Assembly (NCBI RefSeq): GCF_003610295.1
Contig: NZ_RAPV01000002.1
Location: 1,302,001-1,366,000, forward strand
DNA from: Paraburkholderia sp. BL23I1N1
Lineage (GTDB): Bacteria; Pseudomonadota; Gammaproteobacteria; Burkholderiales; Burkholderiaceae
Direction: 5' to 3'
Length of the DNA stretch: 64,000 nucleotides
Position 1 is the stretch's first letter, and each line of letters starts with the position of its first letter. This document shows, piece after piece, positions 1 through 64,000 of this stretch. The notes under the pieces were generated by a model. It searched no databases. It saw only the letters and a list, made by a program, of their open reading frames with translations, and was not told the DNA's origin. The position numbers and the translations under genes were made by a program.

Positions 1-11
1 AGGTTGCGAGC

Positions 12-48
12 TCAAACTTAAGTGAACAAAGTTCAAAGTTAAGTGAAT
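12..48. repeat. Two direct repeats, probable end repeats of the Mu-like element
   Basis: Two 16-base copies, tcaaacttaagtgaac (12-27) and tcaaagttaagtgaat (33-48), start 21 bases apart and differ at two positions. Repeats spaced about two helical turns apart near the repressor side of a Mu-like element resemble transposase-binding end repeats. That role is inferred from position. A related 9-mer, gttaagtgg, lies near 1231. No matching right-hand end was recognised in the window. Confidence 0.45.
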
Positions 49-359
49 CTTGTGGGGAAGCACCCAGAACGAGCATTGATACGCAAGAACGAAATTCGTG
101 TGAATCCTTGCCAGACGGCCCGCCAGCGGTTGCTGATGCTCAGATGAAAATGGCAAAACGAACGAACAACCGGCACTTCACGCAAAAAAACCGAGCAGGC
201 CTGAAGCGAGCAGCCAACCGACATCGCTGCTGGTTTGCACCCGCGTCAATCGGTACGTCAAAGGTGGAGCAACAAGGAAATGGTTGTGGAGATAGATGCC
301 GTCAGCGAGCCAACTTTGCTCGGTGTTCTTCGATGACGTCGTCGGCGATCAAGCGGATC
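49..359. other. No gene recognised between end repeats and repressor
   Basis: This stretch lies between the end repeats and the 3' end of the leftward repressor gene. Short open frames exist on both strands, but none has a convincing ribosome site or recognisable protein. It is probably non-coding end sequence of the Mu-like element or decayed phage DNA. Confidence 0.4.
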
Positions 360-977
360 TTATCGCGCACGCGGGTGTTTGCCGGAAAAAACGGCGCTGC
401 CGTGCCGCTGTAGCGTCTCGAATACAAGGTTGGCAAGGTCGCTCCCCGAGAGGCTCCCGAGTCGTCCCGCATATCTACAAATCGCGTCGAACGCCTCTTC
501 AAACTCGTCGCTTTTCTCCACTGCTGTTCGAACGAGCGCTTCCGCCTGCGCCTTGCCGATGGAAAGCGCACCAGATTGAGAGGCACTCTGTACCTCATCC
601 AGCGCAAATAGATAGAAAAGGTTCTCAAGAGCTTGCACACTGGCTCCCGCAGGGCTGATGTCACCGCCAAAAAGCCTTGCCGCAACTTTCGCCGCGAGAG
701 CGGGCAGCTTTTCGATTCTATCGCCTTCCAGGACGTAGGGCAGATCAATCCCTAAAGAAGCCGCCGCTTCGTAATACGCTACGTCGGGCTCTCGCTCTCC
801 TGCCTCGTAATTAACTTGCGTTCGGCGATGGACGCCTACCCTTTCTGCGAACGCCTCCTGCGAAAGCTTGAGACGCATTCTTTCTTCGCGAAGCCTCGCG
901 CCCGACTCCTTACGCAGTTTCGCCCATATCGATTCTCGGGTGCCCTTGGACGAGCTCTGATCCGCGCTGCTTGACAT
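360..977 (-). CDS. XRE-family helix-turn-helix repressor of the Mu-like element
   Basis: The 205-residue protein carries an N-terminal XRE/lambda-repressor-type helix-turn-helix at about residues 25-85, with LREERMRLKLSQEAFAERVG followed by RRTQVNYEAGEREPDVAYY. The rest, residues 95-205, is an uncharacterised alpha-helical region. It is transcribed leftward, divergent from the transposase, which is the arrangement of repressor and transposase in Mu-like phages. Its ATG lies 24 bases from a perfect palindrome that is a good candidate operator. The likely role is repression of the transposase promoter, and possibly autoregulation. Function is inferred from domain and position. Confidence 0.75.
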   Translation of the reverse strand: MSSSADQSSSKGTRESIWAKLRKESGARLREERMRLKLSQEAFAERVGVHRRTQVNYEAGEREPDVAYYEAAASLGIDLPYVLEGDRIEKLPALAAKVAARLFGGDISPAGASVQALENLFYLFALDEVQSASQSGALSIGKAQAEALVRTAVEKSDEFEEAFDAICRYAGRLGSLSGSDLANLVFETLQRHGSAVFSGKHPRAR

Positions 978-1000
978 GTGTATGAATCGTATCCTATATT

Positions 1001-1019
1001 TGTGCTCGTAACGAGCACA
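1001..1019. promoter_or_regulatory. Perfect 19-base palindrome, probable repressor operator
   Basis: tgtgctcgt, a central a, then acgagcaca form a perfect inverted repeat with 9-base arms. It sits just upstream of the XRE repressor gene in the divergent intergenic region leading to the transposase. Symmetry and position fit a dimeric helix-turn-helix repressor site. Binding is inferred. Confidence 0.55.
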
Positions 1020-1339
1020 TTGCCGGGCCGGTAATTCAATCGAACGATTCTACCGCCGCTCGTCATGAGCCCGTCGAGGAAAGACTATCCCGCGTGTACT
1101 TAGTGTCAGTTCGGAAGGCGGCTACAGACCGCCATTGTAAGTCAGGAGTGCATACGGTAATCGGTGGTCGCGTGGCGTGCCGCTTTGGCAGATCGGATCA
1201 AAATGGGGCAGTGCGGGTTGAGGGGAGGGAGTTAAGTGGTCGCGAGCGCAACAGCTGCCAGCTCGACGGTGTTGCACAGACCGGAACCCGAAATTCGTCT
1301 GCAACGCTCCCCGAAGACGCAGATAGATGAGGATTCTCC
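1020..1339. other. Intergenic control region between repressor and transposase
   Basis: No convincing gene is seen here. In Mu this interval would hold ner. The only open frame, about 78 codons ending at 1330, has no helix-turn-helix and is not recognised. The stretch near 1231 (gttaagtgg) matches the core of the left-end repeats and may be an internal transposase-binding site. Confidence 0.35.
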
Positions 1340-2800
1340 GTGAGTAACGACGCCTGGATAACGACTCAAGAAGCTGTTGCGCTTCTTGGTGTCAACAAGA
1401 GCACGATTAAGCGCCGCATTGACGCGCGCCTATATGTCGCACACACGATTCCGGGAAATGGTGGGGCGCAATATCGAATTCGGCTCGATAGCCTTCCTCC
1501 TGACGTCCAAGCGCAATACTACGCTGCACGCTTTAGGCTTGACGGCGGCCATTCGCCTGACAGTGAGAGGCGTGAGCCGGGTGAGACAGACAATGAGTTG
1601 TGGCGGCGATTCGAGGATGCTTCCGACAAGCTCAAGACTCGTGCTGAGCGTAATCTTGTCGCGGTGCTGTCGTGGTTTGATGCAGTTCAGGCGGGCGTGA
1701 GTCGGATGACCGCTTATGCGGAAATTCAGCGTGATCATGGGATCGGCCGTATGGCGTTAAATCGCTGGCTGAAATCGGTTCAGGGGCATCCACGCGAACA
1801 CTGGCTTGCCCTGCTGTGTCCAGACTATCGAATCGACAACGCGAAGAAGGCTGAATGGACACCGGGCGCATGGGAGTTCTACCTGTCGGCAGCGATGACG
1901 CCGGGCGCAAAAGTTCGCTCGGCGTGGGCGCGAACTCGGGATAAAGGCGATCCGCTGGGCTGGTCGATTCCGTCCTACGACACGGCAAAACGCGATTTCC
2001 TTCGTTTGCGGGAAGACGTCCGCACTTTGCTTAAGAGCGGCGGGACCGCACTGAAAGCCCTGTCGCCCACACAGCGCCGCGACTACACGTCGCTTAGCCT
2101 GCACGAATTGTGGTGTCTCGACGGCAGAAAAATTGACCTGATGGTCCGTGATGACGACGGTAGTCTCGGCGTGAAGGGGCGCGTGCTGCGTCCATACGTC
2201 CTCGGCATCCAGGAAGTTCGCACACGCGTCATTCTCGGCTATGCGATCTCTGCGTCGCTCGATGCCGATGTCGTTCGACAAGCGTTTCTCAGCGCGATGA
2301 CACGAACGAATCGGGTAATCCCACGCGGCGTTTTAATGGACAACGGCATGGAAAACGCGGCGAAAGAGATTTCCGGTGGTGCGCCGTGGCGTCGTCGTGG
2401 CAAGGTCAAAGAGGACGAGATTATTGGTCTGTTCCCGATGCTCGGTGTGCAGATTACATGGGCGATGACGGCGCATGGCCAGTCGAAACCGATCGAACGC
2501 GCCTCCGGCACAATCAAGGAGCGGACTGAGCCGCGTCCGGAGTTCCAGGGCGCATATTGCGGCCACAAGCCTGAAGCTCGGCCCGAAGAATGGGATGCGA
2601 AGGAGGCTGTCCCGCTGTCGATGTTCCGCAAGGTGCTTGCCGAAGAGGTGAACGCGTATCATCGCGCGCCGCACCGGGGACAGGGGATGGAAAAGCGCAG
2701 TCCCATGCAGGTTTATGGCGATCTGAACCGCGAGGGGAACATCGCGGCGCGGCGGCTCTCCGGTCTGGATGATCGGCGCTTTGCGTCACTACTGCGCTAG
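1340..2800 (+). CDS. Mu-like DDE transposase, apparently lacking the C-terminal domain
   Basis: The 486-residue protein starts at GTG behind a gagga ribosome site. Residues 4-60 form the Mu-type N-terminal winged helix (ITTQEAVALLGVNKSTIKRR). A second helical DNA-binding region spans about 100-160, and the integrase core runs about 245-400. Candidate catalytic residues are D261 (CLDGRK), D334 (MDNGMEN) and E386 (KPIERASG), which match the order and spacing of MuA D269, D336 and E392. MuA has about 660 residues; this protein ends soon after the core, so the beta-barrel and the region that contacts MuB and ClpX are absent. No MuB-like gene follows. It is probably a relic, though the core looks intact. 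Confidence 0.8.
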   Translation: MSNDAWITTQEAVALLGVNKSTIKRRIDARLYVAHTIPGNGGAQYRIRLDSLPPDVQAQYYAARFRLDGGHSPDSERREPGETDNELWRRFEDASDKLKTRAERNLVAVLSWFDAVQAGVSRMTAYAEIQRDHGIGRMALNRWLKSVQGHPREHWLALLCPDYRIDNAKKAEWTPGAWEFYLSAAMTPGAKVRSAWARTRDKGDPLGWSIPSYDTAKRDFLRLREDVRTLLKSGGTALKALSPTQRRDYTSLSLHELWCLDGRKIDLMVRDDDGSLGVKGRVLRPYVLGIQEVRTRVILGYAISASLDADVVRQAFLSAMTRTNRVIPRGVLMDNGMENAAKEISGGAPWRRRGKVKEDEIIGLFPMLGVQITWAMTAHGQSKPIERASGTIKERTEPRPEFQGAYCGHKPEARPEEWDAKEAVPLSMFRKVLAEEVNAYHRAPHRGQGMEKRSPMQVYGDLNREGNIAARRLSGLDDRRFASLLR

Positions 2801-2893
2801 ATCCTGAAGCTTGATGACCTGCCGCTCTTGTCGTGGCCGAATGTGCGGCAGATAAACGTGCCGTCGCGCCGGCTGGCATAGAAGGCGGCAGAA

Positions 2894-3208
2894 ATGAAAA
2901 ACGAACCCGCGGGGAAGCACTTGAAAATGGTGGGGTGCGATATGGACCATAGACGTGAGCAGGTAATCGGTGACTCTGTTCCCGACGAGGCATCCGGACA
3001 ACTCGACGATGAACTGGACCGGCAGTGTGACCGGGAATGGGACATGTGCCAGGCTGTAGCGGCACTCAAGGCGATTTCGGGACTCTGTAGTACCAGCAGC
3101 AGGGCGGCGCAGGATGAGACGCTGGACTGGGTCGGGCGCCACGACATGGCGGCACTTCTTGCCTTGATATCGGACCGGCTTGAGCGTTCGATGTCCCCTG
3201 CGCGCTAG
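2894..3208 (+). CDS. Small hypothetical protein after the Mu-like transposase
   Basis: A 104-residue acidic-to-neutral protein begins at ATG behind a weak aaggcgg purine stretch. The N-terminal half is charged (HRREQVIGDSVPDEASGQLD) and the C-terminal half is helical (HDMAALLALISDRLERS). No signal peptide, membrane segment or known domain is recognised. It follows the transposase by 93 bases on the same strand and could be a phage early gene or a small host gene. Alternative starts at 2930 and 2942 are possible. I do not recognise the family. Confidence 0.4.
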   Translation: MKNEPAGKHLKMVGCDMDHRREQVIGDSVPDEASGQLDDELDRQCDREWDMCQAVAALKAISGLCSTSSRAAQDETLDWVGRHDMAALLALISDRLERSMSPAR

Positions 3209-3472
3209 GCCGTTGTCGTTGTGCGTGGATGAAACGTACCCTAGCCAGCCGATCCACCTCGTGCCCGACCGGGCAGCCAGCTCTACGATTGGGCATCCAG
3301 GATAGGCTGGAAACAGCGCTTTCGCCCAAGATGGATAGGTGTATACCCGAATTTCATGCCGTTTTCCGGCCGTCTTCCGATGCTGCGAAGCCTTCTGCCA
3401 GCTTTTTCCGCGCCAGATTGCCCAGTTTTTCTGCGTACCGACAGAATCTCGACATCAATGTCCACATCCCTT
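3209..3472. other. Non-coding stretch between phage remnant and groES promoter
   Basis: No gene is recognised. The boundary between the Mu-like remnant and host DNA must lie in or before this interval, but no copy of the left-end repeat core was seen to mark it. It holds only a short gcccgaccgggc inverted repeat, near 3270. Confidence 0.35.
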
Positions 3473-3502
3473 CTTGAATTTGTCACCACCCGTCCATATA
3501 AT
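3473..3502 (+). promoter_or_regulatory. groESL promoter with overlapping sigma-70 and sigma-32 elements
   Basis: A sigma-70 promoter is readable as TTGAAT (3474-3479), a 17-base spacer and TATAAT (3497-3502). A heat-shock sigma-32 reading overlaps it: CTTGAA (3473-3478), 13 bases, then GTCCATAT (3492-3499), six of eight matches to CCCCATNT. The last base of the -10 box is the first base of the CIRCE element. Use of both sigma factors is inferred. Confidence 0.7.
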
Positions 3503-3528
3503 TAGCACTCGCTGCACGAGAGTGCTAA
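3502..3528. promoter_or_regulatory. CIRCE element, HrcA operator
   Basis: TTAGCACTC, nine bases, GAGTGCTAA is an exact match to the CIRCE consensus. It overlaps the downstream edge of the groESL -10 box, so bound HrcA would block transcription until heat stress. The hrcA gene itself is not in the window. Confidence 0.95.
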
Positions 3529-3600
3529 CAATATTGCCAGTTGGCTCAGTCAGCTGGGTTTTCTCAGCGTTCTTCAGTCTCAATCAAGAGAGGAGTATGT

Positions 3601-3891
3601 ATGAACCTTCGTCCTTTGCATGATCGCGTGATCGTCAAACGTCTGGATCAAGAAACCAAGACTGCGTCGGGCATCGTGATCCCCGAAGCCGCAGCGGAAA
3701 AGCCGGATCAAGGCGAAATCCTGGCAGTCGGCCCGGGCAAGCGTGACGACAAGGGTGCACAAATCGCACTCGACGTGAAGGTTGGTGACCGCGTCCTGTT
3801 CGGCAAGTACGCAGGCCAGACCGTTAAGGTCGACGGCAACGAACTGCTCGTGATGCGCGAAGAAGACATCATGGCCGTGGTGCAGAAGTAA
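3601..3891 (+). CDS. groES: GroES (Cpn10) co-chaperonin
   Basis: The 96-residue cytoplasmic co-chaperonin caps the GroEL cavity as a heptamer. It begins [16 protein letters not shown], carries the mobile loop around residues 17-35 ([20 protein letters not shown]) and ends [10 protein letters not shown], all typical. Length is normal. The start is set by an agaggag ribosome site about eight bases upstream. The gene is first in the groES-groEL operon, downstream of the combined sigma-70/sigma-32 promoter and CIRCE, so heat induction and HrcA control are expected. Confidence 0.98.
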
Positions 3892-3942
3892 GCGCTGGTC
3901 GCTACTTTTCCAGGTCATATCCCAGAGAATTAAAGGAGTTAG

Positions 3943-5586
<1,644 letters not shown>

Positions 5587-5664
5587 TTTCGATTGGGCCT
5601 CTCTTGTTAGAGGCTCAGTTCGAAACACATGGGAAAGTGCGCTGCGAGGCGTGCTTTCCAAAAG

Positions 5665-5693
5665 AAAAAACCCGCAGAAATGCGGGTTTTTTT
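5665..5693. terminator. Rho-independent terminator, probably bidirectional
   Basis: The hairpin aaaaaacccgca, loop gaaa, tgcgggtttttt is flanked by A and T tracts on both sides. It lies 78 bases after groEL and about 90 bases after the leftward thiD-like gene, so it could end transcription from both. Confidence 0.9.
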
Positions 5694-5782
5694 ATGGGCG
5701 CTGTTTGGCCGAAGCACAAGCCAAAGCGGAAGCGCTTGCTGGGCGCCTACCGCTTATACAGCAGACGCTTTGCCTCGAATAC

Positions 5783-6655
5783 TCAATGCCGCGCCTCACC
5801 CGGCGCCGCGTCCTTGCCGGCTGCGGGCGGCGTGTCGTCATCGCTGCTGCGGGCCCAGAAGAAACGGTCCGGCATATACACACCCATTCCCGGGCGGAAT
5901 GCGTTGCGCACCGCCTGATACAAATACTCTTGCGCCTCGCGCACCGCTTCCGCGGGTTCCTGGCCGTTGGCCAGCAAGGCAGCAATCGCGGAACCGAGCG
6001 TATCCGTAATGCCCATGATCCGATGGCTGCCGCGGTCCCACATATCCTGGCGCAACTGGCCGTCTTCGCTGAACAGCGTATTGACCAGCCGGTGCGTGCC
6101 GGTTTCCGTCGACAAAATGTACTCGCAGCCTTGCGACAGCAGATGCGAGATCGCTGCGTCGAGGCTCGGCGCTTCGGCGTCGCCATCTGGCTGGGCGAGG
6201 GCGAGCAGCGTGGCCGAATCGGCGACCAGCAAAGTGGTTTGTGGCGCCAGCAGGTCGGCGATCGCTTCGCGCAGTTCGTCGGCGGCGAGCACGTGTTCGT
6301 CGTCGAGCGTGAAATCGGGGGCGAGGATCAGCGGGATGTCGTCGTAATCGGCGACCACCTCGGCAATCGCGCTCACCACTTCCGCGCGTGTGCACGCGCC
6401 GACCTTGAACGCGGCGATCGGCATGTCTTCGAGCAGCATCCGGGCCTGAGTCGCGACCACTTCAGGGTCGAGCCCGGTGACTTCGTCGCAGCTTGCCGAG
6501 TCGCGCACGGTATAGCCGGTGAGCACGGAGACGCCATGGCAACCCATGCTGGCAAGGGTCATCAGGTCGGCCTGCAGGCCGGAGCCGCCGGTGGGATCGG
6601 AAAGGCCGAAGGTGAGGACGATCGGAGGCGTATCGCTGGGCATGAAAATTTGCAA
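5783..6655 (-). CDS. thiD: Hydroxymethylpyrimidine/phosphomethylpyrimidine kinase (ThiD-like)
   Basis: The 290-residue ribokinase-fold kinase would phosphorylate hydroxymethylpyrimidine and its monophosphate in thiamine synthesis. The N-terminus IVLTFGLSDPTGGSGLQADL is the classical ThiD signature, with the substrate-binding G-S-G-Q-A-D. The C-terminal phosphate-binding loop, normally a GTG(D/C)T-type sequence, reads MGITDTLGSAIAA, so its glycines are partly replaced. The extra C-terminal tail (about residues 265-290) is low-complexity. ATG at 6655 is used; ATG at 6643 is an alternative. It faces groEL convergently and diverges from rubredoxin. Assignment is good; activity on both substrates is not shown. 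Confidence 0.85.
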   Translation of the reverse strand: MQIFMPSDTPPIVLTFGLSDPTGGSGLQADLMTLASMGCHGVSVLTGYTVRDSASCDEVTGLDPEVVATQARMLLEDMPIAAFKVGACTRAEVVSAIAEVVADYDDIPLILAPDFTLDDEHVLAADELREAIADLLAPQTTLLVADSATLLALAQPDGDAEAPSLDAAISHLLSQGCEYILSTETGTHRLVNTLFSEDGQLRQDMWDRGSHRIMGITDTLGSAIAALLANGQEPAEAVREAQEYLYQAVRNAFRPGMGVYMPDRFFWARSSDDDTPPAAGKDAAPGEARH

Positions 6656-6877
6656 AAAGGAGCTGTATTTAGGCGCAGACGGTGCGCAATCGGCTCAATT
6701 ATGCGGCCTAAACTGTTGTGAAGGCGTTTTTTCGCATTCTTCGGCAAACCAACGCGGCCTGCATCGCCAAAGGCCGCCGCGCGCAAGGATTGCGCGTTTC
6801 TGATTGCTAGGCATTGGGGCGGCAACACGGTACCATCATGGCTCCCGCTTCCACGGACTCTACTTCGCGACACAAGA

Positions 6878-7048
6878 ATGGAATATCAAAGCTGGATGTG
6901 CCTGATTTGCGGCTGGATTTACGACGAAGAAGCCGGTTTGCCGGACGAAGGCATTGCGCCGGGCACCCGCTGGGAGCACGTTCCCATCAACTGGACCTGC
7001 CCGGAATGCGGAGCGCGCAAGGAAGACTTCGAGATGGTCCAGATCTGA
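6878..7048 (+). CDS. Rubredoxin
   Basis: A 56-residue iron protein with two Cys-x-x-Cys knuckles, C8-C11 (MCLICGWIYDEEAG) and C41-C44 (WTCPECGARKEDFEMV), which bind one iron in electron transfer. Length and spacing are typical of rubredoxin-1. It diverges from the thiD-like gene by 222 bases. In many betaproteobacteria rubredoxin lies next to a pil-chp twitching-motility chemosensory cluster. Here only a ChpA-like remnant follows, 145 bases downstream. Confidence 0.95.
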   Translation: MEYQSWMCLICGWIYDEEAGLPDEGIAPGTRWEHVPINWTCPECGARKEDFEMVQI

Positions 7049-7193
7049 GGTCCAACGCGTCGACGCGGAACGTCCCCGGTTGCGCCGTGTCGCAACGGTA
7101 GTCTGCCATTGTCCTGTCACCAGCTCGCGCATTAGCCGATCAGTCTCTCGCGCGGCGCTGAGTGGCGGCCCGTCAGCTTCCTGTCGCCTGCCC

Positions 7194-8633
7194 ATGACTC
7201 TTCGATCCGCTGCACCCGATCCCTTCGATGCATTGCCGAATCCACGCGGCGGCGCTGTCCGTTCGGCGGAACTGGCGCTGGCCGAGGCGCTGCTAGCGTT
7301 CGAACAACACAGCGAGAGCACGTCGGCGCTGCTGCGTGCGTCGCACGCGTTGCGCGAAGCCGGCTGGCTGAGCGCGCAGCGCTTCGCGGACGCGCTGGTG
7401 CGGCTTTCGCCTTTGGCCGACGAGGGTGACTCGACTCACCCGACTCACCAGGTTAGCCCGGCTGACACGAACAGTGCGCGACCCGCGTTCGGCGCGGCGC
7501 TGCGCGATTTCCGCGCGGCGCTCGAACGCCACAATCTGCACGAGCTGTCCTGCTCGCCCAGTCTGTTCAACCACTATCGCGTGCTTTGCACTCATCTGTC
7601 GGAGCACACGCCCGGTTCGACCGTCGCTTTCGAAGACCTCGCGCTGAGCGGGCGCCCGGTGCCGCCGGTGTCGCTGCACGCCCAGTCCGCGGATCAACTC
7701 GCCCATTTGCGGGCGCGCTATGAGCGCGCGCTGCTGCCCGTGTTGCGGTCGCAGCCCGACAACAGCGGCGCCGCGTTGGCGTTCACGAACGCGGCGCTCG
7801 ACGAACTGGACACCGTCCTGGCCGAACTCGCCGGCCCGGACCCCTACGATTTCTGGCGCCTCGCCAAAGCCTGCGCCAAGGCGCTGCGCGTTAGCGGCCG
7901 TGCGACCGGAGGAGCCGACGCGCGCCGCTTTTATGCGCGCTGCAACCTTACACTGGCCGATCACGCGCACGGCATCGAGCGCGCGCCGCGTTCCCTGGTG
8001 CGCGCAACTCTGGCGCTGCTCTGGCGCGATTACGCGTTGTTCGGCGCTGCGGCGGAAGATGCCGACCAGGTCGAGGTGCTGCACGACTATGGCTTGACGG
8101 TCGATTGGCACGTCGCGGGCACCCAGGCATCCGAAATGCTTTGGGAGGCCGACGCCGTCCAGGCGCAGACGATCAGCGTGACCCGTACGGCGCTGACACG
8201 TGAGTTGGGCGTGTTGACCGTCAACTCGCATGCTTATGAAGATTTCCTGCAGACGGCGGATGCCTCGATTTCGGCGCTGACCGAGCATGCCCGCGCGGCC
8301 GATCAGCCCGAGAAAGCCGATCCGAGCGAAGCGCTGCAGGCGGGTGACGCCGCTTACCGGCTCGGCGCCGCCGCGTCCGCGCTGGGCCTCGGCCACGTGG
8401 CGCTGGTGGCCGATGCGCTCGGGCTTGCCTGGCGCCGCCGCGCGCACGCCGGTGTATCGACGCCGGCGGTGCGCTCCCATGTCGTCGTCGGTGCGCCGGC
8501 GGCGAGCACGCTCGAGCAGGCTGCCGAAGCGTTGCGCGCCATGTTGCATAAAGTCGCTGCGGGCGTCGCACCGGCAGGCAGCAGCGCCGCACTGGCCGCA
8601 TTGACGCGCGCGATCGAGCAGGGCGGCGCCTGA
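7194..8633 (+). CDS. Hypothetical protein, possible degraded ChpA/PilL N-terminal region
   Basis: A 479-residue, alanine-rich, mostly alpha-helical soluble protein without signal peptide. Segments such as YDFWRLAKACAKALR, ARRFYARCNLTL and LLWRDYALFGAAAEDADQVE recall the N-terminal helical region of ChpA/PilL-type hybrid histidine kinases. No phosphotransfer His motif, kinase core or receiver domain is present. Position after rubredoxin fits a pil-chp locus from which pilG, pilH, pilI, pilJ and the ChpA C-terminus have been lost. The family link is tentative. The coding frame is intact and has the GC-rich third-position bias of its neighbours, so it is probably expressed. Confidence 0.6.
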   Translation: MTLRSAAPDPFDALPNPRGGAVRSAELALAEALLAFEQHSESTSALLRASHALREAGWLSAQRFADALVRLSPLADEGDSTHPTHQVSPADTNSARPAFGAALRDFRAALERHNLHELSCSPSLFNHYRVLCTHLSEHTPGSTVAFEDLALSGRPVPPVSLHAQSADQLAHLRARYERALLPVLRSQPDNSGAALAFTNAALDELDTVLAELAGPDPYDFWRLAKACAKALRVSGRATGGADARRFYARCNLTLADHAHGIERAPRSLVRATLALLWRDYALFGAAAEDADQVEVLHDYGLTVDWHVAGTQASEMLWEADAVQAQTISVTRTALTRELGVLTVNSHAYEDFLQTADASISALTEHARAADQPEKADPSEALQAGDAAYRLGAAASALGLGHVALVADALGLAWRRRAHAGVSTPAVRSHVVVGAPAASTLEQAAEALRAMLHKVAAGVAPAGSSAALAALTRAIEQGGA

Positions 8634-8895
8634 ACGGCTGCGCAATCAGCATCAGCAGCATGTTCTGCGCGCCGGCAGGCATCCTCAGCCAGCCGCGGCG
8701 AGGACCAAGGTCGACCGCGGAGGCACGCGATATGCGTGTCGAAAACACCGCTAACCGCGCCATGGACAAGGCCTGCGTGCGTGATAGAGTGCAACTTGAT
8801 TCGCCGTCGATGGCTCGCGGCGCATTTCATCGCGCACGTCGCGGTTCCGCGCTCAAAGCCCGCCATCCTGCATCGTCTTTGCTAAAATCCGAACT

Positions 8896-9474
8896 ATGTC
8901 CAAGAGTACCGATCGCATCAATCTGACCAACCAGTTCCTGATCGCCATGCCGAGCATGGCGGATCCCACGTTTTCAGGAACGGTGGTCTACCTTTGCGAT
9001 CACAGTGAGCGCGGTGCGCTCGGCCTCGTGATCAACCGGCCGACCGACATCGATCTGGAAGCGCTCTTCAGTCGCATCGATCTCAAACTCGAGATCGAAC
9101 CCCTTCTTCATGTGCCCGTGTATTTTGGCGGCCCGGTGCAAACCGAGCGCGGCTTCGTGCTGCACGATCCGAAAGACGGCAATGCGTATACGTCGTCCAT
9201 GTCGGTGCCGGGCGGGCTCGAGATGACCACCTCGAAAGATGTGCTCGAAGCCGTCGCGAGCGGCACCGGTCCGGAGCGCTTCCTGCTTACGCTCGGCCAC
9301 GCCGGCTGGGGTGCGGGTCAGCTCGAAGAAGAGATTTCGAAGAACGGCTGGCTCACGGTCGAAGCCGACCCGAAAATCGTTTTCGACGTGCCCGCCGAAG
9401 AGCGCCTGGAAGCCGCGCTTGCGCTGCTCGGAATTTCGCTGTCGATGCTGTCGGGCGAAGCAGGTCACGCATGA
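8896..9474 (+). CDS. yqgE: YqgE/AlgH family protein
   Basis: The 192-residue protein belongs to the YqgE/AlgH family (DUF179), of unknown biochemical role. It begins with the family pattern [20 protein letters not shown], continues [18 protein letters not shown] and has the later blocks VYFGGPV and [12 protein letters not shown]. Length is usual. It overlaps ruvX by an ATGA junction, and the yqgE-ruvX-pyrR-pyrB order is widely conserved in gammaproteobacteria and betaproteobacteria. Confidence 0.95.
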
Positions 9475-9911
9475 ACCTGCCGGCCGGACGTGAGGCGACG
9501 CTGCTTGCGTTCGACTATGGTGAAAAGCGGATCGGCGTGGCGGTGGGCAATTCGCTCACCCGCAGCGCACGGGCGCTCGTGATCGTGCAGAACCGCAGCC
9601 GCGAATATCGTTTCGAGGCGATCGGCAAGCTGATCTCCGAGTGGAAGCCGGACGCGCTGGTGGTCGGGTTGCCCATGCACCCGGACGGCACGCCGCACGA
9701 AATGACCCAACTCGCGAAGCGCTTCGGCAATCAGCTGAACGGCCGCTTCAATCTACCGGTAACGTGGATCGACGAGCGCTATTCGTCGGTCGAGGCGAAG
9801 GCGGAAATCCGCGCCGGCAACGGCCGCGCCGACATGCTTGACGCCGAAGCCGCCAGCATCATCCTCCAGCAATATCTAGACGGACTTTCCGACGATCATG
9901 AGTTCCATTGA
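9471..9911 (+). CDS. ruvX: RuvX/YqgF, putative pre-16S rRNA nuclease
   Basis: A 146-residue RNase H-fold protein with the catalytic start [16 protein letters not shown], the middle [13 protein letters not shown] and the acidic DERYSSVEA motif. YqgF proteins trim the 5' end of 16S rRNA and are distantly related to Holliday-junction resolvases. The start overlaps the yqgE stop (ATGA) and the end overlaps pyrR by 14 bases, indicating one translationally coupled operon. Confidence 0.95.
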
Positions 9912-10449
9912 CGCCGAAGCGCTCTACAGCGCTTTGCTCGAACAGATTCGTGTCGCCTATGGTGACAAGCTCGGCGCCGCGCAGGACAGCGCAGAAGGTG
10001 CCGTGCTGGCCGGTATCTACAGCGGCGGCGCGTGGCTCGCCGAACGTCTCGCGCGCGACCTGCATTTGCCGAGCTTCGGCGTGGTGAACGTTGCGCTGCA
10101 TCGCGACGACTACGCGAAAAAAGGCCTGCACTCGCAGGCGAGCCCGACCTCGCTGCCGTTTTCCGTGGACAAGCGCCGCATTGTGCTGGTGGACGATGTG
10201 CTCTACACCGGCCGCACGATTCGCGCGGCGTTGAACGAGTTGTACGACTACGGCCGGCCGGCGTCGGTCGAACTGGCGGTGCTGGCCGATCGCGGCGGAC
10301 GCGAGCTGCCGGTGGCGGCGCGCTTCGTCGGCGGCGTGGTGCAAGTGCCCGCCGAGGCGACGCTCGTGCTGAGCCGCGAAGAGGGCGGTGACGGCGATGT
10401 CGGCGGCCATCAGCGTTTCACCTTTCACACCGAAGCCCGCGTCGATTGA
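9898..10449 (+). CDS. pyrR: PyrR, pyrimidine regulatory protein/uracil phosphoribosyltransferase
   Basis: The 183-residue type I phosphoribosyltransferase carries the PRPP-binding loop [20 protein letters not shown]. In Bacillus PyrR attenuates the pyr operon and also makes UMP from uracil and PRPP. In proteobacteria the regulatory function is less certain. No attenuator-like structure was recognised before pyrB. It lies directly ahead of pyrB, consistent with pyrimidine metabolism. Confidence 0.93.
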
Positions 10450-10506
10450 ACGCGGCTTTGCGCATCGAGCCGCATTAAGCCGTATTTAGCAATAAGCAGG
10501 TACATC

Positions 10507-11532
10507 ATGAACACCGCCACCCAAACCTCCCAGGCTTCAGCCGACAGCGCCACCGAGCGTTTCCGTTACGGCTTCCTGAAGGGCAATCCGCAGCTCACGA
10601 AAAACGGCGAGCTCAAGCATCTGTTGTCGATCGAAGGCTTGCCGAAGGCGATCGTCAATCAGATTCTCGATACCGCCGACCAGTTCGTCAGCGTGACCGA
10701 TCGCGAAGTGAAGAAGGTGCCGCTGTTGCGCGGCAAGTCGGTGTTCAATCTGTTCTTCGAGAACTCGACGCGCACTCGCACCACCTTCGAGATCGCCGCC
10801 ACGCGTTTGTCGGCAGACGTGCTGAATCTGAACATCAATGCTTCGTCGACGAGCAAGGGTGAGTCGCTGCTCGACACGATCAACAACCTCTCGGCGATGC
10901 ACGCCGATATGTTTGTCGTGCGTCATGCATCGAGCGGCGCGCCGTACCTGATCGCCCAGCACTGTGCGCCGCACGTGCACGTGATCAATGCCGGCGACGG
11001 CCGTCACGCACACCCGACCCAGGGTCTGCTCGACATGTACACGATCCGCCACTACAAGAAGGATTTCACGAATCTGCGCGTGGCGATCGTCGGCGACATT
11101 CTGCATTCGCGCGTCGCGCGTTCGGACATTCACGCGCTGACCACGCTCGGCGTGCCGGAAGTGCGCGCGATCGGACCGCGTACGCTGCTGCCGGGCGGTC
11201 TGGAGCAGATGGGCGTGCGCGTTTTCCACAACCTCGACGAAGGTCTGAAAGACGTCGACGTGATCATCATGCTGCGTTTGCAAAATGAGCGGATGAGCGG
11301 CCCGTTGCTGCCTTCGGCGCAGGAGTATTTCAAGAGCTGGGGTTTGACGCCGGAGCGCCTCGCGCTCGCCAAACCCGATGCGATCGTGATGCACCCGGGT
11401 CCGATGAACCGCGGCGTCGAAATCGATTCGCAGGTGGCCGACGGTCCGCAATCGGTGATTCTGAACCAGGTCACGTTCGGTATCGCGGTGCGTATGGCGG
11501 TGATGGGAATCGTCGCGGGCAATCACGATTGA
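10507..11532 (+). CDS. pyrB: Aspartate carbamoyltransferase catalytic chain
   Basis: The 341-residue cytoplasmic enzyme condenses carbamoyl phosphate and aspartate in the second step of pyrimidine synthesis. Visible motifs are the carbamoyl-phosphate loop [12 protein letters not shown], the [12 protein letters not shown] block and [12 protein letters not shown] near the C-terminus. The N-terminus is about 30 residues longer than the E. coli chain, as in the class A type that forms a large assembly with a dihydroorotase-like partner. The next gene encodes exactly such a partner. Confidence 0.97.
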
Positions 11533-11612
11533 TCTCCCCACGGCGCGCACCAACACACGCGACACGTCACGCAGAACTTAGCTGAACGCTTGGCTAAAAA
11601 TTAAGGCAGCGC

Positions 11613-12893
11613 ATGAAGATTTATATTCAAGGTGGCACGCTGATCGATCCGGCAGCGGGCACCGAACAGCAGCAGGACATTTTTATCGCAGACGGCAAGA
11701 TCGTCGCCATTGGCAATGCGCCTGCTGATTTCCACGCAGAGAAGACGATCGACGCCAAAGGCTTGTCGATCGCACCGGGCCTTGTCGACCTGTCCGCGCG
11801 TTTGCGCGAACCCGGCTACGAACACAAGGCGACGCTCGAATCCGAAATGGCCGCGGCGCTTGCCGGTGGCGTGACGAGTCTCGTGTGTCCGCCGGACACC
11901 GATCCGACGCTCGATGAACCGGGCCTCGTCGAGATGCTCAAGTTCCGTGCGCGCAATCTGGATCAGGCGCATGTGTATCCGCTTGGCGCGTTGACCGTCG
12001 GCCTGAAAGGGCAGGTCATCACCGAGATGGTCGAGCTGACCGAGGCGGGCTGTATCGGCTTTTCGCAGGCCGACGTGCCGGTGGTCGACACGCAGGTATT
12101 GATGCGTGCGTTGCAGTACGCGAAGACCTACGGCTACACCGTGTGGTTGCGTCCGGTCGACGCATATCTCGGCAAGGGAGGCGTGGCCGCGAGCGGCGCG
12201 CTGGCGTCCCGCCTTGGGCTGTCGGGCGTGCCGGTCTCGGCTGAGACGATCGCGCTGCACACGATTTTCGAACTCGTCCGCGTGACCGGCGCACGGGTGC
12301 ATCTGTCGCATGTGTCGTCGGCGGCGGGCATTGAGTTGATGCGCGCGGCCAAGGCCGAAGGTTTGCCCGTGTCGTGCGACGTCACTGTGAATCATGTGCA
12401 TCTGATCGACCTTGACATCGGCTACTTCGACGCGCAATTCCGGCTCGATCCGCCGTTGCGCCAGCAGCGCGATCGCGAAGCGATACGCGCGGGTCTCGTC
12501 GACGGCACGATCGACGCGATCTGCTCCGACCACACGCCCGTCGACGACGACGAAAAGCTTCTGCCGTTCGGTGAAGCCACGCCGGGCGCGACGGGGCTCG
12601 AGTTGTTCCTGTCGCTAACAGTCAAATGGGCCGACGAAACGCGCACGCCGTTGGCCAAGGCGCTGAACCGCATCACCACGGCGCCGGCCGATGTGCTGAA
12701 GCTCGAGGCGGCAGGCCGCATCGCCGTGGGCGCCGTCGCCGATCTCTGCGTGTTCGACCGCCACGCGTATTGGCGCGTCGAGCCGCGTGCATTGAAGAGC
12801 CAGGGGCACAACACGCCGTTCCTCGGCTACGAACTGCCTGCGCGCGTGCGGGCGACCATCGTGTCCGGTCACGTTGCGTTCGAACAGCGCTAA
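11613..12893 (+). CDS. pyrC': Dihydroorotase-like protein PyrC', probably inactive partner of PyrB
   Basis: The 426-residue amidohydrolase-fold protein is homologous to class I dihydroorotase, but the metal-binding H-x-H motif is gone: APGLVDLSARLREPG stands where active enzymes have D-x-H-x-H. Later residues such as HLSHVSS, VNHVHL and CSDHTP remain. Pseudomonads have a non-catalytic PyrC' next to pyrB that is needed for assembly of the aspartate carbamoyltransferase holoenzyme. The same arrangement here implies a structural role. A functional dihydroorotase must then lie elsewhere. It follows pyrB by 80 bases in one operon. Confidence 0.88.
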   Translation: MKIYIQGGTLIDPAAGTEQQQDIFIADGKIVAIGNAPADFHAEKTIDAKGLSIAPGLVDLSARLREPGYEHKATLESEMAAALAGGVTSLVCPPDTDPTLDEPGLVEMLKFRARNLDQAHVYPLGALTVGLKGQVITEMVELTEAGCIGFSQADVPVVDTQVLMRALQYAKTYGYTVWLRPVDAYLGKGGVAASGALASRLGLSGVPVSAETIALHTIFELVRVTGARVHLSHVSSAAGIELMRAAKAEGLPVSCDVTVNHVHLIDLDIGYFDAQFRLDPPLRQQRDREAIRAGLVDGTIDAICSDHTPVDDDEKLLPFGEATPGATGLELFLSLTVKWADETRTPLAKALNRITTAPADVLKLEAAGRIAVGAVADLCVFDRHAYWRVEPRALKSQGHNTPFLGYELPARVRATIVSGHVAFEQR

Positions 12894-12930
12894 TATTCGC
12901 GGCACTGCCCAGTTACGGAAAGCTCTGACA

Positions 12931-13782
12931 ATGAAGCTCGCGTTACGCAAGGCCCGTCTCGTCGCCCATCTGCTGCACGGCATGTGGATCGTTGCGACGC
13001 GCTTTTCCAAGGCAGGTGCGGATGGGCGGCAGACGCTCAACCGCGAATGGTCACTGAAAATGCTGCGTCTATGCGGCATGCGGCTCGTCGTGCATAACGA
13101 CAGCGCACGGCTCGACCGCGGCGCGCTCGTGGTCGCCAATCACATCTCGTGGATCGACATCTACGTGATCAATGCGTGGCGGCCCACGCCGTTCGTTTCG
13201 AAGGCCGAGATCCGGCAGTGGCCGGTGGTCGGCTGGCTGGCGCAGCAACTGGGCACGGTGTTCATCCAGCGCGAGAAGCGCAGCGATGCGAAGCGGATCA
13301 TGCACGAACTGTCCGACCGCCTGGGCGCGGGCGAACTGATGTGCGTGTTTCCCGAAGGGACGACGTCAAACGGCCTGACGCTGCTGCCGTTTCACGCGAA
13401 TATGTTCCAGGCCGCCGTGTCGGCCTCGGTGCCGGTGCAGCCGTTGTGCATCATGTATGAAGACGCGCAGGGCCGGCAATCCACCGCGCCTGCGTATATC
13501 GACGATCTGACGCTGGCTGATTCGCTGAATATGTTGTTGAGCGGCGGGCCGTTGACCGCGCACGTGTATGTCGGCGGGCCGCTCGCGCCGGGCGCGGATC
13601 GACGCACGCTGGCGGCGGAGGCGGAAGGGGTGATTACTGCGGCGTTGCGGGAGATGCAGAGTGGCTTGACGAGGTCCGGTGCTGCGATTGCGGCGTCGAT
13701 TTCATCACTCAGTGCCGCTGACGCTGCCGATACCTCGCCGGCGCTGATCGAACCTGCTGATCAGTCAGGCCGGTCGGCTTAG
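12931..13782 (+). CDS. 1-acyl-sn-glycerol-3-phosphate acyltransferase family (PlsC-like)
   Basis: The 283-residue membrane-associated acyltransferase has the H-x4-D block at H71-D76 (ANHISWIDIY), the substrate block FVSKAEI, an FIQREKR block and the FPEGTTS block at about residues 140-146. This family transfers acyl chains to lysophosphatidate or related acceptors. The C-terminal 50 residues are low-complexity and variable. It lies 37 bases after pyrC', and its stop codon overlaps that of the convergent apaH-like gene. Substrate is not determined. Confidence 0.87.
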   Translation: MKLALRKARLVAHLLHGMWIVATRFSKAGADGRQTLNREWSLKMLRLCGMRLVVHNDSARLDRGALVVANHISWIDIYVINAWRPTPFVSKAEIRQWPVVGWLAQQLGTVFIQREKRSDAKRIMHELSDRLGAGELMCVFPEGTTSNGLTLLPFHANMFQAAVSASVPVQPLCIMYEDAQGRQSTAPAYIDDLTLADSLNMLLSGGPLTAHVYVGGPLAPGADRRTLAAEAEGVITAALREMQSGLTRSGAAIAASISSLSAADAADTSPALIEPADQSGRSA

Positions 13783-14669
13783 TTACCGCCGCCTGGCTCG
13801 CGGCAGGCCTCGCAGTCGACCTGGGTCAGCGTGCGCTCCGCGGGATCTTGTGCAAGGCGCACGACGGAAAGTTTTTCGCCCCATACGCAGCCGGAATCCA
13901 GACCGATCAGGTTGTTGCGCAAGGTCAAACCGAGTGCAGCCCAATGGCCGAACACCACGGTGATATCGGCGGTTTTGCGCGACGGCACGTCGAACCACGG
14001 CATGCTGCCCGGCGGGGCTGAATTCAGGCCGCCGCTGCTGCTGAAATCCATCGCGCCTTCGGCATTGCAGAAGCGGATGCGCGTCAATGCGCTGCACGTC
14101 AGACGCAGACGCTCGATCCCCTTGATGCCTGGCTTCCAGCGATTCGGCTCGTTGCCATAGAGCCCCGCAAGCGTTTCCTTCCAGTCCGGCGCGCGCAGCG
14201 CCCGATGCAATTCGTCGGCGAGTTCCATCGTCAGGGTGGCGTCCCATTGCGGCAGCACGCCCGCATGCACCATCAGCATGCCGTTGTCGAAATGCGCGAG
14301 CGGACGGTGGCGGACCCATTCGAGCAGATCGGCGGCATCTGGCGCGGCGAGAATGTCGTCGATCGTGTCGCCTTTCTTCGATTTGCGAATTCCCGCCGAC
14401 ACCGACAGCAAATGCAGGTCGTGATTGCCCAGCACCGGCACCGCGCGGTCTCCCAACGCAATGATGTCGCGCAGCGTGGCGAGCGATTCGGACCCGCGAT
14501 TGATCAGGTCGCCCGCGAACCATAGCGGTGTGTCTTCGGGCGGGGCGGCCTTGGCCAGCAACTGCTGGAACGACGTGCGGCAGCCTTGCAGGTCGCCGAA
14601 AGCGAGAGGTAGCGGGTGCGGCGACGCGACGGCAGTAGAGGTGGCGATGGAAGCGGTGGAGGATGTCAT
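13779..14669 (-). CDS. apaH: Symmetrical bis(5'-nucleosyl)-tetraphosphatase (ApaH-like)
   Basis: The 296-residue metallophosphatase carries FGDLQGCRTSFQQLL, WFAGDLINRGSESL, VLGNHDLHLL and MVHAGVLPQWD, the D-x-H/GD-x(n)-GNH(D/E) signature blocks in ApaH form. The first motif reads GDLQG rather than GDIHG, as is usual in ApaH. It hydrolyses Ap4A to two ADP. In several Burkholderia genomes apaH marks the edge of the O-antigen locus beside rmlB; here an rmd-like gene lies between them. It is transcribed away from the glycan locus. Confidence 0.92.
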   Translation of the reverse strand: MTSSTASIATSTAVASPHPLPLAFGDLQGCRTSFQQLLAKAAPPEDTPLWFAGDLINRGSESLATLRDIIALGDRAVPVLGNHDLHLLSVSAGIRKSKKGDTIDDILAAPDAADLLEWVRHRPLAHFDNGMLMVHAGVLPQWDATLTMELADELHRALRAPDWKETLAGLYGNEPNRWKPGIKGIERLRLTCSALTRIRFCNAEGAMDFSSSGGLNSAPPGSMPWFDVPSRKTADITVVFGHWAALGLTLRNNLIGLDSGCVWGEKLSVVRLAQDPAERTLTQVDCEACREPGGGN

Positions 14670-14893
14670 CGGGAAGTCGGTGCAGTTCGATACACGCGGT
14701 TACGAACAAGGCGTGCCGTGTTGGGCGGTGCAGCAAGTTAGCGTGACATAATAACCCCTTGAAGCATGGATATCGCGGCATGCGCCTCCAGGAGCCGCCA
14801 GCAACCGGCACGGCCGGGATGTTGTCCGGTGTACTGTTGCCGGCACGCGCGATATTGCACCACAACAGGATGACCCTCGTGAACGGAGAAAGC

Positions 14894-15808
14894 ATGTCGT
14901 CTTCTCATGCGCAGCAACCTATCCGCACGCTCGTCACTGGGGCGAGTGGCTTCACTGGCCGCTATCTGGTCGACAATCTGCTCGGCCGTGGCCATACCGT
15001 GATCGAAACGGTGGGCGGGCGCGACGAGCCTGAAACGCCGACGCGCCTCAGGCTCGACATTACGTCGCCCGATGCGTGCCGGCGCGTGATCGAAACGGTG
15101 CGGCCCGACTACGTCGTGCATCTGGCGGCGATCAGCTTCGTGGGACATAACGATCCGCTCGACTTTTACCGCGTCAACGTGATCGGCACGCTGAATCTGC
15201 TGGAAGCCTGTGCGGCTGTTGGCCATACGCCCCGCAAGCTGCTGATCGCAAGCAGCGCGAATGTTTACGGCAACGTGACGAGCGACGCCATCGACGAAAC
15301 CTTCCCGGTCACGCCGGTGAACCACTATGCCGCCAGCAAGGCGGCGATGGAAACAATGGTGCGGACCTGGTTCGACCGGCTGCCAATTTTGATCGTACGG
15401 CCGTTCAACTACACCGGCCGTGGGCAGACATCGAACTTTCTTGTGCCGAAGATCGTCGAGCATTTCGCGCGGCGCGCGCCAGCTATTGAGCTCGGTAATA
15501 TCGACGTGGCGCGTGATTTTTCGGACGTCCGGTATGTGGCGAGCGCTTATGAGGCTTTGCTTGAGTCGGAGGCCGCTGCGTCGGAGACGGTCAATGTCTG
15601 TACCGGCACGCCTTATACACTGCGAGAGATTCTCTCGGCGGCGAGCGATTTGACCGGGCATGAGATCGAGATTCAGGTCAATCCCGCTTTCGTGCGACAA
15701 ACCGACGTGAAGGTGCTGGCCGGGTCGCCGGCCAAGCTGCGCTCGCTGGTGCCGGAGGTCGAGGCGATTTCGTTTATGGATACGTTGCGGTGGATGTTGG
15801 CGGCTTAG
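14894..15808 (+). CDS. rmd: NDP-sugar reductase, GDP-6-deoxy-D-mannose reductase (Rmd)-like
   Basis: The 304-residue extended short-chain dehydrogenase has the NAD(P) loop VTGASGFTGRYL, the Y-x3-K pair in NHYAASKAAMETM and PFNYTGRGQTSNFLVPKIV, which resembles Rmd and GDP-mannose dehydratase relatives. Rmd reduces GDP-4-keto-6-deoxy-D-mannose to GDP-D-rhamnose. The start is fixed by a ggaga site five bases before ATG at 14894. No gmd is present in the window, so the substrate would have to be supplied from elsewhere. It opens the glycan locus, divergent from apaH. Confidence 0.78.
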   Translation: MSSSHAQQPIRTLVTGASGFTGRYLVDNLLGRGHTVIETVGGRDEPETPTRLRLDITSPDACRRVIETVRPDYVVHLAAISFVGHNDPLDFYRVNVIGTLNLLEACAAVGHTPRKLLIASSANVYGNVTSDAIDETFPVTPVNHYAASKAAMETMVRTWFDRLPILIVRPFNYTGRGQTSNFLVPKIVEHFARRAPAIELGNIDVARDFSDVRYVASAYEALLESEAAASETVNVCTGTPYTLREILSAASDLTGHEIEIQVNPAFVRQTDVKVLAGSPAKLRSLVPEVEAISFMDTLRWMLAA

Positions 15809-16069
15809 GGGAATTTGTGACGCTTTGTGTCCAACTGTCCTGTTCCCACCATTCAGCAGACCGGTGTGATCAGGCTTTTTCAGGTTGTTCGGGTACGGAT
15901 TTTGACCGGCTCGGCTCTATAATCGGGGCTTAATAAAATCGGCGTTTCAGCGTCTGTCCACGAGGGGCAGGGGTTGCCGCGGACGTCGACACACAGTGAA
16001 CACGACAACGCGAGGTGAGCGGACCAGCAGGCCGAGTTGGTCCGCCACTACCATCTAGAAGGAAATTTC
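15809..16069 (+). promoter_or_regulatory. Leader region of the rml operon
   Basis: No gene. TATAAT at 15918-15923 is the best -10 box. TTGACC lies only ten bases upstream, which is too close to be its -35. The long leader before rmlB suggests a promoter here. No JUMPStart sequence was recognised. Confidence 0.3.
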
Positions 16070-17131
16070 ATGATCCTGGTAACGGGCGGTGCCGGATTTA
16101 TCGGTGCCAATTTCGTGCTCGACTTGCTGGATACATCGGACGAAGCGGTGTTGAACGTAGACAAGCTGACCTACGCCGGCAATCTGGGTACGCTCAAGTC
16201 ACAACAGGCCAATCCTCGACATGTGTTCGTGCGAGCCGATATCTGCGATCGCGCCGTGCTCGACGCGCTCTTCGCCGAGCACAAGCCGCGTGCCGTGCTG
16301 CACTTTGCCGCTGAAAGCCACGTGGACCGTTCGATCCACGGCCCGGCAGATTTTGTGCAGACCAACGTGGTCGGCACTTTTACGCTGCTCGAAGCCACCC
16401 GTCAGTACTGGAATACGCTCGGCGAAGCCGACAAGGCCGCGTTCCGTTTCCTGCACGTCTCAACCGACGAAGTGTTCGGCTCGCTGTCCGCTACCGATCC
16501 GCAATTCTCCGAAACCACGCCGTACGCGCCGAATAGCCCCTATTCGGCCACCAAGGCGGGTTCCGACCATCTAGTGCGTGCTTACCATCACACGTATGGC
16601 CTGCCGGTGCTCACCACGAACTGCTCGAACAACTACGGCCCGTACCAGTTCCCCGAGAAGCTGATTCCACTGATGATCGCCAATGCGCTCGGCGGCAAGG
16701 CGCTGCCGGTTTACGGCGACGGTCAGAACGTGCGCGACTGGTTGTATGTCGGCGACCATTGCAGCGCGATCCGCGAAGTGCTCGCGCGCGGCACGCCGGG
16801 CGAGACGTACAACATCGGCGGCTGGAACGAAAAGAAGAACCTCGACGTTGTGCATACGCTGTGCGACTTGCTCGATCAATTGCGTCCGAAGGCGAGTGCT
16901 TCGTACCGCGACCAGATCACCTACGTGAAGGATCGTCCGGGCCACGATCGTCGTTATGCGATCGACGCGCGCAAGCTTGAACGCGAACTCGGCTGGACGC
17001 CCGCGGAAACCTTCGAGACCGGACTCGCGAAAACGGTTCGTTGGTATCTCGAGCATCAGACGTGGGTCGACGAAGTGGCTTCCGGTGAATATAGGAAGTG
17101 GGTCGAGACGAATTACTCCCAACGTTCATAA
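16070..17131 (+). CDS. rmlB: dTDP-glucose 4,6-dehydratase
   Basis: The 353-residue NAD-dependent enzyme converts dTDP-glucose to dTDP-4-keto-6-deoxyglucose. It starts [20 protein letters not shown], has [19 protein letters not shown], the catalytic [15 protein letters not shown] and [15 protein letters not shown], all diagnostic of RmlB. An aaggaaa site precedes the ATG. It is the first gene of rmlB-rmlA-rmlC-rmlD, the dTDP-L-rhamnose pathway. Confidence 0.98.
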
Positions 17132-17141
17132 GGGATTCGAG

Positions 17142-18023
17142 ATGGCGCGCAAAGGCATTATTCTCGCTGGCGGTTCCGGCACTCGCCTGTACCCGATTAC
17201 GCAGGTTGTATCGAAGCAACTCCTGCCGGTGTACGACAAACCGATGATCTACTATCCGCTGTCAACGCTGATGATCGCCGGCATTCGCGATGTGCTGATT
17301 ATCTCGACCCCCGAGGACACGCCGCGTTTCACGGCGATGCTCGGCGACGGCAGCCAGTGGGGAATGAATTTCCAGTACGCAGTACAGCCGTCGCCGGACG
17401 GGCTCGCACAGGCCTTCGTGATCGGTCGCGACTTCATTGGCAACGAGACATCGGCGTTGATTCTCGGTGACAACATTTTCTATGGCCATGATCTCGCGAG
17501 CCAACTCAGCCACGCGAACCAGCGCACTGATGGCGCGACCGTATTCGCATATCACGTGCAGGATCCCGAACGATACGGCGTGGTCGAGTTCGACAAGGAT
17601 TTTCGCGCGCTGTCGATCGAAGAAAAGCCGCTCACACCGCGTTCGAATTACGCGGTCACTGGTCTTTACTTCTACGACCGAGACGTCTGCAACATTGCCG
17701 CCGACATCAAGCCCTCCGCGCGTGGCGAGCTTGAAATCACCGACGTCAATTCGACGTACCTGAAGACCGGCAATCTGAGCGTCGAGCTAATGGGGCGCGG
17801 CTACGCATGGCTCGATACTGGCACGCACGATTCACTGATCGATGCGGCGACTTTTATCGCGACCTTGCAGAAACGCCAAGGCCTCGTGGTTGCGTGCCCT
17901 GAGGAGGTGGCGTTTCGTCAGCGCTGGATCGACGCGGAACAGGTCGAACGGCTCGCCAGGCCTCTCGCGAAGAACGCCTACGGCAAATATCTGCTCAAGC
18001 TCGTTTCGGATCCTCTCGCATGA
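17142..18023 (+). CDS. rmlA: Glucose-1-phosphate thymidylyltransferase
   Basis: The 293-residue nucleotidyltransferase makes dTDP-glucose from glucose-1-phosphate and d[23 protein letters not shown] is the nucleotide-binding signature, followed by [39 protein letters not shown] and [11 protein letters not shown]. Length is normal. It begins ten bases after rmlB and overlaps rmlC by an ATGA junction. First step of dTDP-L-rhamnose synthesis. Confidence 0.98.
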
Positions 18024-18571
18024 AACTCAACGTCATTCCGACCTCGCTCCCGGAAGTGAAAATCGTCGAACCTAAGGTGTTTGCGGATGCTCGCGGGTTT
18101 TTCTTCGAAAGCTTCAACGCGAAAGAATTCGCGGAAGCGCTCGGCGTCAATGCCGAGTTTGTGCAGGACAACCACTCGTTGTCCGCGAAGAACGTCGTAC
18201 GCGGCTTGCACTATCAGCTCGTGCGGCCGCAGGGCAAGCTCGTGCGCGTCGTGTCGGGCGAAGTGTTCGACGTCGCGGTCGATATCCGCAAGGGTTCGCC
18301 GACGTTCGGTCAATGGGCGGGCGAGCGGCTGAGCGCGGAAAACAAGCGGCAGATGTGGATTCCGGCCGGCTTCGCGCACGGCTTCGCTGTGTTGTCGGAG
18401 CAGGCCGAGTTTCTGTACAAGACGACCGATTACTGGTTTGCCGAACATGAGCGTTGCATGCTGTGGAACGATTCGCGGATCGGCATCGAATGGCCGCTCG
18501 AGGGCGAGCCGCTGTTGGCCGCGAAAGACGCGGCCGCGCCGCACCTGGCCGATGCCGAATTGCCGGATTGA
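18020..18571 (+). CDS. rmlC: dTDP-4-dehydrorhamnose 3,5-epimerase
   Basis: The 183-residue cupin epimerase carries the RmlC blocks [51 protein letters not shown] and [13 protein letters not shown], including the catalytic His of LHYQ. It epimerises C3 and C5 of dTDP-4-keto-6-deoxyglucose. Start and stop are tightly coupled with rmlA and rmlD. Confidence 0.98.
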
Positions 18572-18582
18572 AGGGGCGAATC

Positions 18583-19479
18583 ATGAACGAGCAGCGCGTC
18601 GTGTTGTTGACCGGCATTAACGGTCAGGTCGGTTTCGAATTGCAACGCAGTTTGCAGGGGCTGGGCAAAATCGTTGCGCTCGATCGCAGCCGGCTGGATC
18701 TGCGCGATCCGCAGCAAATTCGCGACGTTGTACGCGCGACTAAACCGGCGGTGATCGTCAATCCGGCTGCGTATACCGCGGTTGACGCGGCGGAAACCGA
18801 CGTCGTGGGTGCTACGCAGCTCAACGTTGACGCGCCGCGCGTATTCGCAGAGGAAGCAAAGCGCATAGGCGCCGCGCTCGTCCACTACTCCACTGATTAC
18901 GTGTTCGACGGCACGAAGCACGGCGCGTACGTCGAGGGCGATCAGACCGGTCCACAAAACGTGTATGGCCGGACCAAGCTCGCGGGCGAGGCGGCGATTG
19001 CCGACACCGGCTGCGATCATTTGATCCTGCGCACAAGCTGGGTGTATGGCATGCGTGGCAAGAACTTCCTGCTGACAATGCTGCGCCTCGGCGCGGAGCG
19101 CGACGAACTGAGTGTCGTCGCCGATCAGCATGGCGCCCCGACGTGGGCGAACACGATCGCGTCCTTGACGTCGAATGTGCTCGCGGAATCCATCGCGGGC
19201 GGTGCAAACGAGGTTCGTGACTGGTGGCGCAGGCATTCGGGCGTCTATCATCTGACCGCGTCCGGTGCGACCTCGTGGCACGGTTTCGCTGAGGCGATCT
19301 TCGAAATGGCGGGCGACGGCAAGTGTCCACTGGTCAAGCCGATTCCCGCAGCTTCTTATCCGACGCCCGCCGCGCGGCCAGCCAATTCGGCGCTGTCGAA
19401 CGACAGGTTGGCTGCCGCGTTCGGGCTTCGCGCGCCGGACTGGCGTGACGCCCTGCGCTTGTGCCTCGAAGGCCGTTGA
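18583..19479 (+). CDS. rmlD: dTDP-4-dehydrorhamnose reductase
   Basis: The 298-residue NAD(P)H-dependent reductase completes dTDP-L-rhamnose. It has LLTGINGQVGFELQRSL, NPAAYTAVDAAETD, STDYVFDG, VYGRTKLAGEAAI and LRTSWVYGMRGKNF, all typical. ATG at 18583 lies 11 bases after rmlC, behind aagggg. Together with rmlBAC it supplies L-rhamnose for the surface glycan. Confidence 0.97.
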   Translation: MNEQRVVLLTGINGQVGFELQRSLQGLGKIVALDRSRLDLRDPQQIRDVVRATKPAVIVNPAAYTAVDAAETDVVGATQLNVDAPRVFAEEAKRIGAALVHYSTDYVFDGTKHGAYVEGDQTGPQNVYGRTKLAGEAAIADTGCDHLILRTSWVYGMRGKNFLLTMLRLGAERDELSVVADQHGAPTWANTIASLTSNVLAESIAGGANEVRDWWRRHSGVYHLTASGATSWHGFAEAIFEMAGDGKCPLVKPIPAASYPTPAARPANSALSNDRLAAAFGLRAPDWRDALRLCLEGR

Positions 19480-19524
19480 TCAGCGCCAGGGTCATTCCCG
19501 TTTCGCTGAGCAAGGAGAACTACG

Positions 19525-20106
19525 ATGTCAAAGCGTGAGCGCATCCGAATGCTGTCAGTGGAGGCGTTGTCCAGCAAGCGGCAACGACTCGACTTTCAGA
19601 CCTTCGAGTACGAACGTGACGACGGCAGCAGGCAGGTACTGAGCCGCGAGATCTACCATGTCGGCGACGGCGCGACCGCGCTGCTGTATGACCTTGCGCG
19701 GCGCACAGTGATCCTCGTGAATCAGTTCAGATTACCCGCATATCTGCGCGGTGAGAGCGGCTGGGTGCTGGAGACGCCCGCCGGTTTTCTCGACGGCTCG
19801 GCGCCAGAAGTGCGCGCGCGCGACGAGGTTGCCGAGGAAGCCGGCTATCGCGTCGGCGAGATGCGCAAGGTGTTCGAAGCGCTGATGATTCCGGGCTGCG
19901 TGACGCATGTCGTGCATGGTTTCGTCGCACCCTACACCGCGGCCGACCGGATCGACGCGGGTGGCGGACTTATCGACGAAGGCGAGGATATCGCGGTCGT
20001 CGAACTGACGATCGACCGTGCGCTCGGCATGATCGTCAGCGGCGAGATCACCGATGCGAAGACGATCATGCTGCTCCAGCACGCGGCGCTTCATTTGTTC
20101 CACTAG
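19525..20106 (+). CDS. Nudix hydrolase, NudK-like sugar-nucleotide pyrophosphatase
   Basis: A 193-residue hydrolase whose nudix box lies in AGFLDGSAPEVRARDEVAEEAGYRVG. The usual R-E pair reads R-D-E, similar to the R-K-E of E. coli NudK (GDP-mannose pyrophosphatase). The preceding VNQFRLPAYLRG is also a family feature. It follows rmlD by 45 bases with an aaggag site and so probably belongs to the rml operon. Cleavage of an NDP-sugar is likely; the substrate is not known. Confidence 0.82.
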   Translation: MSKRERIRMLSVEALSSKRQRLDFQTFEYERDDGSRQVLSREIYHVGDGATALLYDLARRTVILVNQFRLPAYLRGESGWVLETPAGFLDGSAPEVRARDEVAEEAGYRVGEMRKVFEALMIPGCVTHVVHGFVAPYTAADRIDAGGGLIDEGEDIAVVELTIDRALGMIVSGEITDAKTIMLLQHAALHLFH

Positions 20107-20127
20107 GCGTGAAGCACACGCCGCGCG

Positions 20128-20937
20128 TCAGCGGAGTTCAGGGACGATGAACTGGTGGTAGTCGAACGACGTCGGCAGATTCGAAAAATACTCGGGAGAC
20201 ACGCCGCATGAGCCGAAAAATTTCGCACTCCAGCCGGCGTCCGGTTTGCGCGCGAAATGCAGGCGTTTTTGCGGCGAGCAGTGCATGTCTTCGTTGTCGA
20301 GGTTCGACAGCAATTGCCATTCAACGCTGACCATATTGCCGTCCACCTTGCAGATCTTCCCCTGCAGCAACAGCTTCGTCGCGGGCTTCGCACAGACGTC
20401 CGGACGGTCTTCCGCAGGCGAAAACGCATACGCGACCCGGCTGCCCGGTTCGACATACGTGAGCGGCGAGCTCAGGAAACCGTGGCCAATTTCGTCGACT
20501 GCCGGCACGCCGAGCAAGTCGGCGAAACGGTTCAGCACGCGGCGCTTGTTGAGCTTCGTCGCAAGACCGAGCGATTGCGCGACTTGCAACGGATCGTCGC
20601 GCACCAGCACGGCGGGCAGGCTATCAGCGTCATCCGCGAGAACGGCTTCCGTGGCGGCCGAGTGATTGCCGGTGTTCAGCAGTAACAGGTCTGGCTGATA
20701 GTGCATCAGCAGATCGGCGATTTCACGGTCGTGCGAGCGGATCGCCTGCATCAACGGCGTGTCGCCGGCCGCGTCCTGCACATTCTGTTTCCCACCTTTC
20801 GTGATCAGTAGGCGCACCAGCGGCGGATAGTGCGCGGCAACGGCCTTCGTGAAGTCGTCGTTGTAGTCGTATTGCGCGAATCCCGACAGCGATACGAATA
20901 GCAGCGCAGTGGCTACGAATCTGATGCGATGGCTCAT
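20128..20937 (-). CDS. Exported ankyrin-repeat protein
   Basis: The 269-residue protein starts with a signal peptide (about residues 1-22, RFVATALLFVSLSGFAQ). Ankyrin-type repeats cover about residues 30-100 (NVQDAAGDTPLMQAIRSHDR). The C-terminal half has no recognised domain. The last gene of the long leftward block, it overlaps the acyltransferase stop by an ATGA junction, so the two are translationally coupled. A periplasmic adapter in glycan modification is possible, but no function can be assigned. A small unstemmed-tail hairpin (20106-20122) lies between its end and the nudix gene. Confidence 0.8.
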   Translation of the reverse strand: MSHRIRFVATALLFVSLSGFAQYDYNDDFTKAVAAHYPPLVRLLITKGGKQNVQDAAGDTPLMQAIRSHDREIADLLMHYQPDLLLLNTGNHSAATEAVLADDADSLPAVLVRDDPLQVAQSLGLATKLNKRRVLNRFADLLGVPAVDEIGHGFLSSPLTYVEPGSRVAYAFSPAEDRPDVCAKPATKLLLQGKICKVDGNMVSVEWQLLSNLDNEDMHCSPQKRLHFARKPDAGWSAKFFGSCGVSPEYFSNLPTSFDYHQFIVPELR

Positions 20938-22175
20938 GCCCGCGCCTCCATGAATGAACCGATGACCCGTTTGCCGACGCTTATGCACGGCTTCTCGACG
21001 AGCCGGTAGGTGGTCTCTGCGAGCGCCAACACAATCGCCAACAACAGCACGAACTGCAACGCATAGCCGGTGCGAGTCAGCTTGAGAAAATAGGGAATCC
21101 GTTCGTAGTAGCGGAAGTAGAGATCGTTGTAGACGAGGATCAACAGAACGTGGCCGAGGTAGATCGAATACGAACGCGCACCGATGTATTCGAGCACGCC
21201 GGTCAGGCCGGGAATGTTCAGGATCCAGCCGCGTTCGAGCGATGCGAAGGTCACGAGTGCCACCGACACCAGCGCATAGCCGCAAAACGCCGCGCTCGAG
21301 GAAAAGAACTGGTTTGACGAGCCGCCGCCGATATCGGTGTTTAGTACACCCGGCAGCAGGGCGAGCAGCGCGCAAAACGCAACGCCGACCAGCGTCTTGA
21401 GCACCGCGCGCACGCGCGGATTGCGCAGCGTGTCGATCAGCGCGGACGGGCGGTCCGCGCTTGCATCTGCGATGGTCTGGAATCGCCACAGCGGCAAATG
21501 CCGGTATTGATCGACCAGCAGCGCGATGATCACGCCATACAGCAGTTCGTCGAAACGCGTATGCGACAGATCGGCGATACTGACTGCAGTCATCGGCCGT
21601 GCGACGAACAGCACCAGACAAACGCCGATCGCCAACGCCGCTAACCGATAAGACGTGCGGCCGCATAGCACGAGAAGCAACGGTGCGATCAGGTAGAAAT
21701 GCTCTTCGATCGACAGGCTATAGTAGTGCGACATGTTGGTCGGAATGCCGCTGTACACCATCGCGTAGTTGTAAATGCCTCCCGCGAACGCGATGCCTTC
21801 GCGAAAGATATCGGCGGGCCGCGCGAAAATCGCAATGCTGCCCGTCGCCTTCATCACGACCGCGACGATCCAGTAAAGAAAAATATAGAAGAACGCGGAC
21901 GGCGCGATCCGGAAAACCCGCCGCAGATAGAACGCGATGATCTGCTGCTTGCTGCGTTCGAGACGCTCGACGGGCGACGCGCCGAGCGCGTCTGGCAGTG
22001 TCGCGAGGAACGAGCGCGAAACGACGAATCCGGAGATCACGAAAAACAGATCCACGCCGGTGAACGGCGAGTACAGATACGGGCTGAACAGTTGCTTGAA
22101 CGGCGCATGAACGATGATCGTGAGCAGCACCGCGACTGCACGCAACCGCTCGATTTCGAGGTTTTTATGACTCAT
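20934..22175 (-). CDS. Acyltransferase 3 family membrane protein (OafA-like), copy A
   Basis: The 413-residue inner-membrane protein has about ten hydrophobic segments and the acyltransferase-3 motifs: LEIERLRAVAVLLTIIVHA, with the conserved R-x10-H region, and FTGVDLFFVISGFVVSRSF. These proteins O-acylate surface sugars. ATG at 22175 gives MSHKNLEIERL, matching the start of its paralogue at 50810-52078. The two share long stretches from end to end. Substrate unknown. Confidence 0.9.
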   Translation of the reverse strand: MSHKNLEIERLRAVAVLLTIIVHAPFKQLFSPYLYSPFTGVDLFFVISGFVVSRSFLATLPDALGASPVERLERSKQQIIAFYLRRVFRIAPSAFFYIFLYWIVAVVMKATGSIAIFARPADIFREGIAFAGGIYNYAMVYSGIPTNMSHYYSLSIEEHFYLIAPLLLVLCGRTSYRLAALAIGVCLVLFVARPMTAVSIADLSHTRFDELLYGVIIALLVDQYRHLPLWRFQTIADASADRPSALIDTLRNPRVRAVLKTLVGVAFCALLALLPGVLNTDIGGGSSNQFFSSSAAFCGYALVSVALVTFASLERGWILNIPGLTGVLEYIGARSYSIYLGHVLLILVYNDLYFRYYERIPYFLKLTRTGYALQFVLLLAIVLALAETTYRLVEKPCISVGKRVIGSFMEARA

Positions 22176-22266
22176 GTGATTTACCGCCAGGCGGGACTGT
22201 TGCAGCGAGGCGCTCCGTTCTCCTTCTGTGCGCAACCCGTGTCGTTGCAGCTCGCGCGTACCGCCG

Positions 22267-23307
22267 TTACGACGCCGGCGGATTGCGCCGGCGCAGCTTG
22301 TTCCACATAAAATGCGCGCCTCGGCGCAGGTCGCCGTTCGCGAGCCGACCGACCAGTGTCGCCATCATGCCCCAGGCCAGCGCGAACGGACGCGGCCACC
22401 GGATGATCGGCGCGACCCAGAAGCGAAACAGCAACCGCTTGCCGAAGCGTGCCGAGAAGCGCCGGTACGTCTCGCGCAGGTCGCCCTGCCGTGCGAGCCG
22501 TTGCCGAACCAGATTAAACGGGTGATATGACTTGAGCATCCGCGTTTCGAACTGCTCAATCGCATGCGCGCTGAGGCCCGCGGCACGGTAGGAATCCAGG
22601 ATGCGTCCAAGCCGTTCGACGAACACCTCGGAAAAATCGTAGCCGCCCGAGTTGGCGCGCTTGCACGCGAGAATATAGCGCTTCAGGTACGCGTTCCGGC
22701 CGACCTGCAGCGCCGCGTTGACGACCAGGTGCACCTGTACCAGATTGCTGCCGCAGAACTGGCGCGCGTCGATATCCTGCTGGACACGCCGATTGATCAC
22801 GCACGACGAGATGAACGTGATGTACGGCCCGATAGCGGCGAGGAAATCGCCGACCTGATCGTACTGTTCGACGCGGGCGTCGCCGCCCGGATGCTCCGCG
22901 ATAGGGTCCACTTCATAGCCGAACGGACGCAGGCAGACCACGCCGTACTCCGCCTTCTGCAAATGATCGATCAGATACAACAGCGTGCCGGCGACGTAAA
23001 TGTCGTCGTCGCCCATGATCTGCACGTAGTGGCCGCGCGCTTCGTTGAAGCACTGTGCGATGTTCGCGTCGGAACCGATATCAATCTTGTTTCGGATATA
23101 GCGGATCGACAGGCCTTGCGCGATTGCGTTCTCGACGACGTCGGGCGTCGCGTCGGTCGAATGATTGTCGGATACGATCACTTCGAGCACGCCGCGTTCG
23201 AGCGAACGCGACTCTTCGACGAGACTCCGCAAATTCAGCTCGAGATAATTCGCCCGCGTGAAAGTCGGAATGGCGATGGTCAGCAGAGGTGAAGCTTCAA
23301 CGGTCAC
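22267..23307 (-). CDS. Family 2 glycosyltransferase (GT-A fold)
   Basis: The 346-residue cytoplasmic glycosyltransferase shows LTIAIPTFTRANYLELNLRS, EVIVSDNHSTDATPDVV and the metal-binding GDDD at IMGDDDIYV. The arrangement resembles transferases of dideoxyhexoses such as the Salmonella abequosyltransferase group. In this locus it could transfer the branched dideoxysugar; that is speculation. It starts at GTG in a GTGA overlap with the flippase gene stop. Confidence 0.85.
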   Translation of the reverse strand: MTVEASPLLTIAIPTFTRANYLELNLRSLVEESRSLERGVLEVIVSDNHSTDATPDVVENAIAQGLSIRYIRNKIDIGSDANIAQCFNEARGHYVQIMGDDDIYVAGTLLYLIDHLQKAEYGVVCLRPFGYEVDPIAEHPGGDARVEQYDQVGDFLAAIGPYITFISSCVINRRVQQDIDARQFCGSNLVQVHLVVNAALQVGRNAYLKRYILACKRANSGGYDFSEVFVERLGRILDSYRAAGLSAHAIEQFETRMLKSYHPFNLVRQRLARQGDLRETYRRFSARFGKRLLFRFWVAPIIRWPRPFALAWGMMATLVGRLANGDLRRGAHFMWNKLRRRNPPAS

Positions 23308-24668
23308 GAATCATGTCTCCAGGTCCGGTTGCACCGGTACCAAATGAAGAAGGCAGTGGGTAAGTTCAGGAATAGATTGACCGCTGCGAGGACGGTCACG
23401 AGTCCCGCCGACGAATAATGCGCCGCCGCCCACACGATGAGCGGTAGTGTGAAGAGGGTGGTAGTCGCGAGTGTGGACATGAACGGCTCGCGGCGGAAGC
23501 TGCGCAGATGCGCGGCGAGTCCACCGATCAACTGGTTGCTGAACACGAACACGAGCAGGCCGGCTAGTTGCCAGAACGGCAGCACTCGGTGCGCGTATTT
23601 CGCGTCAACGAACAGCAGGTCCATCGCGAGCACGCCGAACGCCATCACGACGAAAATAGCCGAAGACGTTGTGAAGTCGCGCTTGAACATGCGATCAAGA
23701 GTAGGCCAGTCGCGCATCGCGGCGGCCCGCGCCATCAACGGCACGCGGCGCGTGATCCACGATTGCGCGACGAGTCCGAGCGTGTTGACGATCGCGAACG
23801 ACAGGCCAAGCTGACCGGCGATCACCGCGCCTTGCGTATGGAACAGGATCGGAATGTTGATCTGCGTGAGCAGATAGCCGCACAGCAGGCCAATGCCGAG
23901 CCGCCATTGCAGCGGCCAGACCTCATGCCGCCAGTCGAAACCGTGTCCCGCGCTGTTTGATGCGATCTGCAGCAGTCCGCGCCGGTAGCGGACCAGCCAC
24001 ACCAGCGGGATCAGCAGCGTCGCCGCAGGTACCATCACCGTCGCCCACAGGCCCGCGCCGCCGGCCAGTGTCGCCCAGCACGCAATCGATCCGCAGACCG
24101 CGAGCGACAGCCGCAACGCGTACACGCGGCTAATCTGCCCAGCGCCTTCGAGAATCGATAGAAACGGTGTGATGAGCAGACCGGCTGCGGTCAGTCCGCA
24201 CAGCACGAGCCACGGTGCGACCCAGTGAATGGTCGTCGAATATTTGGAGCCGAAGAACAGTATGCCGCCAGGCACGATCATGACTGCAAAGACCAGTGCG
24301 GTCAGCGCGTACCAGCGCAATGCGCTTTGTACGAGCGCGTGGAAGTAGGGCGTGCCGTCGCCTTCGACACTGCCGTCGGGCTTCCAATGCAGTCCGGTGA
24401 ACGCGTGCGCCGATACCTGCACGAGTACCATCGACAGGCCGAGGTCAAACAGCGTATAGAGCGCGGCGACGCTGATGAAACTGTAGTACCAGCCCTGCGT
24501 TTCTGGCGACAGGAAATGCACCGCGAGGATCGTGGTCAGCAAGCCGGCACCGGCTTGCCAGAGCCGCAGCGACAGGACGAGGGCAAGATCGCGCGAAATG
24601 GACGGCAGGCGCAGTGACACGCTGCTCACCGGCGCCGCGCTCGCTGTTCGACGTCGGTCGTGAAGCAC
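23304..24668 (-). CDS. wzx: Polysaccharide flippase, Wzx-like
   Basis: A 454-residue polytopic membrane protein of the MVF/polysaccharide-transport type, with about twelve hydrophobic segments. The N-terminus ALVLSLRLWQAGAGLLTTIL and paired helices fit Wzx proteins, which flip undecaprenyl-linked repeat units. It starts at GTG 15 bases after the ptmE-like gene and overlaps the next glycosyltransferase start. It is the only flippase candidate in the main locus, so Wzx/Wzy-type assembly is likely. Confidence 0.8.
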   Translation of the reverse strand: MLHDRRRTASAAPVSSVSLRLPSISRDLALVLSLRLWQAGAGLLTTILAVHFLSPETQGWYYSFISVAALYTLFDLGLSMVLVQVSAHAFTGLHWKPDGSVEGDGTPYFHALVQSALRWYALTALVFAVMIVPGGILFFGSKYSTTIHWVAPWLVLCGLTAAGLLITPFLSILEGAGQISRVYALRLSLAVCGSIACWATLAGGAGLWATVMVPAATLLIPLVWLVRYRRGLLQIASNSAGHGFDWRHEVWPLQWRLGIGLLCGYLLTQINIPILFHTQGAVIAGQLGLSFAIVNTLGLVAQSWITRRVPLMARAAAMRDWPTLDRMFKRDFTTSSAIFVVMAFGVLAMDLLFVDAKYAHRVLPFWQLAGLLVFVFSNQLIGGLAAHLRSFRREPFMSTLATTTLFTLPLIVWAAAHYSSAGLVTVLAAVNLFLNLPTAFFIWYRCNRTWRHDS

Positions 24669-24683
24669 ATATCGGTCTTTCGC

Positions 24684-25757
24684 CTAGAAGATCTTCGAAG
24701 CGAGCTCATAATCGCTGGGCCGGCCGACATCGAGCCAATGTTCGAAGATCGGGAAGCACGAAACCGGGAGCGACGACTTGATCAGGTTGTGAGCGACATC
24801 CGTCATGTTGTAGTGGCCCGACGCCGGAAGCGTGTCGAACACGCGCTTCGACAGGAAGTAGATGCCACTATTTACGAGGAAGCTAAAGCTAGGCTTTTCT
24901 TCGATATGCGTAACAAGCGAATCGGTTGCGCTGATTACGCCGAACGGAACCTGGAAGCTGTACTGCGTTGCAGCAATGGTCATGGCCGAATTGCTGCGCA
25001 GGTGAAATGCAAGGAACATTCCGATGTCAAGATTTGTCAGAATGTCGCCGTTGAAAACGAGCGTGTTCTCGTCGTGAAACGGCACGAGCGAGAGCGCGCC
25101 CCCCGTGCCGAGCGGAGTCGTCTCGTGCACGTACTGAATCTCAACGCCGAATTTTTCACCATTGCCAAAGTGTTCGGTAATTTTTTCAGGCAAATAGTGC
25201 GTCGAGATGAAAATTCGGCTTGCACCGTGGCTGATGAGTTTTTCGATGCTGATCTCGAGCATCGGTCGGCCATTCACGCGCAGCATAGGTTTCGGCATGT
25301 CCTCGGTCAGCGGACGCAGACGCGTGCCGAAGCCGCCTGCCATCACGACCGCCGTAAAACTGCGGTCGATGTAATTCGGCGCATGATTAACCGCATGGTG
25401 ATCGATGATCGATACCGGCATGCCTTTTGCGTCGACCAGCACCAGTTGACGTAGCGAGTACTTATGAAATAGCGATTCGCGTTCTTCGGCGTTGGCCGTC
25501 ACTTTCGCCGTAATGGGAGCAGGGCGCGCGCTGCGTGCTTTGATCTTTTGAATCTCGAGAGTCAGGTCGTCAAGCTTGTGACCTTCGAGAAAGGCGCGGC
25601 GGACATCGCCATCAGTGATGATGTTGACGAATTGGCCCTTCTCATCGTAGAGCAACGCGCACGCAACCGGGCCGCTCTCCTGGATGCACGCGATAACGTC
25701 TGATATCTTCGAATCAAGCGTTACTTTCAAATGAGCGAGTTCGTCGAGAGCCGTCAT
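24684..25757 (-). CDS. ptmE: CBS-domain nucleotidyltransferase, PtmE-like
   Basis: The 357-residue protein combines two CBS motifs (about residues 8-115) with a nucleotidyltransferase domain from about 120, with VVMAGGFGTRLRPLTEDMPK and NGDILTN. Campylobacter PtmE has this architecture and makes the GDP-linked hexosamine precursor for legionaminic acid. ATG at 25757 is chosen because it precedes the CBS region; ATG at 25799 would add 14 residues. Clustering with legB, legC, legH, legI and legG supports the assignment. It is separated from legG by 236 bases with no gene, and its composition is more AT-rich than its neighbours. Confidence 0.82.
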   Translation of the reverse strand: MTALDELAHLKVTLDSKISDVIACIQESGPVACALLYDEKGQFVNIITDGDVRRAFLEGHKLDDLTLEIQKIKARSARPAPITAKVTANAEERESLFHKYSLRQLVLVDAKGMPVSIIDHHAVNHAPNYIDRSFTAVVMAGGFGTRLRPLTEDMPKPMLRVNGRPMLEISIEKLISHGASRIFISTHYLPEKITEHFGNGEKFGVEIQYVHETTPLGTGGALSLVPFHDENTLVFNGDILTNLDIGMFLAFHLRSNSAMTIAATQYSFQVPFGVISATDSLVTHIEEKPSFSFLVNSGIYFLSKRVFDTLPASGHYNMTDVAHNLIKSSLPVSCFPIFEHWLDVGRPSDYELASKIF

Positions 25758-25993
25758 ATTAGTACACAGCAAAGATAAGCAAATTGAACTTTGAAACACA
25801 TGGCTTGAGCAGCAAATTGCAGACCAGTCATCGGCGGTAGGGGGGCTTACAGGAGGCAGTCAGGCGCAGGTGGCCGCTACGAAGCGTGGAGTAACGCATC
25901 GCGACAATATAACCGACGCACGCGCTGTTATGACCTCCTTCGCAAACCACTAATTCCTCCATGATATCACGTACGTTTGGCGCCGCTAGGCGC

Positions 25994-27170
25994 TCAAGCC
26001 CTGAAAATTGGCGGCAGATCATGGAAAGGTTTGAGCAACGCGGCCTTGTGATCCCATGTCATTAGCGTTTGAACGATCCGTTCGGTCGTTGCCGCCTGTT
26101 CGTAAGGGTTGGCGGCCGCCGCTGCCCGAGCACGAAATTCCGGTGTGAGCGCTTCTGAGATTGCTGCCTTAATCGCCTCCGTTTCGGCAGCGCACGTGAG
26201 TACGCTTTCGCTGCGTATTCTGCCCTGCTGACGACTGCCGATATCGATTGTAGGGATACCGAAGCTCGGCACCTCGATGATCCCGCTTGACGAATTGCCA
26301 ACTACTGCGTCGGCCGCTCGTGCTGCGGATAGATACAGCGTCGCGCCGAGCGACATCGAAAAGCGAAAACGTCCAGCGTGCTTCTGCGAATGTTCGGCCA
26401 GCAGTCGGTTGAGTCCCGCGCCCCCCGGATCCGCGTTTGCACCGGTGAACACGATTAGGCGATCGGGAAAAGCCTCCAGCGCTTCAAGCAGCGCCTTCAA
26501 CTGAATTTCAGGCGCCTGCCGATCAAGTGTCGCCGGATGAAATGTCACCAGGAAGTAAGGCTGGCCTGCGGCGATGTCCAGCCGGCGTTCGACTTCGGTG
26601 TGATCCAGCAGCGGCAACGTGCGGATGTTTTCTACACCGAGTGCGCCGACGTTGTGAACTCGAGCAGGTTCTTCGCCGAGTTGGATGACGCGTTGCCGAT
26701 AAGCTTCCGTGCTAGTGAAATGCAGGTGGCTCATCTTGGTGATCGCGTGCCGGAATGCATCATCCATCGCGCCGAGCGTCAATTCGCCACCGTGGATATG
26801 CACGATCGGAATCTTGCAAACTGTAGCTGCCACGGCCACTGCGATGGCCTCAAAGCGGTCGCCCCAGTATCACGAGCATGTCGGGAGCCAAGCGCTTCAG
26901 CGCCTCGCCGTAACGCATCACGCCGAGGCCAATCGATGTGCAGATGCTCTCGTCGGTGCCGCTGTCGAGCAGCACTTCAACGCGCTCGTCGATTGGCAGT
27001 CCGTCGGCGGCTATTTCCCGCCACGTCGCTCCGGACGATTCCGCGAGGTGCGTTCCGGTCACGAATGTGTTCAGTACCGCACCCGGCGTCGACGCTACCG
27101 CTTTCATCAGCGGTCTGAGCAGGCCATATTCAGCGCGCGTGCCTGTAAAAAAGCAGATCGTTCTGCTCAT
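25994..27170 (-). pseudogene. legG: legG-type hydrolysing NDP-sugar 2-epimerase with frameshift
   Basis: The reading frame begins MSRTICFFTGTRAEYGLLRP at 27170 behind a ggagga site and runs to ILG. It then shifts near 26862-26865, where four C (G in the gene) stand in place of the three that keep frame. Without one of them the protein continues GDRFEAIAVAVAATVC, HIHGGELTLGAMDDAFRHAI and NSSSGIIEVPSFGIPTIDIG, all typical of NeuC/LegG epimerases. The repaired length would be 391 residues, normal for the family. As written, translation stops at 26850. It is either a true pseudogene or a one-base sequencing error in a G run. Confidence 0.88.
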
Positions 27171-27198
27171 ACTTCCTCCAATTTCAGGTCGGCTGTGA

Positions 27199-29244
27199 TT
27201 ACCAGAAGCGTGCGTTGGATGTCCATACGCCGTATCCACCATGCACCGGATCGAACAGGGCCGGGTGACTCTGCTTCGCATACGCTTGATCCCGTGCGTT
27301 CGAATAGACCAGCTTGTAATCTACGCCATCTGAAATGTACAGATAGTTCGGCTCATTGACGGGGTGCGGCTGCATTGTCGCTAGGCGAGGCATGTAGGCG
27401 GGAAACAACCCCGGAATGTCCCCGGTGATGACAGTCGGCGTCACCTGCCCAGTCGCCGAAATTTCCTGGGCGGGCAATTGGCCTGGTTCGACCTGCACCT
27501 TTGTCGGGAACACGCCGTGCTCCAACCGGTAAGCTGCCAAGGCTTTCGCCATCTGATACATTTCATCGACACGCGGATCCGTTTCGACGAACTCCCGGGC
27601 AAGATCGACGTAGAAGTAATTGTGCAAACTTGCCTGCCAATTCTCGCCTTGCAGGTACGACCACACCACGGAGAGCGTGCGCTTGGTGTTCAGTGCCAGC
27701 ACGCCGTCCCGGATCGTGACGATTACATGTGGTTTCCTGAAGTCATAGTCGCCGATATTGAAGCGTTGCCGTACATAGGTATTTGTCAGAAGAGGAACGT
27801 TCGGGGGCAGGCTGAAATACTCGCTCACCGATATCCCGAAGCGGCTACGTTCACCGAACACGGCGATCAGGTTGCCGGTGTATTCGTAGTTCAGCACAGT
27901 GCGATCGCGATACCGGCTGTCCGTCGACATGTCGTTGAACACGAAAGTGCGCGCGTCGCGGACCTCATTGCGGTGCATCGCAAGATAGTACATTCCTGCG
28001 CTTTGTCTGATCCAGTCGTGCCAAAGCCCAACGCCGCTCACGAAACCTGCGCAGATCGACGCGCCGAGGATATAACCCAGTACGAGGTCCCTTCCGTAAG
28101 ATCGCAGGATCGGCACATACGCAAAGCCGCGATCGAGCACGTTCAGAAGTGCAAGCAGGATGAGGTCGAGACCTGCCACCGCCGGCATGATGTTGCGTGC
28201 GTCGTAGAAGCTCATCAGGTCTGGTGTCTTGGCGACGATGATGTACGGATAGACGGCTGCGGCGAAGATGAGCAGACCAAGAACAAGCTGAATGATCGCG
28301 ACGCGCATCGATGTCCGTGTCGCGCCTCGCGGCAGCAAACGCAACAGCAGAAAGCAGATTACTGCTGCGATGACGAGCGCCACAGGTGCCACGGTACGCG
28401 CTGCCGTCGCGAAGAAGTCGCGCAGCACAGGCCGGATGAGCGTGAACGAGTCTGTGATCGCCGAGAAGATGAACCGGTGATCGACGTCGTTGTAGGTCCC
28501 GTATAGCGGCGAAGGGATCGTCGTGAACTTCTTGACCGCGAGGAATATCAACGGAAGCGCGAGAAACGAAATATGCCTCAACGCGAACGCCTTCAGCGGC
28601 GGGATCGACTTGGCGATGATCGCGCCCACCTCGGGACGCAGACCGGCAAGCTTCCATGTCGGCCTCGTGTACACCGTAACGTTCTGGCTCAATTCATCAA
28701 GCGCGAGCAACGCTATCAGCAGAGCGTAGAGAACGAGCAGCGAGTTCAGGTAAAACGAGAAGAAGAGGAACAACAGACTTGCCAGGCGCAGCTTAAACGA
28801 TCGCGGACCGGCAATCAGCAACGCGCAGCCAATCCAGAACGCCGCGATATAAACGTTGTACATCGCGACGCTGGTCAGGAAGCGCACGGGTACTACGTGT
28901 GTCGCGCAGTAGATCAGGAACAACTGCACGGCTTCGCGTGACGAAATGTAGTCTCGCCGCCGCAAGACGAATGCAATTGCGGCCCCGGTGATAACCCACG
29001 AGATCAGCGCGACCGCACGCAACGTCAATGAAGGCGCAGCGAGATGATTGATCGCGTTCGTTAGATAGCCAGCCCACCAGACGCCGAGTTCTCTGCCAAT
29101 CCGGATGCTGTTCGTTGAATCCTGGAAGAGCCAGACCCAGTCGTCCCAAAAATAGCCGGGATTGCAAGCGATGAGCGCAGTTCCCCCGAAAATCGCCAGC
29201 AAGAAAATGGGTAAGTGTCTCGCCCAGAGATTTAACTTCTTCAT
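27199..29244 (-). CDS. Large polytopic membrane protein, possible GT-C glycosyltransferase
   Basis: The 681-residue protein has an N-terminal signal-anchor, then D34-D35 in CNPGYFWDDWVWLF facing the periplasm, about ten more membrane segments to residue 410 and a soluble C-terminal domain of about 270 residues. An acidic pair after the first membrane segment is characteristic of GT-C enzymes using polyprenyl-phosphate sugars. The locus also encodes gtrA and gtrB-like proteins, which supply such donors. It may attach a side sugar to the O-antigen in the periplasm. No named family is recognised. It starts 28 bases upstream of legG in the same direction. Confidence 0.68.
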   Translation of the reverse strand: MKKLNLWARHLPIFLLAIFGGTALIACNPGYFWDDWVWLFQDSTNSIRIGRELGVWWAGYLTNAINHLAAPSLTLRAVALISWVITGAAIAFVLRRRDYISSREAVQLFLIYCATHVVPVRFLTSVAMYNVYIAAFWIGCALLIAGPRSFKLRLASLLFLFFSFYLNSLLVLYALLIALLALDELSQNVTVYTRPTWKLAGLRPEVGAIIAKSIPPLKAFALRHISFLALPLIFLAVKKFTTIPSPLYGTYNDVDHRFIFSAITDSFTLIRPVLRDFFATAARTVAPVALVIAAVICFLLLRLLPRGATRTSMRVAIIQLVLGLLIFAAAVYPYIIVAKTPDLMSFYDARNIMPAVAGLDLILLALLNVLDRGFAYVPILRSYGRDLVLGYILGASICAGFVSGVGLWHDWIRQSAGMYYLAMHRNEVRDARTFVFNDMSTDSRYRDRTVLNYEYTGNLIAVFGERSRFGISVSEYFSLPPNVPLLTNTYVRQRFNIGDYDFRKPHVIVTIRDGVLALNTKRTLSVVWSYLQGENWQASLHNYFYVDLAREFVETDPRVDEMYQMAKALAAYRLEHGVFPTKVQVEPGQLPAQEISATGQVTPTVITGDIPGLFPAYMPRLATMQPHPVNEPNYLYISDGVDYKLVYSNARDQAYAKQSHPALFDPVHGGYGVWTSNARFW

Positions 29245-29301
29245 CCAACAGTTTTCCGTCTAGTTATTGGAGTGTGCTTTGGTTCAATGATGGGCGTCCT
29301 G

Positions 29302-30105
29302 TCACCAGGCGCACCAACCACCGTCTACGATAATATTTTGCCCGGTCACGTACGCCGAAAGGTCGCTGGCGAGGAACAGCGCTGCGCCCTTGAAGTCCTC
29401 TTCAATCGCCATCCGGCCAAGTGGCGTGCGCTCGACGTAGCGTTTCGTGAATTCTTCCGGCTGGTTGCGCCAGACGCCGCCGGGGCTGATTGTGTTGACG
29501 CGCACGTGCGGTGCAAGTGTGGTCGACAGCCAGTTGGTGAGCTGGATCAGCGCACCCTTGCTCGCACCATAGGCTGCGGGATTGCCCATCGACGTACCGT
29601 CGTAGAGTCTCCAATCCGGACCGACGATACCGTAGAGGGACGCGATATTGATAACCGATCCTTTGCCGGAGCGCTTGAGGTGCGGCAATGCGGCTTGGAC
29701 CAGTTCAAACACGGATGTCACATTGACTTCGAACGCCGCGCGCCAAGCCGGCGTTTTCTGCTGTTCGAACGGCACCGCCCAACCTTCCAGTTGAGACGTG
29801 CCGACGAAGGCGGCGCAGTTCACTAGCACGTCGAACCCGCCGCACAATTGCGCGACCTGGTCGGGCAGCGCGCGCACAGCGGTTTCGTCGGCGAGTTCGA
29901 GTTGGAACGTTTCGACGCGCGCCGATGTTCGTGAGCGGATCGCTTGCGCAGCTTCTTCGAGTTGCGGTCCCTGACGGTCGACCAGTACGACAGTGGCGTG
30001 CGCTTCCGCTAGCGCTTCGGCCATCGCAGCACCTAGATGCCCGGCGCCGCCGGTGATGACCGCGGTCTTGCCGGCGAGCGACATGAGTTCTTCGATTCGA
30101 CGCAT
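29302..30105 (-). CDS. Short-chain dehydrogenase, PtmA-like
   Basis: The 267-residue classical SDR has TAVITGGAGHLGAAMAEALA, the catalytic Ser in INIASLYGIVG, Y-x3-K in NPAAYGASKGALIQLTN and the terminal GQNIIVDGGWCAW. The Campylobacter ptm locus for legionaminic-type sugars also has an SDR (PtmA) beside ptmE. The exact reaction is not established here. ATG at 30105 is used; ATG at 30084 is possible. Confidence 0.8.
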   Translation of the reverse strand: MRRIEELMSLAGKTAVITGGAGHLGAAMAEALAEAHATVVLVDRQGPQLEEAAQAIRSRTSARVETFQLELADETAVRALPDQVAQLCGGFDVLVNCAAFVGTSQLEGWAVPFEQQKTPAWRAAFEVNVTSVFELVQAALPHLKRSGKGSVINIASLYGIVGPDWRLYDGTSMGNPAAYGASKGALIQLTNWLSTTLAPHVRVNTISPGGVWRNQPEEFTKRYVERTPLGRMAIEEDFKGAALFLASDLSAYVTGQNIIVDGGWCAW

Positions 30106-30127
30106 GATGGATGGGTAAAAAGTAGGT

Positions 30128-31042
30128 TTAGAGTTGAATCCACGTGCTGCCGGTAGCGGCCTTTTCGGCCGCGCCGATGAAGCGGACCACGTCGACGCCT
30201 TCGTCGAGCGTGCACAGCGTGGACGTATCGTCGCGAACGAAAGCTTCGAGTTGGGCGATGTACGTGACATCCCGCTCGGCTTCGACACGCGTGAGCTCGC
30301 CGTTGACCGTCAGCGATCCGTTCACCAGATCGAGGATCGCCGTCAGGTCAGGGCCATTCAGGTTGATCGAGCGCTGCGGCATCCGGTCGAGGTAGTTGAT
30401 TCCAATCGACACCGCGGGGCAGCACTGGTTGACCGACAACGTCGAAAACACGTCATCACTCCGGATATCGAGGTCGCTGAAATGGCCACCGAGCGCGGCA
30501 ACACGGCGAGCGGGCCCGCATAGCCACAGAGCGAGATCGATCTCGTGCGAGAGATCGCGCAACACGCCGCCGCCCAATTCGACACTCGCCGAATACGATT
30601 GCCGGTAGTCGGTGCCCGGGCGCCATTGCGACAGATGCTGGCCGGCCCGAAAGGACGCCGAGTAGAGCGCCGGTACGTGTTCGAGACGCGCGCGCAGCGC
30701 CTGGATGAGTGGATGAAACCGCAAGTTATAGGCGACATACGCTCGCATATTGCCCAGCTCTGGCGTTTCTTCCGGAAAGCTGTAGACGGGTTTTTCGATC
30801 AGCACTCCACCATCGAAACCGGTGCGTGCCAGTTCGCTAATGGTGTCCGCATGCCGCGCCGTAGGATTCGCGACGACGACGCGGTCCGGTGCGAAAGTTA
30901 AGATCGCGTCAGCCACGTTTTCGAAGCGTGGGAATGGGCAATCCGCGTTGGCAGACACGCAGGCGACTTGCATGCCGAGCGACGCCGCGATCCGGCTATG
31001 GCGCGCGCCGATCGAACCATATCCGACTATGAGAATACGCAT
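30128..31042 (-). CDS. Gfo/Idh/MocA-family oxidoreductase
   Basis: The 304-residue protein has the Rossmann start MRILIVGYGSIGARHSRIAA, the EKP motif in VLIEKPVYSF and GGGVLRDLSHEIDLALWL, typical of this NAD(P)-dependent sugar oxidoreductase family. The start at 31042 is set by a ggaagt site. It sits between the SDR and legI genes, so it probably acts on a sugar precursor of the nonulosonic branch. Substrate unknown; analogous unlinked oxidoreductase genes occur in ptm-type loci. Confidence 0.83.
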   Translation of the reverse strand: MRILIVGYGSIGARHSRIAASLGMQVACVSANADCPFPRFENVADAILTFAPDRVVVANPTARHADTISELARTGFDGGVLIEKPVYSFPEETPELGNMRAYVAYNLRFHPLIQALRARLEHVPALYSASFRAGQHLSQWRPGTDYRQSYSASVELGGGVLRDLSHEIDLALWLCGPARRVAALGGHFSDLDIRSDDVFSTLSVNQCCPAVSIGINYLDRMPQRSINLNGPDLTAILDLVNGSLTVNGELTRVEAERDVTYIAQLEAFVRDDTSTLCTLDEGVDVVRFIGAAEKAATGSTWIQL

Positions 31043-31130
31043 AGACTTCCTTGCAAACCTGTTGTTGCGCGGCATGTCAAGCACGCTTGCCGCTTCGATT
31101 ACACACCTGGACGTCGCGAAAGCAGATGCC

Positions 31131-32135
31131 TTAGATCAGATCGTCCTGCGCATAGTCGCGCGTGGCCGGTTTGCCGACTACCTCATCCCATCGTGCTGGC
31201 GATAGGCCACTGCCAGGGCGCCGCACTGCGAGATTCTCAGTCGAAAGAGTCTCGCCTCGCGAAATCGGACGCGCTGCGACGATACTTTTGCGCGCGATCA
31301 GCCGGTTAGGAATTTCCGATGCGGTGGGCTGTTTTCGTCCATTGCCTAGTGCAAGGCTCACGCGCCGGATCGATGTGACCATGGCTGTCAGTTCGGCCGG
31401 TTCGAGGCTCGCTTTGTGGTCTGGGCCTGTCATCGTGCGATCGAGCGTGAAATGCTTTTCAATCACTTGGGCGCCGAGCGCAGTGGCCGCAATCGGAATG
31501 TCTATGCCTTGGGTGTGATCGGAGTAACCGATCGTGGCACCCGGAAAAGCAGCGCGCATCGTGTTCATCGCGAGCAGGTTGACCTCCTCCACAGGGGCCG
31601 GATATTCGGTCGTGCAGTGCAGCAGCGTGATCTTTTCGATCGGCGTGCCGACGCCGTGCAACGCCATGACAGCATCTTCGATTTCGCCGAGCGTCGCCAT
31701 GCCAGACGAGAGGATGACTGGCCGGCCGATCTTTCCGATTTCACGCAGGAATGGCACGTTGGTCAGATCGCCCGAAGACACCTTGAATGTGCTCATGCCG
31801 AGGTCGGCAAGCATGCGCGCCGCTTCGACGTCGAACGGCGTCGACATAAATTCGATGTTTTTCTTCGTGCAGTATTTCGCCAGTTCGGCGAAAGCTTCCT
31901 GAGGCAACTCGAGGCGCTTCAGCATCTCGAATTGCGACTCGGCGTTGCCTGTGGTGGCTTTCTGATATTCAGCCTTCGGCGCGGCGCGCGTGACGAGCGA
32001 CTCGGCGCGAAATGTCTGGAACTTTACGTAATCGGCGCCTGCCGCCGCCGCTGCGTCGATCAACTGATAGGCCAGATCGAGCGAGCCGTTGTGGTTGACG
32101 CCGGCTTCAGCTATCACCGTGCAATGCTTGTTCAT
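31131..32135 (-). CDS. legI: Legionaminic/N-acetylneuraminate synthase (LegI/NeuB-like)
   Basis: The 334-residue enzyme condenses a hexosamine-derived aldose with phosphoenolpyruvate to a nine-carbon 2-keto acid. The NeuB domain (about 1-245) carries IAEAGVNHNGSLDLAYQLID, YVKFQTFRAE, STPFD and EKHFTLDR. A C-terminal SAF (antifreeze-like) domain follows (about 275-334). The set of neighbours, legB-C-H-G, indicates a di-N-acyl substrate rather than ManNAc. Its start overlaps the legH stop (ATGA). Confidence 0.93.
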   Translation of the reverse strand: MNKHCTVIAEAGVNHNGSLDLAYQLIDAAAAAGADYVKFQTFRAESLVTRAAPKAEYQKATTGNAESQFEMLKRLELPQEAFAELAKYCTKKNIEFMSTPFDVEAARMLADLGMSTFKVSSGDLTNVPFLREIGKIGRPVILSSGMATLGEIEDAVMALHGVGTPIEKITLLHCTTEYPAPVEEVNLLAMNTMRAAFPGATIGYSDHTQGIDIPIAATALGAQVIEKHFTLDRTMTGPDHKASLEPAELTAMVTSIRRVSLALGNGRKQPTASEIPNRLIARKSIVAARPISRGETLSTENLAVRRPGSGLSPARWDEVVGKPATRDYAQDDLI

Positions 32136-32752
32136 CGAGATTTGTCTCCGAAGTAGAAGGTGCCGTCCATCACCGGCTTGCGTACGCGGGAACCCATCGC
32201 GATCAGGCAGTTCGCGCCGATTGTGATGCCCTCGCGACAGATCGTTCCGCTGCCGATCAGCGTGCCATCGCGCACCACGACCTGGCCGTTCAGCACTGCG
32301 GCGGTTGCAACGTGGCAGTGATCGCCGACGACGGCGTCATGTTCGATAAGCGCACGTGTGTTGATGATTGTATTAACGCCGACGCTCGCGTCGGGGCCGA
32401 CCTGCGCGTAATGCATGACGATCGAACCAGCGCCGAGGCGTGCACTGCGAGCTACCCGTGCGAGCGGCGAGACGATTGACGGCAGCGCGAAACCGGCTTC
32501 GCTGAGCCGCGTGAAGATTCGCTGCCGGATCGACGGCGACTTGATCTGACCGACGGTCACAAGCGCGTTTGGGCAAAGCCGCAACAAATCTGCGAGATTG
32601 TCGTCGTACCCGACGACTGGGTAGCCGAGCACGTCGCGAGCTGTGCTGCCGGGCGCCTCGACGATGCCCGCGATTCGCCAGTTGCCTTCTGCTTCAATCA
32701 CGTCGATGACGGCCTTGCAGTGGCCGCCGCCGCCGAATAGCAGGATGCCCAT
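32132..32752 (-). CDS. legH: NDP-sugar N-acetyltransferase (LegH/PglD/NeuD-like)
   Basis: The 206-residue protein has a small Rossmann-like N-terminal domain (LLFGGGGHCKAVIDVI) and a left-handed parallel beta-helix of hexapeptide repeats (about 90-200), the architecture of PglD and LegH. In the legionaminic pathway it acetylates the 4-amino group made by LegC. Placement directly downstream of legC, two bases after its stop, supports this. Confidence 0.88.
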   Translation of the reverse strand: MGILLFGGGGHCKAVIDVIEAEGNWRIAGIVEAPGSTARDVLGYPVVGYDDNLADLLRLCPNALVTVGQIKSPSIRQRIFTRLSEAGFALPSIVSPLARVARSARLGAGSIVMHYAQVGPDASVGVNTIINTRALIEHDAVVGDHCHVATAAVLNGQVVVRDGTLIGSGTICREGITIGANCLIAMGSRVRKPVMDGTFYFGDKSR

Positions 32753-32754
32753 GC

Positions 32755-33909
32755 TCAGGCCGGTTGGCGCAGCACGCCGCTTGGGATGTTGATCAGGCGG
32801 CCGGCAATATCCTGTGTGACCGTCAGCGCGTCGCGCGGCGCCGACGAGAACATCGGCAGCGTATGGAGCGGTTCCCAGATGGGCCGTGTCATCACGCCAG
32901 CTTCGTTGGTGATTTCAAGGCACTCGTCGCGCTGTGCGCGATCGTTCAGCAGGATCGCGCACAGCCAGTAGTTTGACGACGTGCCAGGACGTTCGGTCAC
33001 GAACGGAATGCCGACCTTCGCGAACGCTTCGCTGTAACGTTGAGCGAGATCGCGCTTGAATGCGACGAACGCTTCGAGCTGTTCGAGCTGTGCGCAGCCG
33101 AGCGCAGCGTTCAGGTTGGGCAGGCGGAAATTGAATCCGATTGCATCGTGCTCGAAACGCCAGCGATGTGGGACCTTGGCTGTGGTCGTCAGATGCTTCG
33201 CTCGTTTCGCCAGTTCCGGGTCATTAGTCATGATCGCGCCACCTCCGCCGGTGGTGACGATCTTGTTGCCGTTGAAGCTGAGCGTGCCGAGCAGGCCATA
33301 CGTGCCGCAATGCCGTGATCCGATCCGGCTGCCCAACGCTTCCGCTGCGTCTTCGATGACAGGAATGCGCCACGCGGTGCATACCTCGACGATCTGTTCG
33401 ATGCGGGCAGGCAGGCCGAACGAGTGCATCGGTACGCAGGCAGCGACTCGGCGACCGGTGGCGCGATGGATGCAGCCTGCATCTGTCAGCTCGCACGCGT
33501 CGTGGAGGAACGCTTCGAGCGCGGTAGGCGAGAGGCCGTACGAGTCCGCGTCCACATCGACGAAGGCGGGCATCGCGCCGGCGTGTGCGATCGAATTCGC
33601 GGTCGCAACAAAGCTGAGCGACTGCGTAATCACCAGATCGTCCCGGTTGACGCCGGCGAGCAGCAACGACATATGCAGTGCGGTGGTACCGTTGGTCGTC
33701 GCAATGACATGCGATGCGCCGGTGATGTCCCGCAGCATTGATTCGAACTGGTCGACATAGGCGCCGACGGACGATACGAACGTCGATTCGATCGTCGCCT
33801 GCACATAGGCGCTTTCGTTGCCGTTGAAGATGGGGGCATGCAGTGGCAGAAACCCGTCGGGGCTGTACACGTCCCGAACGGTCTGCACGATGGAGGAGGC
33901 TCGGCTCAT
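32755..33909 (-). CDS. legC: PLP-dependent aminotransferase (LegC-like)
   Basis: The 384-residue aminotransferase of the DegT/DnrJ/EryC1 type transaminates the 4-keto group of the LegB product. The start FLPLHAPIFNGNESAYVQAT and the Schiff-base lysine in LSFNGNKIVTTGGGGAIMT are diagnostic of the LegC/PglE group. ATG at 33909 is chosen because it begins directly before the conserved domain. It lies 16 bases after legB. Confidence 0.9.
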   Translation of the reverse strand: MSRASSIVQTVRDVYSPDGFLPLHAPIFNGNESAYVQATIESTFVSSVGAYVDQFESMLRDITGASHVIATTNGTTALHMSLLLAGVNRDDLVITQSLSFVATANSIAHAGAMPAFVDVDADSYGLSPTALEAFLHDACELTDAGCIHRATGRRVAACVPMHSFGLPARIEQIVEVCTAWRIPVIEDAAEALGSRIGSRHCGTYGLLGTLSFNGNKIVTTGGGGAIMTNDPELAKRAKHLTTTAKVPHRWRFEHDAIGFNFRLPNLNAALGCAQLEQLEAFVAFKRDLAQRYSEAFAKVGIPFVTERPGTSSNYWLCAILLNDRAQRDECLEITNEAGVMTRPIWEPLHTLPMFSSAPRDALTVTQDIAGRLINIPSGVLRQPA

Positions 33910-33925
33910 GGTTCGATAGAGTTGA

Positions 33926-34930
33926 TCAGACGTTGTAACGATCGGCCTTGTAGCTAGCCAGGTTGGCCGGGTCCGTGAACCACTCGACCGTTTTGGCAAG
34001 GCCCTTGCGGAAGCCGTCCACGCCGCCGAATTCCGGCGCCCAGCCGGTCAGCTCGCGCAGGCGGCTGTTGTCCGCAAGCAGTCGTTCGACTTCGCTCTTT
34101 TCCGGACGCAGACGCTGCTCGTCGGTTTCGATCGTCACTTCGGCACCCATCGTCTCAGCGATCATCCGGACAGTATCGCCGATGCTAACTTCGAAGCCGC
34201 TTCCGGCGTTGAGCACCTGGCCGAGCGCCTGATCGCTATTCATCACGGCTTCGAACGCACGGACCGTGTCGGTCACGAAGTTGAAGTCGCGCGTCGGATG
34301 CAGCGAACCCAGTTTCAGATTGCGTTGCCCGTTCGCGATCTGCGTGATGATGCTCGGAATCACTGCGCGCGCCGACTGGCGCGGTCCGTACGTGTTGAAT
34401 GGGCGGAGTACGGCGACCGGTGTTTCGAACGACATGTAGAACGACAGCGCGATCTGATCGGCACCGATTTTCGAGGCCGAATACGGCGATTGACCTTGCA
34501 GCGGATGGGTTTCGGCGATCGGAACAGTGCGCGCCGTGCCGTAGACTTCGCTCGTGGACGTATGGACCACGCGCGCTCCGAGGTCGCGCGCCGCCTGAAC
34601 GATGTTCAGCGTGCCTTTGACGTTCGTGTCGACGTAGGTGTCAGGCGAATGGTACGAGTACGGAATCGCGATCAGCGCGGCGAGATGCAGCACGGTATCG
34701 CAGCCTTCTACGGCTTTGCGCACGCCGTGCGGGTCGCGGATATCGCCGGCAAATACGTCGAGCGACGACTTGATGTCCGCCGGGGCGCGGTCGAGCCAGC
34801 CCCACGAATTGAATGAGTTATACAGAACGAAGGCGCGGACGTCGTATCCGGCCCTCACCAGGTATTCCGTCAGGTGCGAACCAATAAAGCCATCGGCACC
34901 GGTGACGAGGATTCGTTTCTTGGCAGACAT
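33926..34930 (-). CDS. legB: NDP-HexNAc 4,6-dehydratase (LegB-like)
   Basis: The 334-residue SDR-type dehydratase has ILVTGADGFIGSHLTEYL, HLAALIAIPYSYHSP, STSEVYGTA, the catalytic YSASKIGADQIALSFY and PFNTYGPRQSARAVIP. It would make the 4-keto-6-deoxy intermediate of the legionaminic pathway, GDP-linked if the ptmE-like enzyme supplies the donor. It heads the legB-C-H-I series, 82 bases after the acyltransferase. Confidence 0.92.
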   Translation of the reverse strand: MSAKKRILVTGADGFIGSHLTEYLVRAGYDVRAFVLYNSFNSWGWLDRAPADIKSSLDVFAGDIRDPHGVRKAVEGCDTVLHLAALIAIPYSYHSPDTYVDTNVKGTLNIVQAARDLGARVVHTSTSEVYGTARTVPIAETHPLQGQSPYSASKIGADQIALSFYMSFETPVAVLRPFNTYGPRQSARAVIPSIITQIANGQRNLKLGSLHPTRDFNFVTDTVRAFEAVMNSDQALGQVLNAGSGFEVSIGDTVRMIAETMGAEVTIETDEQRLRPEKSEVERLLADNSRLRELTGWAPEFGGVDGFRKGLAKTVEWFTDPANLASYKADRYNV

Positions 34931-35012
34931 CGTGTTCCTTTTCTAATGTGTTGCGGCGAGTGTTACTTTACATTGCCGATCGAGGCGGGCGAAGCGGGGA
35001 CAGACGCTCGTT

Positions 35013-36269
35013 TCAACGTTCCGGCGTTTTTGAAGCTGAAGCTAACGCGGGCTGCATCATGCCGTTTCTATAAAAGTTCATGACCCAGCGGCGTGCGGGC
35101 ATTTCCAGGAATCGGTAGGCGAGCCACGAGACCGCGAGCAGGATCGCAAGGAATGCTGCTGATTTCCAGATCATCTCGGGTACTTGCGCACTGAGATCGC
35201 CTCTGGATTTGACCATGAAAAATGGGAACAGATTCCCATGCAGCAAGTACAGCGAGTAGCTGATCTCACCGATGAACATTAATGGTGCGGTGCATGCAAG
35301 TTTGCCCAACCATTTCCTGCTTCGGCATATGGCATAGATTGCGGCAGGAACGGCAATCGCGTACCCGCTGTAAAGGCGATATCCGCCAAAAAGACGTGGT
35401 GCGTCGTAGAGGCTGCCGTCGAGCAGTGACGCTCCGATGTACAGGATGCCAATCACACCCGCTAGCCGCGCCACTAGACGTGCCGGTCCCGATTCGGCGT
35501 GGCCACCCCGCGAGAGCCAGATTTCCGCAATTCCGACGCCGGCGAGGAACTCGAAAACACGGCCGTACGGCGAGTAGTAGACGAGCCAATGAGTCGGATC
35601 GACACCTTGCGCTGTACCCCAGATCCGCGAAATACCGTTCACCACTTCGTCGGTGGATGCCATCCGGATAAAAACGGTCCGGCAAGCCATCGCTGCCAGT
35701 GCCAGCAAAATTCCGCGCCACAACGAATGACGCTTGAAGCCGCCGTAAAGCGCGAGCGGAATGAACAGCAGGTAGAGGAAAAATTCGACGCTGATTGACC
35801 AGGAATTATTGGCGAATTCTTGTGAAATCGACAAATTGAATCCGTTGAACGTCGAATAGAACCATGACTGCATCCCCGCCAGATAGACAGGAAACGACGC
35901 GGAGTAGACGTTGGCTGCCAGTTGTCTGCCTTGGTATGCCGCATACGTCAGATTGGCCAGGTAGTTGAGCAGAATCACCGGCAAATACAGCGGATAGAGA
36001 CGCGCGAAGCGAGCGAACAGAAACGCGATGACGCCGCGCTCGCGCTCGCCGGCAAGCCGATCAGAGTAGTTGTAATGTATGACGAACCCGCTCAGCACGA
36101 AAAAGGTCGTCATGCCGAGCACGCCAAATTTTGCGAGGGCGGGCTCGACGCTCGTTGCTCTGAGCGGCAGCATCAGGAGACCCATATGATGCACAACGAC
36201 CAGTAACGCTGCGACACCGCGCAAACTGGTCAGAGCATCGATTGAAGGGCGGTTGCGTACATTGGACAT
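35013..36269 (-). CDS. Acyltransferase 3 family membrane protein, copy B
   Basis: The 418-residue protein has about ten membrane segments and the family motifs SLRGVAALLVVVHHMG, FFVLSGFVIHYNYSDR and FIGEISYSLYLLHGN. It would O-acylate a sugar of the glycan. It is not a close relative of copies A and C. ATG at 36269 is used; the codon just upstream is TTG. It sits between the yersiniose-type and legionaminate-type genes. Confidence 0.9.
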   Translation of the reverse strand: MSNVRNRPSIDALTSLRGVAALLVVVHHMGLLMLPLRATSVEPALAKFGVLGMTTFFVLSGFVIHYNYSDRLAGERERGVIAFLFARFARLYPLYLPVILLNYLANLTYAAYQGRQLAANVYSASFPVYLAGMQSWFYSTFNGFNLSISQEFANNSWSISVEFFLYLLFIPLALYGGFKRHSLWRGILLALAAMACRTVFIRMASTDEVVNGISRIWGTAQGVDPTHWLVYYSPYGRVFEFLAGVGIAEIWLSRGGHAESGPARLVARLAGVIGILYIGASLLDGSLYDAPRLFGGYRLYSGYAIAVPAAIYAICRSRKWLGKLACTAPLMFIGEISYSLYLLHGNLFPFFMVKSRGDLSAQVPEMIWKSAAFLAILLAVSWLAYRFLEMPARRWVMNFYRNGMMQPALASASKTPER

Positions 36270-36430
36270 CAATCAGACTAGGCCGGTGATATGGGAAGTG
36301 AGGAACAACTTGACATGCGTGGCGCGGCGGATTTGCTGAGCAGCAAGGGCCGGCGAAGTACAACTCCTGTTCAGCAGCGTTCAATGGTGATGCACCGTGC
36401 AAGGTGAACCACTGTTATCCCCGCGATCGG

Positions 36431-36459
36431 CGACGCTCGGGCGCCATGCCCGAGCGTCG
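36431..36459. repeat. Perfect 12-base-pair hairpin in intergenic region
   Basis: cgacgctcgggc, loop gccat, gcccgagcgtcg. It lies about 70 bases beyond the yerE-like stop and 160 bases before the acyltransferase start. No T tract follows on either strand, so it is more likely an attenuating or mRNA-stabilising stem than a simple terminator. Confidence 0.55.
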
Positions 36460-36529
36460 ATCCGAACAACATGTCGAGCGACATTGGAACACCGTGCGTC
36501 CGAATAAGACGGACGCCGGCATCGTACGG

Positions 36530-38326
36530 TTAATCGTCGTTGTCGAACATCGTCATGTTGCGTTCCAACTCTTCACGCGGCAGCAGCGGGTCCATATCTT
36601 CCATCGGACGCGATGCGATCGTGCCGTCCGGCTTGCGGTACGAATTGGCGCGGAAGCGTTGCTGTTCCTGCGAGACCAGCATTTCCACGATCCACGGGTC
36701 CTTGTCGGCGAACACGGTCTTGATCGCGTCCGGCAACTGGTCGTTGGTTTCGATCAGCATGTACTTCAGGCCGAAGGCTTCCGCCAGCTTCCTGAAGTCG
36801 GGGTTGCCCACGCCGGACAGCTTGTCGGTACCGATTTCGCGGCCGTCGAAGAAGCGACGTTGCGTGTTGCGCATACTCTGATAGCCGTCGTTGTTGCTGA
36901 TGAACAGCTTCGCGTTCAGGCGGTTCTGCGCGAGGAACATCAGTTCCTGGATGTTGAACAGCACGCTGCCGTCGCCCGTCACCAGCACGCCGCGGCGCTT
37001 CTGGTCGTCTGCGATGCACGCGCCGACGAGCGCGGGAAGATCCCAACCCATCGCGCCCATGCACGCGCTCGTGAACGCGACCTGGCCGTCCTTCACGCGA
37101 TGGTTCTGATACGCGATGATGCAGCCGTCGAGCGAATTGCCGCTGACGACCACGTCCGTATTGTCGAGTTGACGCGACAGTTCGTCATACGCCGCGTAGA
37201 TGTCGACGTGAGACTTTTGCAGATGCTCCGGCGCCGGCATCGGCGGGTATTCGCGCTTCCACATTGCGCAGGCGTCGAGCCAGCGCTGCGTCGGCTGGTA
37301 GGTGTGCGCTTCGACGCGTTTCAGCAGACCTTCGATGAATTCCTTCACGTCCGCGAGGACCGGGTATTCGATCGTGATGTTCTTCTTTTTCAGGTCGCCG
37401 GCGTCGATGTTGACGAGCACCTTCTTGGCCTTCGGCGCGAACTTGTCGCTGAAGCCGATGGCCGAGATCGACAGGCTCGTGCCGAGCGCGAGCACTAGGT
37501 CGGAGTTCTGCAGCGCGAAGTTCGCGCGGCGCTGTCCGCCCGGGCCGATGCGGCCCTGGAACAACGGGTTATCTTCCGCGAGGATGTCCATGCCGCTGAT
37601 CGTCGATAGTGCCGGGATCTGCAGCTTCGCGACGAGTTCGCGGAATGCCTTGCGCGCGTGACCGAGCACGATGCCGTTGCCACCGATGATGACCGGGCGC
37701 TTCGAGGCCAGCAGCAACTCGGCGATCTGGCCGAGAGCGGCCGGGTCGAGTTCCGGCGTGGCTTTTCCTTCCGGAACGAACGAGCGCTGCTGATCCGGTT
37801 CGATCATCGCCGACTGGATGTCGAGCGGCAGATTCAGCCAGACCGGGCCCGGGCGTCCGGCACGCGTCAGGTACAGGCACTTTTCCAGTTCGTAGCGTAG
37901 GTCTTCGGGCTTGGTCACCGTCACGCAGTGCTTCGTAACCGGCTCGGCCATCGGCGTGATGTTGATTTCCTGCGGACCGACCTGACGCTGGTAGCTGTAG
38001 TCGGCCATGATGCCGGTGCGCACCTGGCCGGAAATCACCAGCACCGGGATCGAATCGACGAACGCGCCCGCGACGCCGCTCAGCGCGTTGGTGCTGCCCG
38101 GACCGGTGGTGACGAGGCAAACGCCGAGGTTTTCCGTGGTGCGTGCATAGCCTTCCGCGGCGATCGCGCATGCCTGTTCGTGATAGTTGCACCAGTAGCG
38201 CAGATCTTTCGACCGGTTCAACGCATCCGTCAGGTACATGATGCCGCCGCCCGACACCATGAACACGTCCTTGACTCCAGCCTCTGCGACTCGCTGGAAC
38301 ACATAATCCGAGACACTGATTGCCAT
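36530..38326 (-). CDS. yerE: Thiamine-diphosphate enzyme, YerE-like (branched-sugar acetyl transfer)
   Basis: The 598-residue protein has acetolactate-synthase architecture. The catalytic glutamate is E50 in CNYHEQACAIAAEGYAR, and the thiamine-diphosphate motif is GDGS (451-454) to NN (478-479). Beside ddhA-ddhB-ddhC and a yerF-like gene, the best match is YerE of Yersinia pseudotuberculosis O:VI, which adds a two-carbon unit from pyruvate to C4 of CDP-4-keto-3,6-dideoxyglucose. No biosynthetic ilv genes are near, so acetolactate synthesis is unlikely. The assignment rests on context plus family. Confidence 0.85.
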   Translation of the reverse strand: MAISVSDYVFQRVAEAGVKDVFMVSGGGIMYLTDALNRSKDLRYWCNYHEQACAIAAEGYARTTENLGVCLVTTGPGSTNALSGVAGAFVDSIPVLVISGQVRTGIMADYSYQRQVGPQEINITPMAEPVTKHCVTVTKPEDLRYELEKCLYLTRAGRPGPVWLNLPLDIQSAMIEPDQQRSFVPEGKATPELDPAALGQIAELLLASKRPVIIGGNGIVLGHARKAFRELVAKLQIPALSTISGMDILAEDNPLFQGRIGPGGQRRANFALQNSDLVLALGTSLSISAIGFSDKFAPKAKKVLVNIDAGDLKKKNITIEYPVLADVKEFIEGLLKRVEAHTYQPTQRWLDACAMWKREYPPMPAPEHLQKSHVDIYAAYDELSRQLDNTDVVVSGNSLDGCIIAYQNHRVKDGQVAFTSACMGAMGWDLPALVGACIADDQKRRGVLVTGDGSVLFNIQELMFLAQNRLNAKLFISNNDGYQSMRNTQRRFFDGREIGTDKLSGVGNPDFRKLAEAFGLKYMLIETNDQLPDAIKTVFADKDPWIVEMLVSQEQQRFRANSYRKPDGTIASRPMEDMDPLLPREELERNMTMFDNDD

Positions 38327-38428
38327 TCTTTTTTGCCTAAAAATGTAATTACAAAGCTTCGAGGTTGACGAAGCCTTCTCTACGATCTATTGACGGACGG
38401 CGTCTGGACGCCGTCGTTTCACCGCTCA

Positions 38429-39508
38429 TCACACTACCTTGCTGCCTCGCGCGCGATGCCAGTCCATCGTGCGCCGGATCGCTTCTTCAAGCGGAATCGA
38501 GACCTGCAAATCCAGTTCGGCCGCGGCGCGCTGCAGCGACGGCACATACGCCGACGGCTTCGCGCCCGGCACCGGCGTGCCTTTGATCACCACCGTGTCC
38601 GGCCGGCCGGCGACCTTCGCGACCGTGCGCGCCAGCTCGCCGATCGATACGATCTCATTGCCGCCGACGTTGTACGGCACGCCCGAGCGGCCGCGCGTCA
38701 GCACACGAATCAACCACACGACCAGGTCCGCCGCGTACAGGTACGAGCGCTGCGGCGTGCCGTCGCCGCCGACCACGATTTCGCGGCCCGCAAGCGCGTC
38801 GCGAATGAAGTTGCCGATCGCGTAGTTGCTGTCGAGCGCGAGGTACGGGCCGACGAACGCGAAGCAGCGGGCGATCAGCGCGCGGTAGCCGTGCTGCTGC
38901 GCGGCTACCGACGTTATTATTTCCATCATGCGCTTCGACTGACCGTAGACGATCCGCTCGGACGCATAGTCGGCGACGCCGGCCGGCCCTTCGACACAGA
39001 GGTTGTCGACGACCGAATCCATCGGCGAATAGACCGCGCCAGAGGTCGTGATCAGCACAGCCTCCGTACGATGCGCAACGGCCATGTCGAGCAGGCGGCG
39101 CGTGCCGTCGATCGCCGCATTCAGGTGGCGCTGCGCCCAGTCGCCGGACTGTTCGAGGTTCGTCTCCGACGCCGCATGCAGAATGTGGCTGCACGCGTCA
39201 GTGGGCGCTTCGAAATCGGTCAGGCTGCCGGCGATGAAGTTCAGTCCCGCGCGACCGCGCAGATGCGGTGCGCGTTGTTCGAGGAATTTCTCCGGTGATC
39301 GGCTCAGCACCGTGACGCGCAGGTTCAGCGCGTGCTTCTCATTTGCCCACAGCAGGCTCTCGAGCAGCCAGATGCCGAAGAAGCCAGTGCCGCCCGTGAT
39401 GAACAGATGGGCATCGCGCAACTGCGCCAGATCGTCTTCCAGTTGGGCGGCGACATGTTCCAGATCGCGTTGGAACAGTGTGTGGCCGCTCGGAATCGTG
39501 TGCTCCAT
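38429..39508 (-). CDS. yerF: Extended SDR, YerF-like reductase
   Basis: The 359-residue protein has LFITGGTGFFGIWLLESLLW, SGAVYSP, the Y-x3-K of YGQSKRMMEII and an NDP-sugar-type C-terminus. YerF reduces the acetyl branch left by YerE to a hydroxyethyl group, giving CDP-yersiniose A. Family resemblance to CDP-abequose synthases is equally compatible. Start at ATG 39508 is used; the upstream frame begins only with TTG. It lies 102 bases upstream of the yerE-like gene in the direction of transcription. Confidence 0.8.
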   Translation of the reverse strand: MEHTIPSGHTLFQRDLEHVAAQLEDDLAQLRDAHLFITGGTGFFGIWLLESLLWANEKHALNLRVTVLSRSPEKFLEQRAPHLRGRAGLNFIAGSLTDFEAPTDACSHILHAASETNLEQSGDWAQRHLNAAIDGTRRLLDMAVAHRTEAVLITTSGAVYSPMDSVVDNLCVEGPAGVADYASERIVYGQSKRMMEIITSVAAQQHGYRALIARCFAFVGPYLALDSNYAIGNFIRDALAGREIVVGGDGTPQRSYLYAADLVVWLIRVLTRGRSGVPYNVGGNEIVSIGELARTVAKVAGRPDTVVIKGTPVPGAKPSAYVPSLQRAAAELDLQVSIPLEEAIRRTMDWHRARGSKVV

Positions 39509-39515
39509 AAAACTC

Positions 39516-40457
39516 TCAGTCAAAGTTGATGCGTTCGCGCTCGACCACCATCGGCCGCTTCACTGTGTGGGTGACCAGCAGGCCAACGTATTCGCCGAGC
39601 AGCCCCATCAGCAGGAACAACATGCCCATGAAGAAGAACAAGCCGATCGCGAGCGGCGCGATACCCATCTGGAATTCGCTCCACGCCAGCAGCTTGCGCA
39701 CGAAGTAGTAGATGCCGGTCAGGAAGCTGAGGCCGCTCATCGCAATGCCGATCATCGTCGCAAGACGCAGCGGCGCTTTCGAGTGGTTGACAATGCCGAG
39801 CAGCGCACTGTCGAGATAGACGAGGAACGTCCCCTTCGAAATGCCGCGCTTGCGCACCGGCTTGTCGAACGGCACTTCGGCGCGTGCGTAGCCGATTTCG
39901 CAGATCAGGCCGCGGAAATACGGATACGGGTCTTCGATCTTGCGCAGAATGTCCATTACTGCCTTGTCGTACAGACCGAAGCCGGTGAAGTTCTGCACCT
40001 GTTCGACTTCCGAAATGCGCGTGATCAGCGCGTAGTAGGCCTTGCGCATCAGCGGCATCAGGCCGCGCTCTTCGTGCTTACGGCGCACGCCGATCGCCAC
40101 CTTGAAACCTTCTTCCCACTTGCGGATGAAATCGAGGATCAGTTCAGGCGGATCTTCGAGGTCCGACGCCATGCCGATCACGGCGTCGCCTTGCGCGAGC
40201 AGCAGCGCGTGATACGGCGAGCGGATGTGGCCAAAGTTGCGGACGTTGACGATCGCCTTCAGACGCTTGTCTTGTGCGGCGATTTCCCGGATGACTTCAA
40301 CGGTGCCGTCGGTCGACGCATTGTCGATCAGCAGGATTTCGTAGTCGAGATGTGGCACCTGCGCCATCACAGCAGTAATGCGCTGATGGAGTTCGGCGAT
40401 GTTGTCGCGCTCGTTGAAGCAGCCGGCAACGATACTAATTAGTTTCTTGTCGCTCAT
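39516..40457 (-). CDS. Polyprenyl-phosphate glycosyltransferase, GtrB-like
   Basis: The 313-residue protein has a GT2 domain with SIVAGCFNERDNIAELHQR, ILLIDNASTDGT and ASDLEDPPELI, then two membrane segments (about 230-300). This is the architecture of GtrB/DPM-like enzymes that put a sugar on undecaprenyl phosphate. It is translationally coupled to gtrA (ATGA overlap). The pair would deliver a sugar to the periplasm for side-chain addition. Confidence 0.88.
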   Translation of the reverse strand: MSDKKLISIVAGCFNERDNIAELHQRITAVMAQVPHLDYEILLIDNASTDGTVEVIREIAAQDKRLKAIVNVRNFGHIRSPYHALLLAQGDAVIGMASDLEDPPELILDFIRKWEEGFKVAIGVRRKHEERGLMPLMRKAYYALITRISEVEQVQNFTGFGLYDKAVMDILRKIEDPYPYFRGLICEIGYARAEVPFDKPVRKRGISKGTFLVYLDSALLGIVNHSKAPLRLATMIGIAMSGLSFLTGIYYFVRKLLAWSEFQMGIAPLAIGLFFFMGMLFLLMGLLGEYVGLLVTHTVKRPMVVERERINFD

Positions 40458-40885
40458 CCGCGCTGTACTTTCTTGAAAGTGAACCGGTCGTGACCCGCGT
40501 AGGAAATGGCCACGCTGACGCCCATGAGCATGCCCTGAGCAAGCCAGAACGGAATGCCGAGGACGTTCACGAGCAACCATAATCCGGCGATGCCAATGAG
40601 TGCGCTGCTGCCGTACACGACATAGCAGCGCAGATATTCGCGCAGCCACGGGGCGCGCGAGTTGAACACGAAGAGCTTGTACGTAATGAACGACTCGGTG
40701 ATGCAGATCACGTTGGCGATCACACCAATCACAACGATGTGCAGATGCGGCCGCAACGCATAGTACAAACCGACGGTCGCGAAGTAGCCGAAGGCGGTGT
40801 TGAGGCCGCCCACGAGCAGGTAGCGCAACATCTTCTTGCGCGATTCCCGGTCGCCGGTGAATACCGCTTTCAGCTTGTTCAGCAT
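40454..40885 (-). CDS. gtrA: GtrA-family membrane protein, probable polyprenyl-sugar flippase
   Basis: A 143-residue protein with four membrane segments and the GtrA features YLLVGGLNTAFGYFATVGLYY and FITYKLFVFNSRA. GtrA proteins are thought to flip undecaprenyl-phosphate-linked sugars. It pairs with the GtrB-like enzyme downstream. Phage serotype-conversion modules add a third gene, a GT-C transferase; the 681-residue protein at 27199-29244 could fill that role. Confidence 0.87.
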   Translation of the reverse strand: MLNKLKAVFTGDRESRKKMLRYLLVGGLNTAFGYFATVGLYYALRPHLHIVVIGVIANVICITESFITYKLFVFNSRAPWLREYLRCYVVYGSSALIGIAGLWLLVNVLGIPFWLAQGMLMGVSVAISYAGHDRFTFKKVQRG

Positions 40886-40935
40886 GTTAGCTTGCTGCCT
40901 TTCACAGAGTCGTTCCGTTCATTTTGCCCGGCCGC

Positions 40936-42255
40936 TTAGAAATTCACGCCGAGGAAGGTTTCGATCTTCTCGGCGATGTAGTCGAGCTGCGGCTGCTTCA
41001 GACCGGGGAATGTGCCGACCCAGAACGTGTCGTTCATGATCACGTCGGTATTGGTCAGTTCGCCGCTCACGCGGTAATTGCGGCCGATCATGTACGGCTG
41101 GCGCGTCAGATTGCCCGCGAACAGAAGGCGTGTACCGATCTTGTTCTGGTCGAGATAGGTCAGCAGATCGACGCGGCGCAGGCCTGCTTCCGGCTTCAGC
41201 GTGATGGGAAAACCGAACCACGACGGGTCCGAATTCGGTGTCGCTTCCGGCAGGATCAGGAATTCGGCGCAACTGCTCAGACGGTCTTTCAGGTACGCGA
41301 AGTTACGGCGGCGCGCTTCGACGAACTCGGCCGCGCGGTCGAGCTGCGCGAGGCCACAGGCGGCCTGCATGTCGGTGATCTTCAGGTTGTAACCGAGGTG
41401 CGAGTACGTGTACTTGTGGTCGTAGCCTTCCGGCAGGTTGCCGAGCTTCCAGCAGAAGCGCTTGCCGCAGGTGTTGTCCTTACCAGGCGGGCAATAGCAG
41501 TCGCGGCCCCAGTCGCGGAACGATTCGGCGATCAGACGCAGGTCCGGATCGTTCGTGAACACCGCGCCGCCTTCGCCCATCGTGATGTGGTGGGCCGGGT
41601 AGAAGCTTAGCGTGCCGATATCGCCGAACGTGCCGACCATCTTGCCGTTGTAAGTCGAACCGAGCGCGTCGCAGCAGTCTTCGATCAGCCACAGGTTGTG
41701 CTTTTTGCACAGCGCGACGATCACGTCGAGGTTGTAAGGATTGCCCAGTGTATGGGCCAGCATGATCGCCTTGGTCTTCGGGCTGATCGCAGCTTCGATC
41801 TTCGACGCGTCGATATTGTACGTGCCCAGTTCGACGTCGACGAACACCGGCACCGCGCCGAATTGCAGGATCGGGTTCACGGTCGTCGGGAAGCCAGCGG
41901 CGACGCCGATGACTTCGTCACCCGGCTTGATCGCGCGGTCGCCGAGCTTCGGCGAAGTCAGCGTCGAGAACGCAACTAGATTCGCCGACGAACCCGAGTT
42001 GACCGTGATCAGGTGCTGCACACCGATGAACTTCGCGAGACGTTGCTCGAACTGTTCGTTAAAGCGTCCCGTGGTGAGCCAGCCGTCTAGCGATGCGTCG
42101 ACCATCAGCTCCAGTTCGCGCGCGCCGATGACCTTGCCTGACGGCGGAATCACCGTGACGCCGGCTTCGAAGTCGGGTGCGCGCGTGGCGAGTTCGCCGA
42201 ACTGGCCGACCAACTGAATAATTTGCTCTCTGAGCTGCTCTTTACTGGGATTCAT
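40936..42255 (-). CDS. ddhC: CDP-4-keto-6-deoxyglucose 3-dehydratase (E1, RfbH/DdhC)
   Basis: The 439-residue PMP- and iron-sulphur-dependent enzyme removes the C3 hydroxyl. In place of the usual aminotransferase lysine it has His ([16 protein letters not shown]222-H223), as in Yersinia E1. Four cysteines fit C-x57-C-x-C-x7-C exactly (C195, C253, C255, C263), the E1 [2Fe-2S] ligand pattern. Its reductase partner DdhD (E3) is not encoded in the window. Overlaps ddhB by ATGA. Confidence 0.96.
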
Positions 42256-43319
42256 TTGACTTGGTAGGCATTGATTTGTGAAAGGGACAGCGCGCGCATA
42301 TCGGCATTTCGCAGGAAAGCCTGATGCCACTCGACGATGTGGTCGATCGCTTCGGAAAGCGTCCAGCGCGGCGACCAGCCGAGCAGGTTCTTTGCCTTCG
42401 AGCAATCGAGTTTCAGATAGGTCGCCTCGTGAGGCTGCGGTGCGGCATCGCGCTGCCAGGCGGCACCGTCGCCCCAGCGGGACACCAGATGTTCGACGAT
42501 CCATTGCACGGGTTGCGTGTCAGAATCGTTCGGGCCGAAATTCCAGCCGCCGGTGAACTTTGTGCCCTCCGTATGGAGTTTTTCGGCCAATAGCAGATAA
42601 CCACTTAACGGTTCGAGGACGTGCTGCCATGGCCGGATCGCATGAGGATTGCGGATCTGCACGGGCACACAGGCGCTGACTGCACGCATCATGTCGGGAA
42701 TCAGGCGGTCGCCCGCCCAGTCGCCGCCACCGATCACATTGCCGGCGCGACCGCTGGCGAGAGCGACACGGTGTTCAGCGAACGCATGCGGATTGAAATA
42801 CGAATTCCGGTACGCGTCGGTGACCAGTTCAGCGCAGCCCTTGCTGTTGCTGTACGGATCGAAGCCGCCCATCGGCTCGGTTTCCCGATAGCCCCACACC
42901 CACTCGCGATTTTCATAACACTTGTCACTCGTGACGTTCACGACTGCACGTACCGATGACGTGCGACGCACCGCCTCGAGCAGAAGTACCGTGCCCATCA
43001 CGTTGGTGGAGTAGGTTTCAACTGGTTCTTTGTATGACAGACGCACAAGCGGCTGGGCCGCCATGTGAATCACGATCTCTGGCTGGTTTTCATCGAAGAC
43101 GCGCACCAGATGATCGAGATCGCGGATGTCGCCGATAATCGACCTCATGCCTTCGCCGACGCGCGCGGTGTCAAACAGGCTCGGCTTGGTCGGCGCAGCA
43201 AGTGCATAACCGGTCACCTCGGCTCCGAGTTGTTGCAGCCACAAGCAAAGCCAGCCACCCTTGAAGCCCGTGTGGCCGGTTACGAGAACGCGTTTGCCTC
43301 GCCAGAATTGCTCGTTCAT
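42252..43319 (-). CDS. ddhB: CDP-glucose 4,6-dehydratase (RfbG/DdhB)
   Basis: The 355-residue enzyme has [47 protein letters not shown] and [20 protein letters not shown], typical of CDP-glucose 4,6-dehydratases. ATG at 43319 gives the normal N-terminus. It is the second step of the CDP-3,6-dideoxysugar pathway, coupled to ddhA and ddhC by ATGA overlaps. Confidence 0.97.
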
Positions 43320-44086
43320 GCCCACACTTTCCACGGTGCCTGGTTCGAGTTCCAAAGATCTTCAAGGTGATTCTTGTCGCGCAAGGTATCCATGGGTTGC
43401 CAGAAACCGCTATGGAACCATGCCTGCATCTGTCCTTCGCGCGCAAGCCGCTCCATGGGGCCGCGTTCCCAGATCGTGTCGTCGCCGTCGATGTATTCGA
43501 TCACCTTGGGTGACAGCACGAAGAAACCACCGTTGATCCACGCGCCGTCGCCGTGCGGCTTTTCCTGAAAGCTGCGAATGAGGTTTTCCTGCACATCTAG
43601 CGCGCCGAAACGGCCGGGAGGCTGTGTTGCGGTCAGCGTGGCGAGCTTGCCGCCTGCACGGTGGAATTCAATCAACTTTGTGATGTCGACGTTGCCGACA
43701 CCATCGCCATAGGTAAAGCAGAAATCTTCGCCGCCGAGGTACTGCGCGACGCGCTTCAGGCGGCCACCGGTCTGGGTTTGCTCGCCGGTATCGATTAGCG
43801 TGACGCGCCACGACTCCGCGTTGTTCTGGTGAACTTCCATTGTGTTGTCGGACATGTTGAACGTGACGTCGGACATGTGCAGGAAGTAGTTCGCGAAGTA
43901 TTCCTTGATAACGTAACCCTTATACCCGCAGCACACGATGAAGTCGTTGACGCCATGGGCGGAATACGTCTTCATGATGTGCCAGAGGATGGGGCGGCCG
44001 CCGATTTCGATCATCGGCTTTGGCTTCAGATAGGTTTCCTCGGAAATTCGGGTGCCCAAGCCACCAGCGAGCAACACTGCTTTCAT
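43316..44086 (-). CDS. ddhA: Glucose-1-phosphate cytidylyltransferase (RfbF/DdhA)
   Basis: The 256-residue enzyme makes CDP-glucose. [40 protein letters not shown] and the terminal [17 protein letters not shown] are diagnostic. It is the first gene of the long leftward block, downstream of a 756-base intergenic region shared with the rightward glycosyltransferase operon. Confidence 0.97.
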
Positions 44087-44842
44087 TTAAATTGCGTCCT
44101 CTTTACCGGATCGGGGGTCGGTGTTGTGCCAGATCTGTGAAATTTGATAGTCTGGCGCCGCTGCGAGGTCCGAACGCAAGACCAGATGAAGCTTCGCCGG
44201 GGCATTCAGCGAACCCGCAGGATCGACAGATTGGCCGTCTGTCGTTTATTAAGCGCCCGCCTAGCAGCCATCAGTACGACAGGCAGGCCGGAATGACCGA
44301 CGCTGACACGTGTCTCACAAGGGCTCGGGCAGCGGGTCCATGCTGTGATTGATATTCAGCCAATGCAAGAGTGGCTCTTTTAAAAAACGTCAATTTGCTC
44401 GATCCGTACATAGAATGATTGTCCGTCTGCCTTTTGCGTCATTCTTTCAGTCCCTTGACGCTTCATTCATAATAAGCGACAGGTTTGTAGGACTTTAGGA
44501 TGCTGGCAGTAGGGTAGACCGGCAAAACCAGCACTGTAAAACGAAGATTATACACAGTGACTTTTCTTTCCAGTCAACCCCGTCCGAGCGCGATGGCGCA
44601 CGCATTGAAGCGCTTTCGGCGCTTGATCGGTTCGGGTGCGTCCAAGTGGTAGGCCAGCCTGTGCAAGCATCGGGCCAGGAATGCCGGTCCGGGAAGGAAG
44701 GACGGTCGGATCGGCGCGCCGGAATATCGGGCGAGAATCGCTTGCCTGGAAGAACAAATTTGCGCACACTTGCGAGCCGTTGCGATCAGTTCCCGGTTTT
44801 ATCAAAAGAACGTCGGAAAGGCGCGATCCGTTACTCTTCTAT
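44087..44842. other. Long intergenic region between divergent glycan operons
   Basis: No gene is recognised in 756 bases. Parts (44340-44530) are more AT-rich than the coding sequence around them and probably hold promoters for both directions. TTGACG at 44455-44460 has no well-spaced -10 box. No JUMPStart element was seen. It is the only long gap between divergent genes inside the main glycan locus and so the likely control point. Confidence 0.45.
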
Positions 44843-45688
44843 ATGAATGTTACAACTGTGCAGCAGCGCAACACTGACGGATTATCTGTATCGATTGTAG
44901 TCTATTGGCCTGATGCGGAGTTGCTGGCACGGACGCTTGCCAGTTTAGCCACGGCTACCAGCGAGTTGCGTCGCGAACGCCCGGATCTGGCGATCGAAGT
45001 CTGCCTTGTCGACAATGGTGGGGGCGAAAGCGCGCCAATCAGCATGGACCTGTTGAAGGGGCAGGGCGTCTGCTGCAGCGTCCTCAGCGGCCATGGCAAT
45101 GTCGGCTATGGGCGTGGACATAATCTTGCCATTGGGCACGCCGCAAGCGGCTACCATTTGGTGCTGAATCCCGATATCGACCTCGATCCGACGTCGCTTG
45201 TTGAGGCGCTGACGTTCTTCGAGCAACATCCGGAAGTCGGTTTATTGACGCCGCGCATCGGAGATGAGAACGGCGGGCTACAGTACCTGTGTCGCCGCTA
45301 TCCAACGCTATTTGATCTTTTCGTGCGCGGGTTCCTGCCGTACGGCGTGCAACGGCATTTCCGGCGGCGTCTGGCGCGCTACGAAATGCGCGATGTGATC
45401 AATGAGCGCGACGTGGTCTGGGATCCGCCCATCGTAAGCGGCTGTTTCATGTTGTTCCGCACGGATCTGCTGAAGCGCCTCGCTGGTTTCGATCCGCGAT
45501 ACTTCCTCTACTTCGAGGACTACGATCTCAGCCTGCGTGCGCATGACATCACGCGTGTTGCGTACGTGCCCGGTGTGCGTGTGCTGCACCATGGCGGAGG
45601 CGCGTCGCGCAAGGGTTGGGCGCATATCAAGATGTTTGCCGCTTCCGCCTTCAAGTTCTTCAACCGATTCGGCTGGAAATGGCTGTGA
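44843..45688 (+). CDS. Family 2 glycosyltransferase, rhamnosyltransferase-like (WbbL-type)
   Basis: The 281-residue cytoplasmic transferase shows VSIVVYWPDAELLARTLASL, CLVDNGGGES, the metal motif LNPDIDLDP and FYFEDYDLSLRA-like DYDLSLRA, as in WbbL-type rhamnosyltransferases. rml genes in the locus supply dTDP-rhamnose. Start at ATG 44843; a longer open frame upstream lacks family sequence. It is the first gene of the short rightward operon. Confidence 0.85.
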   Translation: MNVTTVQQRNTDGLSVSIVVYWPDAELLARTLASLATATSELRRERPDLAIEVCLVDNGGGESAPISMDLLKGQGVCCSVLSGHGNVGYGRGHNLAIGHAASGYHLVLNPDIDLDPTSLVEALTFFEQHPEVGLLTPRIGDENGGLQYLCRRYPTLFDLFVRGFLPYGVQRHFRRRLARYEMRDVINERDVVWDPPIVSGCFMLFRTDLLKRLAGFDPRYFLYFEDYDLSLRAHDITRVAYVPGVRVLHHGGGASRKGWAHIKMFAASAFKFFNRFGWKWL

Positions 45689-46641
45689 GCAGAATTCTTG
45701 TCACTGGCGCAAATGGTTTCGTCGGCCGGGTTGTTTGCCGGGAATTGCTTCGCAATGGGCACGCTGTCACCGGGCTCGTCAGGAGCGCTGACAGTTGCGT
45801 CGACGGCGTGCAGGAATGGGTGCATGACAGCAAAGACTTCTCGGGGCTCGGCGCTGATTGGCCGCAAGGACTTTCGGTCGACTGTGTGGTGCATACGGCG
45901 GCGCGCGTCCATGTGACGCACGACGAAGCGTTGGACCCGCTTGCCGAGTTTCGTGCCACAAATGTGGACGGCTCACAACGTGTAGCCGAAGCGGCGTACC
46001 GGCACGGCGCGCACCGGATGGTTTTTGTCAGCAGCATCAAGGCCGTTGCGGAAACAGATGCCGGTCAGCCTTTGCGCGAGGATGATCCGACGTCCCCGCA
46101 AGATGCCTACGGCCGCTCAAAACTTGAGGCGGAACAGGCGCTGGCGAGCTTTGGCGCGCGTACGGGTCTGGATATCGTCACTGTCCGGCCTCCGCTCGTG
46201 TACGGGCCGGAAGTGCGCGCCAACTTCCTCAGCCTGATGACGGCGATCGCGCGGGGTGTTCCCCTGCCGCTTGGTTCGATCGGCGCGCTTCGCAGCATAG
46301 TGTATGTCGGGAACCTCGCGCAGGCGCTCGCGCAATGCGCAACGGATCCGCGTGCCGCGCCAGGCTGTTTTCATGTCGCTGACCGCGACGCCCCCACGGT
46401 CGCCGGGCTGGCGCGGTCCATCGGTCGGCACCTGCACAAGCCGGCCCGCCTCGTACCCATGCCGACCAGTTGGCTGCGTGCAGCGGGCCGGCTGACGGGG
46501 CGCACCGAATCTGTCGACCGGCTGGTCAGCGATTTGCGCGTCGACACGTCGCGCATTCAGACTGTACTCGGCTGGCAGCCACCCTATTCGACCGACGAAG
46601 GGTTGGCTGCGACAGCTGAGTGGTATCGGTCAACGCATTGA
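45679..46641 (+). CDS. NDP-sugar epimerase/reductase, WbiG/WbpV-like
   Basis: The 320-residue extended SDR has RILVTGANGFVGRVVCRELL, HTAARVHVTHD, the Y-x3-K pair in DAYGRSKLEAEQALAS and VYGPEVRANFL. In P. aeruginosa WbpV with WbpM makes UDP-QuiNAc, and Burkholderia loci have wbiG-wbiH-wbiI in this order. It probably reduces or epimerises the WbpM product at C4. It overlaps the glycosyltransferase stop by ten bases; a GTG at about 45685 is an alternative start. Confidence 0.82.
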   Translation: MAVSRILVTGANGFVGRVVCRELLRNGHAVTGLVRSADSCVDGVQEWVHDSKDFSGLGADWPQGLSVDCVVHTAARVHVTHDEALDPLAEFRATNVDGSQRVAEAAYRHGAHRMVFVSSIKAVAETDAGQPLREDDPTSPQDAYGRSKLEAEQALASFGARTGLDIVTVRPPLVYGPEVRANFLSLMTAIARGVPLPLGSIGALRSIVYVGNLAQALAQCATDPRAAPGCFHVADRDAPTVAGLARSIGRHLHKPARLVPMPTSWLRAAGRLTGRTESVDRLVSDLRVDTSRIQTVLGWQPPYSTDEGLAATAEWYRSTH

Positions 46642-46650
46642 GGCGTATGG

Positions 46651-47685
46651 ATGTTGATACAACACAACGTGATACAACACAACGCGGTTTTGCCGTGGTT
46701 CTTCGAGCCGCTCGTCGGAGCTGGAGCGGCGGTCGCCTGTGCGGGCATCCTTTGGTTTCTCCTTGTAACGGGGATTGCGTGGTGGCTCGCCACGGATATT
46801 CCTAACGACCGCTCGCTGCATACCCGACCGACGCCGCGCATTGGCGGGTGGGGCATCGTCCCAGTGGTTGCGATCGCCATTGCCCTTTTCGCACCGTCGT
46901 TGTGGTTGATTGCCGCTGGGATGCTGTTGGTGGCGGCCGTCTCGCAGGTCGACGATCGTCGGGGCCTGCCTGCCCGCGTGCGGTTTGCTGCGCACCTGGT
47001 TGTCGTGATCGCGGTCGTCACCGTCTATCCGGCCCATGTCCCGGTATTGCTGCTCGCGATCATCGCGTTTCTGATGGTGTGGCTGATCAATTTGTATAAC
47101 TTCATGGACGGTGCCGACGGTCTCGCTGGCGGCATGACGCTACTAGGCTTTGCGGGCTACGCCGTTGGCGCTTCGATTAGCGTGCACCCTTCGCCGGAAC
47201 TGGCCTTGGCCGCCACTGCGGTGGCGGGGGCAGCCGCCGGTTTCCTGATTTTTAACTTTCATCCTGCCAGGATCTTCCTGGGCGACGCTGGCTCGATTCC
47301 GATGGGGTTTCTGGCCGGCGCGTTCGGTTACTGGGGATGGCGCGAAGACGTGTGGCCGATCTGGTTTCCCGCGCTGGTCTTTTCGCCATTCATTGGCGAT
47401 GCTTCGGTGACACTGCTACGGCGCATGCGTCGTGGAGAGAAAATCTGGCAAGCACACCGCGATCATTACTATCAGCGCATGGTGCGATATGGCTTGGGAC
47501 ACTCGAAGACCGCTTGTGTCTGGTACGTGGTCATGCTGAGTGGCATAATCCTTGCTAATCTGTCTCTAGGATGGCCATCAAGGCTTCAATGGTGTAGCGT
47601 TGGCGTTTGGGTAGGCGTGCTAGCGTTGATCGGGATCGGCGTCGATTCGAGATGGCGTCGTTTTAACTCCGCAACTTTCGAATAA
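46651..47685 (+). CDS. Polyprenyl-phosphate HexNAc-1-phosphate transferase (WbiH/WbpL/WecA-like)
   Basis: The 344-residue integral membrane enzyme starts O-antigen synthesis by putting a HexNAc-1-phosphate on undecaprenyl phosphate. Motifs: LHTRPTPRIGGWGIVPVV, LINLYNFMDGADGLAGG and ARIFLGDAGSIPMGFLAGAF, with about ten membrane segments. It lies between wbiG-like and wbiI-like genes. The N-terminus contains a perfect 15-base tandem duplication. Confidence 0.93.
   Translation: MLIQHNVIQHNAVLPWFFEPLVGAGAAVACAGILWFLLVTGIAWWLATDIPNDRSLHTRPTPRIGGWGIVPVVAIAIALFAPSLWLIAAGMLLVAAVSQVDDRRGLPARVRFAAHLVVVIAVVTVYPAHVPVLLLAIIAFLMVWLINLYNFMDGADGLAGGMTLLGFAGYAVGASISVHPSPELALAATAVAGAAAGFLIFNFHPARIFLGDAGSIPMGFLAGAFGYWGWREDVWPIWFPALVFSPFIGDASVTLLRRMRRGEKIWQAHRDHYYQRMVRYGLGHSKTACVWYVVMLSGIILANLSLGWPSRLQWCSVGVWVGVLALIGIGVDSRWRRFNSATFE
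46655..46684 (+). repeat. Perfect 15-base tandem duplication at a gene start
   Basis: The unit tgatacaacacaacg occurs twice without a gap, directly after the ATG of the wbiH-like gene. It is in frame (encodes IQHNV and IQHNA) and brings a GTG that could also serve as start. Confidence 0.85.
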
Positions 47686-47702
47686 CCTGAGGTGCGACGC
47701 GG

Positions 47703-49580
47703 ATGTTTCGGCACAAAGCTTCATGGCTATCTTTTAGCGCCTTCCTGTTTGACCTGTGCGCGGTCGCCGGAACCTGGCTTGCCGCGTATTTGATCCGCTT
47801 CAACGGCTCCGTCCCGGCCGAATTCTGGACCGGCGCCGTCAGAACGCTCGTCTGGACCCTTCCGGTCTACGCGCTGATGTTCCGTGTGTTTGGGCTTTAC
47901 CGTGGTATGTGGGTGTTCGCCAGCTTGCCAGACCTCATGCGCATCGCGAAGGCGGTGCTGGCCGGCGCCTTCGCAATGATGATGGTGGCGGCGATGGTTC
48001 AGCCGCATCCAAGCGTTCCGCGCTCAGTGCTGCTCGTGTCCCCCTTACTCCTGTTCCTCATCATGGGTGGTTCGCGCGCGCTATATCGCGCATCAAAAGA
48101 GTTTTATCTTTACGGCGGCTTGATCGGCCAGGGGAAGCCGGTCGTTGTGCTCGGCGCCGGCAACTCCGGTGCAAACCTTGCTCGCGAACTGTCGCGTTCG
48201 AGCGAATGGCGGCTGGTCGGCTTGCTGGACGACGATCCCGCCAAGCAAGGCCGCGAGATATACGGACACAAGGTATTGGGCCCAATCAGCGATCTACAGC
48301 GTTGGGCAACGGACATGAAGGTCGAGCACGCGATCATTGCGATTCCGTCGGCATCGGTGGAGGCGCAACGGCGAGTTGCGACGATGTGCGTGCGTGCTGG
48401 GGTGCGAGCTATGGTGTTGCCGGCGTTAACCGCTCTGACGCAGGGCCAGGCGTTTCTGTCGCGCGTGCGTCAGATCGACCTGGAGGACCTTCTGGGCCGT
48501 CAACCGGTGAAGATCGACATGCCGCACGTCGAAGCGCTATTGCGCGGTCGTGTTGTGATGGTGACGGGCGCCGGCGGCTCGATTGGTTCGGAGCTATGTC
48601 GCCAGATTCTGCGCTTCGAACCGGCTCAGCTTGTAGCATTCGATCTTTCTGAATATGCGATGTATCGCCTGACGGAAGAATTGCACGAGCGATTTCCGAA
48701 GCTGTCGGTCATTCCCGTGATCGGCGATGCCAAAGATTCGCTGCTGCTCGATCAGGTGTTGTCTCGCTACACGCCGCACATCTTGTTTCATGCTGCTGCC
48801 TACAAGCACGTGCCGTTGATGGAAGAGCTCAACGCGTGGCAGGCCGTGCGCAACAACGTATTGGGCACGTATCGGGTGGCACGGGCAGCGATTCGTCACG
48901 ACGTAAAGCATTTCGTGCTGATCTCGACAGACAAGGCCGTGAATCCAACTAACGTAATGGGTGCAAGCAAGCGTCTCGCTGAGATGGCGTGTCAGGCGTT
49001 GCAGCAGACCAGCACGCGCACGCAGTTCGAAACGGTGCGTTTCGGAAACGTGCTGGGCAGCGCGGGAAGCGTCATTCCAAAGTTTCAACAGCAGATCGCG
49101 AAAGGCGGCCCGGTGACGGTCACGCACCCGGAGATCACGCGTTTCTTCATGACGATTCCTGAGGCTTCGCAGCTTGTGCTGCAAGCGTCTAGCATGGGGC
49201 AGGGCGGCGAGATTTTCATTCTCGATATGGGCGAGCCCGTAAAAATCGTCGATCTGGCCAGAGACTTGATCCGGCTTTACGGATTCAGCGAAGAGCATAT
49301 CCGAATTGTATTTACCGGCTTGCGACCGGGCGAGAAGTTGTACGAAGAACTGCTGGCCGACGACGAAGCGACCACGCGAACGCCACATCCCAAGCTGCGC
49401 ATCGCGCAGGCACGCGAGGTGCCCGATAATCTGCTGGACGAACTGCTTCCCTGGTTGATGCAGCATCGTGTGCCAAGCGATCAGGAGGTTCGACGTGACT
49501 TGCGGCGCTGGGTGCCGGAGTATCAGCCGGCTACTGCCCCTGCGCTACAGAGCGTGACTGGGGTTCCTCGCGCGGTGTAA
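47703..49580 (+). CDS. Membrane-bound UDP-GlcNAc 4,6-dehydratase (WbpM/WbiI-like)
   Basis: The 625-residue protein has four N-terminal membrane segments (about 10-120), an N-terminal Rossmann domain (GAGNSGANLARELS) and a catalytic SDR domain from about 280 (VMVTGAGGSIGSELCRQIL, ISTDKAVNPTNVMGASKR with Met in place of the usual catalytic Tyr). These are WbpM features. It makes UDP-4-keto-6-deoxy-HexNAc, precursor of QuiNAc or FucNAc. It ends the rightward operon and the glycan locus, as wbiI does in other Burkholderia. Confidence 0.95.
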   Translation: MFRHKASWLSFSAFLFDLCAVAGTWLAAYLIRFNGSVPAEFWTGAVRTLVWTLPVYALMFRVFGLYRGMWVFASLPDLMRIAKAVLAGAFAMMMVAAMVQPHPSVPRSVLLVSPLLLFLIMGGSRALYRASKEFYLYGGLIGQGKPVVVLGAGNSGANLARELSRSSEWRLVGLLDDDPAKQGREIYGHKVLGPISDLQRWATDMKVEHAIIAIPSASVEAQRRVATMCVRAGVRAMVLPALTALTQGQAFLSRVRQIDLEDLLGRQPVKIDMPHVEALLRGRVVMVTGAGGSIGSELCRQILRFEPAQLVAFDLSEYAMYRLTEELHERFPKLSVIPVIGDAKDSLLLDQVLSRYTPHILFHAAAYKHVPLMEELNAWQAVRNNVLGTYRVARAAIRHDVKHFVLISTDKAVNPTNVMGASKRLAEMACQALQQTSTRTQFETVRFGNVLGSAGSVIPKFQQQIAKGGPVTVTHPEITRFFMTIPEASQLVLQASSMGQGGEIFILDMGEPVKIVDLARDLIRLYGFSEEHIRIVFTGLRPGEKLYEELLADDEATTRTPHPKLRIAQAREVPDNLLDELLPWLMQHRVPSDQEVRRDLRRWVPEYQPATAPALQSVTGVPRAV

Positions 49581-49715
49581 CGAGTTGCGAGTCTCAGGGA
49601 AGCATGTGCAAAATGCGCTCTTGGTGAACCACCCCTCTTTAAGTTGGACAGCTGCGGGCATCGTTTTTCGAAAGATCTATTGACGGTCCGTTCGCAGATA
49701 ACTTGAGTCCGTTAT

Positions 49716-50645
49716 TTAATTCGTTTGTCGAATCACGCGCGCGTTTAGTTCGCCGGGAGACTGGATGCTTACAGCGATCTGCGTGCGCCGCGTAAACGAC
49801 AGCAGCAATCCACCACCTACAACGATGAATATGCCGACGATGCTCAAGCCGTCCGGGAAATGACCAAATATGATCCATCCCAGCAGTGCGGCCCATACCA
49901 ACTGCACGTACATAAATGGTGTTAGCGTGGAAACCGGCGCGTATCGGAATGCGCGGATGACGCAGAAATGACCGAGACCTGCGTACACGCCTAGCGACAA
50001 AATCGCAAGGGTCTGCGTCCACGTTGGCGTCGCTCCTTGCCGGAACCAAGGGAGCGCGACACTAAGGCAAACGGTTCCCACTAACGCAGTGTAAAAAAGC
50101 ATTGTCACGCTGTCCTCGGTCTGACTCAGCTTTCTCGTTAGTATCTGATAGAAACTGAATGAGACGGCGGATGCCAATACGAGCAATACTCCCTCTATTG
50201 GTAAGTGGCTGCTCGGGCGTGAGATGAGAATCGCGCCTAATGCTCCTACCGAGATTGCGCACCAGCCAACACGCCCCACTCGTTCGCCCAGCCAAGGGCC
50301 GGCCAATATTGTGGCAATCAAGGGCGACATGAACGCCAGACCGGCCGTCTCTGCCATCGGCAAGATGTGCAGAGCTACAAGGCCGAAAATGCTTGTTGCA
50401 AGCAAAAGCAGTCCGCGACATATCTGTGTGGGCAGACTCTTGGTAGCAAGCACGGAGCGGCCGCGGGATGGCACAAAGAAGAGCACCATCAGTGCCAAGT
50501 GCACTGTGTACCGTGCCCACACGAGCAGCGGGACGGAAATGGTCAGCGAAAGCTTTTTCGCGGTCGCGTCCATCGAGACAAGTAAAAATTGGGAAATCAA
50601 CAGCAACGCGATACCGCGCAGTGAGTTCGAAGGAGTGCGTGACAT
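49716..50645 (-). CDS. EamA/DMT-family transporter
   Basis: The 309-residue protein has ten hydrophobic segments in two EamA repeats (RGIALLLISQFLLVSMDATAK at the start, GVYAGLGHFCVIRAFRYAP in the second). Drug/metabolite transporters of this type export small metabolites. Substrate unknown. It converges with the WbpM-like gene, 135 bases apart; no clear terminator was seen between them. Confidence 0.9.
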   Translation of the reverse strand: MSRTPSNSLRGIALLLISQFLLVSMDATAKKLSLTISVPLLVWARYTVHLALMVLFFVPSRGRSVLATKSLPTQICRGLLLLATSIFGLVALHILPMAETAGLAFMSPLIATILAGPWLGERVGRVGWCAISVGALGAILISRPSSHLPIEGVLLVLASAVSFSFYQILTRKLSQTEDSVTMLFYTALVGTVCLSVALPWFRQGATPTWTQTLAILSLGVYAGLGHFCVIRAFRYAPVSTLTPFMYVQLVWAALLGWIIFGHFPDGLSIVGIFIVVGGGLLLSFTRRTQIAVSIQSPGELNARVIRQTN

Positions 50646-50809
50646 CTTTCAGTGAATATTTTGGGCATGATGGAAGGTCGTCTCGATAGTTGGTTCACAC
50701 GTACGACAGCGAAACCACTTGTCGATAGAAATGCATCATTGCCTGCCTGGTGGATATTTCTAGGAAATGGCGTCGATGACCACGGAGAGATGATTGGCGA
50801 TGGCAGGCG

Positions 50810-52078
50810 TCAGCCGGTTTCCGATATGCCGACCCTTTTGCTTTGGGGCGGTGTGGACGTAAGAAACAGGTTTCCCACTCCAATAAATGGCCTTTCGATA
50901 AGGCGATAGGATGCCTCCGCCACCAAGAAAGAAATCGCCACATAAGCAGTGAACTGAATGCCATATCCCATTCTTGTCAATTTAAGAAATTCTGGAATAT
51001 TTTCGTAATAACGGAAAAATAGATCGTTGTAAATCTGAACGACAACCCAGTGAGCGAGGTACACAGCGTAGGAGCGTGATCCAATGTATTCCAGCAACGA
51101 GCGAAGCAATGGAATTTCAAATATCCATCCTCGATTTAGTGAGGCAAGCAGAACGAGTGCCACGGATACCAGCTCATAAGACAGAAGTGCAGCCGACGAG
51201 GTGTCGAAGTTTGACGAGGCAGTGCCGTCGAGTAGAGCGGTATTCGTTACGCCTGGCAAGAGCGCTAGCAATGCGCAAGCGCTGAATGCGATTGTGGTCT
51301 TTAGCGTGGTTTGAAGTCGATTGGAGGCAAGCGTCGCCTGCAGTCTTGTTCGTAACACTGCGCTCACGCTTTGCATATGTTCTAAGTTACTTATATGTGC
51401 TTTTGGAGGGCGCTCAAAAATTACCGAGATAAGCACGCCGTAGAAAAGTGCGTCGAAACGGGTATGTGAAACGTTGATGATATTCCCGGAAGTCAACGGT
51501 CTAAATACAGCGAGAACAATGGCAATACCTGCAAGTAAGGCTGCAATTCGCTGCTGTCGCCGCGCACACAAAACAAGCAGGATCGGAGTGAACAGATAGA
51601 AATGCTCTTCTACAGCCAATGACCAATACGGGGCAAGATTATCGGTTACTGCGCCCGCTGCTAGGGCGTAGTTATAAATCCCTCCATATATGGAGACGAT
51701 TTCTCGAAATATGTTCGCGGGGTAAGCAAAGGAAGAATTACTGCCGTCTCGATGTAGCAAACCTGAGACCAGAATGGCAATCATCATATAAAACGAGGCC
51801 GATGGCAGAATTCGGAATACACGGCGGAGATAAAAGGTGACAACCTGATTCCGGCTTTGGGAGATTCGCGTTGTCAGGTCCAGACCGCCAAAGTCCGGTA
51901 TCGAACGCATGAATGAACGGGAGACGACAAAGCCCGAAATGACAAAAAAAAGGTCGACCCCGGTGAACGTCGAATATAGGTAAGGTGTAAACAATCTGTT
52001 GAACGGCGCATGGGCATACACTACCAAGAGCACGGCCACTGCGCGAAGACGTTCTATTTCTAAATTTTTCGAACTCAT
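50810..52078 (-). CDS. Acyltransferase 3 family membrane protein, copy C
   Basis: The 422-residue protein starts MSSKNLEIERLRAVAVLLVV and matches copy A (20934-22175) over long stretches: GVDLFFVISGFVVSRSF, YLRRVFRI, HFYL and NDLFFRYYE. The two are paralogues. Copy C is visibly more AT-rich than flanking genes, which suggests separate acquisition. It would O-acylate a glycan. An IS5-family element lies just upstream of its start and may affect its promoter. Confidence 0.9.
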   Translation of the reverse strand: MSSKNLEIERLRAVAVLLVVYAHAPFNRLFTPYLYSTFTGVDLFFVISGFVVSRSFMRSIPDFGGLDLTTRISQSRNQVVTFYLRRVFRILPSASFYMMIAILVSGLLHRDGSNSSFAYPANIFREIVSIYGGIYNYALAAGAVTDNLAPYWSLAVEEHFYLFTPILLVLCARRQQRIAALLAGIAIVLAVFRPLTSGNIINVSHTRFDALFYGVLISVIFERPPKAHISNLEHMQSVSAVLRTRLQATLASNRLQTTLKTTIAFSACALLALLPGVTNTALLDGTASSNFDTSSAALLSYELVSVALVLLASLNRGWIFEIPLLRSLLEYIGSRSYAVYLAHWVVVQIYNDLFFRYYENIPEFLKLTRMGYGIQFTAYVAISFLVAEASYRLIERPFIGVGNLFLTSTPPQSKRVGISETG

Positions 52079-52121
52079 GCAGCATTCCATGCGCCTACTG
52101 GCGTCTCGAAAAAAGCCTTAG

Positions 52122-52980
52122 AGAGGGTGTTAGGCACTTTTTGCCGGACCTGGTATCCTGGCAGGATGAAAAAACGCAGGCCATACCCGACGGATGTATT
52201 GGATGAAGAGTGGTACTTCGCCGCTCCGTACCTGAGCTTGATGAACAAGGACGCACCGCAGCACCGCTATGAACTGCGCGAGATGTTCAACGCGCTGCGC
52301 TGGATCGTACGCGCGGGTGCTCCGTGGCGTCTGTTGCCAAATGATTTTCCGCCGTGGGAGCTTGTTTACCAGCAGACGCAACGCTGGATTCAGGCGGGTT
52401 GCTTCGAGGCCATGGTGAACGAGCTGCGTTCGATCATCCGGGTCGCGCAGGGCCGACAGGGCCAGCCCAGCGCGGTCATCCTCGATGGGCGCACGCTGCA
52501 GTCGACCTGCGAAAGTGGACCTCGCGCCGGTTACGACGGCTACAAACGCAAACGCGGTAGCAAGGTCCACATGGCGGTTGATACTTTGGGGCAATTGCTT
52601 GCTGTGCATGTTACGCCGGCCAACGAACAGGAGCGCGCGCAGGTCGGAGAACTGGCACGTCAGGTTCAGCAGGCCACGGGCCAGACGGTCAAGGTGGCGT
52701 TCGCCGATCAGGGATATGCCGGCGAAGAGCCTGCGCAGGCGGCACTCGACGAAGGAATCGAGCTTCAGGTAATCAAGCTGTCGGAGGCGAAAAAGGGCTT
52801 CGTGCTGTTGCCGCGCCGCTGGGTGGTCGAGCGCAGCTTCGGCTGGCTTAACCGCTTCCGCCGACTGGCCAGAGACTACGAGCGATTGCCCGAAACCTTG
52901 GCTGCTTTGCACTTCGTCGTATTCGCCGTGCTTATGCTTGTCCACTTCGCAACCCTTAACAAAAGTACCTAACACCCTCT
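52122..52980 (+). mobile_element. IS5-family insertion sequence, 859 bases
   Basis: The ends form 20-base inverted repeats, agagggtgttaggcactttt (52122-52141) and its complement at 52961-52980, with one mismatch. A single transposase frame lies between. No clear target duplication is visible; the flanks read cttag on the left and aactg on the right. Inserted between the acyltransferase copy C and the second WecA-like gene; neither is interrupted. Confidence 0.93.
52166..52972 (+). CDS. IS5-family transposase
   Basis: The 268-residue DDE transposase has catalytic-region motifs VILDGRTL, VAFADQGYAG and VVERSFGWLNRFRRLARDYE, the last matching the Y/R-E signature of the IS5 group. The frame is intact and starts MKKRRPYPTDV at ATG 52166. 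The stop codon lies inside the right inverted repeat, so the element appears complete and potentially active. Confidence 0.93.
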   Translation: MKKRRPYPTDVLDEEWYFAAPYLSLMNKDAPQHRYELREMFNALRWIVRAGAPWRLLPNDFPPWELVYQQTQRWIQAGCFEAMVNELRSIIRVAQGRQGQPSAVILDGRTLQSTCESGPRAGYDGYKRKRGSKVHMAVDTLGQLLAVHVTPANEQERAQVGELARQVQQATGQTVKVAFADQGYAGEEPAQAALDEGIELQVIKLSEAKKGFVLLPRRWVVERSFGWLNRFRRLARDYERLPETLAALHFVVFAVLMLVHFATLNKST

Positions 52981-53015
52981 AACTGAACAGCATTATGCGC
53001 TTCAGCGCCTTTTTG

Positions 53016-54116
53016 CTACTGCTTCCCCTTCCTCACCACCATCCACCGCGGCGACTTAAACCGCACGATGCTCACGTAAAGCCACACATAAGTCGCGGCG
53101 AACACCACCACAAAACAAAACAGATGCAGCGTATGCCGCCAGAACAACGTCGCCGGCACGACTGCAATCAGACATAGCAGCCACAGATACGGCGAAGTTA
53201 ACGAATTCCGTCGCGTCAACTCCCGCGCCGTCCTAGCTCCCACCGCCCACCGCATCAACCGCTTATAAACCAGCATATGCAGATGTACGCCATCGGGAAT
53301 CCCAGGCGACATCCCGCGAATAAACTTCTTCCGGTAGATCGAAAAGCACGTCTCAAAGATCGGATACATGAACAACAGCACCGGATACCACGCCGACACT
53401 TCGCGGTTGCGCATCACCAGCATGATCGACAGTTCGGCGAGCATGAAGCCGATGAAATACGCGCCACCATCGCCGAGAAAAATCAGCCCCGCCGGAAAAT
53501 TCCAGATGAAGAAGCCAAGCACCGCGCCCATCATCATGAACGACGCCGACAGCACGATCGGATCGGACACCTGGAACGCCACGTAGGCGAGCGACGCGAA
53601 CATCATGAACGCGACCATCGACGCGAGGCCATTGAAGCCGTCGATGATATTGATCGCGTTGGCGAGCGCCGCCACGGCCAGCACAGTGACCGCGCAGGAG
53701 ATCACCGCGTACGAGAGCAGAAAATCGAGCGGCGGCACGCTGATGCGCGTGACGGCGATATCCAGCAGGAAGTAGGCGAGGGCGGCAGCCGCCATCGTAC
53801 AGACGAGCCGCGCGAGCGGCGGCACGCGCTTGGTCAGATCCTCGACCAGGCCCGAGACGAACGCCGGCATGCCGCACGCGATGAGCCCCAGAATGCCACC
53901 CGACACGGCGGGATATGCATGATGCAACTGCACGGCAGACACGATCAGCCCGATCAGAATCCCGGCGCCGCCGATACGCGGCACGGGACGCACATGGAAT
54001 TTCTGCACGCCGGCCAGATCGGTATCGGTCGAGAATTTTTCATGCAAATGCGCATAGCGCACGATCAACAGCGTGATCAGCAGTGAAACGAGAAAGCCGA
54101 GCGCAAAACTAAGCAT
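53016..54116 (-). CDS. Second polyprenyl-phosphate sugar-1-phosphate transferase (MraY/WecA-like)
   Basis: The 366-residue membrane protein has about eleven hydrophobic segments, FHVRPVPRIGGAGILIGL, AINIIDGFNGLASMVAF and GLIFLGDGGAYFIGFML, the conserved cytosolic loops of the family. It is distinct from the WbiH-like enzyme at 46651. It could start a second glycan, such as the exopolysaccharide of the next locus. ATG at 54116 is chosen from the membrane-helix start. Confidence 0.9.
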   Translation of the reverse strand: MLSFALGFLVSLLITLLIVRYAHLHEKFSTDTDLAGVQKFHVRPVPRIGGAGILIGLIVSAVQLHHAYPAVSGGILGLIACGMPAFVSGLVEDLTKRVPPLARLVCTMAAAALAYFLLDIAVTRISVPPLDFLLSYAVISCAVTVLAVAALANAINIIDGFNGLASMVAFMMFASLAYVAFQVSDPIVLSASFMMMGAVLGFFIWNFPAGLIFLGDGGAYFIGFMLAELSIMLVMRNREVSAWYPVLLFMYPIFETCFSIYRKKFIRGMSPGIPDGVHLHMLVYKRLMRWAVGARTARELTRRNSLTSPYLWLLCLIAVVPATLFWRHTLHLFCFVVVFAATYVWLYVSIVRFKSPRWMVVRKGKQ

Positions 54117-54385
54117 GAAAGTGGGCCTGAGCGAAGACGCCGAATTATACAAACGAAACGCATACCGTCCTGAAAAGCAGTGTTTGCACCACGTGCGCGG
54201 AAAATCCCAGATAGTGAAGCTTTAACCGGCCGCAAACCCAAGCCTGTCATGGATTTCACCTATTTAACGAGGTCTGCGGAAGGCCGTTAACCTGGTTGCG
54301 GCGAAGTGTAAGTTGCAGGCGAAAAAGATGATCGCCGACGCAGCGCGGGGTTCGCCGCCGATCCATCAGACGTTCCGGAGACCCA

Positions 54386-55942
54386 ATGCTTAACAACATC
54401 ACCATTCGTGGCGGCCTGACGCTAGTGATCAGCGTGTTCGTTGCGTTCCTGCTGACCGTAATCGGCGTCGGCTACGGTGCGCTGAAGCTCGCGAATAGCA
54501 GCCTCGATGAAACGCAGCACAGTGCCGTGGCACTGTCTCATCTGAAGGCAAGCTCCGAGAAGCTGCTGCAGGTGCAACTCGCGCTCGGCTCCTATCAGAC
54601 GCTCTTCAGCGTCGGCAAGCAAACGGACGACCTGTTGCCGGCCGCGCATAAGGTGCTGGTCGAATCGCACAAAGACTTCGGCAGCTACATGGCCGGCCCG
54701 TTCGCGAGCGAGGATGAGAAGAAATTCGCGCAGGCCGTCGAGCAGGCACGCAATGCGCTCGTCGATAAGGCCATTGAACCTGAGTTCAAGGCGCTGACCG
54801 ACTTCGACTTCAATACCTTCCGCAACATCCAGGGCGAAACGGCGAACGCCCTTTACGCAGCCTATTCGAAATCCATCGGTGCGCTCGAGCGATTGCAGAT
54901 GGACAGTCAGCGCAAGCAAGCCGAGACGGCGGCGCAGCGCTTCCAGGTGGCGACGTTGCTGTTTGCCGCGATCGGCGCAATTTCCATCGTGATCGGCGTG
55001 ATGGCGCGAGTCGGTCTATCGGCGGCGGTGATCAAGCCGGTCAATGCAACGATCAAACACTTCGAGCGCATTGCTGCGGGCGATCTGACGATCGCAATCA
55101 AAAGCAAATCGCGCAACGAGATGGGCCAGTTATTGAGCGCATTGACGAAGATGCGAGACGGACTCGTCGAGACGGTGGCGAAGGTCCGCGGTAGTACCAC
55201 GGCGATCACGCAAGGCGCAAACGAGATCGCCTCGGGCAACGCCGATCTGTCGTCGCGCACCGAGCAGCAGGCTGCGGCACTTCAGCAGACAGCGGCAAGC
55301 ATGGAGCAGCTTTCGGCGACGGTGAAGCAGAACGCCGACAACGCGAAGCAGGCGAACCGATTGGCGCAGGGGGCGTTGGACACGGTGACGCGTGGCGGCG
55401 CTGTGGTGTCGCGCGTCACCGAGACGATGGACGGAATCACTGAATCGTCGCGCAAGGTGGCCGAGATCATCGGCATGATCGAGGGGATCGCGTTTCAGAC
55501 CAACATTCTCGCGTTAAACGCAGCAGTGGAGGCGGCGCGGGCGGGCGAGCAGGGGCGTGGCTTCGCGGTGGTGGCCTCCGAGGTGCGCAGCCTCGCGCAG
55601 CGCTCCGGCGCGGCAGCGAAGGAAATCAAGGAACTGATCGGCGAATCGGCCGCGAAGGTGGAGCAGGGTGCATCGCTCGTGTCCGACGCACAGAAGACAA
55701 TTCACGAAGCCATGGACGCGGTTCAACGCGTCACGGGCGTCATGAATGAAATCGAGGCGTCGGCGCTCGAACAGAGCGACGGGATCGAGCAGGTCAACAA
55801 GGCAGTCTCACAGATCGACGAAGTCACGCAGCACAATGCGGCTCTCGTAGAAGAGGCCGCTGCGGCGGCCAAATCGCTGGAAGAGCAAGCGACGGTGCTG
55901 CGCGATGCGGTCGCGGTGTTCCGGCTCGAGATGCATCAATGA
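54386..55942 (+). CDS. Methyl-accepting chemotaxis protein, Tar-like
   Basis: The 518-residue receptor has a membrane segment (about 8-32), a periplasmic four-helix-bundle ligand region (33-190), a second segment (about 192-215), a HAMP domain and a cytoplasmic signalling domain whose tip reads [20 protein letters not shown] and [20 protein letters not shown]. It lacks a C-terminal CheR-binding pentapeptide. A ggag site precedes the ATG. The ligand cannot be read from sequence. Confidence 0.97.
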
Positions 55943-56478
55943 AGGCGGACAGTGAGGCAGCCTCGATTGATTTCCGCAACTGCAGAGGTGCATCACTGTC
56001 GTGCAACATCTCAGATTATAAGGCTACCTAATCAATCAGGACGCTGCCGTTCTCCGGTGCACCAGTGCAGTTGAATGACCTGCTTTCACAGTCTTGCCCC
56101 GGTCACTATCGTTCGCCGGTTGCTCGTCGCTGGGCGTTTATTCGATAGAAACCCAGTAAGACATTTTTATAGCTCACCTATTTATATTATTAATATAAAA
56201 GTGAAAATTACCGCTAAATAGTCATACGTTACACGTTGTTACGGTTCAAATCTCGTTAAAAACGTTTCATCTGTGTAACATTGCGGCTCCTACAGGTCAG
56301 ATCAAACGATCGTTCTGTCCAGGCGGTACGCATGTTGTGTAGTTGCGCCCGGTTTAGCGGGGTGCATAGGCCGTCCTGCCTTCTTTCATCCTGATTCAGT
56401 CGCTAAAGGTTTCCCATGAGGACGCCTGGGCGAGCTTTTGCCTGAATCAGGGCCGACACAAGCTCAGATGACAAGCAA
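55943..56478 (+). promoter_or_regulatory. Long AT-rich upstream region of exopolysaccharide locus
   Basis: No gene in 536 bases. From about 56150 to 56290 the sequence turns markedly AT-rich, with a perfect odd palindrome tatatta-t-taatata (56183-56197) and a separated GTTACAC (56228-56234)/GTGTAAC (56273-56279) inverted repeat. The leader after it is more than 180 bases. This looks like a control region for the rightward gene at 56479; regulators are unknown. Confidence 0.5.
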
Positions 56479-57879
56479 ATGAAACTTCGATCCTTACTAA
56501 ACCATTCAATCTATTTAGTTCTCCCAATTTTTGCCGCGTGCGGTGGTGGAAGCGGCGGAGGGAGTGACCCCACTAGCGTTGCCGCCAACGCCGTTGATCC
56601 CGTGTCCGTCGTGAATGTCCTCAAGCACCCCGCGTCTGTCAGTGGCACCGCGATTCCGCCGTCCACGTCGATCAACGATTCGTCGGGCGCAGTCTGGTCG
56701 GTGAAGAGTGGCGTGGCCTATCGCGCGGGTGTGAAGGCGGGCTTTACGATGAACGTCACGTTGCTGCTCTGGTATGCCGGCAAGATGTATCAGGAAAACG
56801 TCGACAATCAATGGTGGGTCTGGCAGAACAGCAACTGGGTCGCATCGGCTGATCCGCGTCCTGCTTCCAGCTCGGGTTCTGGTTCCAGCCCCGCGTCGAG
56901 CACGCCCGCGACACCCACGCCTCCGGCGACGTCTGCGGCCATCCCGTTCTTCGGCGTGAACGAGCACTACAACTACGGCGGCATCTACACGTCGGTCCCG
57001 CTGGCCACCCAGGCTGCTGCCTTGGTCGACCTCGGAATGCCGGGGAATCGGCAGGATATTCACAGCTACGATCAGATCGATACCGTGGCGAATACGGTCA
57101 TTCCTGGCATGGGCTCGAACGTCACGATCATGCCCATGATCGATGCCTATCCGTGGGATGACCCATCGCTGAACGGACAAACGCCGACCGAGGCGAGCGC
57201 TTACGCATACGCCTACTCGATGGCGGCTTACGCAGCGACCAAGTTTAAGGGCGTACCGGCAGTCGAATTCGGCAACGAATACGATCTCGATAGCCACAAC
57301 CAACCGGTGGCCAACGACGGCGCCAACGTCTCCGACTATGACAACAACTATTGGCCGATCTGGCGCGGGGCGCTGCGCGGTTACTATGATGGATGGCGTT
57401 CGGTCGATACGGCAGGCACGACGAAGATCATCAACACCGCGTCATCGGGTTTCCTGCACCTGGGTTGGTACAAAGGTATGCTGACCGGCACCCAGCCTGA
57501 TGGTTCGACCGGACATCCTGTGGTGAAGACCGACATCATTCAGTTGCACTGGTACTCTGACGGTGGTGATCCGGAGAATACGTGGGGTGTGACGGGCACG
57601 AACTACAACGTTCTCAAGTCCCTGCACGACGCGTACAACCTCCCGATCATGTTCACTGAAATCGGCATCAACACCGATTTCACCACGGCGCAGGCGCAGA
57701 CGTACATCAACAAGACGATTCCTGAACTCGTCGCGGCGAAAGCCACGTACAACGTGATCGGCCTCAACTGGTACGAACTGTACGACGACCCTACCGGACA
57801 GTACGGGATCATGACGAGCAGCGCAGCCAAGAAGCCCATTTACACCACGCTGAAAACGGCAATCGCGGCGACGAAGTAA
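56479..57879 (+). CDS. Predicted lipoprotein, glycosidase-like with N-terminal beta domain
   Basis: The 466-residue protein starts with a signal peptide ending at C21 (LPIFAAC), a probable lipidation site, then a Gly-rich linker. Residues about 45-125 form a small domain with SSGAVWSVKSGVAYRAGVKA and LLLWYAGKMYQEN, a carbohydrate-associated repeat type. A Ser/Pro linker leads to a barrel-like domain (about 155-466). N266-E267 (EFGNEYDL), H357 (LHWYS) and E394 (MFTEIGIN) fit the acid/base, core and nucleophile pattern of clan GH-A. It may trim or release a secreted polysaccharide. The exact family is not certain. Confidence 0.78.
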   Translation: MKLRSLLNHSIYLVLPIFAACGGGSGGGSDPTSVAANAVDPVSVVNVLKHPASVSGTAIPPSTSINDSSGAVWSVKSGVAYRAGVKAGFTMNVTLLLWYAGKMYQENVDNQWWVWQNSNWVASADPRPASSSGSGSSPASSTPATPTPPATSAAIPFFGVNEHYNYGGIYTSVPLATQAAALVDLGMPGNRQDIHSYDQIDTVANTVIPGMGSNVTIMPMIDAYPWDDPSLNGQTPTEASAYAYAYSMAAYAATKFKGVPAVEFGNEYDLDSHNQPVANDGANVSDYDNNYWPIWRGALRGYYDGWRSVDTAGTTKIINTASSGFLHLGWYKGMLTGTQPDGSTGHPVVKTDIIQLHWYSDGGDPENTWGVTGTNYNVLKSLHDAYNLPIMFTEIGINTDFTTAQAQTYINKTIPELVAAKATYNVIGLNWYELYDDPTGQYGIMTSSAAKKPIYTTLKTAIAATK

Positions 57880-57892
57880 GCAGGTCAATGAC

Positions 57893-57919
57893 CCGGTTGT
57901 GCGCGGCGCGCGCAACCGG
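57893..57919. repeat. 12-base-pair hairpin after the lipoprotein gene
   Basis: ccggttgtgcgc and gcgcgcaaccgg pair over a three-base loop (ggc) with one G-T wobble. It starts 14 bases after the stop codon and has no T tract. It may slow decay of the mRNA or assist the next hairpin. Confidence 0.5.
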
Positions 57920-58018
57920 CTCTGATGATCCGGCAGGTCACGCTCACGGTTCCGATTTGGGATGCACTGAGTGCGCGTGGCTTGTGCGCTTCTTTTGAGC
58001 TGTTTCGCGTACGCATAG

Positions 58019-58072
58019 CGGCCGATCTCCAATCCGAGGCACAGTGTCTCGGATTGGAGATCGGCCGAATTT
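58019..58072 (+). terminator. Terminator with 20-base-pair perfect stem
   Basis: Arms at 58019-58038 and 58048-58067 pair perfectly over a nine-base loop, gcacagtgt, and are followed by aattttta. The T tract fits rightward transcription from the lipoprotein gene; the site also lies just beyond the stop of the convergent glycosyltransferase gene. Confidence 0.88.
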
Positions 58073-58090
58073 TTACGCTTTACAAAGACT

Positions 58091-59071
58091 TTACCGTTCG
58101 GAGAAACGCCGTACGAAGCTGTAAAAAATTCTCGGATGAATTTTGAGCAGGAACATCACGAACGACAATTTCGGACGGCTATCCGCAACCATGCGATAGA
58201 GGTGTTGCAGGTGCAACCTCTCGGAAACCGTTTGCAGGATCGGGCTGGCCAGTCGATACGTGGGGGCTCTCATTGCCACCTGGAAAGCGACCGTTCTAAA
58301 GCCATAGATGTATTTCAACCTGAAAAGACGCCGTTCCCTGTTCTTGATCGGCAGTGATGCCGTGGTCTTCTCCACGAGGTCCATGATGGTGAAGAGGTCG
58401 ACAATCTTTGGATTGAACCGGGTCGAGATGCCACTATCGCGAAGCACGTAGAAATACAAGCAGTCCGGTATCAGGCGCACAGTCTTCGATCTGCCCAAGG
58501 TCTGGACCGACACGCAGATGTCTTCGTAAATGAGTCCGCTCGGATGGTGGACGCCGACAAAGATCGAACGCCGCACAAGCTTGTTCCAACAGTAGGCCTG
58601 GAGCTTCAGATCCATGATTCCTTCAACAGCCTCGACCCCGCTGATCACCTTGTCGTCGCTTTCAATCTGATAATTCACCGTGCCATCGGAATTGACGTTA
58701 GTGGCCGCAAAGATCACAACGTCAGCGTCATGCTCCAGCGCCTCTTCAATGACTCTCTCTATCAAATTTGGATGAACGTAGTCATCGCTGTCGACGCATA
58801 GCACATAGTCGCCGCTTGCTTCCATGGCAGCAATTCGGCGCGTTTCGGCAAGCCCCTGATTGCGTTCGTTCGTCACCAGCTTCCATGCCACTTTGTTCTG
58901 CGAACTCAGCACGCGATCCGTGATTTCGCCGGACCGGTCCGGGCTGCAGTCGTCGACGGCGATGATCTCAAAGTCCGTACAGGTCTGCGACAAAAGCGAC
59001 TGAAGGCAAGCTTCAACGTAAGGCTCGACGTTGTAGATTGGCAGCAGAACGCTTACTTTTGGCATTGACAT
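58091..59071 (-). CDS. Family 2 glycosyltransferase
   Basis: The 326-residue cytoplasmic transferase has KVSVLLPIYNVEPYVEACLQ, EIIAVDDCSPDRSGEI and VLCVDSDDYVHP with the metal-binding DSDD. ATG at 59071 begins MSMPKVS; the longer upstream frame has no family sequence. It diverges from the next glycosyltransferase across a 428-base intergenic region. The sugar is unknown. Resembles exopolysaccharide transferases of the WcaA/EpsE group. Confidence 0.87.
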   Translation of the reverse strand: MSMPKVSVLLPIYNVEPYVEACLQSLLSQTCTDFEIIAVDDCSPDRSGEITDRVLSSQNKVAWKLVTNERNQGLAETRRIAAMEASGDYVLCVDSDDYVHPNLIERVIEEALEHDADVVIFAATNVNSDGTVNYQIESDDKVISGVEAVEGIMDLKLQAYCWNKLVRRSIFVGVHHPSGLIYEDICVSVQTLGRSKTVRLIPDCLYFYVLRDSGISTRFNPKIVDLFTIMDLVEKTTASLPIKNRERRLFRLKYIYGFRTVAFQVAMRAPTYRLASPILQTVSERLHLQHLYRMVADSRPKLSFVMFLLKIHPRIFYSFVRRFSER

Positions 59072-59499
59072 AGATGGCGCCCGGAGATTGAGGTGTCGGA
59101 CTGCGATTGCTGTAACGTGAGTTGCGCGATGCTTGCGCACTGGCACGCACATTTTTTCAGTGGACCACCGTAGCGACTCGGTGTTTGCCGGTCGGTGCGA
59201 TATGTCACATTTCCGCGTTCGCTCTGAACACCTGAATCCACCGCGAGAATCGAACGTCTCGTGGAACTCCCCGGAATCCCCTTGCCGTCTGCCATGACGG
59301 CAATGCGGTGTTAATTGTCTGCACTTTCCACGCATGGTTGCCTGATCGGACCGCCGAGCGTGTGTCCCTGCACTGTGTGTTTCCGAACGTACTAGATCCT
59401 CGCCGCACCGCAATATGCAGGCGTACAGGGGGCGTGCCGAAATATTCGCGTGGTCCGCGTCAGACGAGTCGACGTCGATTTTGAAGAGTCACCCATCCT
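59072..59499. other. Intergenic region between two divergent glycosyltransferase genes
   Basis: No gene in 428 bases; presumably promoters for both directions. tggcacg at 59141-59147 resembles half of a sigma-54 site, but the -12 half reads tttttt. No clear regulatory motif is supported. Confidence 0.4.
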
Positions 59500-60567
59500 A
59501 TGAAACCAGTGGATAGACGTAGCGGCGAGACAATTTTGTCCGTGGTAATTCCAGCCTTCAACGTCGAGCACTACATCGGCGTAGCACTCAAATCGGTCCT
59601 CACTCAACCCAGATCAGAAGAGATCGAGTTGATTGTGGTCGACGATGGGTCGACGGATGGCACGCTGAATGAAATCCTTCAGGTCAAGGAAGGCGCGGGC
59701 GGACACAAGATCACAGTGATTCATCAGGAGAACCAGGGCGTCAGCGCCGCTCGCAATGCAGGCATCGCACGTGCGAAATCCCGCTATATCGGTTTTCTCG
59801 ATTCCGACGACGAATTCGCGGCGAATTTCTCGGACGTCATCATGCCGTTGCTCGATGCAGACATGGCGGACATCATTGAATTCAATGTCGGTATAGTGGA
59901 TTCGACAGGACGCATCGTCAGCGAGCTGCGAATGGTGGACGATGCCACCTTGGGCCTACGCACCAACAGTACGGCCATGCTGTTGGAGTTCGCACGCATT
60001 TGCCAGGTGCATTCCGGCGCGCGTGTCTATCGCCGTGAGTTGTGGGACGGTATCGAGTTTCCTGTCGGCCGTGTGTATGAAGACTGCTTTGCCATTCCGC
60101 TGGTGTATAAGCGCGCTCGGACGCTGTACGGCATTCGTGATCAGCTCTACTACTATCGCCGGCGTGCTGGGAGCATTACGCAGACAACAACGCTATGGTC
60201 AGTCCAATGCGTTGCTCACTTTGCGGCGGACGCGCTTGAGAAGAGCGAGAGGGAAGATGAAAGAGTTTATTGGCTCGCGCTCTTCAATAAATTTTTCGCT
60301 AACCAGTGCTTTTTGACTTCCCGTGTCGACGCGTCCGTGCTTCCCGAAGCAATGACGCTTGTCGAGGCGACGGCAGCGAAGTATCGAACCTTCGCCAAAA
60401 AGCACCGGGAGCAGTTGCCTGCGTTGCGCTTTCGCACACAGATATCGGTCAACCGTCGCGTGTTTCAGGTGAAGGGGTTGATCAAGCGCACGCTGGGCCT
60501 GGAACTGCGGCCTCCCGTAGCAGCCCCGCGCCGTGTCGATTCTCGTGGATTGGACAACCATCCTTGA
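59500..60567 (+). CDS. Family 2 glycosyltransferase
   Basis: The 355-residue transferase shows LSVVIPAFNVEHYIGVALKS, ELIVVDDGSTDGTLNEIL, QGVSAARNAGIARAKSRYIG and FLDSDDEF, the full GT2 signature. The C-terminus is basic. It is the first gene of a rightward operon with the formamidase-like, polymerase-like and second glycosidase-like genes, probably making an exopolysaccharide. Confidence 0.9.
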   Translation: MKPVDRRSGETILSVVIPAFNVEHYIGVALKSVLTQPRSEEIELIVVDDGSTDGTLNEILQVKEGAGGHKITVIHQENQGVSAARNAGIARAKSRYIGFLDSDDEFAANFSDVIMPLLDADMADIIEFNVGIVDSTGRIVSELRMVDDATLGLRTNSTAMLLEFARICQVHSGARVYRRELWDGIEFPVGRVYEDCFAIPLVYKRARTLYGIRDQLYYYRRRAGSITQTTTLWSVQCVAHFAADALEKSEREDERVYWLALFNKFFANQCFLTSRVDASVLPEAMTLVEATAAKYRTFAKKHREQLPALRFRTQISVNRRVFQVKGLIKRTLGLELRPPVAAPRRVDSRGLDNHP

Positions 60568-60606
60568 GCCGGCAACCGACAAGTGACTTTTCGAGGCGCA
60601 CGAGGC

Positions 60607-62109
60607 ATGCAACTCTATCCACTTCATACATCTTTCACAGCCGGCGAGCATCTTGACCTGGCGGTGCAGCCGCGCTGCAGGTTCTCGATCGCGATCTATC
60701 AGCAGCAGAATGAAGAATCGTTGATCAGCGTAGGCGGGGTGATTGCGACCGGCACGCGGGATGTGACGGCGACGCTGATCGACGGTAAGTATGTGTTTGA
60801 GTCGTCGCGCGAGCGCAAGCCGGTTCGATTCGACAGCGATTGGAACTGGTCGACGATTACCGTGAAGCCGGAGACGGAAGAACTGGAAAGCGGTGCTTAT
60901 GCAGCGATTGCTTACGAGGTCGGGCCGAACGGTGAACCGCTGACGGACCTGGGGCGCCGTTGCGCGGCACGTTTGCCGGTCTACGCCGGGCCGCCGGACA
61001 GCGACAGCATGGCGCTCATTGTCATCCGGCCGCGTTCACCGGCCGCATCCATCGCATACGTGGTGCCGATCGCCACCTATCATGCCTACAACTCGATTGG
61101 CGGTGGCTGCTTTTACGGCGATCCCATTTATCGCACACACCCGGCGCTGAAGGTGAGCCTTCTCCGGCCGGGCGGCGGGCTCGGTATTCAGATCGGCCAT
61201 GCCGAAGATCCGTATGACAGGCGCTCCCCCCGGCAGCATTTCACGCACTGGGACGCGAAGTTTATCCGCTGGCTACGCGATCGTCACTTCGCATGCGACT
61301 TCTACACCGACGTGGACCTGCATCGTGGGACAGACCTCGATCTGACCCAATACCGTTGCATGCTGAGCGTCGGTCACCACGAGTACTGGAGTCAGCAGAT
61401 GCGCGACCACGTCGCGCGCTTCATTGCCGGCGGGGGCAATCTGGCGGTGTTCAGCGGGAATACCTGCTACCGGCCGATCGATTTCGGTGCGAACGAGGAT
61501 CCGCAGACCATCAAGGAAATGAATCGACTCGGCGACTCCTGGCCGGACTTCAATGAAAGCGATCTGATCGGCTTAAGTTACGGCTATGGTGGGGGAACGT
61601 ACGGTGTCTGGGGCCGGTTCAGACGAAAATGGGTGAAAACCGGGCGCGAACCGATCGGCTTCACCGTACAACGTGCAGACCATTGGGCATTCGCCGGCAC
61701 CCACCTCAAAGACGGGCAGACCTTCGGCGCGGAAGATCATCTGGTCGGCTATGAAGCCGACGGCGTGCCGCCGGATTCGAACGGGTTCACGACGCTTGCC
61801 AATACGGCGAGCCTCGTAGGCTGGGAAGTCGGCGGCGCCGGTGCGATGGGTACGTTTAAGGCGGATCTGGGTGGCGGCTCGAATCAAGGGATGGTGTTCA
61901 ATTGCGGCACGACAGATTGGCCGCGGATTCTAGGCGATAGCGGCGCGAGCAGTCACGCCATTGTTTCGCAGATTACCGACAACGTGATTCGGAAATTCTC
62001 AGTTGTTGCCGACTCTGATGCATCACGGGAAAACCTGGCACGGGATGATCCATTCGCGTCGTCCGGACGTGACGAAAATCGCGTGCCAATCGACGCTGGG
62101 AACGCATGA
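60607..62109 (+). CDS. Protein resembling N,N-dimethylformamidase large subunit C-terminal domain
   Basis: The 500-residue protein begins with a beta-rich domain (about 1-130), followed by a region with YVVPIATYHAYNSIGGGCFY, DYRR-type DRRSPRQHF, FACDFYTDVDLH, LSVGHHEYWSQQMRDHVARF and GGNLAVFSGNTCYRPI. The second part resembles the C-terminal domain of the N,N-dimethylformamidase large subunit, whose homologues occur in glycan loci with unknown function. No signal peptide. Position in an exopolysaccharide operon suggests action on a sugar N-formyl or N-acyl group; this is inference. GTG at 60583 is an alternative start. Overlaps the next gene by ATGA. Confidence 0.72.
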   Translation: MQLYPLHTSFTAGEHLDLAVQPRCRFSIAIYQQQNEESLISVGGVIATGTRDVTATLIDGKYVFESSRERKPVRFDSDWNWSTITVKPETEELESGAYAAIAYEVGPNGEPLTDLGRRCAARLPVYAGPPDSDSMALIVIRPRSPAASIAYVVPIATYHAYNSIGGGCFYGDPIYRTHPALKVSLLRPGGGLGIQIGHAEDPYDRRSPRQHFTHWDAKFIRWLRDRHFACDFYTDVDLHRGTDLDLTQYRCMLSVGHHEYWSQQMRDHVARFIAGGGNLAVFSGNTCYRPIDFGANEDPQTIKEMNRLGDSWPDFNESDLIGLSYGYGGGTYGVWGRFRRKWVKTGREPIGFTVQRADHWAFAGTHLKDGQTFGAEDHLVGYEADGVPPDSNGFTTLANTASLVGWEVGGAGAMGTFKADLGGGSNQGMVFNCGTTDWPRILGDSGASSHAIVSQITDNVIRKFSVVADSDASRENLARDDPFASSGRDENRVPIDAGNA

Positions 62110-63359
62110 TGGGCGGACTCTGGGTACTGACCTTTTTCATCGGAATACTGAGCGATGTCATGTCAGGGGCGATCCGCTATTACACGTCGCTGGCAGGGGC
62201 GCCGCAGGCCATCTATTTGCCTAAGCTGATGATGGCGGCATGCATTGTGCTGATCGTTTCGTATAGACCGAAGGTGAGCCACCTGCTGGTCTTGCTGTAC
62301 CTCGCCATGCAGGCATGCGTATCGCTTTTCAATGGCGTCGGTCCAAGCGCAGTGGCTTTCTGGGCGTGGACCGTCTTACCGATGTTCTTCGCCATATTGG
62401 CGCCGCCCGAAGCGATCGAAATCCTGGGGCGGCCACGCGCCCGGATTGCGCTCGTGGCGGTCGCCGTGGTGTGCATGTTAGGCGTGCTGGTGAATTATGC
62501 CGGCTACTTCACCCCGCTGCCGTGGGTCGGGGCAAGCACGGTGATTGATGGGACGGCGGTACACGTCACGAGCTCGAACTTTGTTGGGGAAACGCCGCGT
62601 TTGCCGGGGTTCGGACGTGACAGCGCTGCTACAGGGTTAATGATCGGTTTGCTGTCGATATGGTTGCTGCCCAGATTCCGCTCGCTCACGTTCGCGTCGA
62701 TGATGCTCGCGGTAGCGGCACTCTCTATCTGGGCAACGACCAACAAGACAGCGCTGGTTGCGCTTGCAATCGTCCTGGGCATAGAGCGGTTCGGGAAACT
62801 GGACACGATCAGGAGAGCCGCCATCTGGGCAGCGGCTTCTGTGCTTCTGTTGCCGCTCGCTTCGTTTGCGATAACGGCGGCGATCAATCACTCGGTGATC
62901 GGCGGCGGCACGCTTTCTTCGTTTCAGGATCGATTCGAGAATACGTGGCCGCTCCTGCTGCAGGGCCTGATTCGGGAAAACATGATCTGGTTCGGAATCG
63001 GTCCGGGCGGGTTTGGCGCGGCGACTACCTACTACCACGGAAACTTTGGTTTCAACGTGGGTTATGCGGACAACGGTGCGTTGTATGTCATCGCGAACTT
63101 TGGCGTACTCGGTGTGATTATCTTCGGGACGCTGTTGTCGAGACTGTTTTTCGTTGGTGAGTCAAAAGATAGATTTGCATGGACCATGTTGTTGTTTCTG
63201 CTGATTAGCGGCATTACCACGGACATCTTCGAATCGCTTGGCTGCCTGCTGTTCTTTGGCGCCGCGGCGAAGTCTCTATGGCTAGACGCGGAAGGGCAGC
63301 GCTTTCGGTTGAATCCCGGTCCTGTGATGTCCGTGAGAGAACGAAAGTCGATGCTGTGA
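62106..63359 (+). CDS. O-antigen polymerase/ligase-like membrane protein
   Basis: The 417-residue protein has about ten to eleven membrane segments and a hydrophilic loop (about 260-330) with HSVIGGGTLSSFQDRFENTW and MIWFGIGPGGFGAATTYYHG, a pattern of the Wzy/WaaL family. It probably polymerises or ligates the exopolysaccharide. Translationally coupled to the preceding gene. Wzy and WaaL cannot be separated on sequence alone. Confidence 0.82.
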   Translation: MMGGLWVLTFFIGILSDVMSGAIRYYTSLAGAPQAIYLPKLMMAACIVLIVSYRPKVSHLLVLLYLAMQACVSLFNGVGPSAVAFWAWTVLPMFFAILAPPEAIEILGRPRARIALVAVAVVCMLGVLVNYAGYFTPLPWVGASTVIDGTAVHVTSSNFVGETPRLPGFGRDSAATGLMIGLLSIWLLPRFRSLTFASMMLAVAALSIWATTNKTALVALAIVLGIERFGKLDTIRRAAIWAAASVLLLPLASFAITAAINHSVIGGGTLSSFQDRFENTWPLLLQGLIRENMIWFGIGPGGFGAATTYYHGNFGFNVGYADNGALYVIANFGVLGVIIFGTLLSRLFFVGESKDRFAWTMLLFLLISGITTDIFESLGCLLFFGAAAKSLWLDAEGQRFRLNPGPVMSVRERKSML

Positions 63360-63438
63360 TGCGGCAATTCAGGAAGCTGCGGAAGATCTGACACTAACGG
63401 TGCGCGGTGTACTAACTGTACCGGCTTGGGGGCAGTAG

Positions 63439-64000
63439 ATGAAGGCTCAGCAAAACTGGGGATTCGGTCGGCTTATTGCCGTCGCAGGGTGCGTGGGCGT
63501 GGTCCTTGCACTGGCGGGGGTGTTCGTCATTCGCGCCTTTGCCATGCCGACAACGCCGATGGTCGTTCTGAACGGATCGACGCAATCCGACGAAGTGCCC
63601 TACGTCGCGCTACCTTCGTTTGCCGAGGCGCGAGCTGATACTGGCGTGGCAATTCACGACATCCAGGATGCGCAATTGCTGGATGCGGTGAGAGACGTGG
63701 GTTTCTCCTTTGTTCGCACGGATCTTTTCTGGGAAGACGTTCAGAAGAATGACGGCTGGCATTTCGGGGACTTCGACACGCTGGTATCCAATCTCGCGCA
63801 GAGAAAGTTGGGAGCGCTTTTTATCCTCGGTTACAAGCATTTTTTGTACAGCCCGGATCAGCCACCAACCACCCCATCTCAGCTTGGAGCGTTCTACACC
63901 TATGTGTATCAGTCCGTGCATCGATACAGCCGGGACAACGTCAGGTACGAGGTGTGGAACGAAGAGAATCACCCGACGTACTGGCTCGCCAAACCGTCTC
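63439..64000 (+). CDS. Membrane-anchored glycosidase-like protein, N-terminal part
   Basis: The first 187 residues are seen; the gene continues past the window. Residues about 10-34 form a membrane anchor. The following region has FVRTDLFWEDVQ and YEVWNEENHPTYW with N174-E175, the acid/base site of clan GH-A (GH39-like, as in PslG of P. aeruginosa). A role in trimming an exopolysaccharide is likely but not shown. It starts 79 bases after the polymerase-like gene. Confidence 0.78.
   Translation, partial: MKAQQNWGFGRLIAVAGCVGVVLALAGVFVIRAFAMPTTPMVVLNGSTQSDEVPYVALPSFAEARADTGVAIHDIQDAQLLDAVRDVGFSFVRTDLFWEDVQKNDGWHFGDFDTLVSNLAQRKLGALFILGYKHFLYSPDQPPTTPSQLGAFYTYVYQSVHRYSRDNVRYEVWNEENHPTYWLAKPS

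Follow-up and report, generated by a model that had tools for sequence, protein, structure and literature searches.

A Paraburkholderia gene cluster that may join a nonulosonic acid to a CDP-dideoxysugar through a YerE-like carboligase

Introduction

The yersiniose A enzymes YerE (Yersinia pseudotuberculosis) and PpYerE (5ahk) are thiamine diphosphate (ThDP)-dependent carboligases whose acyl anion is added to a keto group, the acceptor being a CDP-3,6-dideoxy-4-ketohexose; pyruvate is the preferred donor (PMC12247030). Two reports give long or hydroxylated 2-keto acids as the donors of JanthE and ErwE (PMC12247030, PMC12188165), and JanthE also accepts pyruvate (PMC12188165). The acceptor of ErwE is CDP-4-keto-3,6-dideoxyglucose (PMC12247030). 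ErwE (erwiniose) and MMAR_2332 (caryophyllose) likewise employ a long hydroxylated 2-keto-acid donor, but their branches are shorter than the C8 branch considered below. A review lists SpirE, linked to alpha-aurantose in Spirochaeta aurantia, as a putative YerE-like enzyme that branches a functionalized sugar.

The legionaminic acid pathway is also of relevance here. Every step of it but the CMP-synthetase has a counterpart in the window, as we call the whole 64,000-nucleotide stretch of Paraburkholderia sp. BL23I1N1 DNA analysed in this work, and the LegG counterpart is split. We take the pathway to comprise PtmE/F/A, LegB, LegC, LegG, LegH and LegI, with LegF as the CMP-legionaminic acid synthetase. 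Krug 2024 reportedly catalogued more than 200 YerE-like enzymes in silico. Our literature search returned no text that pairs YerE with NeuB or thiamine diphosphate with nonulosonic, and none containing the word tetradecose; Lanza 2024, Krug 2024 or a thesis may hold a NeuB link.

The locus

The initial annotation had described a run of ddhA, ddhB, an E1-type ddhC, a ThDP enzyme, a short-chain dehydrogenase/reductase (SDR), gtrA and a GtrB-like gene, and the whole seven-gene locus was confirmed at the same positions on the minus strand (Table 1). DdhA, DdhB and DdhC all exceed their curated NCBIfam cut-offs, and the E1 cysteine motif C-x57-C-x-C-x7-C occurs once in the DdhC ORF, as does FYPAHH, which places the three genes in the CDP-3,6-dideoxyhexose pathway. 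We take DdhC to carry His in place of the PLP-binding Lys. No DdhD (E3) reductase was recognised among the window ORFs scanned. ATGA overlaps join ddhA to ddhB, ddhB to ddhC and gtrA to gtrB. The SDR scores 427 bits against a profile made from the SDRs of relatives' loci, and the GtrB-like protein has C-terminal hydrophobic stretches, as judged by eye.

Table 1. Features of the window; the starts of ddhB (43319), ddhC (42255), gtrB (40457) and the SDR (39508) were refined from the sequence
Feature	Position	Strand	Evidence
ddhA, glucose-1-phosphate cytidylyltransferase	43316..44086	-	TIGR02623, 471 bits (cut-off 300)
ddhB, CDP-glucose 4,6-dehydratase	42252..43319	-	TIGR02622, 510 (cut-off 278); ATG overlaps ddhA stop
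ddhC, E1-type 3-dehydratase (RfbH)	40936..42255	-	NF011936, 758 (cut-off 423)
gtrA, small GtrA-family membrane protein	40454..40885	-	PF04138, 63 vs 26 bits
GtrB-like family-2 glycosyltransferase	39516..40457	-	PF00535, 85 bits; ATG overlaps gtrA stop
Extended SDR, predicted reductase of new branch ketone	38429..39508	-	PF01370, 111 bits
ThDP carboligase, JanthE side of YerE-like enzymes	36530..38326	-	TPP N/M/C Pfam domains; GDG motif
Perfect inverted repeat, 12 bp	36431..36459		3' of carboligase gene; not among terminator-like sites, no T-run
Membrane acyltransferase	35013..36272	-	PF01757, 84 bits
legB, NAD-dependent 4,6-dehydratase	33926..34930	-	TIGR04180, 519 (cut-off 475)
legC, aminotransferase	32755..33999 (ORF limits, start inside)	-	TIGR04181, 520 (cut-off 420)
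neuD, acetyltransferase	32132..32752	-	TIGR03570, 190 (cut-off 161)
neuB, nonulosonate synthase	31131..32135	-	TIGR03569, 497 (cut-off 400)
Gfo/Idh/MocA oxidoreductase, presumably PtmF-like	30128..31084	-	PF22725, 30 vs 27 bits; clusters with L037 protein
Classical SDR, presumably PtmA-like	29302..30288 (start inside)	-	Clusters with L037 protein
Hydrophobic protein of 681 aa, speculatively a GT-C type transferase	27199..29244	-	No Pfam match; cluster shared with L038 and L039 proteins alone
Split neuC, N-terminal piece	26850..27281	-	Profile positions 5-107
Split neuC, C-terminal piece	25994..26839	-	Profile positions 107-394; TIGR03568, 311 (cut-off 236)
Nucleotidyltransferase, presumably PtmE-like	24684..25799	-	PF00483, 144 bits; clusters with L037, L039 and L065 proteins
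Wzx-like flippase	23304..24668	-	NF041503, 75 bits, below cut-off 300
Family-2 glycosyltransferase	22267..23307	-	PF00535, 74 bits; common to L023, L024, L038 and L039

A neighbouring legB-legC-neuD-neuB-neuC-ptmE set, which lay outside the frame of the initial annotation, is found 1.6-12 kb downstream of the carboligase gene. LegB, LegC, NeuD and NeuB exceed their cut-offs, as expected of legionaminic-type nonulosonate synthesis, and neuB is the sole PF03102 match in the genome. NeuC/LegG is not intact: a frameshift in this assembly divides its gene into two parts read in different frames, so the nonulosonic branch may be dead in this strain.

The carboligase

Against solved relatives, the carboligase scores 351 bits with JanthE (8rph, Janthinobacterium sp. 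HH01), 257 with acetohydroxyacid synthase (AHAS, 6lpi) and 205 with PpYerE. JanthE is also the best fold match of the AF2 model (pLDDT 92), with a TM score of 0.93 at 34% identity, although it has a CDG motif where the window enzyme has GDG. The JanthE active-site residues V121, Y268, P293, Y297 and K567 correspond to P118, G263, S288, F292 and R559, from which we draw no donor prediction. The best NCBIfam model is acolac_lg, whose score of 347 bits lies below the cut-off (538).

In a 97-row tree (which omits the carboligases of L080 and L086, takes two each from L028 and L045, and is without YpYerE, ErwE and MMAR_2332), 95 rows, PpYerE and JanthE among them, are split from E. coli AHAS I and one paralogue from the window genome with 100/100 support. 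The window enzyme, JanthE and 91 other relatives form a 100/100 clade; PpYerE falls outside it, paired with L045_10594, a placement made less sure by its long branch. Within the clade of 93, the window enzyme belongs to a nine-member clade (100/100).

Search scores, tree and fold thus agree that the enzyme does not group with IlvB and acetolactate synthases, a grouping that had been named as one that would refute its assignment. Its grouping with JanthE and YerE apart from AHAS, in the company of ddhA, ddhB and ddhC, supports a YerE-like ThDP carboligase in the broad sense, predicted from sequence to transfer an acyl group to a ketone; grouping with PpYerE, which would mark YerE proper, was not found. 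Of the yersiniose-type set proposed earlier, the CDP-3,6-dideoxy-4-ketohexose genes, the YerE-like carboligase and the SDR are therefore supported, whereas the specific match to YerE is not. As a control for YerE proper, the PpYerE sequence was searched against 369 genomes of the class, which gave three matches at E<=1e-85 (35-38% identity); their loci contained no ddh profile matches and so gave no YerE-proper neighbourhood for comparison, and one of them, L124, had a weak NEUA-profile match. Among the 30 of 44 records listed from the plasmid collection, identity was 29-34%, and the annotated ones are labelled acetolactate synthases.

Loci of relatives

A NeuB-family synthase is present in the locus of all nine members of the carboligase clade, whose hosts are Burkholderiales and metagenome-assembled genomes (MAGs) of Sandaracinaceae, Verrucomicrobia and Actinomycetota. 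In each of the nine genomes, ddhC (NF011936, above cut-off) occurs once, on the NeuB contig. In Paraburkholderia sp. BL21I4N1 and Pandoraea anhela, neuD and neuB flank the carboligase gene; at L038 and L039, where this arrangement is seen, 76 and 94 nt separate the gene from neuB. In L023 and L024 it is the last gene of a same-strand leg run. By NCBIfam scoring, which did not take in L022-L024, the NeuB of L036 is below both cut-offs.

Genes of relatives were called as ORFs matching profiles made from the same loci at hand-set thresholds, and many of these loci are cut by contig ends. In 66 of 93 loci, a possible maker of 2-keto acids matches one of the profiles for NeuB, divergent NeuB and HpcH/HpaI-like proteins. 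These synthase labels are grouped on the tree, needing 24 changes compared with 54 when shuffled. The NeuB-cupin label rests on one member; the 29 divergent NeuB proteins comprise 18 of 495-553 aa, ten of 361-415 aa and one partial sequence, and given their length the shorter ones may be without the cupin.

The missing CMP-nonulosonate synthetase

A PF02348 search of the window genome returned KdsB as its single match, and each of the nine clade genomes has at most one strong match, leaving no CMP-nonulosonate synthetase candidate, LegF included. Completeness is not stated for five of the nine (L035-L039), three of which are MAGs; one genome (G399, locus L035) is without even a strong KdsB-type match, and its assembly therefore likely has gaps. 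A NEUA profile, built from five ORFs of four seed places (one being an overlapping frame), recovers its controls L118 and L119 at 138 and 135 bits but has no match in the window; it matches three of the 93 loci (L065, 140 bits; L093, 61; L050, 60), none in the nine-member clade. The PtmE-like gene was considered as a CMP-synthetase and set aside, as it belongs to the NTP_transferase family and gave no NEUA-profile match.

Of the 102 genomes in the order that have NeuB (E<=1e-63) but no carboligase (E<=1e-100), 95 contain at least two PF02348 genes; of the four whose NeuB and carboligase genes are linked, none does (Fisher p 6.6e-5, with the NeuB cut chosen after the data were seen and the count table compiled by hand). 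Taken alone, an absent synthetase proves little, because a single PF02348 gene is also seen in the other seven of these 102 carboligase-free genomes and in 12 of 17 with a weaker NeuB match (1e-63<E<=1e-30). Three of the seven carboligase genomes with NeuB at E<=1e-63 have at least two PF02348 genes. Among all 11 carboligase genomes with NeuB, a second gene occurs in three (G106, G129 and G333), in each case next to a NeuB that lies on a different contig from the carboligase.

Proposed pathway

The presence of NeuB in nine of nine loci, together with the lack of a second strong PF02348 gene in these genomes, indicates a nonulosonic acid rather than pyruvate as the donor, which speaks against the 4-C-hydroxyethyl product (yersiniose A) first proposed. 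In our reading, the locus probably makes a CDP-activated higher branched sugar by way of two branches that converge, one supplying a nonulosonic donor and the other CDP-4-keto-3,6-dideoxyglucose. We infer donor, acceptor, order of steps, C14 product and delivery as follows. DdhA, DdhB and DdhC would convert glucose-1-phosphate to CDP-4-keto-3,6-dideoxyglucose, the ketone acceptor. The PtmE-, PtmF- and PtmA-like proteins, LegB, LegC, NeuD, NeuC and NeuB would yield a nonulosonic acid of the legionaminic type. This C9 3-deoxy-2-keto acid would serve as the donor without CMP activation. The ThDP enzyme would decarboxylate it, and attack of the resulting C8 acyl anion at C4 of the CDP-sugar would leave a tertiary alcohol and a keto side chain; the SDR would reduce the side-chain ketone to give a C14 branched sugar. 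GtrB/GtrA may load this sugar on undecaprenyl phosphate and flip it for use in a surface polysaccharide.

We incline to the view that a C8 acyl donor from a nonulosonic acid gives a 14-carbon sugar, and that in the wider family the branch is set by the neighbouring 2-keto-acid synthase (NeuB, divergent NeuB with or without a cupin, or an HpcH-like aldolase). Nonulosonic acids are mostly cyclic, which disfavours such a role as ThDP donor, and we know of no enzyme of the nine-member clade that has been assayed with one. Aurantose, which we take to be a branched C14 sugar, would fit C6 + C8. The proposed branching gains support from caryophyllose, a 3,6-dideoxyhexose with a branch of this kind, a 2-deoxy polyhydroxyalkyl chain (PMC5706390).

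Alternative explanations

The yersiniose A route, with pyruvate as the donor, the SDR as YerF and the leg genes serving a separate nonulosonic residue of the same polysaccharide, is a weaker rival that we consider unlikely. The ddhABC genes, ThDP enzyme and SDR do make up the yersiniose gene set, pyruvate is accepted by JanthE, and yersiniose A is chemically known from Burkholderia brasiliensis (Mattos 2005, as cited in PMC4753412 and PMC4153317); but PpYerE lies outside the clade on the JanthE side and scores below JanthE, and a NeuB-family gene is constant in the nine loci. A separate nonulosonic residue, moreover, could not be activated by the route known to us, since PF02348 reveals no CMP-nonulosonate synthetase candidate.

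Still more doubtful is an erwiniose-like sugar, whose donor would be some other 2-keto acid of medium length (for example a 4-hydroxy-2-oxo acid) that the cell produces outside this pathway. ErwE uses 4-hydroxy-2-oxo acids (PMC12247030), and HpcH/HpaI-like proteins occur in 16 of 93 loci (a label for which one member was tried against Pfam, at 28 bits against a cut-off of 25), but all 16 belong to relatives outside the nine-member clade, and the HpcH profile had no match above threshold in the window or the other eight clade loci. A diverged acetolactate synthase with no tie to the sugar genes is scarcely credible, for although the ThDP-enzyme domains and the best NCBIfam model would suit it, the score falls well short of the cut-off, the fold and the position outside the two acetolactate-synthase-type tree rows disagree, and ddhA and ddhC profiles match 60 and 61 of the 93 carboligase loci.

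Implications and gene arrangement

If the nonulosonic donor pathway is correct, sialic-like acids would have a new use, joined to a deoxysugar, and NeuB without NeuA in these genomes would be a donor branch for giant sugars and not an orphan or broken sialic-acid pathway; surveys that count NeuB would then misassign such genomes, as NeuB would feed a sugar branch. The branch of dozens of YerE-like loci would become predictable from the neighbouring synthase, for which the 66 loci noted above hold a candidate. ThDP enzymes may also accept polyfunctional C9 donors, beyond the C2-C8 range of a 2025 review.

The carboligase gene is followed by a 258-nt gap that contains the inverted repeat, a possible end of the first transcript. 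The ddh-carboligase genes may therefore be transcribed apart from the leg genes, a point against the proposed joint pathway.

Gene Content of Two Adjacent Runs

The gene set that the initial annotation had proposed as a yersiniose A route was confirmed as seven minus-strand genes, with four starts refined. DdhA, DdhB and DdhC exceeded their NCBIfam equivalog cut-offs, and the predicted cysteines C-x57-C-x-C-x7-C were found, together with FYPAHH, in the DdhC reading frame. ATGA overlaps connect ddhA with ddhB, ddhB with ddhC, and gtrA with gtrB. Directly beyond this run, on the same strand and outside the frame of that annotation, lies a second gene run; the two are 258 nt apart, with a 12-bp perfect inverted repeat in between. 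LegB, LegC, NeuD and NeuB exceeded curated cut-offs, and by sequence the leg run (legB-legC-neuD-neuB-neuC-ptmE) is a legionaminic-type nonulosonate set. Its neuC consists of two pieces in two reading frames, meeting at profile position 107 (near 26850–26870), the split being due to a genuine frameshift or to faulty assembly.

Coordinates of features in the window and in related carboligase loci (L0xx)
Feature	Positions	Strand	Content
Carboligase run	44086 down to 36530	minus	in order: ddhA, ddhB, ddhC, gtrA, GtrB-like transferase, extended SDR, thiamine-diphosphate (ThDP) enzyme
Second run		minus	in order: acyltransferase, legB, legC, neuD, neuB, Gfo/Idh oxidoreductase, SDR, 681-aa hydrophobic protein, neuC, PtmE-like nucleotidyltransferase, Wzx-like flippase, glycosyltransferase
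neuC	25994–27281	minus	two pieces
Rml-type row	16037–19479	plus	RmlB-, RmlA-, RmlC-, RmlD-type domain proteins in succession
Left window edge	1340–2800 and 3946–5586		Mu-type transposase domain, chaperonin (cpn60) gene
Divergent NeuB, L027	11502–13007
Divergent NeuB, L029	7388–8893
Divergent NeuB, L030	7767–9287
Divergent NeuB, L032	10984–12489

Position of the Carboligase Relative to YerE

The ThDP carboligase had been likened to YerE, and this match was examined by structure prediction and phylogeny. The best solved sequence match was JanthE (8rph; 351 bits), followed by E. coli AHAS I (257) and PpYerE (5ahk, our stand-in for YerE proper; 205). A fold search with an AlphaFold2 model (35-row alignment, mean pLDDT 92) placed six JanthE chains at the top (TM 0.92–0.93) and acetohydroxyacid synthases next, with 5ahk absent among the best 50 matches listed. 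Besides 93 carboligase rows, one of them the window's, the 97-row tree included JanthE, PpYerE, E. coli AHAS I and a single own-genome paralogue; the branches of JanthE and PpYerE are long. JanthE and 92 of the 93 carboligase rows formed one group at 100/100, outside which PpYerE paired with one archaeal sequence, L045_10594. Judged from sequence match, fold match and tree position, the enzyme is YerE-like in the broad sense used in a 2025 review (PMC12247030), but, to the extent that PpYerE represents YerE proper, it does not join that group.

Linkage with NeuB and ddhC

The window carboligase belongs to a nine-member clade (100/100) with L022 (G074), L023 (G117), L024 (G283), the MAG loci L035 (Sandaracinaceae), L036 (Verrucomicrobia) and L037 (Actinomycetota), L038 (Paraburkholderia sp. 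BL21I4N1) and L039 (Pandoraea anhela). All nine loci contain a NeuB-family synthase, and each of the nine genomes has one ddhC (NF011936) over the cut-off, on a contig shared with the strong NeuB. The gene order is legC-neuC-neuD-carboligase-neuB in L038 and L039; in L037, ddhC, legC, ptmE, neuB, neuC, SDR, Gfo, SDR and carboligase all lie on one strand. An NCBIfam comparison covered NeuB of the window and L035–L039: the N-acetylneuraminate-synthase cut-off was exceeded in the window, L037, L038 and L039 and the PseI cut-off in L035, with L036 below both. Because these proteins match different models, the nonulosonic acid probably differs among clade members. In G255, the sole other same-genus genome among 399 searched, neither carboligase nor NeuB was found at the thresholds used.

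The CMP Activation Step

To our knowledge, glycan uses of nonulosonic acids all go through CMP-nonulosonate. The single gene of the synthetase family PF02348 in the window genome is KdsB (TIGR00466, 252 vs 155). Six of the other eight clade genomes have one strong match (180–208 bits, presumed KdsB), accompanied in G117 by a weak one, and the L035 and L037 MAGs have a weak match only. In a control count across 399 genomes of the order (NeuB at E ≤ 1e-63, carboligase at E ≤ 1e-100), at least two PF02348 genes occurred in 95 of 102 genomes with NeuB and without carboligase, versus 0 of 4 with carboligase-linked NeuB (the window genome G000, G074, G117 and G283; Fisher p 6.6e-5). Counter-evidence comes from 12 of 17 carboligase-free genomes whose NeuB match is weaker (1e-63 < E ≤ 1e-30), which likewise have a single PF02348 gene, and from the seven exceptions among the 102; six of these seven, when re-searched, gave no carboligase match above 32% identity. 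Three further carboligase genomes, G106, G129 and G333, do have a second PF02348 gene, which lies beside a NeuB on another contig. One PF02348 gene, a NeuB at E about 1e-55 to 1e-62 and no carboligase at E ≤ 1e-100 are combined in G039, G042, G087, G128, G200, G217, G230, G260, G277, G306, G319 and G346. NeuB without a CMP-synthetase may have other uses.

Synthases across the Wider Family

Profile matches among 93 carboligase loci (12 from the order, 80 named and the window) numbered 60 for ddhA, 46 for ddhB, 61 for ddhC and 45 for the SDR. NeuB (19), a divergent NeuB with, in many cases, a fused cupin (32) and an HpcH/HpaI-like protein (16) are plausible makers of 2-keto acids, with domain calls based on one representative per type. 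At least one of them occurs in 66 loci; 27 loci are without any, several being cut by contig ends. Carboligases with the same synthase label group together on the tree (24 changes vs a shuffled mean of 54).

In L027, L029, L030, L032 and others, the carboligase gene is immediately preceded by that of the divergent NeuB (~500 aa), with a 4-nt gene overlap in the first three; the one member tried, from L027, carries PF03102 and a C-terminal cupin (PF07883). HpcH/HpaI-like and 3-dehydroquinate-synthase-like proteins recur in L025, L062, L079, L082, L087 and L106, where the pair perhaps serves a cyclised branch. L065 has NEUA, NEUC and PTME matches and no NeuB match, the inverse of the window pattern.

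A Nonulosonic Acid as the Probable Donor

The NeuB linkage, the ddhC acceptor branch, the missing activation step, the family-wide 2-keto-acid synthases and branched-sugar chemistry together suggest that the carboligase donor is probably a nonulosonic acid. Aurantose of Spirochaeta aurantia is a C14 branched sugar and may be a chemical precedent. Caryophyllose is described in PMC5706390 as 3,6-dideoxy-4-C-(1,3,4,5-tetrahydroxyhexyl)-hexose; its branch is that expected from a C7 3-deoxy-2-keto acid, and with a C9 nonulosonic acid the product would be alike except for a C8 branch. For ErwE (PMC12247030), 4-hydroxy-2-oxo acids are the preferred substrates and pyruvate is not used. Yersiniose from Burkholderia is already known; no case of a branching ThDP enzyme with a nonulosonic acid as its donor turned up in the literature searched, which did not include key family papers.

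Genes, families and linkages alone are demonstrated; for all catalytic steps on these substrates we infer the following. DdhA, DdhB and DdhC would form the acceptor branch, and PtmE/F/A-like proteins, LegB, LegC, NeuD, NeuC and NeuB the donor branch. The carboligase would join the two, releasing CO2 and leaving a tertiary alcohol at C4, after which the SDR would reduce the side-chain ketone. For delivery, GtrB would load undecaprenyl phosphate, followed by GtrA, and the 681-aa protein is perhaps the transferring enzyme.

Elsewhere in the window, the Rml-type row suggests that rhamnose is probably present in the same polysaccharide, and the transposase domain and chaperonin gene lie near the left edge.
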